Positions 1-64,000 of a DNA stretch of 64,000 nt are shown in pieces. How positions within the stretch are numbered: position 1 is the stretch's first letter; each line of letters opens with the position of its first letter. Source of the DNA: Branchiostoma floridae (taxonomy: Eukaryota; Chordata; Leptocardii; Amphioxiformes; Branchiostomatidae); the NCBI RefSeq assembly GCF_000003815.2, contig NC_049979.1, forward strand, positions 7,730,217 through 7,794,216, given 5' to 3'. The position numbers were made by a program, and so were the translations under genes. The notes beneath the pieces are model-generated. The model did no database searches. It was not told the origin of the DNA and saw only the letters and a list, made by a program, of their open reading frames with translations.

Positions 1-196
1 GAGGATGTGCGGAACTATGTGGAGACATTGGTTGGCAATGCAGTAAGAAACCTGGAAGCAGAGGTTGCAGCAAGACACAGGCAGATACAGGAAAGTGGGG
101 AGGGGCAGGAGCTGACCGAAACTGGCGAGGCGGGGGAGAAGTTACAGGGGGAGGAAGAGGAGGAGCAGGTGGTAATGGAAGAGTCATCGAGTGAAG
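1..196 (+). CDS. CNST: Consortin-like exon (partial at window edge)
   Basis: The frame is open from base 1 and acidic at its end (EEEEEQVVMEESSSE). It ends before GTTGGT. Its phase-1 base G joins AT of the next exon to make an Asp codon, giving SSSEDESLPELS. The first base of the window is already inside coding sequence, so no start codon can be assigned. Confidence 0.75.
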
Positions 197-3100
197 GTTG
201 GTCGACTCTTCTTCCTCTTTGTTTATTTGTTTGTTTGAACCTTTGTTTATTCATGAAAGCTCAAATCGGCCTGCAGGCCGCTTTTCATTGATTGAGGTCA
301 TGAGGGAAGAGGCAAGGGTCAGACAACGTATATACAGTTTACATCATTAAAAGTCCTAATGAGTCTTATAAGTCTATAGACACAATTTTGCATACATGGT
401 ACAAGATACATAATAACGAGAGACATAATTTGAGTCCATTTGAGGCAACCACCTTCAACATTCTGAAGATTCTATCGCCTTTAGTTTTGTGGAGCATTCT
501 AAAAAGGGTGGTTATGTCTGATAGTGTCAGAGATATTTTAGGCATATTTGAATCATGAAGATGTCCAAGGTGTGATTTCACGTACAGCCAGTGTTGAAGA
601 TAACCCAGCATTCAAATTTCATACAATGAAATCAACTTGGCAACATGTATAGGATATGATATTGAAAAACTTTTCGTCTTACTCTTTTCTAATGGCACCC
701 ATTTGTAAATTGGTATTTCACTGCCAAGGTCTTAAGTATCAGTTCAGTTCAGGTCATCCTCATACGAGGTGCCATTAACAATGTCTAACCATGCATTTCT
801 ATCAAGTATGCTTACCTTTATAATTGGGTTACATTATGGTTTAGGAATATCATAATTCAAAATTAACACAACTGATTCACGATTTTACAGATGAATCGCT
901 CCCTGAGCTTTCGATGGAGCTGGATGGCCCAAGGCGCGACGCCCTGTTTGAGAAAGGCGTGCAGTACCAGAACCGTGGGCGTCTGGAGTACGCCCTGAAG
1001 TGTTACCTGGGGTGTCTGAGGGATCTGGACGAGACAGAAGGATTCAGCAAGTTACCTCAGTGTTTACATCAGGTGTGTGGGTCAGGGGGCAATGTTGTAA
1101 GGTGTAGAGGTAAGCTGCAGGGGTCAGAGGGCAATGTTGTAAGGGATAGAGGTAAGCCTCAGGGGTCAGAGGGCATGGGGCAATGTTGTAAGGGATAGAG
1201 GTAAGCTACAGGGGTCAGGGGAAAAGGATGGCCCTTCTTGTGCAATTTCTTGTGGCCCTGCAGCTTTAACTTAGCAGTGTGCCAGTGTCACTTTAAAACA
1301 GTCCCTGAGGCATTGGCCTGCCTGTAGTGTGGTGCTATATTTTACTGTAGCATCTGCCCAATTCTTGCCCAAGGTATACTATGATCTATGCTGCTCAGTC
1401 TTTTGCATCTGCATCTATTGCAATAATGGGTTCAGAGCCTAAATTGCTTGGGGTGTACATGCAAATGGTGAGATGTATAATCCAAATGGCCAAGCAGCAT
1501 AGGGGTGTCAATTTTGTGGTCTTGATGAAACTACCTTGACTTAATATTTGCTTAGTGTATCCTATACAAATGTGACCCCACTAAACACTGATACAGATTC
1601 ATACTGATGAAAGAAAGTCATTATCACTGAAACGTGGAATCAGGGGGTTGGAAGTTTGCAGTACAGCAAAATGTTTGCAGTCCTCACAAGGTATGTAGGA
1701 ATGGATAAAAATCATGGCATACATTGGACTATGGTACATATCCTTGTAATAGTACATTGCTTTTATGCAAGACTGACCAACTTCGATTGTTTTCTCTTAT
1801 GCTTTTCCTAAGTATTTCTGCTCTGTGTGTGGGATTTAACTGGCCTGGATACCATCCGATTTCTACCGGGGCTCCTTACACTTGCTACCTTAAAAAATAC
1901 TTACAAGTTGTTTATTTTTTTAGGGTAGCGAGTGTAAGGAGCCCCAGTAGAAATTGGATGGTACCCAGGCTAGGATTTACCACTGCACAGGGAAATATTA
2001 CATCATACCTCAGTCATCTTGAGAGCTCTTGTAAATTATCCTTTACCCTTGAACTTTACCAACTAGGTTGTGGTTTCTCTACCTTATTAGCTTAAAATCC
2101 CTTCTGGATATAGGTAATGTAATGTAGACTTGTGTAAATGATGCTGGAAGCCTCCATAGTCTTCAAACTGAGGATGGGTGAAGGTGTAAATGATACAGTT
2201 CATGTTTCATCTGTTGTTCATTTCTGATGTGATTTCAGATAGCCGACACCTTCTACAGGAAGGAAGAATGTATCCTTTCACTGTAACTGATAATGTTCAT
2301 ACCGGGTACTTAGCATTCAGTACCGTATCATATCTCTGAAACAGTACAAGGTTGGCGCTATAAGTTAAACCCCTATATTCTGATACCCGTGTGTTCTGAT
2401 GCACCTTAACCCCAAACTAACTAACAGTGGCAGGGAGTTGAACGTTACTAAGAGTACAGATCCTAGTGTGATACAATCCTCACATAATATATTCTCTTTA
2501 ATTCCAAAAAATCACTTAGGTCAGTGCTAAGAGATGTCACCTAATGTAGCCAAGATCTGATGACAAAATTATTGAAAAGAATGTCGCCCAAACATGACCT
2601 CCTTGACCTGATGTGCAGATGACAAGGCCGTGCAGTTTATCCAGGCAGAGAAGATGTACTATGAGAACGCCCTCATCGATACCACCGAGCTGCAGAAAGC
2701 TCTCAGTATGTTATATACTGTTTTCAAGCTGTTTAGTGCCTTGATTTGTGTTGTTATGTTAAAGTTCTCGATGAACAGGTATCAACAGGTGTCATTTGAG
2801 AGACTTCCTAAAATCACAGGACAATCTTGAATCCCGTCATTGCTTTCTTACCATATCAGGTCACAGAGTACTTAACAGTACATAACAGTATTCAGGAATG
2901 ATGTTGATAATAACAGTCTACACCATGATGTTCTTGAAAATTATAAAAAATGTGCCTTCATGTAGTTATTTTTATTTTGTGTCTGTCATCTTTCTTTCTT
3001 TCTTTTCCCGAAGATGTCTCCCTTCTTTTGCTGTCACCTTTTCCAACCTGTCATAAGTTCTGTTCTCTTGGGTGTGTAATGCTGTCTGATGCAGTTTGCC

Positions 3101-6100
3101 TCTCAGCAGGAACATGGTAGGAAAGGTTGCAGTAAATACATGATATGGCAGGGGGCATTCTTGACCTTTGGCTATCCTTTTAGCTTTTGCTTGCTGTTTA
3201 ATGCATGTGATGTCAAGTTGTAAAGTAGTACATGTATTATGATATAAGCATCCTCAAGTTTTATGTAATAGTGTTCTATTTTCTGTCTATATTTGTGTTT
3301 GTGCTATATGGTTCAAATGGACATGGAAAGAAAACTTACTGTACGTTGTATTGTTATGTTGTGTTATGCATGTACTTTATGATGATTAATTAGTATCAAA
3401 AAAGGGTATAGTATGCTATACATGTAGCAAATACATGAGACAGACATTAGTTTGATATGTTATAAGTCAGAATGGCAATCTTATGATATTGTGCACATAT
3501 ATTTTGAAGATATGAATAAGAACAGTTGTTAGATGAATTGCTTGATCTACTTCAGCAGCAGAACTTAAGGTGGTATCTCACTGCACTTAGGGCATCGGTG
3601 CAGCACTGCAAGGTTTGAAAGATTACTCAACGAATTTCAAAGATAAAGAATGAATTTTCTTACATTTTGTGCATTTTGTTGTCTTTTAAGTCATACTTTT
3701 ACGTATTACGCATTATAAAAAAATTGGCGAATATAACACAACAGTGCCGCAGTGGTGCCTTAAGTGCAGAGAGATACCACCATAACATAAAACATAGTTA
3801 CATTATAACAATGATGAGTCTGAGAGTTGTGTACACTGCACACTCCACACTGTCTACATTCACACTGTTTTGCTTTCTGTTTGGATGATTTGTCCAAGCA
3901 TGTATTATGCCATAAGACTCTATATTACTCAGAGCTTAGCCTGCCCATGTTCATCTGACACTTCCCTATTCCTCCCAGGTGAAGCAACAAGAAGCGGGCA
4001 GGGTGACACAGGAACACCTGACCCCAGGGTGCTCAGGGCCATGGAGTTTGAGAACCTGGCACGAATGTGCGTCCAGCGGAAGAAGTGAGTCCATGTTTGC
4101 GCTTTCCAAACTCTCTTCTACAACATCAAATTACATACTCAGTATAACAGAATACTTCTTAACCACTCTCTTTTTGAGACAACCAGCTTCAACATCCTAA
4201 AGATTTTATTGCCTTTAGTTTTGTGGAACATTCTGAGAAAAGTGGTTATGTCAGAGACTTTTTTGGTTGGATTTGAATCATGAAGATGTCCAGGGTAGGA
4301 TTTCACATACAGCCAAGATTACTTTATTCTTAGTCCTAGTTATAAAAGTGCTGACTATCATCACTGAACCAGTTCCCATGGAAGCAGTAGCAAAACATTG
4401 TTTCTTTGTGCATAAACCTCAAAGCCTCCATCCCTGTTCCTACCCTTCTGCGTTCTGATGTGTCAGTACCTGCTCCATTGTTCAATACCCTTGAGTCCTT
4501 TCAATACATACAGCACTGTGATGGTTTGTTTTGGTTATTTAACCAAGAGGATTTAATCAGCTTTGATCACCAATTTGATTTCCATTTTGTTTCAGGCCTC
4601 AGTTGGCATTGGAGTACTGTGGCAAGGTTGGTAGCCTATTCCTGGATTCCATATATATATACATTTTGTATATGTGATAATGTTGGACATAACTGTAAGT
4701 TAGCACCCCTGTCACTCGAGATCTGTATGCAGTCCAGTTTGTTTTCAGTCCTTGAAACTCAGAACAAAGAAAACCATTCAGAGACCATAACATATTGCTG
4801 TTCCAAATCTTCTCACACATTGATTTCATATTTTTCAAACTTATTTATTCTTAGTGGATTTGATTACAAAAACAACCTGTAAAATGTTAGTCTCAGAATA
4901 TCTCTTCACTCACTAATAATATATTGGCTGGCTCCTAAAAGGAAGCGCCCAGCACTGTGCTCGTGTGAAAGTCCTTTACAAACTGCATAACTATATATAT
5001 GGGACTGTTGTACATGTACATGTCATCAACCGGAACTTGTCCTTTGCTCCCTGAGGTCGTTGGAGCAGCATGTATGGAATTGTTTATAGGAAGTTTGATT
5101 AGTTTTTACCTGACAGTGACACCATCCCCCTTCATTGACACAACTAAAACCAGAATCACAGGGTCTGATTTCCTATGTGACTGTTTTGTCACCCCTGTAG
5201 AGCTAATGACTCAATGCGGGAAGTAAATTGTTATTAGTTGTTTTTTTACAGCACCTGAGCAGATTATTTCTCTATCAAATAGATTAAACTCACCCTGTTG
5301 TACACAAGGGTACACTAACTCAGGTCAACTAGCAGTGTGATGCCTCATCACAGAATAAAGCTAGCTACATGTACATGTACATGTAATGCTAGTTCAACTT
5401 TATCTGGGGGTGTCCTATACCCGTTGTTTTTAAAGACGGGATAGTTAGGGACATGAAGTCGGCAGACAATGCTTTCAAATTGCAATACATAAAGATATTG
5501 CATTTTGATCTGTATCTATATAGCCGGTATAACCGCCGTTCGGCGTAACACACCAGCTTCGCAGGCATGCAGCGCGGCAGCAGCTGGTTATATTACACCG
5601 AACGACCCATCACACCTAGCTTTTGCACATCTATCTGCAAGCGTTCTTTAAAACTACCTAGAGAAGATGCCCTGTGATATACAAATGTAGTGACAGATAT
5701 AGGATAGCTGAATATTTGAAAATACATTTGTATTACGGTCTGATTTAACAACGGATATAGGTTACCCCACAAATACATGTAAAGGTGAACTAATGTTAGC
5801 TAGCTTCCTGATATGGTGAATATGCTTAGCATCGCCCACCTTGTAACAGTGTAGTTGTAGTGTTTTGATGATATTCCCCAACTGTTGCAACACTGTGTCA
5901 TCATTGCTACGTAGCAGTACAAACAGCTTTCAAATAATACTTACAAAGGTTTTCAGTAACAATCTCAACTATGTTGATAAACTGTCAACATAAGAAGATA
6001 AAATCGGTGGCTTCCTTAAAGTTTGAGCTTAGCTCTGCAATTTGCCTGACTCCTGTTGAAATTCAACAACTTTGCTTGATCAAAATCCTGATTGAACCTT

Positions 6101-9100
6101 ACAGTTACTGTAAGGTAACATGAAGTGAAAAAACAACACCATTTACTTAGATATTAAAATCAGTTTATTGCATTTTGTTATACTGGGCAGATACTGTACA
6201 TACTTTCATAGTAAACAAAGCAATATCTTGTCCGCCTCCAGTGTCGCTAGCCCACTTTTCTGTTGATGACGCCTCAGAATGACACAGAAAATCAGCCTTC
6301 CTTTTCTTAATCTGCCACATGTGAACAATTACTGTCCGTGCTGTAAATGTGATTACTATATGCCGCGATCACCGCTGCCCTTTTGTCCACACCATGTGCA
6401 CATATGGTGGCACAATGACAACACGGAGTGACAAATGACTAGCCCCATTCCATCCAGGGCCACTGTGAAACCCGCCTGATTTCCTCGGTGACCGGCGCGC
6501 TGCATGGGGTGGCTAATGACACCGGAAAGTGGTTTGATGTCATTTTTGGCACACAAAATGCAAGATTAAATCCATTCCCACCGCACATTCAGGTTGTATG
6601 TCAAAAGCTCGTTTGTCACCTCTACCCCCCTGCTGCGATGTTATGTCCGTATGATCAGGCAAACTGCACTACCACTCAGGTAGGGTTATCAGTCAGCACT
6701 TCCAGCAACAACCTGTTGGACGGACAATCAACTTTTAAGGCATCCCATATTTGGCCAAGTCAAGTACTGCCATTGGTACTTCCACTTTTTTGACTGAAGA
6801 TTGGTCATTGCTCAGAAAGTGCACCGATATGTCAATTTTTGACAGGGCCACAAAATGTAAAATGTAACAGTAGAGCGCAAAGCCATGTAGTTTATGTCTT
6901 TGTGTACAGTGAGGATGATTAAGACAAAACTCTGGAAACAGACTACAACTTCACTGTATAGATGGACAAAGTTTTCCAATAATAACACCATAAGCAATGA
7001 ATTTTTTATAGATATTTTTGGTCACACATTTAAAGTAAGGCTCTTATACCTTCATCATACTTTTTTGTGTGCAACTGAGGCTATTTGAGGACAAGTTTGG
7101 TATTAGACAAGTTTGCTAAATACTTCTAGCACCTCTAGGAAGGAAAGAAAAATAGCAAATCTTAAACTGGAGTGCCCGGTATTACCATGTACCAAACTAG
7201 TTTGTTTGTTTTGTTTATTGAGATAAACAAACTACTAGTAGCTTGATACAAACAAACAAACTAGTTTGGTACTAGTTTGGTACAAATCTTAAACTGGAGT
7301 ACCTGGTATTACCATGTACCAAACTAGTGATAAATGACACTGTACCCCACGGATTACGTCAGTTTCTACAAGTCATGATTTTGTCACAAAAGAGTGGACA
7401 ATGCACAGCAATCAGGGGGATGTGACATTAGTGCCGCTCCTGCGTGTGATTTCCTCAGTGACCAGCCCCTGCATGTGTGCTGGGGAGCTAATGGCACCAT
7501 CTGTACATGGTTTATAACCTGAGACACCTCCACTGCAGTCACAACCGTTCACAAGATTAGAGTTGCCCCGAGGTTCACCTCCCCACCATAACTCCTGGTG
7601 CACGGTGCGGTGTATCAGGTCACTGGCAGGATGGGGAAGGCAGATGAAGAAATTTATTGGTCCTCTTTTGCAGAGTCCAACCACATTTTTCTCAGACCTG
7701 AAATTTTTCCGTTTCTTGCTCTGAAGAATAATTGCTTGGGAAAAAATTGGGAACATAGACATTAACCTGGAGGCCACTAATTTTTTCACATAGTCAGGAC
7801 ATAACTGATGCTGTACAGCACCCTTAGATTGGCAAAGGTTAAGGTCTCCACTTCAACACTAAAACATCTTACAGCTAGCAGACAGCTGACATTTGTCCCT
7901 TATTTCCAGGACCCAGTCTCCAGGATTAGATTTTTTATTGACAGTTCTCAAGATTAATCATTTTATATTTTGGACATCAAAACACGACATAAAAGTTGGT
8001 TTGCACGGATGACCAAAGTTTTCAGCCGCTGCTGTCACTGCACTGCCAAGCCATCTGACTTTTTACCATGTCCCTTTGGATCAAATTTCTTGAGGTTTGA
8101 AATGAATCTTTTTAAATACCTTGTGAAATAAGACCTTAAAGCAACACAATGTTACATTCTACAAAATTTGATAGAAAATTTCTTGCAATTGGTTACATGC
8201 CATCCTGTTTACTTTAAGTTGTGATATTATTGTTGGAGTGTTCAATATACATACCATAAGCATTGTAGGCCTTTACTGGTAATCAATGCTAGAGCTAAAT
8301 CTTTTCCAAGAAGTCAACAGCTTGCTTATTCTGCTTTGGTGTGTAAGGTGTGGAACAGTAAATGAACAATTACAGTAAAGTACTACAGATATGTATCAGA
8401 ACCATTGCTGTCATGATCAATCTTGTAAAACGGTCACAATATCAACAGTGCTGACAGAATGCCATCCAAGTATATTATGACATTACTACTGTTATGATAT
8501 ACCTGGAATTTGAAGAGTAAAGCAGTCTTGTGACAGTGCATTGTATCATCTTTCTCTGAATTTTGTCATTTAAATGGTATGAAAAGATAGGAGATAATGA
8601 CCACACTACATGTTGTACGATCTCCAAGCAGATGTTGGGGTAGAAATGAGTTTTCTTAATAGTCAGGTTTTCTGACAGTCCGAAAAGTCTGCTGACACTG
8701 GACACAGGGAGGGGCACTTCTCTTGGGTGGAGGACTATAAGAAAAGCCGGCCAGTCAGTAACAATTTCCCATCCCATCATGTGTTTGGAGACATTTTTTT
8801 CAACTTGTGGATCATTAACTCAAAGAAGTTAAACACCAGCTCATGGATGTTTTTTGTAGACTTGTTGATTAGCTGTGCATCAGACCGGTGACGAATGGTG
8901 ACCTTCGCTTACTCTTCCATCTGTCAGCCTCTCTGCAAACAATCCAGACTGATGGACAATTTTCATGCTAATCTCATTCCACCACTGGCAGTGGATATCC
9001 TCATTTCATTTTAATTTCTGGAAATTTGATATATCTGGGGTGTTTGTGTGGGGAAATATGATTTAGCAGTGAGCAAACCACAAGTGCCTGAATCAAATTG

Positions 9101-12100
9101 AAAATGATTGCGCCATGTAGATTGGAAAATGGCGAATTATGTACTTGTGGAAAGTGTTGTGTCCAGTGGATGGGGGTGTGGCCAGTTTCTTTAGTTCACT
9201 ATATATAATCTGAAGCTAAAGACTCTCCAGTATGGGCTATGGACATTGATTTGGGATCAAATATTTTGTGATGATAAGTGGAGGGTTTGTCTGTAGTAGA
9301 ACGTGTTTCCTTGCATCAGCAGAACCGCTTCATTATAATGCTAACTTGCCTAACAAGATAACGGCAGGAAATCTAATTTGTCTCTGTGCCGAGGCTCTGG
9401 AGGATGATCGACCAAGGAAGCAACACTAGTGCCAGGATTCAATTGAAGCTGTTAGGGCTAGATTGGAAAATAGCAAATTACATTCCGCTGGGACACATAC
9501 TTGTGAAGTCAAGGAGAGGGTGTATGTAACTTTTCTAACTAACACTCTGGAGGGCAGGGGCAGGGACATATGAACATCCCTGCAATTCATCAAGTGTACC
9601 TGGATCCAACCAAAACTTGCCATGTCACAAATAAAGTACACTTTTTTTTAAATACTTGAGAATCTGTGCTTTGGTGAGGTTCCAATAAAGTGTTTTCCTC
9701 TAACAAGGCCATCTCTGTAATGTTACATACTTCTGTATGTATATTGTACATTTTGTATATATAACTATATGTATATGCTCATATGTATTTAATATAAACA
9801 TACAGATACCAATGTGTAATATACACAGATTTTTGACACTCAATCTGATGACATGAAGAGATGAAGATGTATAATTGAACTCCCATGTTACCTGATCAGA
9901 TGAGAGATAAATGGATGTAATGTATTGTGTAATGACTGTTTACATGTATGGTATGCGGTTGTATTTTCATTAGAGTAGACTGGTCTTTTTCCAAACCAAA
10001 ATGACCAAGTAATTTTGATGCGAGTCTTTCAGTGTCATGAGCAGTGGAGGCATCAAAGGGAACCTCAAAGTTCTCGTAAATTTCCAGTAAAATGTTGCAT
10101 TGATTGTGCTTCATAGCAAAGCTTTCTTTGCAAGATTTTCAACTTTCGTTTCACCTTATGATTAGAGACCAGTATGAAAATCATCATGAAGGATAGTTGT
10201 TGCTTTGTATGGTTGAGTAAGCTATTTTTTAAAATATATACAAATGTATGTCTACCCTGAGCTCAGCTTAGCAGCTGGGCTGACAGATTTTCATCTGCCA
10301 GGATGCTGTTGTACAGCACTGAGGGGAGTGCCAGAAGTAATGTCTGACTATTATCTAAAGTTGAGTAACTGTTGTATTGAGATTCATTTTCCCGTTCCTT
10401 TAGGCAGTGAAGGCATACCAGACAGTTCTGGGAGATGATCATCCTGCAACCACCCAGTGTCTGGACTATTTTACTGTCATCTATGCTGAAGCTGGCAGGA
10501 AAGAATACTCAGGTGACAGGGGTGCCTAAGCATTTGCACGAACCCTATGAAATTCGTACGAATATTATGTGATACACACGAATCACTATGCGAAAACGCA
10601 CGAATATTATGAAATTCGCACGAATCACTATGCGAAATCGTACGAATTTTATGAAATTCGCACGAATCACTATGTGACACACACGAGCCTTATGTGATTT
10701 GCACGATCCTTATGCAAAAACGGCGGCCGGGAGGAGGCATGATTTTGAGCGTTTCTACCCGAGATATTTATATTTCAAGGCATGGAATGGACATTTACCG
10801 TCGCAAAGATGTATTTGATAGCCTGTGAGCTACTGTTTAGCTTCATTTCGGCGTGTTACATCGTATTTTCAGTCGCCAAAGCGGCGAAGCCGCCATCTTG
10901 AAAATCCCGCTCCGTTTGTCACGTGACCCCGCCAGTGGTTGCGCAATTTCGCATAAGGATCGTGCAAATCACATAAGGCTCGTGTGTGTCACATAGTGAT
11001 TCGTGCGAATTTCATAAAATTCGTGCGATTTCGCATAGTGATTCGTGCGAATTTCATAATATTCGTGCGTTTTCGCATAGTGATTCGTGTGTATCACATA
11101 ATATTCGTACGAATTTCATAGGGATCGTGCAAATGCTTAGGCACCCCTGGGTGAGGTCATGGCAAATGACATGACAGTTTCTGGTGGCAGTTTACAGCAA
11201 CAACAAGATAACAAGATAGAATGGCAAGTTCTATTGATAGGCAGCGCGATCGAGTTTATGTGGACCATTTGCAGGGTTCACTATACTATGCAGTAAATAT
11301 GTGAACAAAGATCATTGTATACTGAAATCATGTGTAACTTATTGCTTGTGGTCAATTTATCAGCATTTTCTCTATACAGGTGGCCACCCCTCTAAAGTGG
11401 CCACCTGTCTATAATGGCCATTTTTGGCCAGTCCCTTGAGTGGCCGCTATATATAGACAGGTTTGACTGTACTCTCTCCTTTTTATGCCCTGCTGATTGC
11501 AGCCATTCTATAGAAATATAGACTAACTATATTCTTTTTATGCAGATGCCATGGGTCAGTTCCAGAGTGGACAGGAGGAGACCGAAGGACAGCTGGATGG
11601 TACTTCCACCCTACAGGAAGGCACAACAGACGTTCAGCAGAAAGAGGGAGCAACTGCGGTAGAGACGTCTGAGGTTAGGAGACGGGCACCAGGTCAGAAA
11701 TAAATCTCCCAACTTAAAAACAATCAAAGGCGTTAAGTGGCGATTTCCATCGTTCTTTGATTGTGACCGAATTGCAGTAGTTAACTGTGGACAAAGTTGT
11801 GTGTTGTATTGTTCTTTGTGTTTGAATGTCAGGTTCAGCTGAGAAGGAGGAGGTAGAAGAGGCTGGACAGGTCCATTCTGAGCAGGAGAGGGGGGTACAG
11901 GACATTCAGACACAGACTGGTAAGCCTGTATATGCAGAAAACTGAGGGGTGTGGTCTTTCTTCTGACCTTATTTGATATGGCATTGTGTATCTTTGACTG
12001 AGCAGTACTGGGAGTTTGTGGTTCCTTGTATAAAAATTCTAAATGTAGTGAAAAGTCAAGATGTTTTATGCATGGTATACATGAAGGTAGGTTCAAACTG

Positions 12101-15100
12101 TCCAATGACCAGTGGCTGTTCTGTAATTGTACTATCATTGTGCAATAACCATCCCTTTTTCTCTGAGCAGCACGATGATAGTTTTCACTGGCTCTCTCAC
12201 CCAGTTGCTCGTGTAGGCACACCTTGAAAAGTTCAGCAACAGTGATGTACAACTCAATAAAAGTCCCATTTTTGCTAGGATCACTTCAAATAGCCTGGTA
12301 AAGTAGATCTCCAATCTCCTTCCATCCTCTCCATTGGATAAAGACCCAGGGATTAGGCATGCAAACCTCCCCACTAGCTCAACTCCACTGCTCTGGATTC
12401 ATGCAATCAATTATGGACTGGCGTTTAAGCAATCTGCAATTCAGATTGCCCCGTAATGAGCAAGGTAGGAACACAATTACCTGAAATTTGCAGGAAAAGC
12501 CAATTTGGGGGGAAATGTCGATATTATTCCCCCACATAATTTGATCCGCTCCCCAATCATTTGATTAGAGATGGCTCTAACTACCCTGACTTGGTACATT
12601 GCTGGGTTGATGCATGGCTAGGACATAAAGCAAGAGGTTTTCCCTTAATTTGAGCACTGCTGACTCAGACAGAATTCAGTACCGAGTATATAGACACTGT
12701 GTGCATCACTTCTGTAACAGACAGACCCAGTTTGATGAACAGCTAAGAGAAAACAATAGGACTGACTCAAAATTACATCGCCGTCTTCGGAGGGCCACTC
12801 TCCAGCTGAATGTCAATACGATTCTTCACATAATCTGATTCAAAGACTAGACATTTGATTAGTGGCTGGTATGCCTCCCCTCCATCCATCAATGCCAGAA
12901 TTACCACTGTAAAGACTTGTGCTGAATGGAATTACTGCAGAAAGCTGAAGCAGTGTCTAAGAAGGTGCTAAAGCTTTTCTTCCCACTCTCCCACCTTTCA
13001 CCCTTTCCCAGGTACGCCCTCCTGTTAATCTTGTTAATCTAGCCACTGAGGGCACCGTGGAGCACCTGTAACTAGTGTAAGGTGTTTGTCTTGCTTCAAA
13101 TTTAATTGCAAGTGCTACAGGAAAAAGGGCCAATTTCTCAGACATGTCGATATGTTTCCTCCGCACAATTTGACTTGGCTCTCCCGAACCTGATTGTACA
13201 CAGCAGGTACCNNNNNNNNNNNNNNNNNNNNNNNNNNNNNNNNNNNNNNNNNNNNNNNNNNNNNNNNNNNNNNNNNNNNNNNNNNNNNNNNNNNNNNNNN
13301 NNNNNNNNNNNAGTACTTGGATCAAGAGTGGTACGTTTATGTTAACTTTCTACTTTAGTGTCGTTTCTGTCTGATACCTTGCTGCATCTTTATTGACTGT
13401 AGATGAACATTCCTTGGGAAGTGCTCCATCTCACAGGTTGGTGTATGCGGTGCTCCCATTACGGTGAACACACGGCCGTCACAGGGACGTCTTTCCCGTG
13501 TTTTGACCCCGATTGATTCAGCTTTCGGATGTCCAGACCTTAGCTATTATCCATCTTCGCATCTGGGCATGAGGAATGCTCCCACATTTTAGCGCACCAC
13601 CCTTTGCTGAAAGTGGGTCCTTATCGCCGTATTTGTGATTCCAGGCGGGTAGTCGGCCAGCACAAATTGTGTTAGCGCCTAATCAAAGCAGGGTTATAAA
13701 TTGCAGGCATTTGGCTGCCTCCATTGGTGTGCATCTCTGCCCTAAGCCCACGGAGTCATGACAAATTTACACATTAGCGCACTCTGATCCTCGGGCTTTG
13801 CTGTGATGTGCAAGAGAATACAGGTTAGCACAGGCAGAGGGTGTGGGGAGGGGTCCCCGTAGCGCTGGATTGGAGTACTGATGTGCGATGCTGTCGACTC
13901 TTGCAACAAGCAATACAATACTATTTATAACTTTGATCGCCCTATCATCTAGATGTTTAAACAACAGCCTCGATTGTGTTATGCTAAAATTAGCCCCAGT
14001 CACCCCATTGTGATTTTTATTCCATTTCATAGTATGATAAACAAGAAAATTTCGAGCACATGCCATTGCAAAATTTTTTTCCTGTATTTCAGGTATTTAA
14101 CATTTTTAAAAACCTATATTACCATTTATTCATTGAAGTGCTACATTCATAGGCTCAGATTGAGATGGTATGAAGCATGTACTTGAAGACAGAATTACCA
14201 GTTTTAAGGCCCAGTCCTCCCCTGGCCAGGCCCCTCCAGGTATGTGCGGGAATTTGCCAGATATGAGAACAAATTGTTCATCAGCATGTACCAGCAATGG
14301 TGCTGGATGGGGCTGATTTAACCAGCATTATTGAGTTTACGGGCGCGGCGCTAAGCCCCTCTGGCACGCCATTCGTTACGTGAGTGGCTCTGTTTCCGTA
14401 ATTTCATAAAGTTTGTCCCCTCACTGATTTCACATCAAAAGGCGGGGGCATGCATCTTCATCTGGAGTTGGCACTATTCAAATGCTAATCAGGCTGCTGT
14501 TGGCAGAGCTTATGGAGCAATTCTGGGCAAGGTGATCTTCCCGGGGATTTGGAGATGTGCGCTTGTTTTTGAGTTTAACTTCTGAATATACAGTACTGTA
14601 CTTCTTTTATGTTGTAAGCAGAAAATGGCATTCTTATTGTATATATTTTGAACAGCCAATACTCTCCAAGTACAGACATTTGAATAAGTTGACAACACAT
14701 ATTCTGAAATGTGTAATCAAACATTTATATTTTCACATGGACAATGAAAGTTGAAGTCTTGTCCTCAATTTTTTTGTCCATTTCCAGACCAACTGAAAAT
14801 CACTTCAAATGCAGTGTACAATTGAATGCAATATGGTAGACTTTTCAATATGACCATATGTACATATAATTACTATCATTTGCTTTGAATGCCTGATATG
14901 CAAAGGGGTTGATCACTGCATCTTAGTTACTCATCCTCTTTGTATTTAGGAGATTGCTTCTCATGAACTGGCCATGTGAGGGTTTTTCTGCTTCATCCCT
15001 CTGACCTTGTATGCTGTACATGTGTAGCATATAGGTCATGGGAGTCAGGAATATGAAGTATCCTCAACTGAAGTGAAACTGAATTGAATGACATCAACTG

Positions 15101-16177
15101 CCTTAGATAAGCCATGTGTCACAGCACTAGATATCAGCACCATGGACAGCTCTCGTCATTGAGTGTTGTTGCTCCATGACATACCCTGTTTTTGAGTGTT
15201 ACAGCACCATGGACAGGCCCTGTTTCCAAGTGTTCTATGCCATGGACAGGCCCTGTTGCTGAGAGATATAGAACTGTGGACAGTCCCTATTTCTGGCAGA
15301 TATAGAACTGTGGACAGGCCCTGTTTCTGAGTGTTATACTTAGCACCATGGACAGGCCCTGTTTCTGAGTGTTATGGCACCATGGGCAGGCCCTGTTTCT
15401 GGGTGTTTCAGCACAATGTACAGGCCTTGTTTCTGAGTGTTCTATGCCATGGACAGACCCTGTTACTGAGTGTTATACTTACCTCCATGGACAGGCCCTT
15501 TTTGTGAGTGTTAGAGTACCATGGGTGGCCCTGTGTCTAAATGTTGTATGTAGCACCATGTACAGCTCTGTTTCTGAGTGTCCTACTGAGAACCATGGAC
15601 AAGCTTGTTACTGTGTGTTATAGCTTCATGGACAGACCCTGTTTTGGGATGTTATATAACACCATGGACTTGGCCCTGTTTCTGGATGTCATTCTAAGCA
15701 CCATGGACAGACCCCATTTCTGACTGTTATAGCACCTAGGACAGGCCCTGTTTTTTAGTGTTAGAGTACAATGGATAGCCCTGTTTCTAAATGTTGTATG
15801 TGACAACATGGACCATTTGTGAATGATTTGCACAAACAACTGATTTGATCAAAACAATGGACAGACTCCAGTCATTTCTAAATGCCAGAGAACACCGTAG
15901 AACACTTAACTATGTCATTGATATTAGTATTTTCCTAACAGTATTTTTCTGTACATCTCTCTCTCTCTCTCTCTCTCCAGATGACGTTACTTGGTTGGTA
16001 CTTCTCCTGGTGTTCCTGGTCACCCTGGTGCTGACGCTGGTGGGGACCTACCTGTACTGCCAGTCTGACAGGACGTCCTCCTTCTGTAACACATGGAGAT
16101 CAGACCTCAACTACTACTACATGAGCCTGAAGTACAGGCTGCACGGCTACCTGCCTGCAGGGTGGGGGAGGGGCTGA
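1..16177 (+). CDS. CNST: Consortin-like TPR/membrane protein gene, 5'-truncated (10 exons seen)
   Basis: Joined exons 1-196, 891-1072, 2239-2269, 2619-2705, 3979-4084, 4596-4626, 10404-10512, 11546-11692, 11833-11919 and 15981-16177 give 1173 nt in one open frame (390 residues plus stop), with every junction in phase. The order is an acidic N-terminal part, a TPR-like helical region (KCYLGCL, LPQCLHQIADTFYRKEEYD, AVQFIQAEKMYYENAL, then AVKAYQTVLGDDHP), an acidic low-complexity linker, one hydrophobic segment (WLVLLLVFLVTLVLTLVG) about 60 residues before the stop, and a short cysteine- and tyrosine-containing tail. Vertebrate consortin is a trans-Golgi protein that sorts connexins and has the same order: N-terminal helical/TPR-like region, C-terminal membrane anchor. 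The family name rests on remembered similarity, not a search. A different TPR membrane protein is the alternative. Amphioxus would use it for innexins or other cargo, if cargo sorting is conserved. The true start lies upstream of the window. Confidence 0.7.
197..890 (+). other. Intron with one copy of an interspersed repeat
   Basis: 694 bp, AT-rich. Bases 440-605 hold a sequence that recurs, diverged, at about 4170-4320 in a later intron. Nothing else is recognisable. Confidence 0.7.
440..605. repeat. Interspersed repeat copy A
   Basis: It shares TTTAGTTTTGTGGA and TGAATCATGAAGATGTCCA with 4170-4320 in the same order and spacing, with about 20 percent difference by eye. Both copies are in introns of the same gene. 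Family unknown. Confidence 0.6.
891..1072 (+). CDS. CNST: Consortin-like exon, first TPR-like helices
   Basis: Acceptor TTTTACAG, donor CAG|GTGTGT. It encodes ESLPELSMELDGPRRDAL, then YALKCYLGCLRDLDE and LPQCLHQ, a TPR-like helix pair. It ends in phase 0. A minisatellite carrying extra donor-like sites starts directly after the donor. Confidence 0.85.
1078..1219 (+). repeat. Minisatellite with repeated donor-like sites
   Basis: Three and a half units of about 41-49 bp with core GGGTCAGAGGGCAATGTTGT, beginning 6 bp after an exon end. Each unit has GAGGTAAGC, a near-consensus 5' splice site. The frame from the exon stays open until 1198. Confidence 0.8.
1843..1980. mobile_element. Palindromic MITE, family 1 copy 1
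   Basis: Long inverted repeat of about 55 bp per arm around a short T-rich centre. Ends are GCCTGGATACCATCC and GGATGGTACCCAGGC, and the arm contains GGCTCCTTACACT. A second copy lies at 17695-17820. No coding capacity. Confidence 0.8.
2239..2269 (+). CDS. CNST: Consortin-like micro-exon (31 nt)
   Basis: Acceptor GATTTCAG, donor AAT|GTATCC. It encodes IADTFYRKEE plus one base and joins the next exon to read KEEYDKAVQF, a typical TPR helix-turn-helix step. It is too short for simple ORF finding; the phase fit on both sides supports it. Confidence 0.8.
2619..2705 (+). CDS. CNST: Consortin-like exon, TPR-like helix
   Basis: Acceptor ATGTGCAG, donor TCA|GTATGT. It encodes DKAVQFIQAEKMYYENALID followed by TTELQKAL and ends in phase 1. 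This is the segment that most resembles vertebrate consortin. Confidence 0.85.
2706..3978 (+). other. Intron with one MITE, otherwise AT-rich
   Basis: 1273 bp. Apart from the element at 3569-3781 it is AT-rich unique-looking sequence. Confidence 0.7.
3569..3781. mobile_element. MITE, family 2 copy 1
   Basis: Terminal inverted repeats GGTGGTATCTCACTGCACTT and its complement at the right end. The internal part (CAACGAATTTCAAAGATAAA, AAGTCATACTTTTACGTATT) matches copies at 34441-34683 and 48847-49103. AT-rich flanks; no coding capacity. Confidence 0.8.
3979..4084 (+). CDS. CNST: Consortin-like exon, basic-ended linker
   Basis: Acceptor CTCCCAG, donor AA|GTGAGT. Read in phase it gives SEATRSGQGDTGTPD and then AMEFENLARMCVQRK. 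It ends in phase 2, which the 31-nt exon at 4596 completes. Confidence 0.8.
4170..4320. repeat. Interspersed repeat copy B
   Basis: Direct-orientation relative of 440-605, sharing GCCTTTAGTTTTGTGGA and ATTTGAATCATGAAGATGTC. It lies in the intron between exons 3979-4084 and 4596-4626. Confidence 0.6.
4596..4626 (+). CDS. CNST: Consortin-like micro-exon (31 nt)
   Basis: Acceptor TTTGTTTCAG, donor AAG|GTTGGT. It encodes PQLALEYCGK after completing a Lys codon. It was found because the flanking exons do not splice in frame without it: joining 4084 directly to 10404 gives an immediate stop. With it the protein reads KKPQLALEYCGKAVKAYQTV, a coherent TPR helix pair. Confidence 0.8.
5538..5603. repeat. 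Imperfect hairpin
   Basis: Arms GTTCGGCGTAACACACCAGC (5538-5557) and its near-complement ending CACCGAAC (5603), with a 23-nt GC-rich centre. Probably a short palindromic repeat element. Confidence 0.65.
6230..6560. promoter_or_regulatory. Candidate noncoding regulatory block
   Basis: High-complexity, non-repetitive sequence in an AT-rich intron, with TGATGACGCCTCAGAATGAC, CACATGTG and CTAATGAC. A weaker relative of its end (TTTCCTCGGTGACC then GCTAATGACACC) recurs at 7449-7498. It is called on texture only; conservation was not tested. Confidence 0.25.
7157..7328. repeat. Compound direct and inverted repeat
   Basis: A block of about 45 bp (AAATCTTAAACTGGAGT to CATGTACCAAACTAGT) occurs at 7157-7201 and 7284-7328. 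Between them a 23-bp inverted pair (ACCAAACTAGTTTGTTTGTT and complement) forms a hairpin. Confidence 0.8.
8600..9010. promoter_or_regulatory. Candidate noncoding regulatory block
   Basis: Non-repetitive stretch with TTGATTAGCTG, CATCTGTCAGCC, CATGCTAATCTC and CATTTTAATTTC. Clustered homeodomain and POU-like cores suggest an enhancer. Tentative. Confidence 0.25.
9082..9490. repeat. Diverged duplicated block
   Basis: About 9082-9148 and 9427-9490 align by eye: AGTGCC, then a CAAATTGAA/CAATTGAA pair, then AGATTGGAAAAT with GC and AATTA. The unit is about 60 bp and copies are about 345 bp apart. No terminal repeats, so it is more like a duplicated functional site than a transposon. Confidence 0.5.
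10404..10512 (+). CDS. CNST: Consortin-like exon, last TPR helices; MITE at its donor
   Basis: Acceptor CCTTTAG, donor TCAG|GTGACA. It encodes AVKAYQTVLGDDHPATTQCL and then DYFTVIYAEAGRKEYS. A palindromic element starts 5 bp after the exon, and the 5-bp duplication at its ends contains the splice donor (see findings). Reading past the donor reaches a stop in the element (frame ends GDRGA*). Confidence 0.88.
10517..11149. mobile_element. Long-TIR MITE inserted in a splice donor
   Basis: Terminal inverted repeats of about 205 bp per arm, beginning CAGGGGTGCCTAAGCATTTG and made of about 30-bp submotifs (CGAATCACTATGCGAA and relatives). The centre of about 220 bp is GC-rich. A 5-bp direct repeat GGTGA lies at 10512-10516 and 11150-11154. 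No transposase frame; short open frames in each arm are mirror images. Confidence 0.9.
11375..11474. repeat. Short GGCCAC-repeat element
   Basis: TACAGGTGGCCACCCCTCTA, then GTGGCCACCTGTCTATAATG and GAGTGGCCGCTATATATAGA make an internally repetitive, partly palindromic 100-bp unit ending ACAGGTTTGACTGTAC. Likely a dispersed short repeat. Confidence 0.55.
11546..11692 (+). CDS. CNST: Consortin-like exon, acidic/Gln-rich linker
   Basis: Acceptor TTTATGCAG, donor CCAG|GTCAGA. It encodes DAMGQFQSGQEETEGQLDG and continues to VRRRAP. It is phase 1 at both ends. Low-complexity Glu/Gln/Thr content suggests a disordered linker. Confidence 0.82.
11833..11919 (+). CDS. CNST: Consortin-like exon, acidic linker
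   Basis: Acceptor GAATGTCAG, donor ACTG|GTAAGC. It encodes GSAEKEEVEEAGQVHSEQER and then GVQDIQTQT. It is phase 1 at both ends, so it could be skipped without a frame change. Confidence 0.8.
12290..12570. promoter_or_regulatory. Candidate noncoding regulatory block
   Basis: Contains CAATCAATTATGG, CAATCTGCAATTCAGATTG (a dyad), CACAATTACCTG and TAATTTGATC. The texture is non-repetitive with clustered homeodomain cores. Part of it recurs in diverged form at 13110-13195. Confidence 0.25.
13212..13311. other. Assembly gap (100 N)
   Basis: Exactly 100 N, the usual placeholder for a gap of unknown size. It is inside an intron; the exons on either side still join in phase. Confidence 0.99.
13390..13780. 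promoter_or_regulatory. Candidate noncoding regulatory block
   Basis: Includes GCGCCTAATCAAAGCAGGG (homeodomain plus TCF/LEF-type ATCAAAG), TTAGCGCACC, and ACACATTAGCGCACTC. The density of defined cores in unique sequence suggests an ancient enhancer. Confidence 0.28.
14380..14520. promoter_or_regulatory. Candidate noncoding regulatory block
   Basis: CATCTGGAGTTGGCACTATT followed by CAAATGCTAATCAGGC combines an E-box with a POU-type ATGCTAAT core, next to CGTAATTTCATAAAG. Tentative. Confidence 0.28.
15135..15815. repeat. Minisatellite, about 35-bp variable unit
   Basis: About 18 diverged copies of a unit like CACCATGGACAGGCCCTGTT plus TCTGAGTGTTATA. Unit length varies. It lies in the last intron of the consortin-like gene and ends about 165 bp before the terminal exon. 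Confidence 0.9.
15981..16177 (+). CDS. CNST: Consortin-like terminal exon, membrane segment and tail
   Basis: The acceptor follows a CT-rich tract (CTCTCTCCAG). The exon encodes DDVTW, an about 18-residue Leu/Val membrane helix, then YLYCQSDRTSSFCNTWRSDL, NYYYMSLKYRLHGYLPAG and WGRG with a TGA stop at 16175-16177. A single C-terminal anchor with a short tail fits the consortin-type architecture. Confidence 0.88.
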
Positions 16178-16299
16178 GTCTATCTCACAGACCATGTCAG
16201 GGCTCCCTGTGGGTCATGTACATATGTCATATGTTGTGTTTTTACAAGACTAGTTAACTGCAGTGATGCTGAAATGCTGAAATCCAAACCTATTGATGC

Positions 16300-16614
16300 C
16301 AGGGTTGGACAAGTTTTCCAAAATTCACTTGTCCTATCGGGCAAGTACATAGAAAATTGACTTGCCCGAACTAACTTTTCACTTGTCCGGACATTTACAT
16401 CAACAGAATTCTGAGTTGAAAAATTGTTGGCTCTATTTTTCTGTGTTGACCAATGCTTGATGCTATAACTGTGAAAGGTAACAACTATTTCAAAATCTCT
16501 CTCATGGAAAAATCTTACTTGCCTGATTGGACAAGTGGGGTAGGACATGCACTAGCCTGATCAGCACTTTCACTTGCTTTGGACAATTGGGCTAGTGGAC
16601 TTTTCCAACCCTGG
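16300..16614. mobile_element. hAT-type MITE
   Basis: Ends CAGGGTTGGACAAGTTTTCC and GGACTTTTCCAACCCTG. CAGGG...CCCTG termini are typical of hAT elements. Flanks ATTGATGC and ATTCATGC are a 7/8 match to an 8-bp target duplication, allowing one base of boundary slack. Inside are repeats of CTTGTCC and CTTGCCC. No coding capacity. Confidence 0.75.
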
Positions 16615-16866
16615 ATTCATGCACAGTCATGTAAAATTTGTGTAAACTAGTATGCTGCTGAAGCTGTTATGAAACAAAGTACACCAAAAATCCCCGCGAA
16701 CTTTTATTTTGCAAAATATCACGTAATTGTGGTTCTGTTTTTATATGTGTATGTGTATACTTTTCAAGTAGATGATGCAGGTACAATGTAATCTGTTTGA
16801 GTGCTTAGTGGATTGTCTTTTCTTTATGTGCATCAAAACTATTGTCTATGGCATAGAGATATTGAC

Positions 16867-16872
16867 AATAAA
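16867..16872 (+). terminator. CNST: Candidate polyadenylation signal of the consortin-like gene
   Basis: AATAAA 690 bp after the stop, followed by GT-rich GTGCGTGCATACGGTTTGTG. A second AATAAA at 18272 is the alternative. Confidence 0.4.
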
Positions 16873-17694
16873 GTGCGTGCATACGGTTTGTGTTTGAGAA
16901 CAAGCATGGGAGCAAGTGGCTCTTGGAGGTTAATTTCAATAACTGAATTTTGTCCCTTATTGATGGCCAAAGGAACATACAACACATATGTAGTCTCTGA
17001 CTCTGTTGGTTTACTTCTGAGCCATGTTGTTCAGAAACAGCAAATTGCAAGTTCTCAGTAACAAAGTAGCAAAGTATATGTAGAATTGGTGCGTACAATT
17101 TCATTTCATTTTAAGAAATTGTGCATTTTTTGTACTGTCAAGTGTTACAGCATGATAGATATATTCAAATGTATTGTGCAGTGAATAATTGTTTGTTAGG
17201 ATTGTCAACGTGAAGATTGCTTGGAGAATGCCTTCTCATATTGATTTGACATGTTTACTATCTTGCTGTTCTGATACACCAGAATTCAAAAACTGAAATA
17301 AGTTTATGTTTCCATTCACTATATGTATATGTAAGATAACACAAGGGCGTCACCATTTGCATGTAGAAAATTGAGTCTAAAGCCAACATCTGCAAAACAT
17401 AATCCTGCATGTCAGATGAGGCGAAAGACTGTCTTACACACTCCTGCTTTTATCAGCATTTTTACAGCCTTTCTGTCCCCAGTGGACAGATTAAACTGTG
17501 TACTTTTGACAATCACGTGTGAATATTGCACTTCTCAACGGTTAGAAAGCACCCAGGATTATGTTCACCATCAGATATCACAGACAACCTGGGAAACACC
17601 AAATCCTTTAGCCTGCTTCCTGCTGACTTGTTCTGTAATCATGGCAGAGTTGGCTGGTAGAGTAATGCACAGCAATGCCAGGGTTAACAACTTA

Positions 17695-17820
17695 GCCTGA
17701 GTACCATTCGATTTCTACCGGAGCTCCTTACATTCGCTACCCTAAAAAAATACGTAATTTTTTTTATTTTTAGGGTAGCGAGTATAAGGAGCCCTGGTAG
17801 AAATTGGATGATACGCAAGC
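17695..17820. mobile_element. Palindromic MITE, family 1 copy 2
   Basis: Same structure as 1843-1980: arms with TACCATTCGATTTCTACCGG and its counterpart ATTGGATGATACGCAAGC. TA on both sides (17693-17694 and 17821-17822) fits a TA target duplication, as for Tc1/mariner-type MITEs. Confidence 0.8.
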
Positions 17821-18271
17821 TATTAACAACTGATACCAGCGTCAGGTATTAGATGAACCCAACAAACAGTCTACCACCTATTTGCAGTACATCCATAAGC
17901 TTGAGGGAAACTGCAATGACCAACTTACACCAAAACAGATGTCTGACCTTAAGGGCAACAAAATTAACTGAAAGAAACTCACAGTGGCCTGCACTATAGA
18001 CTACTGATTTTATATGATTAGGTACTGAGAATGGAGAGAGCAAACAGTGTTTCCATCATCAATTGTTACATTTCTGCTTTTAAAGAAAGTTTGAATTTGT
18101 TCGGACAGTGGTATACTAATTAAGCTTGTGTGTCTTTGCATGTCTGCTGCTTCTGTAGAGTTTTAGAGTTGACAATGTTGATGTGGTCTGTTTTAGCTAT
18201 GACTGTACATTATTATATGATTGTGATATGATAGAACTTTCAAATTGGTTTTCAACGAACTGCTTGATCCG

Positions 18272-18277
18272 AATAAA
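18272..18277 (+). terminator. Alternative polyadenylation signal
   Basis: AATAAA 2.1 kb after the stop. If used, two MITEs lie in the 3' UTR. Confidence 0.3.
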
Positions 18278-19479
18278 TGAAGCGTTAAAGCTGTGAGGCT
18301 TATTGGCGTTCTGTTATTGCTCAAGGACCGGAAGATATTTACCTACACGCAGGTGGCATGGCAGTGATCTAGCGTATTTTAATGAGACATAATAGTTTCA
18401 TAGCACTGTATTTTTTCTGTAGCAATATTTGTGAAAATTGCAATTTTGTGAATGAAATGTCAATAGATTGTACACATAATGCTATAGGTTTGCTACAGTA
18501 TTCTTTAAAACTGCTCTTTTAAGGCTTAAACTAAAGTAAAACCTCCACTCTGCCACATTCACTCACTGTGCCACATTCACCCATGTCTCGACCTGTCTTG
18601 TACCAAACGGGTCAACTTTATGTCACTCCATAATCCATGTTTCTGTTTTTATCATCTTGCTCTAATGTCTGTTTTTTTCATTCGTAGCCTACCATTAAAA
18701 ATGGTCCATCAATTTCCTTCCCAATCAAGGTTACGTTCAGCATTAATCGTGGGATCGTTAGTGAAGGTAATGGTCTTACAAGCGTATCACCCACACGTGT
18801 ATTTCATTAAGTTGGAACTTAAGTAAATTTTCATTTTCTTCGACTGCAAAACCCCCAAAATGCATTTAAACATAATGACGGTATCGGTAGCTTCTCGGGA
18901 CGCCATTAGCCGTTAAATAGTTTGTAATGCGTTCAGAAAAGCTCGCAAAGTAAAGGTCAACGGATAATCCCATAATTGTACTGCTCACGTGCGCGCAAAA
19001 ACGACGCGATTATGGTACAGTTAAACCTTTGTCTGGGATAACAATCATTATGTCATTAGATTGTCTGACTTTCAACACAGCGCTCTAAGTGTGGCATTCA
19101 GTGATATTTTCTGTTGCCTGAGCTCTAAGCTGTGTGTTACAGTTGGAATCGGACTGTGCCAATATGGAAGTCGCAACGGAACATAATCTCCAAGCGGATA
19201 AAATCATCTGACTTGCCATTTTTCTGACAATCTTTCATCCTGACATCATTATTAACTGAATAGTCCTTGTAACTTTCTCCATCATCGATATGGTTCTCTT
19301 AGTCCCCAGCAGACTAAACTATGCTAGCTATTATAATTAGGGAGAATAATTTGCTAGGCCAGTTTGGCCACCACATGGAAACATTTGAAGCGGACTGACT
19401 CCCCTAGCCAATAGTTGCCTTTTTTTTGTCGAATTCTGCTATCCATACCCATAAAAAGTCGTGATAGCGGCTGCACTTA

Positions 19480-19933
19480 CTCTCCAATAAGAGGTTTGGC
19501 TCCGGCTTTGACCGTTTTTAAAAGTTTAAGGCGTTGAATTTTTGCCATGGGCTTTCTATTTAATAATAGGTTCCATGTTCTTCATGTCCGGTAACGATAC
19601 AGAAAACAGGACAAAATAGAAAGCCGGTAAAAACGCCCAAACCCCTTTCCACTAGACGGCGATCGCGCTGCTCTCTCACTACGACCTAAATTGGATATGT
19701 GTAACCTTTGATTTCATACTGGGTATATCAGACAGCATGGAAAGGTAAAAGTCTGACTGAGAAGACAACAAAACACATAAAGTGTTTAAAAAATCGTTTC
19801 TTTTCTATAGAAATCGTTAAGCGATCTGTCAATTTTCAGGTCGCAGAGAGAGCGCGGCAAGAGCGCCGTCCTAGTGGAAAGTGGGTATAAGCGCACGTCA
19901 AAAACAACCTGAGCCGAACCTCTGCTTGGAGAG
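19480..19933. mobile_element. MITE family 3, carrying a nested element
   Basis: Terminal repeats CTCTCCAATAAGAGGTTTGG and, on the other strand at the right end, CTCTCCAAGCAGAGGTTCGG. A second inverted pair (TTTCCACTAGACGGCG and complement) bounds 19641-19886 inside it. No transposase. Confidence 0.75.
19641..19886. mobile_element. Nested MITE inside family 3 element
   Basis: Arms ACCCCTTTCCACTAGACGGC and, reverse-complemented from the right, ACCCACTTTCCACTAGGACG, extending through GCGCTG/GCTCTCTC. A different family from its host. Confidence 0.7.
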
Positions 19934-22152
19934 AAGGCTCCAGTGCCTGCAGCCGATACTTTTTTAAGTCACTGTGTCTGCAGGCCGCGTTGGGCCAGTC
20001 GGATTGATTGGGGTTCTCACAGATTAATGGTAATTAGCACACCAGCAATTTTACCGCACCCTCCAGGAGAACAATTTGCGCGTCTTCGATTTTGCCATTC
20101 CCGTCCACCTTTCTGCCCTCCGGTAGCAATAACAGCGGTGTTGCCGTTTTTATAACGGCATGTTTTTTTCAGCATGGAGCGCTCGATGTGCTCCGGGCTC
20201 GCTGAATTATCTCAATTAGACAAATTCACAACGATTTTCGTCTCAGGAGCGTTTGCCGTTCTCGTGTAATGAACGGATGTAATGGCAGGTGGCGGCAGCG
20301 GTGTTATTCTGATACATGTCGAGCAAATTACACAAATTTTGGCTTATTTTCTAATATGCTTTGAAAGCGTTGGGGTCATTTCCAGGTGTGAACAGAGAAA
20401 TCGGTGACAGTTCAAAGTTGTTGTTTTTTTCAGTTTACTAAATATATATTGCAATGTTCTATTTCACCATTCCAATGATTCCCTTAAATTCTGTCCAAAT
20501 ACACAGCTTAAAGAATACCCCAGAATAAAACTAAAGCATTCAGTATCATCAGCGCCTACAGTTATGACAATTTCCTCCGGGAATGTCTTGTTCGTTCCCG
20601 TTCCAAACTTCTGGACCTATTTTCCCTAACATACTGAATGTACTTCAAATGTTCCGCCGTAAGATACAGCTCTCTTGGGTATATTTCTCTCATCTCTAGT
20701 GTGGTGATGAAAAGGTCCAAATAACCATTATGACGCTAGGGCACCATGCCCTGGAAATAACCAGTGTGTGGTGACACATTGAATGATGGTTTAAAACAAT
20801 GGAATGTTCCCGTACATCCCTGGGCCCTGATACAGTAAGGAAGATGAGCAGAAGAATGATTGATCGATCTGATGGATGAATGAATATCCAAATGCATTTT
20901 GTAGATGAGTGATTGAGAAAGTGATCAATCGATTAAAAATGAATAAAATTCGCTCTCTGTGTTAGTGGGTCGTCGCTAAACGTTTTCAAAGTATCGATCA
21001 GTCAACAAGTGTAACGGCAATTGTAACAGTTTCTACAGGTTGTGGCGTAGTTACGATTTTCGTGTGTCTCTTTCCTTTCAGCGCTGTTCATTTGCAGCCG
21101 AGTTTTTGTCCCCGTGCTGTGAGTCACGTGCTCCCATGACCAGGGTGGGCTGGGATGTGTAATAACGACGTCCCTGTTGTCTGGGTGACAGGCAAATTGA
21201 GCGGAACCTCAATTGTACTTTTCATTTTGTTCATCCAGCTGCAGGATACTCCCTTTGGGCTTTAGACATCTCCCTACTACACCCCCCCCCCCCCATCCTT
21301 AAGAAAAGGACAACCACAGTATTCAGAAATAGTGCACAGAATTGAAAAACCTTCTGTAGTAAGACAATAAATCTATGTCATCACCTATGACAGCAAATTG
21401 AAAGACACCAGAATCAGTCAATGCACTAACCCCGAGTAAAACAAAAGTAGCAAGAGCGAGTCGCGGGAATATTCCTTCCGGGGCTCATACACTAGGATAG
21501 CAGTAATTGGCACGGTAGTGAGAGCGGTCAGTGTGTGAGTATATGAGTGTGCGTGTGTGTGTATGTGTGCGTGCGTGCGCACGTGTCTGTGTGCGTGCGT
21601 GCGTGCGTGTATGTTCTGGATGTGATCTACTATCCAGTACTTAATGTCACTCTTCAGTAAACATGCGACTTTGATAGTGCTGTCGTCAGATGTTGGATCC
21701 CGCTACCTGACAATACTCGGTAATGAAAAGGAGAATCGCTCAACTGTTTTTAGCATGACCATGTCACACATGAGCGATGTTGGACGACCCTCCCGGCCGG
21801 CTAGTGGCCGACACGTGCCGCCCGCCCCAGGGAGCCTCTCATCTCACCACTAGATTGACTCCTGGTACTTCATATTTTACACCCGTCACTCTGGGTACAC
21901 TTCCTCACCATAGGTACATATCTTTAGTCTCCAGGCAGACGTGTCAGCTGGATAAGAAAGAGAAGAATTTGGCCAAATAGGGACAAATAGGTTACTGTGG
22001 GCTTCCAGTCAGTTTTGTGCAGTATATCCAGCTCCCGCGGCCGACCAGTTCACTCCTAGGCCAATTAAGTCCTACAAGACTTTATTCCTAACTTGGCCAA
22101 ATTCCCCTATTACTATTTGACCAGGCGGGAGTCTGGTAGAGACTAACATATG

Positions 22153-22239
22153 TTTGTGCCTGTGTGTGTGTGTGTGTGTGTCTGTGTGTCTGTGTATGTG
22201 TGTGCGCGCGTGTGTGCGTCTGTGTGTGTGTGTGTGTCT

Positions 22240-22305
<66 letters not shown>
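22153..22305. repeat. TG/CA microsatellite
   Basis: About 150 bp of TG dinucleotides with TCTG and TATG interruptions. Open in several frames only because of the repeat. Confidence 0.97.
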
Positions 22306-24699
22306 CCACCGCTTAGAATATCAAAGCACTCTTGGGCACCTCGTTTTCAATAGAATGCTCAAGTGTTGAAAAGGAACAATAGAAGAAAAGAAATTCATAA
22401 AATCAACATCGGATGTATATATATTGCTTTGGTGATTTTACCTTTTCCGTGAAAAGATACCGACATGATAAACTTTGAAACACAAGTAAGTTGCCATTCA
22501 ATACGTGCAATACCATCGTGTTTCTATAGCTGTAAAACACGGTATTGCCTTGGGAAACAGAGAGATGAAAAGAAATGGTCTGCAATAGGGTGGAACTTTC
22601 TAGACAGAAAATCGAGCCATGTCCAAAAAAACATGCCCTGGAACTATGGGCCACTACTACATGAATGTTTTCATGAACATTCACCGGAAGTACTCCAAGC
22701 TTCTGCTACCATTCCCCATCCATTCTGCTGTGATTACATCTAATAACTGCCTTTTGATTGTCCTATTGTCCCTTTCTCCACGGCACTCCAACAATAGACC
22801 CCGCTGCCATTGTCCCTTGTTTTGTGTGCCCATCACTGGCAGCAGGATGCGCTTTGTGCGGGGTTCTACCGGAGAAAATCGTTTAATTGAGGTCTTAGAA
22901 ATCGGCTGGTCCTCATTGATCAGCATTTCCCGTAAATTAACTTGATGGTTTTTCTTAATTACTCCATGTTATGTTTTATTGGACAAGGCTGTTTAAGGCA
23001 TATTTGCTGCAGGGCATAACTGGTACTTGGCCACCTAAATATCATAACATCGGTAACTACTTAGATTCCCCTTAAATCATGATATTTACGGTCAAAATCA
23101 ATACGACTAACTGGTACCCCTGTTGTGTCTACAGCCACTAGTATTAAAACATCTTTAAAAACTTGTTATGCGTTTATGGGCTATGATGGTTAAACTTATC
23201 ATATCATTGTGCGTCATCCAAACCAGAATTGCTATCTTGTGGAATCCATACATGTAAAACGTGTAATGTGTGATTGATTCTTGTGGTATGGGAAGTATAG
23301 AGAGATTTCCAACCATTGCTCGTTGTAACTTTCCTCGCCAGACAGACGCCCCTTGACGCTCTATCTGTAAACTCGTATCTGCACTGTTCAACTAATGAGG
23401 ATGTGCGGTGGGATTCTTAGTTGTGCGTTGGATAGAGTTTCGTCCGGAAGACGAAGTTTGAGTCACAGAAGTGGAAGACGGCGTTCCAAACGCCGGGAAG
23501 CCAGTCTGGCACCGACCTGCCGCACGCTCGCCAGCGGGGGTGGGAACGCCTCCCGCCGAGGAGGGCAGGGCAACGCTACGGGGATAAGCTAACGATGTCA
23601 CGAAAGTCTTGCGCGTACCGTTTTCTTCACATTTCCTCACCCACAATGTGTCCTAATTGGGTTTTAATGTGATTATTTGTTGCGATAGCACTTCTAATTC
23701 GACATGACTTCTACCCACAGCATTTGGTTTCTTTCTAATCTAATATATACGAGCCAGGCATGGAACCAAAGTCTCCCATTGGGTTTTTAATCCGTGGTTA
23801 ATTGGTGAACGCGCACGACTTAGGGCACCAGCAGGGAACCAATTGGCAAGCTTGTCTGGGTGGAGAGAAAGAAGCCTTCTGCTAAGAGTTAAATCAATCC
23901 GTCTATTTTTCTAGTACAAGTACGGAACGTTGCAGGAAAATTGGGAAAACGCTGTTCAACAGCCATGAGTTTTATATCTGAATTTGATCTCCAATGAAAA
24001 GTACATCTCTTGTAGAAGAAAACATGAATACCGATATTGATCATGTGTTGTTATTACATTTTCTGTTTGCCTCACACATTGATGGGAGGAAGCCATACAA
24101 TGTTCACAAAGTGTATAATCATAGCCTGTGTCTACTAGTCTCTGTGTCTACTAGTCTTAAATGGCTAGCCTTCCAAATGTGGATAGCACTGATTTTGCCG
24201 AGACATTTATGGAATAATAATTGTCAAATTTGTCAGTACACAGTTTGCTAAGAATTATATAGGGCAGACGTCTGTTCTGTGTTTTGTCACTCGGCGGTAG
24301 AACTTCCCCTGAATAACACCGAGCGCCGTACAAGACCCCCTCCCTCCTACACCAGGCACATCTCCCTGCTGTCTTTCCGCTCTCTGATCGATATAGTCTC
24401 AATACGAAACACTCAGGTCATCTGTAGAACTGAATTCACATCTGCTGAATGGCTCCTTGATTGCGCCCTGCTCCCCATTTGTTCACCCTTTCCCCACTCT
24501 CTACTTAACATGAACTTCACGATGCGGGGACAGACCCACGCTCTGCGCACACAGGGAAGGAAGGAGGGGGGTTACGACAACGCAAACGGGGGATCTCCAA
24601 AGTAGACAGTGTATGAAAACGCCGTTAGTGTGGAAGTTGGGTGTGTATTTAGCCCTACTCTAACCTGTCCCGCCCCACGCTGATATGGAGTGGTCATGA

Positions 24700-24860
24700 T
24701 TAACCCAACCACCGCCTCCCGGGGGCCGTGATTGCTGCGTGATTGGCACGGCCGGGTATTGATATTTCTATTAGTTGATAATTAGTTGATGGTAATTAGG
24801 CCGTCAGACGAGAGCTAATTATTCTAGCTGGGCGCAGCCCACGGGTTAAGGCGCTAATCA
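24700..24860 (+). promoter_or_regulatory. Vsx proximal promoter region
   Basis: Just upstream of the TATA-like box: TTGATAATTAGTTGATGG, GGTAATTAGGCC, GAGCTAATTATTC and GGCGCTAATCAGG cluster within about 90 bp. Repeated TAATTA-type cores suit auto- or cross-regulation by homeodomain proteins, as known for Vsx/Chx10 sites (inference). Confidence 0.45.
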
Positions 24861-24881
24861 GGAGAACTCATCAGTGTGCGG

Positions 24882-24889
24882 TATAATAA
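24882..24889 (+). promoter_or_regulatory. TATA-like box of Vsx
   Basis: TATAATAA lies 64 bp before the ATG, which would give a very short 5' UTR of about 30-35 nt. Only a candidate. Confidence 0.4.
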
Positions 24890-24945
24890 GGCAGTGTGCG
24901 GACACAACAGGCAAACTTTCACTCCTGGATAGAGTCGCTACGGAC

Positions 24946-25249
24946 ATGACTGGAAAGACCACGGTGGAGACACAGCCCCTTGTCTCGGGACCACAGGCCA
25001 CCCAGCCCCGCAGAACTCCCACTGCCGGTACGGTCATGAGGAGCCCGTTCGCCATCCAAGAGCTGTTAGGACTTGGGAAGGGTGACGACGACAGGAGTAA
25101 GGCGCGCACGCCCGTCCCCGCTACCGTCCACGTGTCCCTCCCCCAGCCCGCCTTTGTCTTCACACGTTCGCCCTTCCTCCCACCCATCCACGCGCCGGTC
25201 TCCCTCGCCCACAAGCTGGACCAGCAGCTCCTGGAGGCGCAGATACAAG
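24946..25249 (+). CDS. Vsx: Vsx exon 1, octapeptide
   Basis: ATG context GACATGA; the start was chosen because MTGK is the conserved Vsx2 start. It encodes [15 protein letters not shown] to LEAQIQ with [14 protein letters not shown] in the middle (eh1-like repression motif). The middle is Pro/Ser-rich and GC-rich. Donor AAG|GTACTT, phase 1. Confidence 0.92.
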
Positions 25250-28200
25250 GTACTTCCTTCTCTCTAGGGTTCTCTTGAGATGTGACTAGTTACAGATGTG
25301 TTGTTTATAACGGGAAGTGAGTGTGTCTTCTTCTGATCCCTCAGGTCGGGTCGTCAACACGACATCCCCATATCTGAACCATCAGTAAGTGAGTCATATG
25401 AGGTGCGGTAGCTTTAGTTTGTGGGTTTAGTATGTATAGGTTGCAGTATATTATCGGCACTCACTGACCGAGGCCACAATGATATACGTTAAGAATGTAT
25501 CCATACAGAGGAGAGGCGCCTCTTAAACGTCAATGAAAGTCTAGGAATGAAATCATTTCTCCTTGTGTCTACACTGGCATGTATCGCACAGGGGGACAAG
25601 ATACCGATGTCTTGACAAGCAAACCATCGGTAAATACAAAATCTTTCAAAATTACGCTTGCCGACGACTCACAGTTTTGCACACATACACCATAGAGGAT
25701 GACAATTCTTACTTTTTGTGGCAATTTACAACTTGGTGCTGTGGTAGAGTAGCGCGCGAAAAATTATGTCTTTGGTATGAACTTATGAATAACTCTTCAT
25801 AATACTTCATATCATAAAGTGCAGCACACGATTGCAGAATAGTGCTCTGTTTCATTTAGAATGTATTTAGAGAACTTCTTTTGGGACCTAACGCTTCGTC
25901 CATAGCCTGGTACCTCCCTTCGTTTGTTGTGATAAGATCTAAGTGGCGACACACCTGCCGTTTGGTGGGACATGGGGCCGTCATAATTTCTCTACCAGGG
26001 TCTTAGGATCGTAGCAATCAGCACATGGACACATAGATACATTCATATCGTCATAAGTAGTATTGTTTTGCTTTTCTTTTGGAAAATCCATCTACAGTAA
26101 CAACAGCAATAACGAGCAGTGTTCTGGAGATTGATGAACACAATGGTGATATCGTCAACATGTTTACGGAGTAATAATGAGTGGGATGACAAATGAAAAA
26201 CTCGCCTATTGTCTTCCTTTCTTATAAATCATACAAGAATACAAGTCACTCATCAGCTCATTAGTACATGTATTTTGTACTTAGTGTATTTAATGTAATG
26301 GACATATTTGTAGCTTTTTGTTCGGTTCCATTGTTTTCCAATGTTGGTAAACGCAAAGCAATCAGAAATCGGGTGGACGACCGTGACTTATCTTCCCTTT
26401 CCAAAATATACTACTCTTCAAAGTCAACACCAAACTGTGATCCAGTGATCAGCTAGTATCGATATTTGTGTGTCTGACATGTCGTTAACATGATGTGGTT
26501 TGGGTTATCATTATTTTGGAGCCAACATTGTCCTGATTTCTCACAACGCTCGTTCTGCAGACCTAATCACGCCACGATTGTCTCTATCTAGCGTCATAAA
26601 GCCCCTCAAGTCGTATCCTTGCCGATACTGGAACAGAAATACTCCCTGGCGATGTAGCAACAAAACAATGAAAGTTATGTCAAAGCTATCCGTTTATTAC
26701 ATTATTTCCTTCTCTGTTTACGGTGTCGGCGGTGGGTATCGAATCGCCCGGAGTAGTTTCCACCACAAAAAAGTTTGTACGGAAAATTGTTATGCCCTCC
26801 TTGCAGGCGCGGACAAGAGTTTGTTTGAATTTTGCTGCTTATTGTTGCTTATTGACACACTCTCACGTTTCTGTTTGCCACCGTGCCATCAAACTGGACA
26901 TTATCGGTCGCCGGAGCGAGTAACCGGGTCGGAAGGTGTCGCCTTCTGCTCAATTTGCTAATTTCATTTCGACTTTTCGACTTTTCTCGGTCGGTAGTCT
27001 TGGACAATAGCAGGATGATAACACCTAATGTTCTCGCTCCTCCGGGGCAGACACTCGGCGGGACGGGATCCTCACTTCGCCTCCCTGGGAGCACCAATAT
27101 TCAGGACTTTTTAATAAAAAAAAACACCCAGCCGCTTGTCCCTTGAACGCTTGGTACACTATTGTTATTGGTACGAAGTGATCCTCAATAAGATCCTGTT
27201 ATTGTCACAATGTTGTACCACATGTGCGTGAACTGGATGCTTTGGCCTAACCTTGGTTCTTAAATAAAGTCGCCCAAGTATTCAACGTTAAACGTCTTGG
27301 CAAGTGAAGATCAAGGTGGTGGTGATCAAGATATTCTAAGCTTTAATAGTTGATGACATCTCCCTCGTCTTGATACGCCTGGTCCGTTCTCCCCTGAAAC
27401 AAGGCAAAACCTTGGTGACAGAATTGGCTGAAAGTTTTACTGATGGGTTGATGGTCGATTCAGGTTTGCCCGGATAGTCGCCAGGATAAAGTTACTTCTG
27501 TTTTCTGGTTACTTGTTTCGTCGTCAAGGTCTGGGACTAACTCTTGAGTAGATCGGTAAAATTTATAAAATTTGATGAATCTACATCAGAACGGACATTT
27601 TACTCTTCCGTCTCAGATCCCAAGGAACCTACAGGGAGAAAAGACTAGAAAGTATATCCGTGTAAGCTCACTCGCTTTATTCTAGATCTTTTCCGTTGTT
27701 TTCGTTCGTCCTGGAGTTCCCATTCTAAGTTATCGGTTATTCTGTCCCTGTTCCACTTGCCCAACCTGTCGTAATGAGCCTTTTCACGGTAGACAGGAGG
27801 CCAGAATTAATCCAGGTTTCTTTTCTTCCGCGGAGCCTGTGGTTATTACAGTCCAGCCCAGACCTATTGTTGCGCCAGCGCGGTTAATGTCCATATTTCC
27901 CCGGGGCGAACCGTGATGGCTAATTGGAACATTGCTACATTACCCGTGAATAGCAACATTGTGACATTACTGCAGTACATTGCTACATTAGCCGCGATAA
28001 ACGGCTGCGGTGTCCCGAGGCGTTCCGCTGCATTATTACACAGGTGTTAATTGTTGTGGACGGTCTTTGTGCAGACTTTGGGATATCAGCTTTATATTCG
28101 TCGGAACTATAAGTTATAGATTTGTGTTTTTCATTAGTGAATGTTACAGTCCTCTGATAAAACAGTTATTCATCCATCTACTCATCAACCCATCTGCCCA

Positions 28201-31200
28201 TCCATCAACTCATCCACCCATCCATCCATCAATCAATCAATCTATCCATCCATACATACAAGTACTCAGTCATATACGACTCACACAATAAGCTGATCTC
28301 GAAATCTTATTTCCAAAATGCATGTATTTGAAAATTCAAGTTGAAGAGAAGGACAGTGACTGGTAACGGCCGTCCATTGGTGGCCAGTGCTTGCGTGTCA
28401 GTGCTAACTGTACCCAGGAACCGTACGTAACAGGTTCCCGTTTGAAACTAGGCTTAGCTGGTGGTCGACTGTCAACAAATGACTGTAACCTGACAGAATG
28501 TAGGTTCAATATTAAATGTCAGACACCCCATTAAAACAAGGGGAGCAGGGGCAGAGTCGTGTGATAATCGTTCAGTAAGCACATCTGCGCATACTCTAAT
28601 TCAGTAATTGCATTCTGATTTGGAAGGTCCAAAACCACTATGATATAAACTGGTGTTTCTTATAACAAGAACTTGTTCTTCAAAAGAACAATATTCTAAC
28701 ATCTGTAATGGTTTAACATTAAAAACGAATACTAGTACCACTCATTGTCTTCCAAAAAGCTGATGAAAATGAGACGAAATTACCACTATGTTTGTTGACA
28801 GTTGATAGTTAAGCTAGCAGGTGTACAAATCTCCGATTGGAGGCTCACACTATCATGCACAAGTTAAACATTAGAGCATGATGTGTACATTGTGATAATT
28901 AAGGGCAATAAAACCACAATTCCGCAGGGCTGTGGTTTGGGGAATACGGGTCCGTTTGGGTTGTACTGATAACATGATATGAGATGATGAGATAACATGT
29001 GTTAGCCCGGCCTTTAATATACACGTTTCTACTCTTTCTACGCTTTTCAAAATACAGACACGAATTGATATCAAAGATTTTTTTTTTCGATTCAATTTTT
29101 CAAACAGCATAGTTTTCGAAAGTCATAAAATAGACAGAATAAGAACATTTTCCTGTAAATCTCGAAATCTAGAATGTCTCTAGGGCACGAGATATCAATA
29201 AAACGGTACAAAATAGAAAGATAAAAACGGCTAAAAAACGTCAAAAACAGCCGGTGCCTAACCTCTGCTTGGAGAGTACATTTGCAGTACATATCGTCCG
29301 TAAAACAAAATTGTAAGGAAATAAAACTAATCTGAAATAAATTGTTGACAAATTCCTGGCATATCTGTGGTTTTGTCGATGACGTAGGCCGTGTTGATTT
29401 TTCCCCACCACTATCATAACAGCGAGGTTGTCCTGAGGCTTAACAAATTAACGGTAGGTGTGGAACCGGAGGGGCAAGTAGGGCGATTAACCACGATTAT
29501 CACCTCTTAATTATCGCCCGCAGATGCCTCTCCGTTAGCCGCACAGACGGAGGCTATTGTTCGATTGTTACGGTCACTTTGGAGGGAAAACAAACGCGGC
29601 GATGTCCTGCGGGGGATTAACCTAGCCCCGTATATACATCCGGGTAGGTTGTGGTCAGTGTTGCAATGTACTATTTTGATGCCACATATACACACACAGA
29701 ACGTATCTAACAATCGTTTTGCGACGGTGATGTCAGTGGTTTTGATGTTTTCATGTATAGTACACGTTTAACAGTCTGGTATTAATGTTAGGATGGAATG
29801 GAGAGAGTTGAAATGATGCAAATATTCAGCTAGGAATGTTTCTGTCTGTCTGTACGTACAGGACAGTGTGATTTGACAGGAGCTCGGTTGGACTCATTTT
29901 GTTGCCGTGTTCCTCGGCTTGTTCGTCCCTTCCTGCTCCATGCCACATACATCAGTAACAGTTGCTATATAAAGCCGTTTAATCAGCGGTCTAAGGTCGC
30001 CCAGCAGGTGCTTATAGCGGGCCGAGGTCACGGGTGTTAGCGTGGTCTTGAATGGCTGCAACATGTCCATTGTTCCGTCCTGTACTGGGTAGAAATGAAG
30101 TTACCTAATACGGTACTATAGACCTCCACACACGGTAAAATGGTCACACATAGCACACTCTACCACCTTCATAACTTCCAGCCCAAAACAAGGTGCCTTC
30201 AGAAATTAGATATCAGGTCACTATGACGATAAATGTACTATATGTGCTATTTGTTGCACCTGTTTCACGTCTGACGGTTGCGGACTCAGTCCCAGTCCCG
30301 GTGTGCACCAACCTCCCATCTTTCCTGCCACAGACCAACGGGTCCCATCTCACCCACACCACACCACACATACAAACCGCTATATAAATTGGAATTAAAG
30401 CACAGAGTTAGATGCTCAATTGCTGCAGGGCATGTACGATATAGACATCAACTAACATGGCACTGTTCGCGATGGCGACAGTTGCTATGGCTACCCACAG
30501 GATGTAAAATAATTCTGCCTTTGTTAAATGGACAACAAAAGACCGCAAGAAACGAACATACTAATCAGCTAAATGGAGCATTAATATCTAACACCAACAC
30601 TGTAATTATTGCAGTTGACATGAGTGATAAACGTTACTGGTTTGTGTAAAATGTAGGGAGATTGGACACACATCTGGACCAAAATGTCCCGGTCAAAGGC
30701 CTCGGAGGGGAATTTGGCATAGCGGATAAACTCAACGAAATACACAACTAACTCATGCGAGAATCATTCCTGCATCAAATGGTGAGAAAACTGCATGATT
30801 GTTTAAGACTTTTAAGTGACATAGTATGAAGCAGAACGGTGCAAAATTGCGATACGTTTGGGTGCTGTGGAAGATTCCGTTTCAACAACTAGATACAGGG
30901 AAACGCTGAATACGTAAATATGTTTGCTGGACAGGTCTTTATGATGAAGTCATCAATGTTATTTTTACGGTTCGCAGTTCTGGTGAAAATTGATGATTGA
31001 TGTGCTTCTATTGTTGCACACTTTTCAATGTGGATAACGTAACTCGAAGAGCCAAGAACTATATCGATTTTCGTTTCCAAATAGAATAAAATCTATCAAA
31101 ATATACATAAATTCAATTTCCGTACTTACAATGTAAATTGCAAAAGTTTCCATCAAAGCAATGTTCAACCTTACACACCTTACGACATTACAAATCTAAA

Positions 31201-34200
31201 GACATTTCTAAGTTGTTGACGCCGGCCCCAACAACCGTATGCATACATACATACTCGTAGATGAATCTACGCTGCACGCGACTTCAGAAAACAACTTATA
31301 GGAATATCAACAAAAATTAATGGATAGAGTGGCCAATAAAAGAGACTAACGCAGTAACTGAGGCGTGATGTATAATTGCAGCGAAATTTCATTTTAAGAG
31401 ACGAGCGATCGCAGTAAGAGAATGTGCGCTGCTCGTTAGTTGGCTCACTCACCGAGTTTACAGGCTGAAATGCATCCCTGTAAAATCAGGTATAAATTCG
31501 ACCAGTAAAACGACGTTATCCCTGTTTATGAGGATATTTCCCGTGATTTTAGGACGACGAGAGTACCGTGATGAATAGAATATACCGTGCGAGTAAATGA
31601 AATTACGGCGGAAGCTTTTTACAATTCCCGACGCTATTGGGCCAACGCGCGGGACAGATGCGGTAACGGCGGCGGCCCGGTCCCGCGGGAGCCGCCAGGA
31701 GGGCCCCGGGAGAAATCTCGAGCCGCCCTAATTGGAAAATGACTTTTAATTATCCTGATTGCTAAAGTGGGGAGAAAATGAAGGGAATGTCGTTAGAGGG
31801 ATGACGTGATCCCAATCGGCTGTGTTGGAAGATGATTATAGGAAATCACAGATCTTCACCAACTCATCTCCGTGTGAACGTATACATCAGCCACAAGTTT
31901 CCTGAGTTCGCTTCTTCAACAAATAGGTTCAACTCAACTTCAAACGCTATGTCTTCATCGTGCCACATCATACATATTTCTTCTTGGTCTATCAAATTAT
32001 TGGTTTTGTCGAATATTGGATTCAGCACAACCGCTATTATCTGTGCGGAAGGCTGGCCTCGCCGTTCTAAGGGTCATGGACGAGCCATAAAGCTAGTCTT
32101 TAGCCTTGTACCTTCCAATCTTACAATGTTATTATGTACAAATGATCAAATAACCCATCAATTGACTTATTGGTTGATTACATGATGGATTGATCGATAG
32201 ATTAAATAGCGAATCAGTTGACCAATTCGATACGAATACTCACAGAGAGGGGAAAGTTGTTCGGGGAAAGGTAAATGAAGGAATGAAGTCAAATTGACGA
32301 AGTACTGACGAAGTACTGATGCCTGCACAGTCAGCTGACGCGACAAGTTTTTTAAACAAAGTACAAACCACTAAGAGTAACTAAATCAAACAATAACTAT
32401 GACTGTAACTGTTAGCCTACAATTCCTCAGGTAAAGTGCGATCGAAAACACCATGTGTAATAGCGAAGCAGAAACGGACAATTGTACTACATTGTTCACA
32501 TTATCTTTGAATATTAGTGCTTGCCATATTTATAAGTTTAAGTTTCGGCCCCTTCAATAGGCACTGAGGTACTGGGTTTTGTCAGGAAAGGCGAATGAAT
32601 TTTCACATCAAAAATCTTAATTCGATACTAGTGCTCTCGTTAGGAATCAGAACAACACAAAGAAAACTATCAACAGATTATTGTCTGGCGAGAATTAAAA
32701 TGACAAGTTTATAGAAGCAAACAGAGTTACTTACGGCCTGAATGGACTGGAGGTAGGTTGGTAGGTAGCTTGAATAATGTTGTGAGGCATGCCACGCTCT
32801 TCAAGTTACGTCCCTTAAGGCGTTTCTAAGGGCACATATGTCCACTACTTTGTGTCCACACCGGCTGCACCGTTAATAACTAACTGTTACTAATAGTTAG
32901 AGTTGTAACTTTTCACCTTATACACGCACTGCTCAACTGAACTGTACCTCTCTATGTACACCTAACATAGAAGGATGCTTGTTATAACACAATAAAGGCA
33001 ACTGTGGGTTTTTGAGGGAAACAGCTTTATTGAGCTCATGGTGCTAGCAGGAAGGGGGCAATGTTTGGAAAAGGACACCCTATATTTACGTACTTAACCA
33101 GTTGTTCAGCAGGTGCCGCGTCCTCGGTGGGAAACAGCTCGGCGCTAAAAGCCGCCATTTAACTGCCATTTAGGTGTGTTCAGCTCGCTAGGAGGGAGAG
33201 TGTGCTGTCCATGTAGGGTATTGCACTGGCGTTTTGATGGAAGAGTAGAAAATTAGACGTTCGTTTTACACGAACTGTACACTCGGCAGATAGGCACACC
33301 TGTGTTTTACTGCTTCTCGTGGTCGTGAAGTATCGTCCTGTACATCAACACGGGAAATGAGATGAAATTGAAGTGCCGAGGCGCTCTTTTAGCTATCATA
33401 TAGCACAGGAAAAGGGGGAATATGCTCACAGACGTCGACTTTTTCTATATAAATGAAGACAACAGTAGTGGAGAGCATAGGTTCAGGAAAAACGTCGGTA
33501 TCCCTTAGTAACCTCTCGGCTACTCTTGGCTCTTACCACACAAGTGATGGTTTTACCCACTTCCCCTCAGTATGTTTCGCAATCACACCTATAACGGTTC
33601 CTTGGTCAATTACAGCACCTCGGCGAAAATGGCCGACGCGTCGTTAGCTAAGCCGCTACTTTTCCCGCAGTGCCCTAAGTGCCATTTACGCCAAGCGGAC
33701 ATCGCTTCTGGAGCGCAGCCCGTGGATATAAACGGCACATTCAGCGGGCCTGACGCAGATACATGGCTGCGAGCCACGCACTTTAAGTGTGCCATATGTC
33801 GTTAGTTACCTCCATTTGACTTGAGTGTAGCCGGCTAATGTTGGAGAGGGATTGAATGAACGCCAAACTTGAGCTGGCCAGTCGTGTAGATGAACCCATT
33901 TCAGCACCAAGGACATAGAACTGTTGACTTTTCCTCTCAACTCGGCTCCAACCTCCATATGTAAAAGTTGTATCAATATCTTCATTTTAAATTTCATTTG
34001 AGAAGTTACTAGGGCTATGGAATCGTTTTGTTTCAAAATTTATATTATAAACAAGAGCCATGAAAACGCGCAACGTAAGTTTGTTGTTTCATGTACTTCT
34101 GACTTATTTGCATTGAAAGAAACGAAATTGTTGAATCTTGTTTTATCTTTACTCCCTTATTCCCATTTTAATGTGCAACGCTTTCGTCTTTACATTCACA

Positions 34201-37200
34201 TTGCGCCGGAAAGCCCAACCCCAGCCTATAAACGTTTGATACATCTGTACCATAACTGGGTGTCAGTGAGAGGGGAAGCCAATCCGTCCAGTCGCAAATA
34301 GAATGGACATATCAAACCCCGATGTCAGCAGAAGGCCAGCCAATCTGACGTTCAGTAGTGGAGATACATTGACAGAGTTTCCCGTGATGGCGGTAGTTCA
34401 TAGATGGACATAAAAAACACACATACTGGTAACATCTTATGGTGTACTCTCACTGCACTTGAGTCAAGCTTGCGTCCCTGCGGGGTTCGAAAGATACTTA
34501 ACGAATTTCAGAGATAAAGAACGAGTTTTCTTACTTTTTGTTTATTTTGTTGTCTTCCAAGTCATACTTGTACGTATTACGCAATATCTAAGTTTAAAAA
34601 AAAACGAAAAATAACAAAACAGTGACGCTGTGAATGAACCGCACAGTGACGCAAGCTTGACGTAAGTGCAGTGAGAGTGCACCTTTACTATTCTACGGCT
34701 TGGCATCTAAAATTTCTTTCATTCAACACTTTTCAAAAAAACAGGCACTTCTTTGGTCAATAATCAATTATGCTGATAAACTCAACAAAGGTTAGGTGCT
34801 GCTCATGAATGCACAAGATATTGAAAGAAAGCTTTTTTGTGTTGGAGGGTGGTTGGGATCTGTTATTTCGCAGCCGTGCTTTTTATGTGTTTGAAGATAT
34901 GTAAAATATGACATGAACGCGTGAAAATAAGAAATAACAATTTGAGGCCGTCTCAATACGATGCAACGTTCCTCTGAAAATTTGAATGCTATGAACGTTT
35001 TCACCAGAACGAGTAATTCAACAGGAAAGGAAAGCTGAGGGTGCATTTCGCAACGATAGAGACCATCTATTACCGTAGTTCTTGCCAATGATTTCCGACA
35101 ACCGTTACAAGCTGCAGAAGAAAACCACAGACGAGTCAGAATCTTCAGTATTTCACGTCCACCACGGCTCTCTTCCTCGCCACAGCGCCCTGCGCCACTT
35201 TATGTTTGTATTTATTTAATTTTGCTGGATGTAAGCGAAGCCATCCATCCTGGTAGTGCCGGGGGAGGTCGGGCCACCGTTCCCTGACCTCTCGTCCCCA
35301 TATTTTACCTGGCGCACGTTAATTGAACCTGGGAGGGAGACGGATGCCCCATCACCGCAGTAATCGTGTGAAAAATGATCGTGTTTTACGCGACTTTTCC
35401 CCGTGTCAGCGTCTAATGGAGGTAATACACAAGACTTGCGCTCGGATTAAATTTCTTTTGAGCAAAAGTTGGGGGAAATTGGGCAATATATTTTGGCGAT
35501 GTGCGCGCCTTCGGTCCCCCATCCTCCCTAATCCGCCATTTTTTCAGCTGTCAAGGCGACAGCCTCCCTACAAAAGGGCGGGAAGGAGCGCGGGCTGCCT
35601 CCTCGCTACGCGGCCCTGCCAGCTCCGTACAAGTCTAAGTAGAGCCCGAGTAGCCGCGCTCATGGCTGCCTCATCAGAAAGTCAGTACTTACCACACTAA
35701 CGGGTCCTTATTTACTAAAGGCGTAACGCTGCCGTCTGATGGGCATTTGATTGCCACATTTGTGCAGTTAATGACAGTCACGGCTTCCGGGCGAAATCGC
35801 TCATCAAATCATTGTGCATTTCCTTCACAGATTTGTTGTGACACCCGAGTTCAACCTGTGGCGAATAATCCAGAAAAGTTTGGAACTCGAGCGTGGATTT
35901 CAAAATATTCTAACGCCTGCTTGTTTGTGTTTTCAAGGAGAAGGCCACAGGAGTCCAGACCTCAGCAAGGATGTGGACAGAGACAGGGACGACAAGAAGA
36001 AGAGAAAGAAGAGGAGACACAGGTAGGGACATTTTTTTCCAAAATCAAAAGGTGTCTTACTTTTAGTTAGATCTCCTTCAGAGAAAATACTGCGTCACTT
36101 TATCAGTATTGGATATGTTTGAAAGGCGATATGCAGACATTATGAGTGCTACGAGGGTTCATTTGTTGTAGTGTAAGCAGTTCATTCATGGGGTAACAGC
36201 GTATGCAAATGTGCTTCTCAAAACTTTTTATATTTGAATGGTTAATGACATCATTAAGGCAATGGCTAATTCTACGAGGCTTGCAATCATATGCTAATAT
36301 CATAAGCTAAGAATCTATCTACTTCCTCCCTTTTGCTTGCGATAGTACAGATCTGTTTTATATTATCTTGTTGTAAATATTGGTATGAGGAATACTGTTT
36401 TCGAGCTATTTTTGAGAGCAAGAAAAATAAGGAACAGCCGCTTTGAATCCGCTGTGACATTCCGTTTGTAAAGCTGGACGTCATACTTCAGACAGGGCAC
36501 GCTCCAGTCTTGACCTTCAATGAAAATCTCGACAAAACTGTAAAACTTGGGAATTTCTGGTTCCTCGTTACAATTATAGCAATTCTACCGCTGGCTAGGT
36601 ATGTCAAGACGTCCTTTCGCGTTTAATCGGTAAGGTAATGAATGTGACGCCAACGTTTTAATGCAGATTAGGGATAGCTTGTGCATGGTTATCGAGGCAG
36701 TTATTATAGAAAAACATCTAGATATTGGTTGGATGTTACATTTGTCTTGTATAATCATATATACTATACATTTCTCAGCACGTTTAGAAATTCTGTTTCA
36801 TTAATCCTTACGCAAGCAGTTCAAATAAGTCAACGAGTGGTTTTCTTGGTTTCTAGGCTCCTCCACAGGCAATCCACTTAAACGGAGTGGTTACGAGAGG
36901 TCACATGTGGGCTCCTTTTTATGCTGCTGTGTTTTGTCTCTGAGACTGAATGCCCTTGGCATTGGTGGTTGGAATTGATTCAAGCTTTGAGGAAAAGTAC
37001 CGAAATGATATTATGTTGTCTGTCGTCTTTTCCTGGTCCATCATGAGTCTATCCTCGGAAGTGATGGGAGGTACCACGCATCACGAGCAGGGCGTGGCAT
37101 GCCTTTTGTTTTTCCTTCCTTTCATCTATTTTGACACGTAAACTTATTATGGTCACCTCTTCAAACTAAGATCTTTGTTGAGAAACACAAAGGACTATTC

Positions 37201-40200
37201 TATATTGGTGAATTTCAAGGTTTCTGGCTGATGGAATGGGTTTTAGGAGCATTTTGCTCAGGTTTAGTGGTGCTATGCGCCAATAACTGGGTAGGAAATG
37301 ATCCACTCTTTTATTGCATCACAGTCAAATTATTTGTCCCTCGCCAGATTAGCTGATCAAGAGAACGAAATCTTTACATGGTGTTTGTTAAAAATAACCG
37401 AGACTTGACTGTGCAGGAGATAAATTCTTGCTTTTACTGTCAGCTGAACTAGATTACATTGGTTGTGCTGCTCTTCTTCCACCTTCAATAAAATCCTGGC
37501 GGAAAGGAAGAAATAGACAAGCAATACATGACTTGGAGACTTGCATGATCTCTCCTTTACTGATGACTACATATTCAATAGGGAACAGAACACATAATGT
37601 GGTAGCTTTAATACTCCTTGTGGACCACCCATCCTAGTATAGCGTGTAGAAGTAACGTTAGTGCACTCCTCCTACTGTACGGGTCAGCTCGGCACGTTTT
37701 AGACTCCGTGTGGCGAAGGTGTAGACATTTCCCCGCCTGTTAGTGAAGGGAAGTAGCTGTGAGGGTTTAACTCGCTGTCTGTCGACATTTATCGACAAAT
37801 TGGCAGGTAGACAGCCACTGCAGATCTCCATGGGTGGCACACAGACACAGGGGAAACTGGATGGAGTGTCGGACCACGAACTGGGTAATTTGAAACACGA
37901 AAGGAGAAGTTGTACTCTTGGTCAGGCGTTTGTGTTGGTCTGAGATGACCGACATGGCCTCACAGCGGAAAACATTAACAGTGACCATACCTTAGACATC
38001 GAAGGGTCATGAGCCAAATAGGTGACTTAGTATATGCATGTTAAGTGTGCTAAACTTCATTGTCAATGGTATGAAAAATCATGAACGTTTAGACTTCCAT
38101 GATAATTGTGCCACACTTGTATGTATTCAGATTCTTCGCTACTCAGGTCCATCTTGGTATGTGGCGACCTGCTTCGTTTTGCGGAAGGAGAAACACTGTT
38201 TTGTAGGGATGTAACGTTACAATTCGGCTGATGGAACCGTGGCTAACATGTCCGAAGTCTAGACTACTAGTATCTTGTCTCCCCGTGCGCACAGAGGCCC
38301 ACCTGTGGCACCTGTAACACGATCCGGGGCTAGGGAAGGGTGGATGTAAACTGTGCGGCGGGCAGTGGAGACAGACTCACGCTGGGGTTGATGTAACCTC
38401 CGCCCCATGCCCGCAGATCCCGTTCCCAATTTCCTCCTCTCTTGTATCCTTCACAGCCAGGTCCATCTTCTATGTTCTGAGGATAAACTCTGGAATGGCC
38501 ACTCTGAATTCTGTTAATGGTCAAATCCTTCTAATTATAACTCTGCCCAGTCCGTTGTTGAACTGGGACTGTGAGATCCTGTTTGGCAACCGTTGGTCTT
38601 GTGTCGATGTAGGTTTCAGTTCTTCCCGTTGCTTCCTTGCGCATTAGATGTACAGATCTTTGATCAACGCCAATGAAAAGGTTTGTTTTAAAAATAGGTA
38701 TACTTAATTCCTTTCAACGTTGGTAAGAACAACAGCAAATTGCAACTAAATCCATGAACAAAACAAGAGTTCGTAGACCTCATATCTCCATGAAATAGTC
38801 TGATTATGTAAATGACTTCCACATTTGCATAATCTATGCTAAGTAATGTACACCTGTAAGTAACCTATGCTGGTTACAATGTTGATTGTCCAAGCATTTA
38901 CCACATCGATAAATTATGGCACTTTTGCATTAATTATGCAAATTAGGGACTTATTTGCATATTAGGTATCTGATAATGTTCCACCTGCCCCAAACTACAT
39001 ATATTGCATGTATCTGAGTTCTGTAAAGGAAACACTGCAAATACAGATTTTCCTCATTAAATATGCAAATTAAGTGCCAGTTTGCATAATTTGCATTTCA
39101 TGATGTACATCTCTGTCTAAGCTACCTACATACCAAATATCATGTAAATTTGTCATTCCCTTCTTCAGTTATCGTCCTTAGAAGATTTTGACAAAAATGC
39201 CCCTGCAGTTCCAGAGCAACCTGCTAGGGGAACCAAATATACACCAGATATCCCTTATGTCACAAGCTATCTGCCATCCAAATAACAAGACCATAGCACA
39301 TCCAGTTCAAAAGATCCAAAAAATGAATTTCTGCTGCAGTACCAAGGTCACATACCAGGGGGCCCAAAATTGACCTTGACCTTTGTCTTCCCAACACCTA
39401 CCCACAAACCAAATATCATCGTAATCCGTCCAGAGGTTCTTGAGTTATGCTCACTACAAAATCCGGACACACAGACACACACACAGACACACACACACAC
39501 AGACACACACACAGACACACTCAAAACTATATCTCCATTTTTCATGGAGATAATGAGTAGAGTTGTGGGGACATAGCATAACAAACAGACTGCGAATAGA
39601 AGATGTAAACCACCTCACAATCCTATGTATTGCGATATCTGGTCCAGTGTTTCTGTTCCGGACCACCGAAGATGTTGCAGATTGTGTGCTTCTTCTTAAG
39701 GTTAATTTGACCATCAAGACTTCCCACAAAAGCCCACCCTGAGGGGAAAATCACAGCCAATATCGCCGACTGAGAGGGCACCGTCGATACTGTCAAGCCG
39801 GGCCTCCCCGCCCGCTGCTCTCTCTATCGGTGCCCGGTTCGTGTTACATTCCCGCCCGTCTCCTGCCCTTTAGCGCTGCCCGTGAACTTCCCGGTGGTGG
39901 TGGGTCTAATTAGGGGCCGGACTGGAGAGTTTTGGCGGGGCGCCAGGAGCCGTAACACCGCTGAGACAGCGCCGGTGGCCGGGACGTGCTGACGACTGGC
40001 AGGCCGCGCTAGCCACAGCAGCACACTTGTTTAACTGAACTAACGTCATTACCTTCTTAAGCTGCTGTCTGTTTTGACTGTGTCCCCGTGGTTCTTAGAA
40101 CCATCGCACGACATCACCACCTTCCTGCGTCGCTGCCCGATCTTCATATGAACGTTCAATAGTTGGAACAGAATATAATATTGTACATTGCCTTAAAATT

Positions 40201-43200
40201 GGGATCTTACAATAGAATCCACGTATCTGCTACCTGCTCCCGTATGGCCTATTTGAAGGCGGGTGTTTTCACCTATCTGGAAATGACAAAGAAATATACA
40301 GTCTACTAAAAGAAAGAAAGAAAAAAAGCAATCTTCACATACACAAGTTCATATTCATATAACTATATATATTCATCCAAGTGTGTTGTCATGACTACGT
40401 GGGTAGGTAGGTAGGTTGTCAGGAAACAACCCTTTGAATTTGGAGAGAGCACATGTGGTACGGGACATGCGTGGTTCACATCTCCATGGTATTTATCCCT
40501 ACACAGTAACGATTTAGCGTGTTAACAAACAGACTAACGAGCTTCTAAACGGCAGTGGACAGGAGAATAGCGAAAAGTGACGGACGGGAAGGAAACCTGT
40601 AATTTTGTAGCACTCTGTTGTCCCCCCGGGGTAGCGAGCAGCTGCGCCTCGGGCGGATAGAGATGTCAGGCCGAAGGGCGGCCTGCTGGGTCCCCTGCTG
40701 CCGACTGGGCTTTGAACTAAGGTTCCTACAGAACAAAACACCGTGGTTTTTGAATGTCATTTTTTTTCTCCAGAAATATATGGAGTGAAACCTATCCCTT
40801 ATTATAACGTTATCACTCCATCTTTGGCGGTCGTACGAGGGACAGGATTGTCTCCGGGTATCACACATTACATAACAGTGCCCCAAAGAAGCAGTTCAAA
40901 CACTTACTGAAAACGGAAGGAAAACGATCACAAAATCGTTCTCACCGAGGAGAAATAGATTTTGGATGGTTGTACCGGTAAAACAAGTTTTAATGTGGGA
41001 CTTCTCATCATATTTACCCTGAAAGTCCTGCAAGGGGAATAGCCGACTTGCTGTATTATATAAAGTCACCATTCGGTCGGCTGACGCTGTTCTTAATTTC
41101 TGGGTCTCCCCATTTCCACCTGGCCTGGACAACATAAACAAACCGTGCACCATGGAGACAGGAAGATCCCCGCTGCCCCAGGTTATGATGAGTACAGTCT
41201 GCATGTAATATTGAGGTGAAGCCCAGGACATCATCCACAGGACCGGACAGACTAGAGGTCAACCTGGCGACCGTCCTCTGACGTGTGAGGTCAGGTCGGC
41301 AGCACGGCGAGAAGAACATTTCTGCGGTTCGAAATGACCGTTTGATCGCTCGTGAAATTCAATAAATATCTGCCAGTGGCCAGTAACTGTTCTGGTCAAA
41401 TACTTTCTCCTATTTATAACTAATACGTGAAGAGAAAGCACTGATTTTAGTAGATTATTTCGTTTTGACTTGGAATTGATATTGCTAGACATGGTATACG
41501 ATCGAGGGGCCGATCGGTCGGTTATTATATTGTTCCATGTGAAAGTGTTGTCTTTGAACTTGATCCATCAGAATGTTTTTGTAGCCAAAAATATTTTGTA
41601 CAAATGATATTGAAAAATGAAGCACAAAATAAACCAGTCTTAAACGGCTTTCATTAAAATACAGGCAATTTCATTGCAACAGTTAGAGATTTTAACCACC
41701 ATCTGTGGAATATTGCTTCCTCACCGCGATGTAGCTGCTCATGTAAAAGCAGAATCTCTACAACTTTAGATGTGTTTAATATGCAGTTCTGTCTTGGGGA
41801 TATTCTATTTCCTCTATTTAAAAGATGAAAATACTATTGTTGATGTTTCGCTGATGGCATCGCCAAAATTATTTGCCCCATTTTCGGTGACGGGAGCAAT
41901 TTCATCACCAGCATTTTCTGCCGCTTGTAGTCGTAGATGTGGGCACCATGAAATTCTAGTATACGCCATAGGCTACATCATTGATTAAAAAAGTACGGTA
42001 GGGAAGGCAGCCAATAAAACCACCCGGATATGTATCCTGCTGTATTGCATGTCATGTGGCTGACTGACACACATTCCTGAGCTTTATCAATCGTTCAAAA
42101 GGTCACCGTGCAGCAGTGCGAAAATAATTACTTGTGCAATCGGACAAGATGGGTTCTTCACGGTTGATTTTATACTCATAAAGACTATTTTACTCGGATA
42201 GACATTGACATAACTAAATGTAGCACAGCATACTTTCTCGTGACAACTTTGGTAGTGATTGGTGCAATGTTATTTTCTATTCTGCATTACACTCTCTCCC
42301 AACCTTAGCTGTACAAAAAAAAAGAAGAAAAAAAAACAGCAACGTTTTGCTTTATCTTTCCTTTTATGCTGCTTTCCTGCACTTGAAGAATATTCTGTGT
42401 TCTCCCCGTTGTTTTCCCAATAACATTGCGGATCTTGTTGTTCGTGAGGGTACTCCACAGTAACGGTACAACGAAAAGTATATGTGGAATTACTTTTCTA
42501 TCATAAACCCTGTTGCGTTATAATAGCACTAGTACTAATCTTCATATAGATTTCTTTGTATTCTACCGTTAGACAGTAACTAAGTACTATTCCCCCTCCC
42601 CCCACAGAACCATCTTCACGTCGTACCAGCTGGAGGAGCTGGAGAAGGCGTTTAACGAGGCTCACTACCCTGACGTGTACGCGCGGGAGATGCTAGCCAT
42701 GAAGACAGACCTACCTGAGGACAGAATACAGGTAACACAGACACTGTTGGCATCTCAACCACTTATTTCTGGGCTTTTTTCCATGCGTCAATTCCTTTAC
42801 TTGTGTTTATTCGATTTCCTGTCTTTGACATCTACTTTTTGTAGTTTCGTATATATGCATGGTCAACAAAATTAAAGCAACGAATATCCTCTTTTCCCGA
42901 CCAGCGTCTGTTAGGACGAGATAATATTCTAGTATTAAAATATTGAGCTAAACTATATTACTTGCGCGTTTATTCGATTAGTTTTTGTGTGCATTTTTTT
43001 CTGTCAAAAAATCTGGAGGTGTCCCCAGATGCCGTCCTGCTTTACTGTTCATTTCTGGCCTCATCCTCTTCCGCAACCCACCGTTTTCCTACTAGTGACA
43101 AAAATTTAACCTCTTTCAATTCCTGAAATCATGCTTTGGGTCAGTTTTAGTTTTACTGTCCTATTCCTTATTTGTTTGTTTGTCTGCTTTGTTTGTCTAC

Positions 43201-46200
43201 CCTGTAAACAGCTCGTGTATGTGAGCTGCGCTATGAGCTACATGTATCACGAGCAACAACAAACCCTCCTCTTGTAATGCATTTTTCTCGATACGTTATC
43301 TCAACCGTTACTCTGTACACCACAACCCAGCCTGCACCTCATGAGTCTTTAAACCGTCTCATGGCATAAAACACCACGTCTGTACTGTTGTAGCAAAAAT
43401 AATGAAAGCTCCCATTATTATGTTTCTTGATGCACGATCTCTCAACATTTCTTCTGTTCACCACAAGTCCAGCCCGCTCCTCACGTCTCTGTTTGCTTGT
43501 TTGTTTGTTTGTTTGTTGATTGGCTTCAAATACACGGCAAACCGTCTCATAACAACTTCTGCCGGCTTGTCATCTCTCTATTTGTTTGTTTGTTCAGTTA
43601 CTTGTTGGTATCGAATACACGGTAAACCGTCTCATAGCAACTCCAGTCGGCTCGTCATATGTTTGTGTGTTTGTTTGTTTGTTTGTTTGTATCGAATGCC
43701 CGGAAAACCATCCGATAGCATATACGTAACCCAGACCTGTGCTATATGAGCTGTAAAGCAAGACCGACCCCCCTCCCCCCATGTGATGTTTCTCGACACC
43801 TAATCTCGACACTTGCCAACCTCGGCCCGCCCGTCACGAGTCTGACCTCTCCCCCGCACGTCACGCCTTATCGACCGGCGCGCCGTCTCATTTTCCCCGT
43901 CTCCGGTTCTGCTCGATTTACCCCGCCAGCTCACCGGCAACAAAAGCCCGCCGACCCGGCAGTCAAACGATAGGAACAACAAGGCTGATTGCCAATCGCC
44001 TTAATTCTCATAGTCACGGTTTCTGGGTGGGTACGGTCGATCAAGCAGAGGAATAACAGACTGTATGTTCGTTTGTCTGAATTATTGTTTTATCTATTTC
44101 TATATTGCATATTTTAAACCAATATCTTTCGATGTCAGGTAAAGACCTCACAGGTTGTCATACCCAAAATATTGGCATAAACGAAATTCGTTACGTAACT
44201 AACAGCAGAGCGAGGAGCAGTGATTTGTTTAGTTTGTCACATTTAGTCGTTTAGTTTACAGACCTTCTCTGTGTAAATAAAGGACCGTACCAAAAGAAGA
44301 TCAATCGTAAGGATGAGATACCCACAGACTCAGATTTGAACTGTTTATCAATTTCCTAAAGTTATTTGAGAGCTCAAACACAGAATACAGACATCCTCCA
44401 CATTCTCCACAGTAATCATATCAGTAGCAATACCGGCAGGAACGTGTCTGAGTCTCGTTCATCCCTCACGTTCCTACCTCAATTAGCACGACAGTACAGT
44501 CAGCTACTCTAGGCGTCATTTCTTTTTTTAAAGTAACTGTTACATGAAATAATACAAATAACGGTACGAAGACGAAGTGACGACGGACTGAAGTTGCACT
44601 CAACTTATTTTAGCTCCGCCACTTCTACAAATATTGAAAATATATACATCAGACAGGACTATGATAATTGAATAGGTATATACATACATGGAAATGCATA
44701 ATGTGTGTGATTCGATCCCCCCTACCGATAGAGAAATAAAGCAGAGAATGGTACCTGACCTTAAAAATGATTTGTAGATATGATGTAATCCTGTGTGGCC
44801 AACATAATTCTACATTCAAAGCTATATTTTGGCGTCATTCCTGTCTCCCGTATCCCTCGCCAGAATAGTGCCAGCAGCAACACTAGTGCCAGACATGACA
44901 TATACTGCACTCACCACGCGTCCATACATCACGCACACCCGCTGATTACCTGCCGTTAACGGAGCCAAAAGTTGGGAACCTTATATATATTAAGTCGTGC
45001 CATTTCCGTGTCGATGCTGCAGTACGTGAGTTAGATGTCGACATGAATGTCGAGCAAACTGCAAGGTGACATGCTGACTTGTATCTATTGTGTAGGAATA
45101 TTTAGGCAACCAAAAAACGCGGCGACTTCTACTTCTTTGTTTGAGTGTTGTTGGGTATGTGGACCCTCCCTATCCTGTGTATGTTTTCAGTAGCGTGGGA
45201 GTTTTTGGAACTCCGTTTTTGGAAGGCGCTTTTCCGGCGATGTATCTCCAGAACGGATCGTGCGATCGGAATGATTTTTGGTACATGGGTTGGTGCTGGT
45301 TTTGGGCCTCCTGGTGCTTGAACTTGACATTGCAGGTTGCCCTTTTTGTGTTTTTGGGGCGTTTGGGGTACGGGGTTATGTTTTTTAAGACCTCGTGCAG
45401 AAGTATGCCGACATGGCGTCCCGAGCAGGCGGCGATTCCTCATCGGTCTGTCCTGATTACCTGCCGTTAGCGCGGCCTGACAACATGATCGATCCTACAC
45501 ACAACCACTTTGATTAAGTGTACTTCCACTGCGGGGTGGGGCAGGCGACATCACTCAGGCTGTGTGCCGCCTCAGCCCGCGTACCGAGGCTCTCAGCATC
45601 GATTTGAGGGAGACTTTCCGTGGGCAAAATGTGACAAAATTCACCAGAAGCAGAGTAGAGAAGAACTATTTCGACGGGAAATGTACCCAAAGATCTTGCA
45701 TCAAAGAAACGGTCATGGAATAAGGTCGTAGATAATGTTGGTATGATGGCTTGGAAAATCTGAGCCAAACTGTTTCAGAACGAAAATTATTTACAAACTC
45801 GCTGGGAGCAGTGATGATCAAATTCTGGAAAGTAACGTTACAGATACACATTTTCTACTATCATAGTAACTCTTTCTCACCCCCTCTCCCACTCTCCTAA
45901 CTCTCTCTATATATATGTTGTCTCTATTATATTAGCTATATGCGAAATCGTTGTCTGTACATGTGTACACCTGTCGTCATCACCATCTCCGGACATGCAT
46001 AAGTTATTTTATGGGTGCGCTGATACGACCAACACTTCACACGCCAATCCAACAGCAGGAAAAACCCTTTCAGAGCCCTGTATCAATTCCTGGAAATGAG
46101 CCCCCAAATGGACCCGCGGGACACCCGGGGTTTAATAACTAATTTTCTGGCGAGCAAAAAGCCATTAATGTATTAACGACCCGGTCGTAAATCTCACATT

Positions 46201-49200
46201 AATTGCTTGCTTCTCTGCGCGGATACAATAGCTCTGCCGGACGGTAATTCCGCTAGAGCGGCGGGCCAAAGTTTCGCCGGGTTGTGAGCGAGCAGGGTGC
46301 AGCAATGATACAAACGTTGTATCATATCACCGCAATGTTCTACACTACAGGGATGGAGAACAATTTGTATCCGTACTAGAAATATTAATTTTTCCACTTT
46401 TAAAACAAGAGAAAGTCCAGTTTACTTTGTGGCATTAAGGAGTGATGGCACATTTAGTAGTTTTAAAAGAAATGACAGAAAGAATAAAACATGCTAATCG
46501 ATAAAAATGTGCGTTATCGCGGATTTGACACAAACGGATGATGGATCGGCGGGTGTCCGCCTCCTGAATCCGAGGAGTCACGGGACGTTTTGTGGCACTT
46601 AAGAAGGACATGGACGACCTGGCTTGGTCATGCGAAACGGATGAAGAAAAGGGCGCTTAAACGCCGATGCCTAACTGTCCAGGAGAGGGCCGACCTTCTA
46701 AGGCTCATGTGTCCGCAGCAGTTACCCACAACTTTTCCCTCACGCAGCACCCTAACACTCCAGTCACTTACGTATGCAGATCAACTTTTTTCTTTACATT
46801 GTTGAACAACTCCGGTCGCAAGGATACTCAAGGGCAATTTGGTCGAGATCTTGGCGCATTTGCCGACGACAATCGCGCGCACTTTCAGGTCGTTCCTGGA
46901 ATTCACTCAGACAGCCCGGCGCCCTGATCGCTATCCGGCTGATTTCTGGGATCTGGAGGCTTTGATCTTGCGGAATGGGAGTTGCCGTGGCGGCGGTAAA
47001 TGGCGCGGCCAGCCCGAGCAGGCGGCATGAAAGCCCGGCACAGCCCCACCGCCATCTCACGGCCCCGATCTCAACCTCACCCAGCCGAGGTAATTTGTCA
47101 AACCTCTGTATAATTGACAAAATGCACTCCATTATAAACACGGGACCCACTTCGTACCGTCCGAGGGAGCTTTTCTGCGCGTTTGCGGGATTATCTTAAG
47201 TAGAAAGCTCCCATCAAACTGCTCTTCGACTCACACACCGAAGCGGGCCGGGCTCTGCGTGAAAAACTATCAGCTTAGCCCATCAGCCAATCAGCCAGGC
47301 TCTAGTACCGAATGGGCTGATTTGGAACTTGTTTGGCTACTTTAACTCCAACTTGAGAATAAAGCTGTGCGCAGAAGCAGTATTTCTTCTCAGTCATTTC
47401 CAACGAAACACCATACGAAGTTGAGAGGACATTTTACAACTGTATCTTGGAAGTACAGTAGATTTTATGTGGAGTGTTTTTGATACCTCTCTGAGGATGG
47501 CAATGTGCCTCAACACGTTGTGCAAAAGAACGATCCAACAGAACCGCTCACATGGGATCTGTCCTTGGTGCTGAATTGGTTCTGCTGCTACTGTGACTAT
47601 GGAAAATTTAAAAAAAAACGTTCCCTTCGTGACAAACAGTGATTTGAAATGCTTCCAAGCTGCGTTTTCATGATGCATCGTTGCCTTCTGTACACATCTA
47701 TAATCATATCTGTTCATTTTGATTCAGTTCGATCGAATGACATTTCATATCTCTATATGTGCATCACTTCTCTTCTCATTTCTGTAGGACCAACTGCAGC
47801 TTATATATTGCACTTCAAAGTGTACAAAAATGGATATATATATTGACCTGTCTTGTTACAAAACATAAAGAAGCTTTGGATGTACCGTTTTGGGTAGTCT
47901 GTACAGGCTTGCCTTGACATTTCTCGGGCCTGAATAGAGTATTCATCAGTACTGACAAAGCTTGTTATGTTAAGCCTACGAACGCTGTTGGGGACATTCT
48001 GGTATGATTGACCATGGCAGTAGTTTGGAGTGCTAATTGTTACTGCAGAAAAGGACATATGTGTTTCCTGATGAACAGGTCGGTACATTGTGTGAATGCT
48101 ACTGCTGGTCAGGTAACTGGGGTCTGACTGCCCATTCCAACAGAGAGAAACAAAGGTAGGTGTCGCCCGCGAACGGAAACAGAATCCCGAACGGTTTCCA
48201 TCGGAAGCTGCATGCTGGTTTGTGACAGGAGACCCCTAACCCTCCCTCCCTTCGCCTGCCTCCCCTGCCCTCCCCAGGTCTGGTTCCAAAACCGGCGCGC
48301 GAAGTGGCGGAAGAAGGAGAAGACTTGGGGCCGCAGCAGCGTGATGGCGGAGTACGGACTGTACGGGGCGATGGTCCGACACTCGCTGCCGCTCCCTGAG
48401 TCCATCCTGAGGTCCGCCAAGGACGGGATCATGGAGTCCTGTGCGCCGTGGCTGCTTGGTATGTACCAAATCCTTCGACCTTCCACCTCCCTAGCCATGA
48501 TCACAACGTCAAACCTATGACTTTTCACCTCCCCTCCACTCAACAAAAATAGTCGACCTGTGGTCTCCATCTGAACATGGCTCTACATTATTACAATAGG
48601 CAGTATTTTAGGACAATTAGATTTCAACTTGCTTGGAGAGCACAATATCTGTCACGTTACATCTTAACATCATTCTGACATGTCCATCCTTGATCTCTGA
48701 TGTTGCGCGGAGCACTGAGAGACGCGGTGGCCTTGCTATTTCTCATTGGACTCATTGTCTAATTGACACACATTGCCTACACATCACAGTTAAACACATC
48801 CAAACCGTGCGTTTCTTCAGTTTCATTATGATACATCAATATACTAGGTGGTATCTCACTGCACTTGCGTCAAGTTTGCGTCACTACGGGGTTCGTTCAC
48901 TGCGTCACTATTTTGTTATTTTTTTCAGATTTTTAAAAAATAATTCAGATATTGTGTAATACGTACGAGTAAAAGTATGACTTGACGACAAAATACTAGT
49001 TCACAGAAAGTAAGAAAATTCGTTCTTTATCTCTGAAATTCGTTGAGTATCTTTCGAACCCCGCAGTGACACAAGCATGACGCAAGTGCAGTGAGATACC
49101 ATCTTATGCAATGATACCTAATGCATGCTTCTTAGTCTTACCTTTGATATGGAAGGTTAGCGACTACAAAACTTAAGTTTCGTTAATAACAACATCGAAA

Positions 49201-50234
49201 CAAAACTGTGTGCGGTGGCGAAGCAGTTTAAAACCACCACGATTTGCATGAAACGTTATGTGCATGTATTCATGTGGCTCTTTCCCACTTTCTACTTCTG
49301 ACATGACCGCAGGAATGCACAAAAAGTCCGTGGAGATCCAGCAGGCGCTCACCACCGGGGGCACGCAGAAGTCCGACTCCGCGGAGGAGATGGAGGACAC
49401 CCCCGAGGAGGTGCAGGAGAAGGAAAGGCCCCCGTCAGGTGAGAGGAGTATTAATATAGAACTGTAAACTGCCCATCAGACGGTGTCTTCACACACTTGA
49501 ACTGTAACGAGTGAACAGTGCCTGGTTCAGATTCTATTAACATTCGTTTGTTTGTTTTCTGATATGAGAAGCGTGTTGGCCCGTTAATCAGATATCTACC
49601 AACAAAGGTGTAAGTCATAGTTACGACTACTACTACTACCACTACTATTAATGCAACTAATAGATTATGTAATGAAATTATATTGCATTGAGAAAACTTT
49701 CTGCTGCCAATAACTATGAGAAGGAGCAACTCAATTTTTTCTCAAAAATGAAACTTCATTACATTTTCAGTGCACGAGGAAGCTACATCCAAGGAGGAGA
49801 TGAGATCGAACAGCATCGCCACCTTGCGGGCCAAGGCACAAGAACACCATGCAAAGGTAAGGTTGTTCTTAGAAAGTGCAGAAGAATCACTTCAAAAATT
49901 TGAAATTTCATATTTTCAATCACTTTGCAAAAAAATGATGACGTTACATATTGCCTTCGTGCTAGAATCCAGTGGTGATACTGGTACATCGTCATATAAG
50001 GGATGTTAGTTATAAGTTGTTTGGCCGCATTGAAAAAAAGCAATGTCTTTATCATTGTTTCTCATCCTGTTTTCCTTCTTCTGCCCTGGCCTGAAGGTTC
50101 TGGAGGAGGCGGAGAGAGACCGCGGCACGGCCGAGGGTTGCACTTCCAGACCCGTCAGCTGCAGGAAGGAGGGGTCTCCAGAACACGGGCCCGACAGTGA
50201 CAGCGCAGAGGAAAAATGTCTAGATCCAAACTGA
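24946..50234 (+). CDS. Vsx: Visual system homeobox gene Vsx (Chx10 family), 7 exons
   Basis: Exons 24946-25249, 35938-36022, 42608-42731, 48278-48458, 49313-49438, 49771-49856 and 50097-50234 join in phase to 347 residues. In order: start MTGKTTVE (vertebrate VSX2 also begins MTGK), octapeptide FAIQELLGL (35-43), basic stretch [10 protein letters not shown] before and into the homeodomain (126-185, with Q50 at residue 175 and W48 at 173), the CVC domain (about 187-237, [20 protein letters not shown] and [14 protein letters not shown]), and a C-terminal motif [13 protein letters not shown]. It is a nuclear transcription factor; vertebrate members drive retinal progenitor and bipolar-cell fate and V2a interneuron fate. 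The intron inside the homeodomain after EDRIQ matches vertebrate VSX genes. Length compares well with about 360 in human VSX2. The gene is intact. Confidence 0.96.
27820..28020. promoter_or_regulatory. Candidate regulatory block with repeated ACATTGCTACATTA
   Basis: ACATTGCTACATTACCCGTG and ACATTGCTACATTAGCCGCG lie 47 bp apart, with the related ACATTGTGACATTACTGC between. The block begins with GCGCGGTTAATGTCC and GGCTAATTGGAAC. Repeated motif in unique sequence suggests binding sites. Confidence 0.3.
28170..28255. repeat. CATC-rich simple repeat
   Basis: CCATCCATCAA and ATCAATCAATCTATCCATCC runs; low complexity. Confidence 0.9.
28826..29276. mobile_element. MITE family 3, second copy (degraded)
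   Basis: The right end (GTGCCTAACCTCTGCTTGGA plus GAG) closely matches the right end of 19480-19933. The left end (TCTCCGATTGGAGGCTC) is a weaker match. The length, 451 bp, is near the 454 bp of the first copy. Confidence 0.5.
29440..29620. promoter_or_regulatory. Candidate Vsx intronic enhancer
   Basis: GGGCGATTAACCACGATTAT followed by CTCTTAATTATCGCCCG is a near-dyad packed with GATTA and TTAATTA cores. The rest is unique and GC-balanced. Called on motif density only. Confidence 0.35.
31650..31830. promoter_or_regulatory. Candidate Vsx intronic enhancer
   Basis: A GC-rich shoulder followed by GCCCTAATTGGAAAATGACT, TTTTAATTATCCTGATTGC and GGGATGACGTGATCCCAATC. Among the intron 1 blocks this one looks most like deeply conserved developmental noncoding DNA. 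Confidence 0.38.
33572..33805 (+). other. Short open frame with two CxxC pairs
   Basis: A 77-codon ATG frame with CPKCHLRQ and, 31 residues on, FKCAICR before a stop. Two CxxC pairs could bind zinc, but there is no recognised fold, and the opposite strand is also open over much of it. Not called as a gene. Confidence 0.15.
34441..34683. mobile_element. MITE, family 2 copy 2
   Basis: Ends GGTGTACTCTCACTGCACTT and the complement ending GAGTGCACC. The interior matches copy 1 in the same orientation (ACGAATTTCAGAGATAAAGA, TTGTACGTATTACGCAATAT). Confidence 0.82.
35160..35690. promoter_or_regulatory. Candidate regulatory block or alternative Vsx promoter
   Basis: A GC-rich unique stretch with GGCGCACGTTAATTGAACC, GGCAATATATTTTGGCG, and CTACAAAAGGGCGGG (TATA-like next to a GC box), ending about 250 bp before exon 2. 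An internal promoter here would make a product lacking the octapeptide. Speculative. Confidence 0.25.
35938..36022 (+). CDS. Vsx: Vsx exon 2, basic region before the homeodomain
   Basis: Acceptor GTTTTCAAG, donor CACAG|GTAGGG. It encodes [20 protein letters not shown] and then KRKKRRHR. Phase 1 in, phase 2 out; it joins directly to exon 1 and exon 3. Confidence 0.93.
36023..42607 (+). other. Vsx intron 2 (6.6 kb)
   Basis: Includes a dispersed repeat with CA tail at 38760-39545, GC-rich blocks at 39740-40020 and 40610-40700, and a pyrimidine-rich run before exon 3. The rest is unique AT-rich sequence with no exon-like open frame. Confidence 0.5.
38760..39545 (+). repeat. Dispersed repeat with CA-rich tail
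   Basis: ATGCAAATTA-type units, then a related pair (CAAATATCATGTAAATTTG... and CAAATATCATCGTAATCCG...), GGGGGCCCAAAATTGACCTT, TCCAGAGGTTCTTGAGTTAT and an ACACAGACAC tail. Ends like this are seen on dispersed elements in marine invertebrate genomes (from memory). No coding capacity left. Confidence 0.5.
42608..42731 (+). CDS. Vsx: Vsx exon 3, homeodomain helices 1-2
   Basis: Acceptor CCCCACAG, donor ACAG|GTAACA. It encodes [35 protein letters not shown] and PEDRIQ. It is nearly identical to vertebrate VSX2 over this span. Confidence 0.97.
43275..43880. repeat. Diverged higher-order tandem array with TTTG runs
   Basis: AAACCGTCTCATGGCA-like motifs at about 43351, 43542, 43625 and 43706, alternating with CTCGACACCTAATCTCGACA-like blocks and TTTG tracts. 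Units are 80-190 bp and quite diverged. Confidence 0.65.
44942..45472. repeat. Segment flanked by 20-bp direct repeats
   Basis: CTGATTACCTGCCGTTAACG at 44942-44961 and CTGATTACCTGCCGTTAGCG at 45453-45472 differ at one base. Between them lie about 490 bp including TATCTCCAGAACGGATCG, a phrase that looks like dispersed-repeat sequence. Either a target duplication or a duplicated regulatory motif. Confidence 0.5.
46020..46220. promoter_or_regulatory. Candidate Vsx intronic enhancer
   Basis: GGGTTTAATAACTAATTTTC, AAAAGCCATTAATGTATTAACG and CTCACATTAATTGCTTGC within 100 bp. GGGTTTAATAAC also occurs at 51141 downstream of Vsx. Confidence 0.35.
46800..47150. promoter_or_regulatory. Candidate Vsx intronic enhancer
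   Basis: GC-rich unique sequence followed by GAGGTAATTTGTCAAACC and GTATAATTGACAAAATGC, which together form an inverted pair (TTTGTCAA / TTGACAAA). GGTAATTTGTCAAA recurs exactly at 51200-51213. Confidence 0.38.
48278..48458 (+). CDS. Vsx: Vsx exon 4, homeodomain helix 3 and CVC domain
   Basis: Acceptor CTCCCCAG, donor CTTG|GTATGT. It encodes [40 protein letters not shown] and [20 protein letters not shown]. The CVC domain is diagnostic for the Vsx family. GC content is higher than in surrounding intron DNA. Confidence 0.97.
48459..49312 (+). other. Vsx intron 4
   Basis: 854 bp, about 30 percent of it a family 2 MITE (48847-49103). The rest is unremarkable. Confidence 0.7.
48847..49103. mobile_element. 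MITE, family 2 copy 3 (inverted interior)
   Basis: Ends GGTGGTATCTCACTGCACTT and complement (one mismatch). The interior reads in the opposite direction to copies 1 and 2 (GTATGACTTGACGACAAAAT, TTTATCTCTGAAATTCGTTG). Confidence 0.85.
49313..49438 (+). CDS. Vsx: Vsx exon 5, end of CVC and acidic linker
   Basis: Acceptor GACCGCAG, donor TCAG|GTGAGA. It encodes [20 protein letters not shown] and an acidic [20 protein letters not shown] stretch. Phase 1 at both ends. Confidence 0.94.
49771..49856 (+). CDS. Vsx: Vsx exon 6, C-terminal conserved motif
   Basis: Acceptor CATTTTCAG, donor AAAG|GTAAGG. It encodes [20 protein letters not shown] and AKAQEHHAK. The [12 protein letters not shown] core is the paired-tail-like motif at the VSX2 C-terminus. 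Confidence 0.94.
50097..50234 (+). CDS. Vsx: Vsx exon 7, C-terminus
   Basis: Acceptor GGCCTGAAG is weak in pyrimidines at the last bases but follows a T/C-rich tract. It encodes [34 protein letters not shown] and CLDPN, then TGA at 50232-50234. Acidic and probably disordered. Confidence 0.9.
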   Translation, partial: VLEEAERDRGTAEGCTSRPVSCRKEGSPEHGPDSDSAEEKCLDPN

Positions 50235-51109
50235 ACGAAAAGCAGTGTACAATCAAGGGATATCTAGAAAATATGAAAAGTTGCTGTTCGTGACATTGAT
50301 GAACCCACTCTTGATTTTCACCATTGTCTATGACATATCTATATATCATGCCTATATACTATTTCAACCAGCATGGGTTTTGTATGGAGCTCCTGTAAAA
50401 AGAACACAGAGGTTTCGCTAATCTTGTAGTATCCATTTGTCTTCATGTCCCTTTGAGATGTTCCGGGCATCATTCTTGTATATATTCATGTAAGGAACGA
50501 CATGTAAGAAATCACCTCGGTGGTTAAGTCAAGCCTGTTGCGTAGCAACGTACAAGTTTAAGGTTACAAACCTGTTACTATTCTACAACTGTTTGTAACG
50601 ACATCATGCAGTGCAACTTTACTTCAAGTTGTACACACGGCTTTCAGTATCCCTATCTCGTCACTATTTTAGTAAATTCCTACATCGTATATGATACAAC
50701 ACCAGAAATGATGATAATGAATGTTATGGCCTACATTACTTTGCCACCGTTAATATAAATTTATATCTGCATGTTACTTTGTCATTTTCACATGTATACA
50801 TTACATCGTGTAAAAAAAACAACAACTAAGCAACCATCATCTATAAATGTGTTCAATGTTGAACGTTAAGAATAATTTCAACAATGTCTTAATGTTCTCC
50901 CAAGACATCGATCCTGAAACTGTGTACATATATCAGATATCCTTACGAAATAGAACTGATGTAGTTTTCCCCTTAACAGAGAGTCTCTCCTGTAGGGAGG
51001 ACATGTTTTTGTCCCTGGTCCCTGTTCGCCATGACTGGTCTCTAACGCTATCGCAGGTGATGAAAGCCGCCGCCTGGCGTTCTGATGACCTCTAACTTGT
51101 GCCACAGAG

Positions 51110-51245
51110 ACGTCTACTCCGCCTGTCGGGATAATTCCCGGGTTTAATAACGGATTATCCTTCATTGTGCAATTAGCGTGATCCCTTAATAGGCCTGCCG
51201 GTAATTTGTCAAATCCATAAATTGGGCATGTGCGGAGAGCGCCCG
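51110..51245. promoter_or_regulatory. Candidate regulatory block downstream of Vsx
   Basis: GTTTAATAACGGATTATCCT, GTGCAATTAGCGTGATCCCT, GGTAATTTGTCAAATCC. It shares two motifs of 12-14 bp with intron 3 blocks at 46131 and 47089. If it is transcribed it would lie within the 3' UTR. Confidence 0.35.
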
Positions 51246-52016
51246 AGGCTTTACGCTACATGATGGCACGCAACTTGAACTTAAAAGCATCTTTGCGGAC
51301 ACGATTATCATCAACCTTTCATTTCTTTTTGTTGACCTGGCTTTTAATCGGATCGACTCGGATTAGCATGACGTAATCTTTTACGACACAGCGAATTCGA
51401 ATGTGATAAGAAGCTAAGTCGTAGAGTTTGTTCAACAGCGTTCCTTAAATTCAACTTTGACCAAACTGTGATGACAAATGTATCAGTCAAAGATTAGTCG
51501 TTTATGTTTGATCAAAGTTGACTCAAAAAGATTTTGTTCCGGTAAACATCACGTCGTTTCTCGGGACCTTTGACGGTGACAAATAATCTTGACCAATGCA
51601 AATTTTTGCCAGAGAGTGAAGATGCCTATGAGGTCAGCGTTGTTGTACCGCTTATCAACTGCTTGTACAATCTTATATATCTGTAACGTTACTGTTCTGT
51701 GTCGCGTTGTTCGCCAAGCGATGTGTTTGTTGTCTGGGAGTGCCCGGCGTGCTGAAAACTACTTAAGTCTGATAGACCACTTTCTGATTTGGAAAGTATC
51801 AAATATTGCTGTTTGAATTTGGTAGCAATTCAATTTTTGCAGCATTTGATTAGTCAGCTGTGTAATTGAAAATTCACAGCTTTAAGCTTATATCTGCCTG
51901 TTGGAAAAAACAGAACAGTTTTCCATCTTCAAACAGCTTAAGAGTTAGACTACCTTGCTTAGTCAGTATGCACACCCTGTGTACCTTGTGCATGTCTTGT
52001 GTTTTGTTGCTCTGTA

Positions 52017-52022
52017 AATAAA
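52017..52022 (+). terminator. Vsx: Candidate polyadenylation signal of Vsx
   Basis: AATAAA followed by AGCCTGTGCTTGG and GTGTGTTTTTGTTT, a good downstream element. Confidence 0.45.
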
Positions 52023-52030
52023 AGCCTGTG

Positions 52031-54331
52031 CTTGGATCAATGTGCATAGTGTGTTTTTGTTTATCTTACTTACGATATACATACAAGAAAACTGAAATAA
52101 GCAAGGAAGGTTGGAGGCTTAAGTGCAATTGCTGATATATATGATTTGAATAAACAATCCAGCATATTCAGTATTCACCATGTCAACATTGTGGTTGTAG
52201 ACAGCAGGAGGGTGTGAAAGGGCTAGCCTCTCTGCCATTGCAGGGTAATTTTACTAACTACAGTGAAGTACAGCCATGCTTAAAAATACAGACACATTTA
52301 CTTAGCAGAAGCTGGAATTATATTCACAGGTCACCTGAGGTGTTGGAAACATCCACACAGTTAAATGGTGGAAAATAATAAGACAAACAAATCTTGCTGC
52401 TTGATTTTGGTTTAGGCCACAGCAAGTAAATTCTATGGATGACATCCTCTGCAGACTTAAAAAATAATGCGATAGGGTGAAAAAAAAGCAAGATGGGTAA
52501 AAAAATACAAGATGGGTAAATTTTAAAAATAGAACCCATAAACGTCGTAACAATAATAGAAGTGACAAAACATGGTAGCATAGACTACAAATCATTCATT
52601 CCTGAATTCAAGAAGTGAACTATAGTGTAGTAAAAGTGACACTAGACTGGTATCACTTACCAAGTTGGCAACTGCACTCATGACTCATGATGCCACTTTT
52701 ACAACTATCCAACTATAACTTCACTTCAATAACTACAGTCACTGCTACCTCGCTAGTGTCATTTCTACAAGTACAATCAGTACACACAACACATTTTTCC
52801 CATTTTGATACTTTCTTGTCACGTTGACCATCTCCGAAGATGAAAAAAAAATCTTTTTTTTTTCTGAAATCAGGCGAAAATTAATCATAAGTCATCCATA
52901 AAATTTACTTGTTGTGGCCTTACATACATTCATAGAATTAGACACAAATCAGATTAGCATCAATTTCTTTGAAATCTATAAAGATAACATTTACCAACTG
53001 GGGAATCTAATGGTTCAAAATCGGAAATCGTTCCGGGTATGAAAAGATTAAGTGTCTGATCTCAGACCAAAATGCAGCATGATGCATTTTCGGTGAAATG
53101 CAGTCTTGCTACTATGGCTCTCGTTTTCAGCCAAGCCGAGAAACAATGGATGTTGTTTGGAACGTTTAACTGTTTCCAAAATCATATCAAGTTGCTTGAA
53201 TAACTACTTTTTGGTGTACTGTGTACAATCATACAATATAGACACAAGTACTGTATACATAATTTTGACATTCTACTTGCTAAGGCAAATCACTGCATCA
53301 TTTCTGCATCGCTGTCATACAGACTTAGTGCTTCATGCAGATTTCATAAAGACAATGTTTTCAGAATGACAAAGAAAGGTCTCCTTGTGTGTGAACGTTG
53401 ATGACTGCACATCAGTTGGTGCTCCTTGTAGTAAGAACATGTTGGTTTTAACTTATCAGCAATTATAGGATAAAATAGATTCAAATTATGGACGGATTGC
53501 AGAAATAAGAATTTCTAATGCTTATCTCATATTTTCATATCAAGCCCTCAGGCACAAACTCCCCCTTGTGGTTTTTCACATAACAGCAGGTTCCTCTGAA
53601 GGCTTTTAGTACATTTGTATCAGACTTTGTAAAATTTATTAGATTTATAAAGTTTGTAAGATTTTAGAAATACTACTTTGTACAAGCATTTCATTTGCCT
53701 TTTCTTTCCCTTATCTGTAAAATATTTCACCATAGCTAGCATTTACATTGGCTCTTTGTAAAAGTTTCAAACTTGACACATTACAGAAACAATAGGTATT
53801 TGATGCAGCCACTTTCTACATACATGTATTGCAAAAATACATCATCAAAAGCCAGGTAATAGCCTAACTTTTAACTTAACTTTCTACACTTTGGTACACA
53901 TAGTTGTTAATTGTTTGTGATGTTACAACATATCCCTTTGGTCTTGATCGTAGAGACTTTAATAAACCACACAGGTTAACTCAGGTTGCTCCAGCAACTA
54001 AATTGTAATTTCCACAGTTTGTGCTGATATTCTAAGGAAAATAAATGACAGACTTTGATACAGTTGTTCTATCGTACACAATAGCTTCCAAAAGATACAG
54101 CAGCACTTACTTAATGTAATGCCTTTTGAAAGTCAAAATGTATACATGCATTTGGAAGCTGTTGCAAAGTTGAATAATGGTATAAGTGCATGTTATAACA
54201 GGAACTGTTAATATTGACAATGTAAAGACATCATAGTTCAGAGAGAAGAATTCAGGAATCTTCCTTTTTGAGCTCACACCCAGCAACTCTACTATACAAT
54301 TGTAAAATTTAGAGATGGGTCAAAACCATTA
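52031..54331. other. Convergent intergenic region and Spata7 3' UTR
   Basis: AT-rich. A weak inverted repeat (TAGTAAAAGTGACACTAG and partner CTAGTGTCATTTCTA) at 52627-52770 may be a MITE. A minus-strand AATAAA lies at 53635-53640. Otherwise nothing is recognised. Confidence 0.5.
53635..53640 (-). terminator. Spata7: Candidate polyadenylation signal of Spata7
   Basis: The only clear AATAAA on the minus strand in the 700 bp after the stop. The downstream element is weak. Confidence 0.3.
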
Positions 54332-54781
54332 TCAGGACATAGATGCACTCAAACTCTTCTCAGATGTGGATGTGGAGCTCAGAGTAGGTGAGCTGGTACT
54401 GTCTCTCCTCTCCTCCTTCCCATCATCCTCATCATCTGACTCTTTCCTGTCTTCATCATCTGACAGACTAAGAGGAGACCCAACAGGGGCGTGTCTGTCA
54501 TCTTCAGTATGTCCATTCTCTGTACGTGCTTCTGAAATGTCTTTGGGGATAGTTTCTGTATCATCCAAGCCATCCCCCGTGGCTTGTTTATTTAGAATGT
54601 TTTCATATTCCCTGTTGACGTCCTCTGGCCCAAACGTGTCACTCCCCATCGTAGACGGCTTGTCCTCTAGCATGTCCTCATCAGGCCTGGGGCGGAGAGT
54701 GTAGCGGGTGTCTGGGGCCTTGGAATCATCAGCGATGCCCAAATCTTCTCGAAGGATGTCGATCATTTGCCGCATCCGGGT
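54332..54781 (-). CDS. Spata7: Spata7 terminal exon 12, acidic tail
   Basis: Acceptor CTTTCCTAG. It encodes TRMRQMIDILREDLGI, then a long acidic Ser/Asp/Glu-rich tail (SDDEDRKESDDEDDGKEERR) ending SASMS and a stop at 54332-54334. Confidence 0.92.
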   Translation of the reverse strand, partial: TRMRQMIDILREDLGIADDSKAPDTRYTLRPRPDEDMLEDKPSTMGSDTFGPEDVNREYENILNKQATGDGLDDTETIPKDISEARTENGHTEDDRHAPVGSPLSLSDDEDRKESDDEDDGKEERRDSTSSPTLSSTSTSEKSLSASMS

Positions 54782-57700
54782 CTAGGAAAGTGAAAAAACT
54801 GTATAGAATTCATGGCAAAGAGATAGCAAAATTTCGTAAAACAAACAAGTTTAACCATGTCAGCTGTTACATTTTGCAAATCTGAATGTAGATTATCTTA
54901 GAATTTTTTAATATGATCTTTAGAAATATCAATAAATGTGAACGTTTTTTGCAGCTTTTTGGGCCTTGTCTAATCAAAATGTTGAATTTCTATCCAGACA
55001 CGTACAAACACAATCGCTACTTGATTACCTCATTCAACTCTCCATCCCTCTTCTGGACATGACTGTCAAACACTTGCAGCAGGACCCTGGATTGGAATGA
55101 TGTTGCGTGGACGAAATACAAATATGTTTCAGTCAGTCTTTGTCCTTGTCTTGCTTTCATAGCAGACATTAGAATATACCCATACTTACTTCGGGTCAAT
55201 AGATATCTACCTACAATTTGGAACAAAATGAAGAATATAGCAACCTTGACAACTCCAGTAAAATTCAACTGCCTGCCATGTAAATAAGTCTTTCTCACTT
55301 GTTGGTAAATATGCCCCTAGCCAGGATGTCGTTTGTCACATCTGTCACAAACTCCAGGTACTTCAGCTCCTCCTCCCTAGGGAAAACAGAAAAATTTTAT
55401 AACAGATGAAAAAAAGGATGACCTACTAAAGCCAATGGTTTTAGCCCCAAATCCATACATTCATGACAAGAACAACACTTTTCTTGAAAGATGCAGGTTA
55501 GACATATATAGTGCAAGTCCTGATATGGCAGTCTACAAAGAGGTTGGTAAGTAGTGACTACCCTGTGGCAGAACTGAAATGAAAATCTATAAATTGCTAT
55601 CTCAGCTACTGGTGGACAGACAGAATATACTATGTAACATTACAAATCACAAAAAACTGATTAAATATGTGCAATAGAAAGACTTACTCTGCCTCTATCT
55701 GTTTCATAGTCTGAGACTTGGTCCTATTCTTAGTGCTGTAAAAAAGGTGAACAAAGCAAAATAAATCAGAAACAAGGACAGGATTATTCAGTGGAATAGT
55801 GCACAACTTGTGAACACTGTGGATATATGTTTCATGGTACTATTCATATATGTGAAATTTTAATACAACTTAGCCTTGAGATACAAACTGCACAAGGACA
55901 GTATTCATGTATGCAAATTGCAAATGGACATCATCACCACCATAACAAAAAAATTCATAATGGCAACTGCAGGGACAAGTTGAGTTTCTCAAGTTATTAC
56001 TGAGCTTTTTATACACCAGACCTTGTGGTTTCAGCCTGTTAAGAACTGCCACGCTATCAGTTACCTTGTAAATCCTTTGATAGAGGTGTTACCATACATG
56101 TAGGTCTAGGACAGGTCTGCAAGTGTCTCCCCACCCACCTGTACATGGACCTGTTAGTGTCAGACATCCTCCTCTCAGCTGGCTGGGGTGCAGCACTCCA
56201 GGAGTCCTCCTTCACTGTTAGCTTCTCCATTCTCCTGGAGGAATGGAGTAAGTCATTATACCATCAACCAGACAGCCTCTTGCATTCAGCTTCCATTTTA
56301 ACAAACAGTAATTTTTTATTATTGTAGGCAAAAATTCACCAATTCACAAGTCAGTTGTGGTCTAGCTAGGGTGAGCCCGCTGGACAGAGCCGCATGGAAG
56401 CACAGTGTCAAAACTACCCTACTGCTGCCTACCCATGTGTCAGGGACCCCAGCAGCAGCATAATCAAGTACAGGATACTACTACTACTACCACTACTACT
56501 ACTACTTCTATACTACTACTACTATTACTACTACTTCTACTTCCACTACTTCTACTTGTAAGTTCCTATCCTGAAGCAGAAGGTACAAATTGTAGTCTTT
56601 CTGTTAAAGATCTACTGTCTATTTAGCTAATAATCATGTAAAAACAATAAACCAACAGATTCTGGTCAAATGATAGATCTATGGTTTTATTGTTTATTGT
56701 TGTTGTTTATTGTTTTATTAACTCCTTTAGTTGTCACAGTTACATGCAACAGCTACTCTTCCAGGAGTAACAAAATTACACAGAAAACATGGACACTGGG
56801 CATAACATACACAGCATATAACAATTGGAGATACTAAATGGCAGTAGGTCCCATTTACTGAAAAGTTCGCTGGGATTTACTTTTGCGGTAGCGGGAAAAT
56901 GAATATTTCACGGTGGTTTTAAGTTTGCAGTAGCGCCATCATCTGTAGTCTCATACTATAATGGAAAAATTTTTGCAGTGGTTTTAAGTTTGTGGTGAAG
57001 TGGCCACCGCAAAAACCGCGAACATAAAACCACCACAAAAATTTCTGCATTTACAGTAGCTGCCACATACTTGGCCTGCTGCTCCACCCATCTGGCATGG
57101 TCAGCATCCTTCTCTATGTCCAGAGGAGGCACACGGCTCTCCTCCTCCTGCCTACTCCTCCTCCGTGGGGCAGGCTGTGGCGGGACATCCGTGTAGCTCA
57201 TCTCACTCATGTTCAGGTCACTCGCTACGCTTTGTCTCCTTTAGGAAGGAAAATAAAGACGTGTGTTGGCAGATATTGAAGATTTCTTAGGAAAATGCAG
57301 AGTAAATATAAAGCTTTGCTTCTAGAAGGTTAAGTTTAAGTTTCAAAATAGGCTGTCATCTGTTTATGAAGGTTAGACATCCAGGTAAACAATATTCAGA
57401 TACAATTCAATCTCTACAACTAGATAACAAATTTCATTCTAGTGACGCTGAAAAATAGTGATGGATGTCACTCAAAACGTCCGGAAGTAAATCTCCCAAT
57501 GTAATCCAGTTGTAGAGATTGAATTGTATCTGAAGGCTGTCATCTGGACATCTCTACTCACCCATCATTATCTGCAGGTTTTGGAGCCTTTTTCCTGCGA
57601 GGTGGGTTGTAGCACTTGGACTGAGACAGCCGAGACTGGACTCCTGTCCGGTTCAGGGTCCTGGGGGTGAACGGTTTGTCCGGACTGCGGAACTTGTGTG

Positions 57701-60700
57701 CTCGCGTGTTCAGGATGTCGCCGTCCGGCGTGTTGCGGGGCAGCTGGATGACTTTTGATTGGTCCATGTTTGTTCTCTGCGTGGCCATGGGGACGCTGCT
57801 TGTACGACTCCGTGCACTCCTGACGCTGTAAGCCGACCTGGGTCGGGCGGGGGGTGGGGAGGCCACCTCCTGGGCAATGGCTGTGGATGTCTCCAGGTCA
57901 TCAGGGTACTGGGGAAGCCACAGAAGTTGGTATTAGCTAGTGAAGGCATGCAGTATGTAGAATATGAAGACAGAATCAGATCAATCTTCCCCCTCCTCTT
58001 ATATAAGATATCAACAACAACAAAAACTTGTGCAGATGCTTGCATCTATGCCACACTGAATCTTTTTTTTTCAAGATTGCTGAGACAATCGGTAGGTGTC
58101 ACTCCACTGTCATGGTGGGTATATCATATAAAGTTCCTTCCTCAAGGGCACAATGTTGGGGCATGATGAGTCTCAAACCCAAGACCAATGCTCTAATCAT
58201 TGACCAATGCCACCTTCAAGACAATAAAGCTCCATATGTCTTGTAAACATATAGTGAACTTCAGAAAGCCGTAAGAACTACTGTAGATGCAGAAATTTTT
58301 GTGGTAGTTTTATGTTTGCGGTTTTTGTGTTGCAAATTTACCACAAAAACTTAAAACCATCGCAATCATTTTTCCATGGCAGTAAGAGACGACAGTGTAT
58401 GGTGCTACCACAAACTTAAACCCACCGCAGCAGTCTTTTTTCGCGCTACCGCAAAATTAAATCCCCACGAACTTTAAATGCATTATTTTACAGTATACAT
58501 TCCCATGGCTGTCTATTTTTCCTCAATCTCCTCTTTTTACCCGAGGCTGTGCAGACCGAGGTCTCCTGGGCCGAGGCTGGGGAGGAATGTTAGACGGGAC
58601 GATGTTGGGGTTGCGGTAGTGGCTGGGAGAACGATGCTTGTCCTCCAGGATATTTTCCAGAAGGTCAAGATCACTTGCAGACAGATCCTAGTAAATAAGG
58701 TAAGAGCCATCACCTTAAACCCAGAGACACCTTAAACCCAATGGAAATTCCATTACTCTAACTACATGTACTAATTTTATATTCACCAGATGTACCAATA
58801 TATGAGATAGTCTTCATAGCACCAGTCTTGATCAGTAGGCAAAACAAGTTTGGTTTTACATTCTTCATGGGTGTGCTAATCAGGCATACCTGTTCTGGGT
58901 GCTGGGCCTTCATGGGTGTGTTAGTCAGGTGCACCCTTACCTGTACTGGGTGCTGGGCCTTCATGGGTGTGTTAGTCAGGGGTACCCTTACCTGTTCAGG
59001 GTGCTGGGCCTTCATGGGTGTGTTAGTCAAGTGTACCCTTACCAGGTGTTCTGGGTGCTGGGCCTTCATGAGTGTGTTAGTCAGGTGTACCCTTACCTGT
59101 TCTGGGCCTTCATGGGTATGTTAGTCAGGTGTACCCTTACCTGTTCTGGGTGCTGGGCCTTCATGGGTGAGTTAGTCAGGTGTACCCTTACCTGTTCTGG
59201 GTGCTGGGCCTTCATGGGTGAGTTAGTCAGGGGTACCCATACCTGTTCTGGGTGCTGGGCCTTCATGGGTGTGTTAGTCAGGGGTACCCATACCTGTTCT
59301 GGGTGCTGGGCCTTCATGGGTGTGTAAGTCAGGTGTACCCTTACCTGTTCAGGGTGCTGGGCCTTCATGGGTGTGTTAGTCAGGTGTACCCTTACCTGTT
59401 CTGGGTGCTGGGCCTTCATGGGTGTGTAAGTCAGGTGTACCCTTACCTGTTCAGGGTGCTGGGCCTTCATGGGTGTGCTAGTGAGGTGTAACCCTTACCT
59501 GTTCCGGGTGCTGTGCCTTCATGGGTGTGTTAGTTAGGTAACCCATACCTGTTCTGGGTGCTGGGCCTTCATGGGTGTGTTGGGTCGTGAGCTCATCCTG
59601 GAGGCACTGCGGGCAGACTTCAGCTCCTTCTGGAACTTCTTCATCTCCTTCTCCAGCATCAGGCGCCTTTGCTGGTCCCGATCTGAGTACAGAGCAGTTT
59701 GACACATTACTGACATGTTACAGGGCTCGAAATACTTTTTTCTGTCTACCTGCTAACTTTTGAAATCACCTGCACCAGAGAAATGTTACCTGCACCATTC
59801 AAATATACCCTAAAAGTGATTAAAAGAACCTTTTGAAGATACTCTATACATCTGTTTACTAACAAAGAAGGAAGGAATACTGATTTGCATAGAAACTATC
59901 TAAAAAGTGCACTAACCTGCATATGCAGGTGGTATTTTGAGCCCTGTACAGTTATCATAACAAATCTGGTGCAAGGTATGGACAAACTCTGCGCAAATCC
60001 TTAAAGCTTACTAGTAGTCTGATTTTCAAGGACTATTCTTCAATTACATTTTTCCTTACAAAATATATATGGATCCACCAGCCTTGTTTAACTTAAATAA
60101 AGACGCAAATCCAAAATCAAACCTGATCTTGTATATTTCAAACAGGTATAGACATTTCAAACATTTCAGTAGGTTTTGATTTAAGGTTTAAATAAACCCT
60201 ATATCAAAACTCATGTCTCACAATGTAAATCATAGTGTCTTACTGTTTTAGATTGTGATTGTTACAGAAGGCATAAGACTTACATTTGACACTTTTCACC
60301 ATGGAGGCAGGTACTCTATTGTCAATGGCAGCTGAAATAGAAAATTGCTTAGTCAGATTATCAAATATTTCATGGAAAATTGCAAACTCTATCTTTGAAA
60401 ATGAAAATACTACAGTAGACAACTATAAAGGGTATACAAAGAAATACATTTTCCGTGTCTTGGGACCGTGTCTTGGGAACAGCACTGTAAAATACAGTTG
60501 ACTGTAACTATTTTTTGATGATTGGCAAACAGGTAGGAGCAATGTTGCAAATGGGTGATTCTCTCACGTTTGGCAGTAGACAGTTTCTTGTAGTGAACAC
60601 TCAGATGGTCCTGGATCATGTACTGCTCTGTGATCTTGTTGGTTGAAGGAGCAAAGGCTATAAACATAAACAAAACACACAAGTCAAAACCAGACTTCCT

Positions 60701-62083
60701 CAGAAGTTAAACCAAGTATTTACAAAGCCAGCAGGGCATTGTTCATACAAGTCCCTTTTCTTTATCATCCGAGCTGTTGACGTCTTTGTGATGTGTATAA
60801 CTACAACCAAACATGCCTCTGTTGGCAGCTACTGTAAACTAATGGCATACTCAATTATTCATGAAGGGCACTTTGTAAATAATTGCTCTTTTAACAACTG
60901 GAAACAGAAACAATTTTATGTCATATCTGTCAATTCAACTATGCAAAGCTATGGAGATCAGGCAATATGATGTTACAGATTGTCAGACATGACAGATGAA
61001 ACACAAATAGAGTGATACTATGATTCATGAATATGATGACACCGGCAAATGCCAAAGTGCATACATGTAGTAGTGAATCATAGTTTAATGGTATTGGATC
61101 CTAAATATATAATACAAAAGACTGAAACCATAAATAAAAGCCTGTGGGTAATTTTATCTTTTTTTTTGTCAAGTGTATAACAACACAGTAAAGTGCAAAC
61201 ATCATTCAGTTCAAACAAAATACTATGTTATGCATGCATTTTTTTCTTTTATTCTAGTCAGTGAAAGAGTCCAGAGACTAAAGTAAAACACAGAACTGTT
61301 GAAGTGACTCTGACATTGGCAGGTGCAAGTGAGCTGTGATGCCTGAAGTGCGCAATATACTAGTACTAGTAAGTAGATATAGTTGCCATGTTTTTCTACC
61401 ATTTTGTGGATAAAACAATGGAACTCCTTCACTTAGACATATCAAATGTATATTAACCTTTTCCAGGCAGGGTGTTTATCTAGTACACAGTATAAGACTG
61501 CTAATACCAAGAAAATTGAGGAAATACTAGTAAATGTATACTCCAAAAATCTTGGTACAATGCTTACCATATCTATCCAGTTTTTCAACTACATTGTTCT
61601 AGTTTTACACCAGGCAGTGAGAAGAGTGCCAAGGTGGATGGGTGTACTTCATGTAAGACTGATCAACAACATGGCAGCAAATCAAATTTCTAGTGAGCAG
61701 CATATATTACACACTAATATGAGATTGGTCTCTAAGATTCGACTTTCACTAGTTTCAGCTGTGGCATGAGAAGAATGACAAAAACTGAAATTATTAAATA
61801 GAGGAAAACGCCTTCTCTGTTTAAGCATGGATGTATGAAGTTGGTTGTTAAGGAATAGCCAATCAAGCTGAGCCACACAGAGCCACACTAGAAAGAAAGC
61901 TAATGTTCTATACTAGAAGCAATGATTGGTTGAAAGCAGGGTGACAGTCAGCTGTGTTCTACAGGCCACACAATTCAGCACGAGAGGAGTTAGGGCATGA
62001 CGGGATCTAGTCTACGTTACAAGCCAGTCTTCATGCTTACGACTGCTTTTCAGGACAAGGTGACCCTTGAAAGGCGATGCCAT
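54332..62083 (-). CDS. Spata7: Spermatogenesis-associated protein 7 (Spata7), 12 exons
   Basis: Minus-strand exons 62083-62041, 60657-60568, 60331-60284, 59682-59549, 58687-58541, 57908-57562, 57238-57071, 56234-56139, 55735-55688, 55376-55299, 55086-55029 and 54781-54332 total 1707 nt, all in phase, giving 568 residues (human about 600). Family landmarks: FKGHL near the start, QDHLSVHYKKL (human NHMAVHYNKI), DNRVPASMVKSVKY with DQQRR following, KPFTPRTL and CYNPPRRKK, then EEELKYLEFVTDVTNDIL (human EEELLYLSFIEDVTDEIL) and the LREDLGI helix, followed by an acidic Ser-rich tail. SPATA7 is a ciliary protein of the photoreceptor connecting cilium that works with RPGRIP1; human loss causes Leber congenital amaurosis 3. 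The gene is intact and is convergent with Vsx. Intron 4 carries an array made from exon 4's own end. Confidence 0.93.
55029..55086 (-). CDS. Spata7: Spata7 exon 11
   Basis: Acceptor CAATCCAG, donor TGAG|GTAATC. It encodes VLLQVFDSHVQKRDGELNE, corresponding to human FLERLFERHIKQNKHLEEE. Confidence 0.9.
55299..55376 (-). CDS. Spata7: Spata7 exon 10, most conserved helix
   Basis: Acceptor TTCCCTAG, donor ACAA|GTGAGA. It encodes EEEELKYLEFVTDVTNDILA and RGIFTN, aligned by eye with human DEEELLYLSFIEDVTDEILK. Confidence 0.92.
55688..55735 (-). CDS. Spata7: Spata7 exon 9 (48 nt)
   Basis: Acceptor TTTTTACAG, donor CAGA|GTAAGT. It encodes TKNRTKSQTMKQIEA and leads into the EEEL helix. Confidence 0.85.
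56139..56234 (-). CDS. Spata7: Spata7 exon 8
   Basis: Acceptor TTCCTCCAG, donor TACAG|GTGGGT. It encodes RMEKLTVKEDSWSAAPQPAE and RRMSDTNRSMY. Confidence 0.85.
56477..56560. repeat. TAC/CTA trinucleotide repeat
   Basis: Interrupted ACT/CTA run in Spata7 intron 7. The open frames across it are repeat artefacts. Confidence 0.93.
56853..57060. mobile_element. MITE, family 4 copy A
   Basis: Contains GTTTTAAGTTTGCAGTAGCG, TTTGCGGTAGCGGG and CACCGCAAAAACCGCGAACA; ends ATTTACTGAAAAGTTCGC and TTTCTGCATTTACAGTAG. It lies in Spata7 intron 7. Copy B (58278-58496) is in the opposite orientation. Confidence 0.8.
57071..57238 (-). CDS. Spata7: Spata7 exon 7
   Basis: Acceptor CTTCCTAAAG, donor CAA|GTATGT. 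It encodes RQSVASDLNMSEMSYTDVPP, a basic RRRSR patch and EKDADHARWVEQQA. A MITE begins 11 bp past the donor. Confidence 0.85.
57397..57532. repeat. Perfect 25-bp inverted repeat
   Basis: 57397-57421 and 57508-57532 are exact reverse complements (core ACAATTCAATCTCTACAACT), separated by 86 bp, in Spata7 intron 6. The perfect arms suggest recent origin. Confidence 0.9.
57562..57908 (-). CDS. Spata7: Spata7 exon 6, conserved PFTPRTL core
   Basis: Acceptor CTTCCCCAG, donor GATGG|GTGAGT. Large exon of 347 nt: Pro/Ser/Arg-rich start, IQLPRNTPDGDILNTRAHKF (human VISKAPSGDLL region), KPFTPRTL, CYNPPRRKKAPKP. Confidence 0.92.
58278..58496. mobile_element. MITE, family 4 copy B
   Basis: Contains GTGGTAGTTTTATGTTTGCG, CTACCACAAACTTAAACCCA and GCGCTACCGCAAAATTAAAT. 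It is the reverse-complement arrangement of copy A, ends 44 bp from exon 5, and lies in Spata7 intron 5. Confidence 0.8.
58541..58687 (-). CDS. Spata7: Spata7 exon 5
   Basis: Acceptor TTACTAG, donor CGG|GTAAAA. It encodes DLSASDLDLLENILEDKHRS, then PSNIPPQPRPRRPRSAQPR. In phase 0 at both ends, matching exon 4 spliced from its first donor. Confidence 0.87.
58864..59567 (-). repeat. 51-bp tandem array derived from a Spata7 exon-intron boundary
   Basis: Fourteen units (mostly 51 bp, a few 44-54), read on the minus strand as AACACACCCATGAAGGCCCA, GCACCCAGAACAG, then GTAAGGGTACACCTGACT. The first 11 codons repeat exon 4's end (NTPMKAQHPEQ), followed by a copied 5' splice site. Each unit also has CTGACTAAC, which looks like a branch point. 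Most of it is open in frame on both strands because 51 is a multiple of three. Confidence 0.95.
59549..59682 (-). CDS. Spata7: Spata7 exon 4, coiled-coil; source of the tandem array
   Basis: Acceptor TGTACTCAG, donor CAG|GTATGG. It encodes RDQQRRLMLEKEMKKFQKEL, a heptad-like charged helix, then KSARSASRMSSRP and NTPMKAQHPEQ. The last 11 codons plus the donor and following bases are the template of the repeat at 58864-59567. Confidence 0.88.
59721..59946. mobile_element. hAT-type MITE in Spata7 intron 3
   Basis: Ends CAGGGCTCGAAATAC and GTATTTTGAGCCCTG (one mismatch as complements). Interior copies of ACCTGC on opposite strands. It lies 38 bp upstream of exon 4. Confidence 0.75.
60284..60331 (-). 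CDS. Spata7: Spata7 exon 3 (48 nt)
   Basis: Acceptor CTATTTCAG, donor AAAT|GTAAGT. It encodes AIDNRVPASMVKSVK, joining to give the family's SVKY-DQQRR. Confidence 0.88.
60568..60657 (-). CDS. Spata7: Spata7 exon 2
   Basis: Acceptor TTTATAG, donor AAAC|GTGAGA. It encodes PFAPSTNKITEQYMIQDHLS and VHYKKLSTAK, matching the human KNHMAVHYNKILSAK region. Confidence 0.9.
60658..62040 (-). other. Spata7 intron 1
   Basis: 1383 bp of AT-rich sequence. No repeat family or exon is recognised. Confidence 0.65.
62041..62083 (-). CDS. Spata7: Spata7 exon 1
   Basis: ATG context GGTGTCATGG. It encodes MASPFKGHLVLKSS; FKGHL is conserved in vertebrate SPATA7. Donor AGTC|GTAAGC, phase 1. The frame stays open upstream, so an earlier start is possible. 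Confidence 0.8.
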
Positions 62084-62411
62084 GACACCTGGGGGGACCG
62101 GGCTCCCTGGGGGGACAGCAACCAGCAGACATGGTGAAATTGGCACAGTTAGCACAACAACATGTCAGCACACAACATGTCAGCACGCAACAACAAGCCA
62201 ATCTAGATATTGGAAAATGTTGTCAACAATCACAACTGACTGAATTCACTTCAAAAGTCTTTCTGTACATCACCCTGGTACTGCAAACCAAATTATATTT
62301 TGCATTCTGTGAAAGAAAATTGATGTTACATATTCTATGTTCAAACTCACTTCATAGCAAGCAAGCAAACGTTCCCGGGTAGCCCAATACCTTAGCGCAA
62401 TAACGCAAAAC
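62084..62411 (-). other. Spata7 5' flank
   Basis: About 330 bp between the first codon and the dyad repeat block. CAACATGTCAGCACA is locally repeated at 62159-62190. No TATA box or other promoter element can be assigned. Confidence 0.4.
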
Positions 62412-63776
62412 TACCGAAGTCACGGGTTCCTCTCTCAGCACTCGGTGTCTAGTGCGGAAGGGGCCTTCCGCACTAGAAGTCTAGTGCCGACGTTACGTCC
62501 GCACTAGGTGTCCAGTGGTGAGTCGACTTCAGCACTGAAAACCCCGAATCATCACTAGAAACCGAGTGCTGAGACTACCTTCCGCACTAGAAAACGAGTG
62601 ACGACAAATATTCCGCACTAGAAAACGAGTGACGACAAATATTCCGCACAGGAAAACCAGTGACGACAAATATTCCGCACTTGAAACTGAGTGCTGACAG
62701 CCAGCCCCCGTTACGTTATTTACAGTTCCGGGCAGTTAAAGGCACACATATACAAATGTAATACATAAAAGAAGTGTAACAAATCGTTCACCTTGAGCCT
62801 GAGAAAGCTGCGTATGGGAGGAAATATCCGTGTCGGGTTTTCAAAGAACAGTACATATCAATTATTCTTTCTTATTTAGACACTTTTTTTTCGTGACCAA
62901 AGTAGAACTGTCTAAACTGTCTGTAGCCGCCACGAATCAACAAATGATGCATGCGAACGATTGATTGAAAGTAGTCTGCAACTCAAACACGACAAAGGGA
63001 GCTGCAATTTATTGGTATTTTATCTTCGTGAAATTTAGAAAAAGGGAACGAAGCTGACACACTGCTGACATGAGGTCATCATATACATAACACCATATAC
63101 ATGTAGGATGTAGCGTATGATACACACATGCTGTAAGTGTTTCGAGTTCCGACAGAGACAAGACTAGTGAGGGCAAAATTGATTTAAAATACTGAGTAAG
63201 TGACCGTCCGAAGGTGAGTAGGCGCTGCTGCATGTCAACTATGTTTTTGAGTAACAATTTGGACGCGAGCACTGGAAACCCAGTGCTGACGGTCTTAAGA
63301 TGATAGTAGCACTCGGCTTCTAGTGCCGAAGTGGTCTTAGCACTCGGCCTCTAGTGCCGAAAAGTCACCGAGCACTAGAAATCCCAGTGCGGAACCCGTG
63401 ACTTAGGTAGATCGGCACTCGGTTATCCAGTGCTCAAAGACCTCCGCACTGGGTGACCAGTGCTGAACGACCTTTGAACCACCCTTCCGCACTAGAAACC
63501 GAGTGCTGAGCGGAGATCAGCACTAGAAACCGAGTGCTGGGCGGAGTTCGGCACTAGAAACCGAGTGCTGGGCGGAGTTCGGCACTGGAAAACGAGTGCC
63601 GAGACAAGGTGTAGCTCTGGAATTCCAGTGCTGACGGGTCTTCAGCACTCGAACAAAGCCGTTCCGCACTGGAATTCCTGTGCGGAAGTTTCTTCCGTAC
63701 TGGGCCCCGAGTGCCGACGCCAGTTTCCCCACGAATTCCGCACTGGGCGCCCAGTGCGGAACCCGTGACTTCGGTA
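62412..63776. repeat. Dyad-array element with 19-bp terminal inverted repeats
   Basis: TACCGAAGTCACGGGTTCC at 62412-62430 and its exact complement at 63758-63776; a third, one-mismatch copy at 63391-63409. Between them are two blocks (62436-62700, 63265-63757), together about 25 copies of an 18-bp dyad GCACT-N8-AGTGC. Some are perfect palindromes, such as GCACTGGGCGCCCAGTGC at 63740. The 62700-63265 core is AT-rich and unique. No coding capacity. Confidence 0.85.
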
Positions 63777-64000
63777 TACTTGCCGCAATAACATAATTAA
63801 ACTTGTTAAAAAGACATTCACTTGATCAATTGAGATTATCAATAACGTCGGAATTAAAACCGAGGACATTAGCCAAGCATCAGACCTCACCCCCAAAAGG
63901 CCTTGCTGTTCAAGGAAGCTGCCAATGGTACAGTAGATTTGTCTAAAACGAAAACTGGCAAACCTAATGGATAGACTTTAAAGATTACACTTCAAATTTC

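What the first reader, a model, noticed from the sequence alone, without database searches (positions are those of the whole stretch)
58864..59682. Tandem array that multiplies a Spata7 exon end together with its splice donor
Seen: fourteen 51-bp units, each a copy of exon 4's last 11 codons (NTPMKAQHPEQ), its CAG|GTAAGG or CAG|GTATGG donor, and following intron bases. So about 14 tandem candidate 5' splice sites follow the true exon, and each unit also carries CTGACTAAC, a branch-point-like string. Inference: the cell may choose among many donors, or read several units as a 17-residue protein repeat. The first unit is out of step: reading past the first donor meets a stop (VWVT*), so only splicing at the first donor keeps the main frame. 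Copy number probably varies between individuals.
Basis: partly seen in the sequence, partly recalled or inferred. Interest (0 to 1): 0.78.

Follow-up and report, generated by a model that had tools for sequence, protein, structure and literature searches.

The report
Splice-donor minisatellite in amphioxus Spata7
A stretch holding the end of one gene exon together with its splice signal has been copied 13 more times into the following intron; this is an example of an oddity already named in amphioxus ("mirages"), and the same kind of array turns up at many other exons of this genome.

Summary
On the minus strand, exon 4 of a Spata7 gene (Pfam HSD3) ends at 59549 with CAG|GTATGG. Its last 33 bases plus about 18 intron bases recur 13 more times (to 58890), with a partial copy to about 58854. 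Corrections: 13 extra donors, not 14; 9 of 13 units are exactly 51 bp; CTGACTAAC is exact in 8 of 13.

All 13 later donors put the VWVT* stop into the mRNA. Ten of 13 pair better with U1 than the true donor. No good acceptor lies in the array.

Tandem repeats across exon-intron boundaries are known in amphioxus as "mirages" (PMC3087553, PMC3902484). This is a new member of that kind. A partial duplicate on contig C18 breaks inside the array and keeps 3 donors.

The addition is scale. Tandem triples of CAGGTAAG occur 1,596 times in the 513-Mb genome, against 11, 139 and 61 for three same-composition octamers. Six of six loci of a stricter pattern begin at a coding-looking exon end, five with homology support, two of these weak. 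Most likely first-donor splicing continues and the array is a tolerated by-product. No RNA data were available.

The parts
59549..59682 (-).
   Evidence: Open frame; Pfam HSD3 E 1.3e-5 for its ORF, just under the cut-off; the joined exon 4-exon 5 frame is open
59549..59581 (-). exonic part of the first repeat unit (last 33 bases of exon 4)
   Evidence: equals the unit consensus; identical to 2 of 13 later copies (U6, U13), one or two substitutions in the others, plus an indel in U9 and U10
59543..59551 (-). authentic donor CAG|GTATGG (inferred), U1 duplex -7.7 kcal/mol
   Evidence: only donor of 14 that keeps the frame
58890..59548 (-). 13 further units, each about 18 intron-type bases plus 33 exon-type bases ending in a donor
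58854..58889 (-). partial last unit (GTATGCCTGATTAGCACACCCATGAAG and a little more), then unique intron sequence
   Evidence: the exact end is by eye
58688..58853 (-). unique 166-base 3' part of intron 4, with the acceptor TTATTTACTAG
   Evidence: best-scoring AG of the 68 in the intron; weak, not significant similarity to the unit (10% of shuffles as high)
58541..58687 (-). Spata7 exon 5 (DLSASDLDLLENILEDKHR...)
   Evidence: open frame when joined to 59549; no similarity to the unit
1072..1225 (+). second donor-bearing array in the window, beginning at a different exon end (..KLPQCLHQ|GTGTGTG); three further AG|GTAAGC copies, about 42-bp units
   Evidence: gene perhaps consortin-like: Consortin_C at 15827-16174 E 1.8e-7, weak TPR_1 (E 0.012) in the exon before the array; link between the two exons inferred

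Best explanation
It is a 'mirage': a minisatellite made by tandem duplication of a segment that straddles a 5' splice site. Shown: the last 33 bases of exon 4 with the donor and about 18 intron bases recur 13 times inside intron 4, with point changes and four unit-length changes. Inferred: repeat slippage or unequal exchange made and still changes the array. The cell splices from the first donor (59549) to 58687, and the other 13 donors sit unused in the intron, or are used rarely and give stop-containing RNAs that are destroyed. The array is thus a by-product that the splicing machinery tolerates, and it is one of many such arrays in this genome.
For: Array anatomy. Only 1 of 14 donors keeps the frame; the other 13 all run into VWVT*. 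The exon-type part of the units shows no clear protection: 13 changes in 422 cells against 11 in 233 in the intron-type part (Fisher p 0.29); 5 synonymous and 8 non-synonymous, about 18% synonymous expected. No acceptor-like site in the array. A partial duplicate on C18 (six aligned blocks of 82-95% identity, 91-93% in the three longest) holds only 3 donors and breaks inside the array, so copy number and the site are labile. The unit next to the exon is the most diverged, as in published mirages whose edges escape homogenisation. The published class matches: PMC3087553 section 16 (read whole) reports tandem repeats over exon-intron boundaries in Adh3 and globin genes, AG/GT in many copies, and regular splicing; PMC3902484 section 16 (read whole) and a passage of section 17 report such repeats in PGBD5 and cite troponin C. 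At other arrays of this genome homology runs to the last codon before the first donor: alanine aminotransferase 1-36 of 36 residues, cytoplasmic dynein 4-49 of 49, axonemal-type dynein to 57 of 57, TMEM237 2-68 of 68.
Against: No transcript was seen; use of the first donor is inferred. By U1 pairing the first donor is weaker than 10 of 13 copies (-7.7 against -11.5 or -8.5), so a strength-only rule would predict use of the copies. I found no feature other than position that favours the first: predicted RNA structure does not separate it from the later donors. The association of unit similarity with nearness is weak (permutation p 0.06).
Confidence: 0.82

Rival explanations
1. The later donors are used at a real rate. 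Because every one puts VWVT* into the message, the array acts as a poison-exon-like brake on Spata7 output through nonsense-mediated decay, with strength set by copy number.
For: 10 of 13 copies pair better with U1 than the first donor; 13 of 13 give a premature stop; in 9 of 10 exon-end arrays examined, this one included, read-through stops within 22 codons.
Against: No RNA evidence. Stops within 22 codons are common in any intron. One array (C1:224036) reads through in frame for 87 codons. Published amphioxus mirages were reported not to disturb splicing (PMC3087553 section 16; PMC3902484 passage of section 17).
Confidence: 0.12
2. Units are sometimes spliced in as internal exons, giving Spata7 isoforms with 17-residue repeats.
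For: The 51-bp unit is 17 codons, and frames of 133 and 120 residues are open inside the array.
Against: Every AG of the intron other than the true acceptor scores below zero with a crude matrix, against 5.1 for the true one; the frame from exon 4 is closed by VWVT* and the 44-bp unit breaks the frame again; no clear sign of coding selection.
Confidence: 0.02
3. The array, or its length, is an assembly artefact.
For: Repeat arrays are often mis-sized; PMC3087553 (legend of Additional file 4, seen as a passage) notes an aberrantly assembled mirage in a genome draft.
Against: Eleven of 13 units are unique in sequence and only U3 and U5 are identical, so stuttering of one unit is unlikely; a second, shorter version exists on C18; many unrelated arrays of the same design exist.
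Confidence: 0.03

Closest known systems
Amphioxus 'mirages' (Adh3, Canestro et al. 2002, not held, known here only through citing papers; globins BflGb6 and BflGb9, PMC3087553; PGBD5, PMC3902484; troponin C, cited there)
   Same: Minisatellite-like tandem repeats that include an exon-intron boundary, lie next to the authentic exon and carry AG/GT signals in many units; published ones vary in copy number between haplotypes.
   Different: New gene (Spata7), 51-bp unit at a 5' splice site, 14 donors; 10 of 13 copies pair better with U1 than the authentic donor. Transcripts and population variation not tested here.
Intronic copies of exons with splice sites in amphioxus VCBP3 (PMC2632668, passages seen)
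   Same: Complete or partial exons, some with canonical splice sites, lie in introns and resemble adjacent coding exons.
   Different: The passage does not describe a many-copy tandem array of one donor.
Intron gain by tandem genomic duplication of AGGT (Rogers model; review PMC3443670, passages seen)
   Same: Tandem copies of an AG|GT-bearing segment place several splice signals in a row.
   Different: Here the intron has its own 166-base 3' part and acceptor, and exon 5 does not resemble the unit, so the array looks added to an existing intron, not the origin of it.

Membership tests
amphioxus mirages | tandem repeat unit spans an exon-intron boundary of a protein-coding gene | tested here: met
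   Pfam HSD3
amphioxus mirages | many units carry the AG/GT splice signal | tested here: met
   13 of 13 later units carry GGTA; 12 of 13 carry CAG before the GT
amphioxus mirages | regular splicing at the authentic site is undisturbed | not testable with these tools
   no RNA data; only the first donor keeps the frame
amphioxus mirages | copy number unstable between haplotypes | tested here: inconclusive
   3 donors in the C18 partial duplicate against 14 here; that is a duplicate on another contig, not a shown allele
amphioxus mirages | homogenised inside, diverged at the edges | tested here: inconclusive
   the first unit is the most diverged, but the last one is not, and similarity against distance has permutation p 0.06
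intron created by tandem duplication of AGGT | intron consists of duplicated exonic sequence, so the next exon continues the unit | tested here: not met
   exon 5 against the unit scores 14 with 52% of shuffles as high

The most novel reading that the evidence does not exclude
In this amphioxus genome the 5' splice site is itself a preferred seed of tandem arrays. Perhaps a hundred or more genes carry runs of their own donor, up to 64 donor-like sites in one array, and the spliceosome still uses the first one. If control octamers lie mostly in neutral DNA where arrays are tolerated (assumed, not tested), the excess at donors needs faster formation at donors, or active retention, not mere tolerance. 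The effect would be a genome-wide natural experiment on how splicing picks one donor from many near-identical ones.
Probability: 0.4. Interest if true: 0.75.

Novelty: new member of a known kind. Interest (0 to 1): 0.52.

Why it matters
Single mirages are reported for a few amphioxus genes in the papers seen or cited there. The whole-genome counts here suggest that such arrays are common, often start at coding exon ends, and place from 3 up to about 64 near-identical donors in a row in ordinary genes (by homology: aldehyde dehydrogenase, alanine aminotransferase, trypsin-like, myotubularin-like, dyneins, TMEM237, Spata7). That makes two questions testable with RNA-seq: does position or strength decide which 5' splice site is used, and why do tandem duplications favour splice donors in this lineage? 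Spata7 is a clean test because its first donor is weaker than 10 of 13 copies; in the nine other arrays scored the first donor was equal to or stronger than most copies.

Tried and rejected
Donor-masking hairpin (CAGGT pairing with ACCTG in the same unit): the first donor's accessibility (0.38) lies within the range of the copies (0.33-0.52), and the repeated consensus (0.39) is not unusual among shuffles (34% of 300 at or below it). In favour of some pairing: donors are less accessible than the region mean (0.55), and three of four changes to ACCTG raised the value to 0.51-0.61, while the fourth (ACCTA) did not (0.36). It does not separate first from later donors, so it was rejected as an explanation for first-donor use.

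Internal exons or recursive splicing at AACAG|GTAAGG: no polypyrimidine tract; all array AGs score below zero.

Bias to ciliary or germline genes: suggested by Spata7, TMEM237 and an axonemal-type dynein on C1, but the wider sample (aldehyde dehydrogenase, trypsin-like, alanine aminotransferase, myotubularin-like, VIT-domain gene) does not support it.

Acceptor arrays: clear cases were seen (31 copies and 9 copies in a dynein region), but the one acceptor octamer tested, TTCCACAG, gave 154 triples against 140 for its backwards control, so no excess at acceptors was shown.

Origin of the intron by the array: not supported.

Unbiased sampling of arrays: only 8 stretches of 5 kb could be had; 6 TRF rows with period 20 or more there, none with AGGT[AG]AG. 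Too small to measure how often arrays hold donors.

Phase: 5 of 10 exon-end arrays sit after phase-2 exons; too few to judge. The read-through and phase lines took the frame from array copies in some loci and were replaced; only the donor energies are used.

A further control octamer (AGGTCAAG) was asked for seven times and never answered.

Full report
OBSERVATION. The minus strand of 58300-60200 was read directly. Exon 4 of a Spata7 gene runs 59682-59549, ends CAC CCA GAA CAG, and is followed by GTATGG. Tandem Repeats Finder reports 58887-59581, period 51, 13.7 copies, 91% matches, score 1130. After the exon's own donor there are 13 more, in units of 50, 52, 51x6, 44, 54 and 51x3 bases, then a partial copy ending near 58854. 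The unit is 18 intron-type bases (GTAAGGGTACACCTGACT) plus 33 exon-type bases (AACACACCC...GAACAG).

GENE. Pfam HSD3 (Spermatogenesis-associated protein 7) matches the ORF of exon 4 (E 1.3e-5, 25.4 bits, just under the 27-bit cut-off), the ORF at 57561-57932 (E 3.7e-11), and two of three stop-masked minus-strand frames of the region 54001-63999 (E 2.2e-14 and 3e-9). The exon 5 ORF alone had no Pfam match. Exon 3 (KITEQYMIQDHLSVHYKKLSTAK, about 60.6 kb) and exon 5 (58687-58541) fit by phase as I read them.

WHAT THE 14 DONORS WOULD DO. Splicing 59549 to 58687 gives an open frame. Each of the other 13 donors carries VWVT* into the message. By RNA duplex energy with the U1 5' end (recalled sequence) the first donor scores -7.7; nine copies score -11.5 and one -8.5, two equal the first, one (58890) is weaker. 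In the nine other arrays scored the first donor is not outdone in this way: no later copy is stronger in seven, 1 of 4 in one and 23 of 63 in one. The true acceptor 58687 is the best of 68 AGs in the intron; AGs in the array all score below zero. Accessibility of the donors in predicted RNA structure does not separate the first from the rest. So position is the only sequence feature found that favours the first donor. This is inference: no RNA was available.

HOW THE ARRAY EVOLVED. Relative to the consensus there are 11 substitutions in 233 intron-type cells and 13 in 422 exon-type cells (Fisher p 0.29); 5 synonymous, 8 non-synonymous. There is no clear sign of coding selection. The unit next to the exon is the most diverged. 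A search of the window's own genome (513,431,437 bases, 431 contigs) found one other match, on contig C18. It lies at one end of a duplicate of about 10 kb: six alignment blocks run from window position 59439 to about 6.5 kb beyond the window's right end, with identities of 93.1, 91.2, 90.7, 95.1, 83.3 and 82.0% (short hits of the array to itself were left out of that listing). The duplicate breaks inside the array and keeps 3 donors with a 52-bp unit GTATGGGTTACACCTGACTAAC.... So copy number differs between the two copies, and the sequence has broken within the array. In C18 the 3 donors are all GTATGG, like the true donor here; 10 of the 13 later C1 copies have GTAAGG.

IS IT PART OF A KIND? 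Yes. PMC3087553 (passages; section 16 read whole) describes minisatellite-like tandem duplications of exon-intron boundaries in amphioxus globin genes, names earlier cases in Adh3 as 'mirages', reports haplotypes with 6 and 3 units, and says that the structures do not seem to interfere with regular splicing. PMC3902484 (passages; section 16 read whole) describes 60- and 108-bp repeats at exons of PGBD5 and cites troponin C. The founding paper (PMC117041) is not held. The array is therefore a new member of a known kind.

HOW COMMON. A whole-genome pattern search for three CAGGTAAG in a row (30-60 bases apart) gave 905 forward and 691 reverse matches, against 8 and 3 for the same octamer read backwards. 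Two more octamers of the same composition gave 64+75 (GAAGTGAC) and 32+29 (CAGTGAAG). The listing is capped; it reaches C15 and by eye holds 26 loci, 19 of them one dispersed repeat. Single-octamer counts in a held sample of 123,684 bases with this array masked were 3 for CAGGTAAG, 8 for GAATGGAC, 6 for GAAGTGAC and 4 for CAGTGAAG, so a commoner word does not seem to explain the excess; these counts are small. Matches overlap within one array, so they are not numbers of arrays. The listing is capped too; it reaches 29.24 of 35.3 Mb of C1 and by eye holds 11 loci. By anatomy 7 are donor arrays starting at an exon end (this one included), 1 is an acceptor array of a dynein region seen from the other strand (read by eye), and 3 belong to a dispersed 51-bp repeat.

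The stricter pattern ACAGGTAAGC in triplicate gave 12+35 matches against 0+0 for its control. They fall at six loci on six contigs with six unrelated units. Stretches upstream of all six were fetched: 6 of 6 arrays begin at the end of a coding-looking exon. Five have homology support: trypsin E 2.5e-8 and VIT 1.6e-9 and alanine aminotransferase 2, 2.9e-13, residues 1-36 of 36 are clear; aldehyde dehydrogenase (1e-4) and a myotubularin-associated domain (0.003) are below their curated cut-offs; one (L056) has none. A 61-residue query that ran on past the aldehyde dehydrogenase donor found nothing at E 1e-20. On C1, homology supports dynein exons (in one search only residues 1-41 of 62, so the exon end is not covered there), TMEM237 (5.3e-28) and a TPR exon. 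The exon at 1810617 has no support beyond its open frame, the exon behind the 31-copy acceptor array had no Pfam match, and Pfam found nothing in L040, where the dynein match comes from the structure library. Scaling 11 loci per 29 Mb, or six loci for one of sixteen flanking-base combinations, gives roughly 100-190 loci genome-wide. This is a rough estimate; the higher figure includes the dispersed family.

RESULTS AGAINST A BROADER CLAIM. The acceptor octamer TTCCACAG showed no excess (154 against 140). In 40 kb of systematically placed stretches no array held AGGT[AG]AG (0 of 6 rows). A fourth control octamer could not be run. The search tool says that counts of repeats are lower bounds. The excess at donors is therefore well supported for this octamer but its cause is open.

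LITERATURE. Ten searches were answered. By title and start of abstract none of the listings showed a genome-wide survey of mirages or a study of amphioxus Spata7; the one paper holding both words 'amphioxus' and 'spata7' (on C21ORF2 and NEK1) was not opened. Most subscription papers are not in the library, so this is weak evidence of absence.

VERDICT. A real, tidy example of a known but little-studied amphioxus oddity. The single locus is of moderate interest; its value lies in the weak first donor among stronger copies and in the evidence that such arrays are widespread.

Noticed in passing
window 1072-1225 (+): A second donor-bearing array (about 42 bp, 3 further GAG|GTAAGC copies) begins at another exon end (..KLPQCLHQ|GTGTGTG), perhaps of a consortin-like gene.
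   Followed up: partly
L036 and L037 (C1:219900-246499): A dynein heavy-chain region carries five donor arrays at different exon ends and acceptor arrays of 9 and 31 copies in front of other exons.
   Followed up: partly
L039 (C1:1834279-1836651): 64 donor-like sites in one 2.4-kb array after a TPR exon; L040 (C1:4497081-4499357) has 35 after a cytoplasmic dynein exon.
   Followed up: partly
L041, L042, L044: A dispersed repeat with arrays of a 51-bp unit in both orientations, the unit carrying donor-like and acceptor-like strings; looks like a mobile element with array ends.
   Followed up: no
L036 (C1:224036-224252): A 54-bp donor array at a dynein exon reads through in frame for 87 codons, so donor choice there could add 18-residue repeats to the protein.
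   Followed up: no
window 62404-63784: A 1.4-kb stretch with 31-bp arrays near both ends is absent from the C18 duplicate: probably an inserted element.
   Followed up: no
window 42573-42872 and 48128-48517 (+): A homeobox gene apparently split by an intron inside the homeodomain (E 2.4e-13 for the first part, 0.0037 for the second); downstream residues recall Vsx (recalled, not tested).
   Followed up: no
L048 (C8:5000001-5005000): Two 43-bp arrays of 52 and 21 copies with the string ACAGGTAAACAGG.
   Followed up: no
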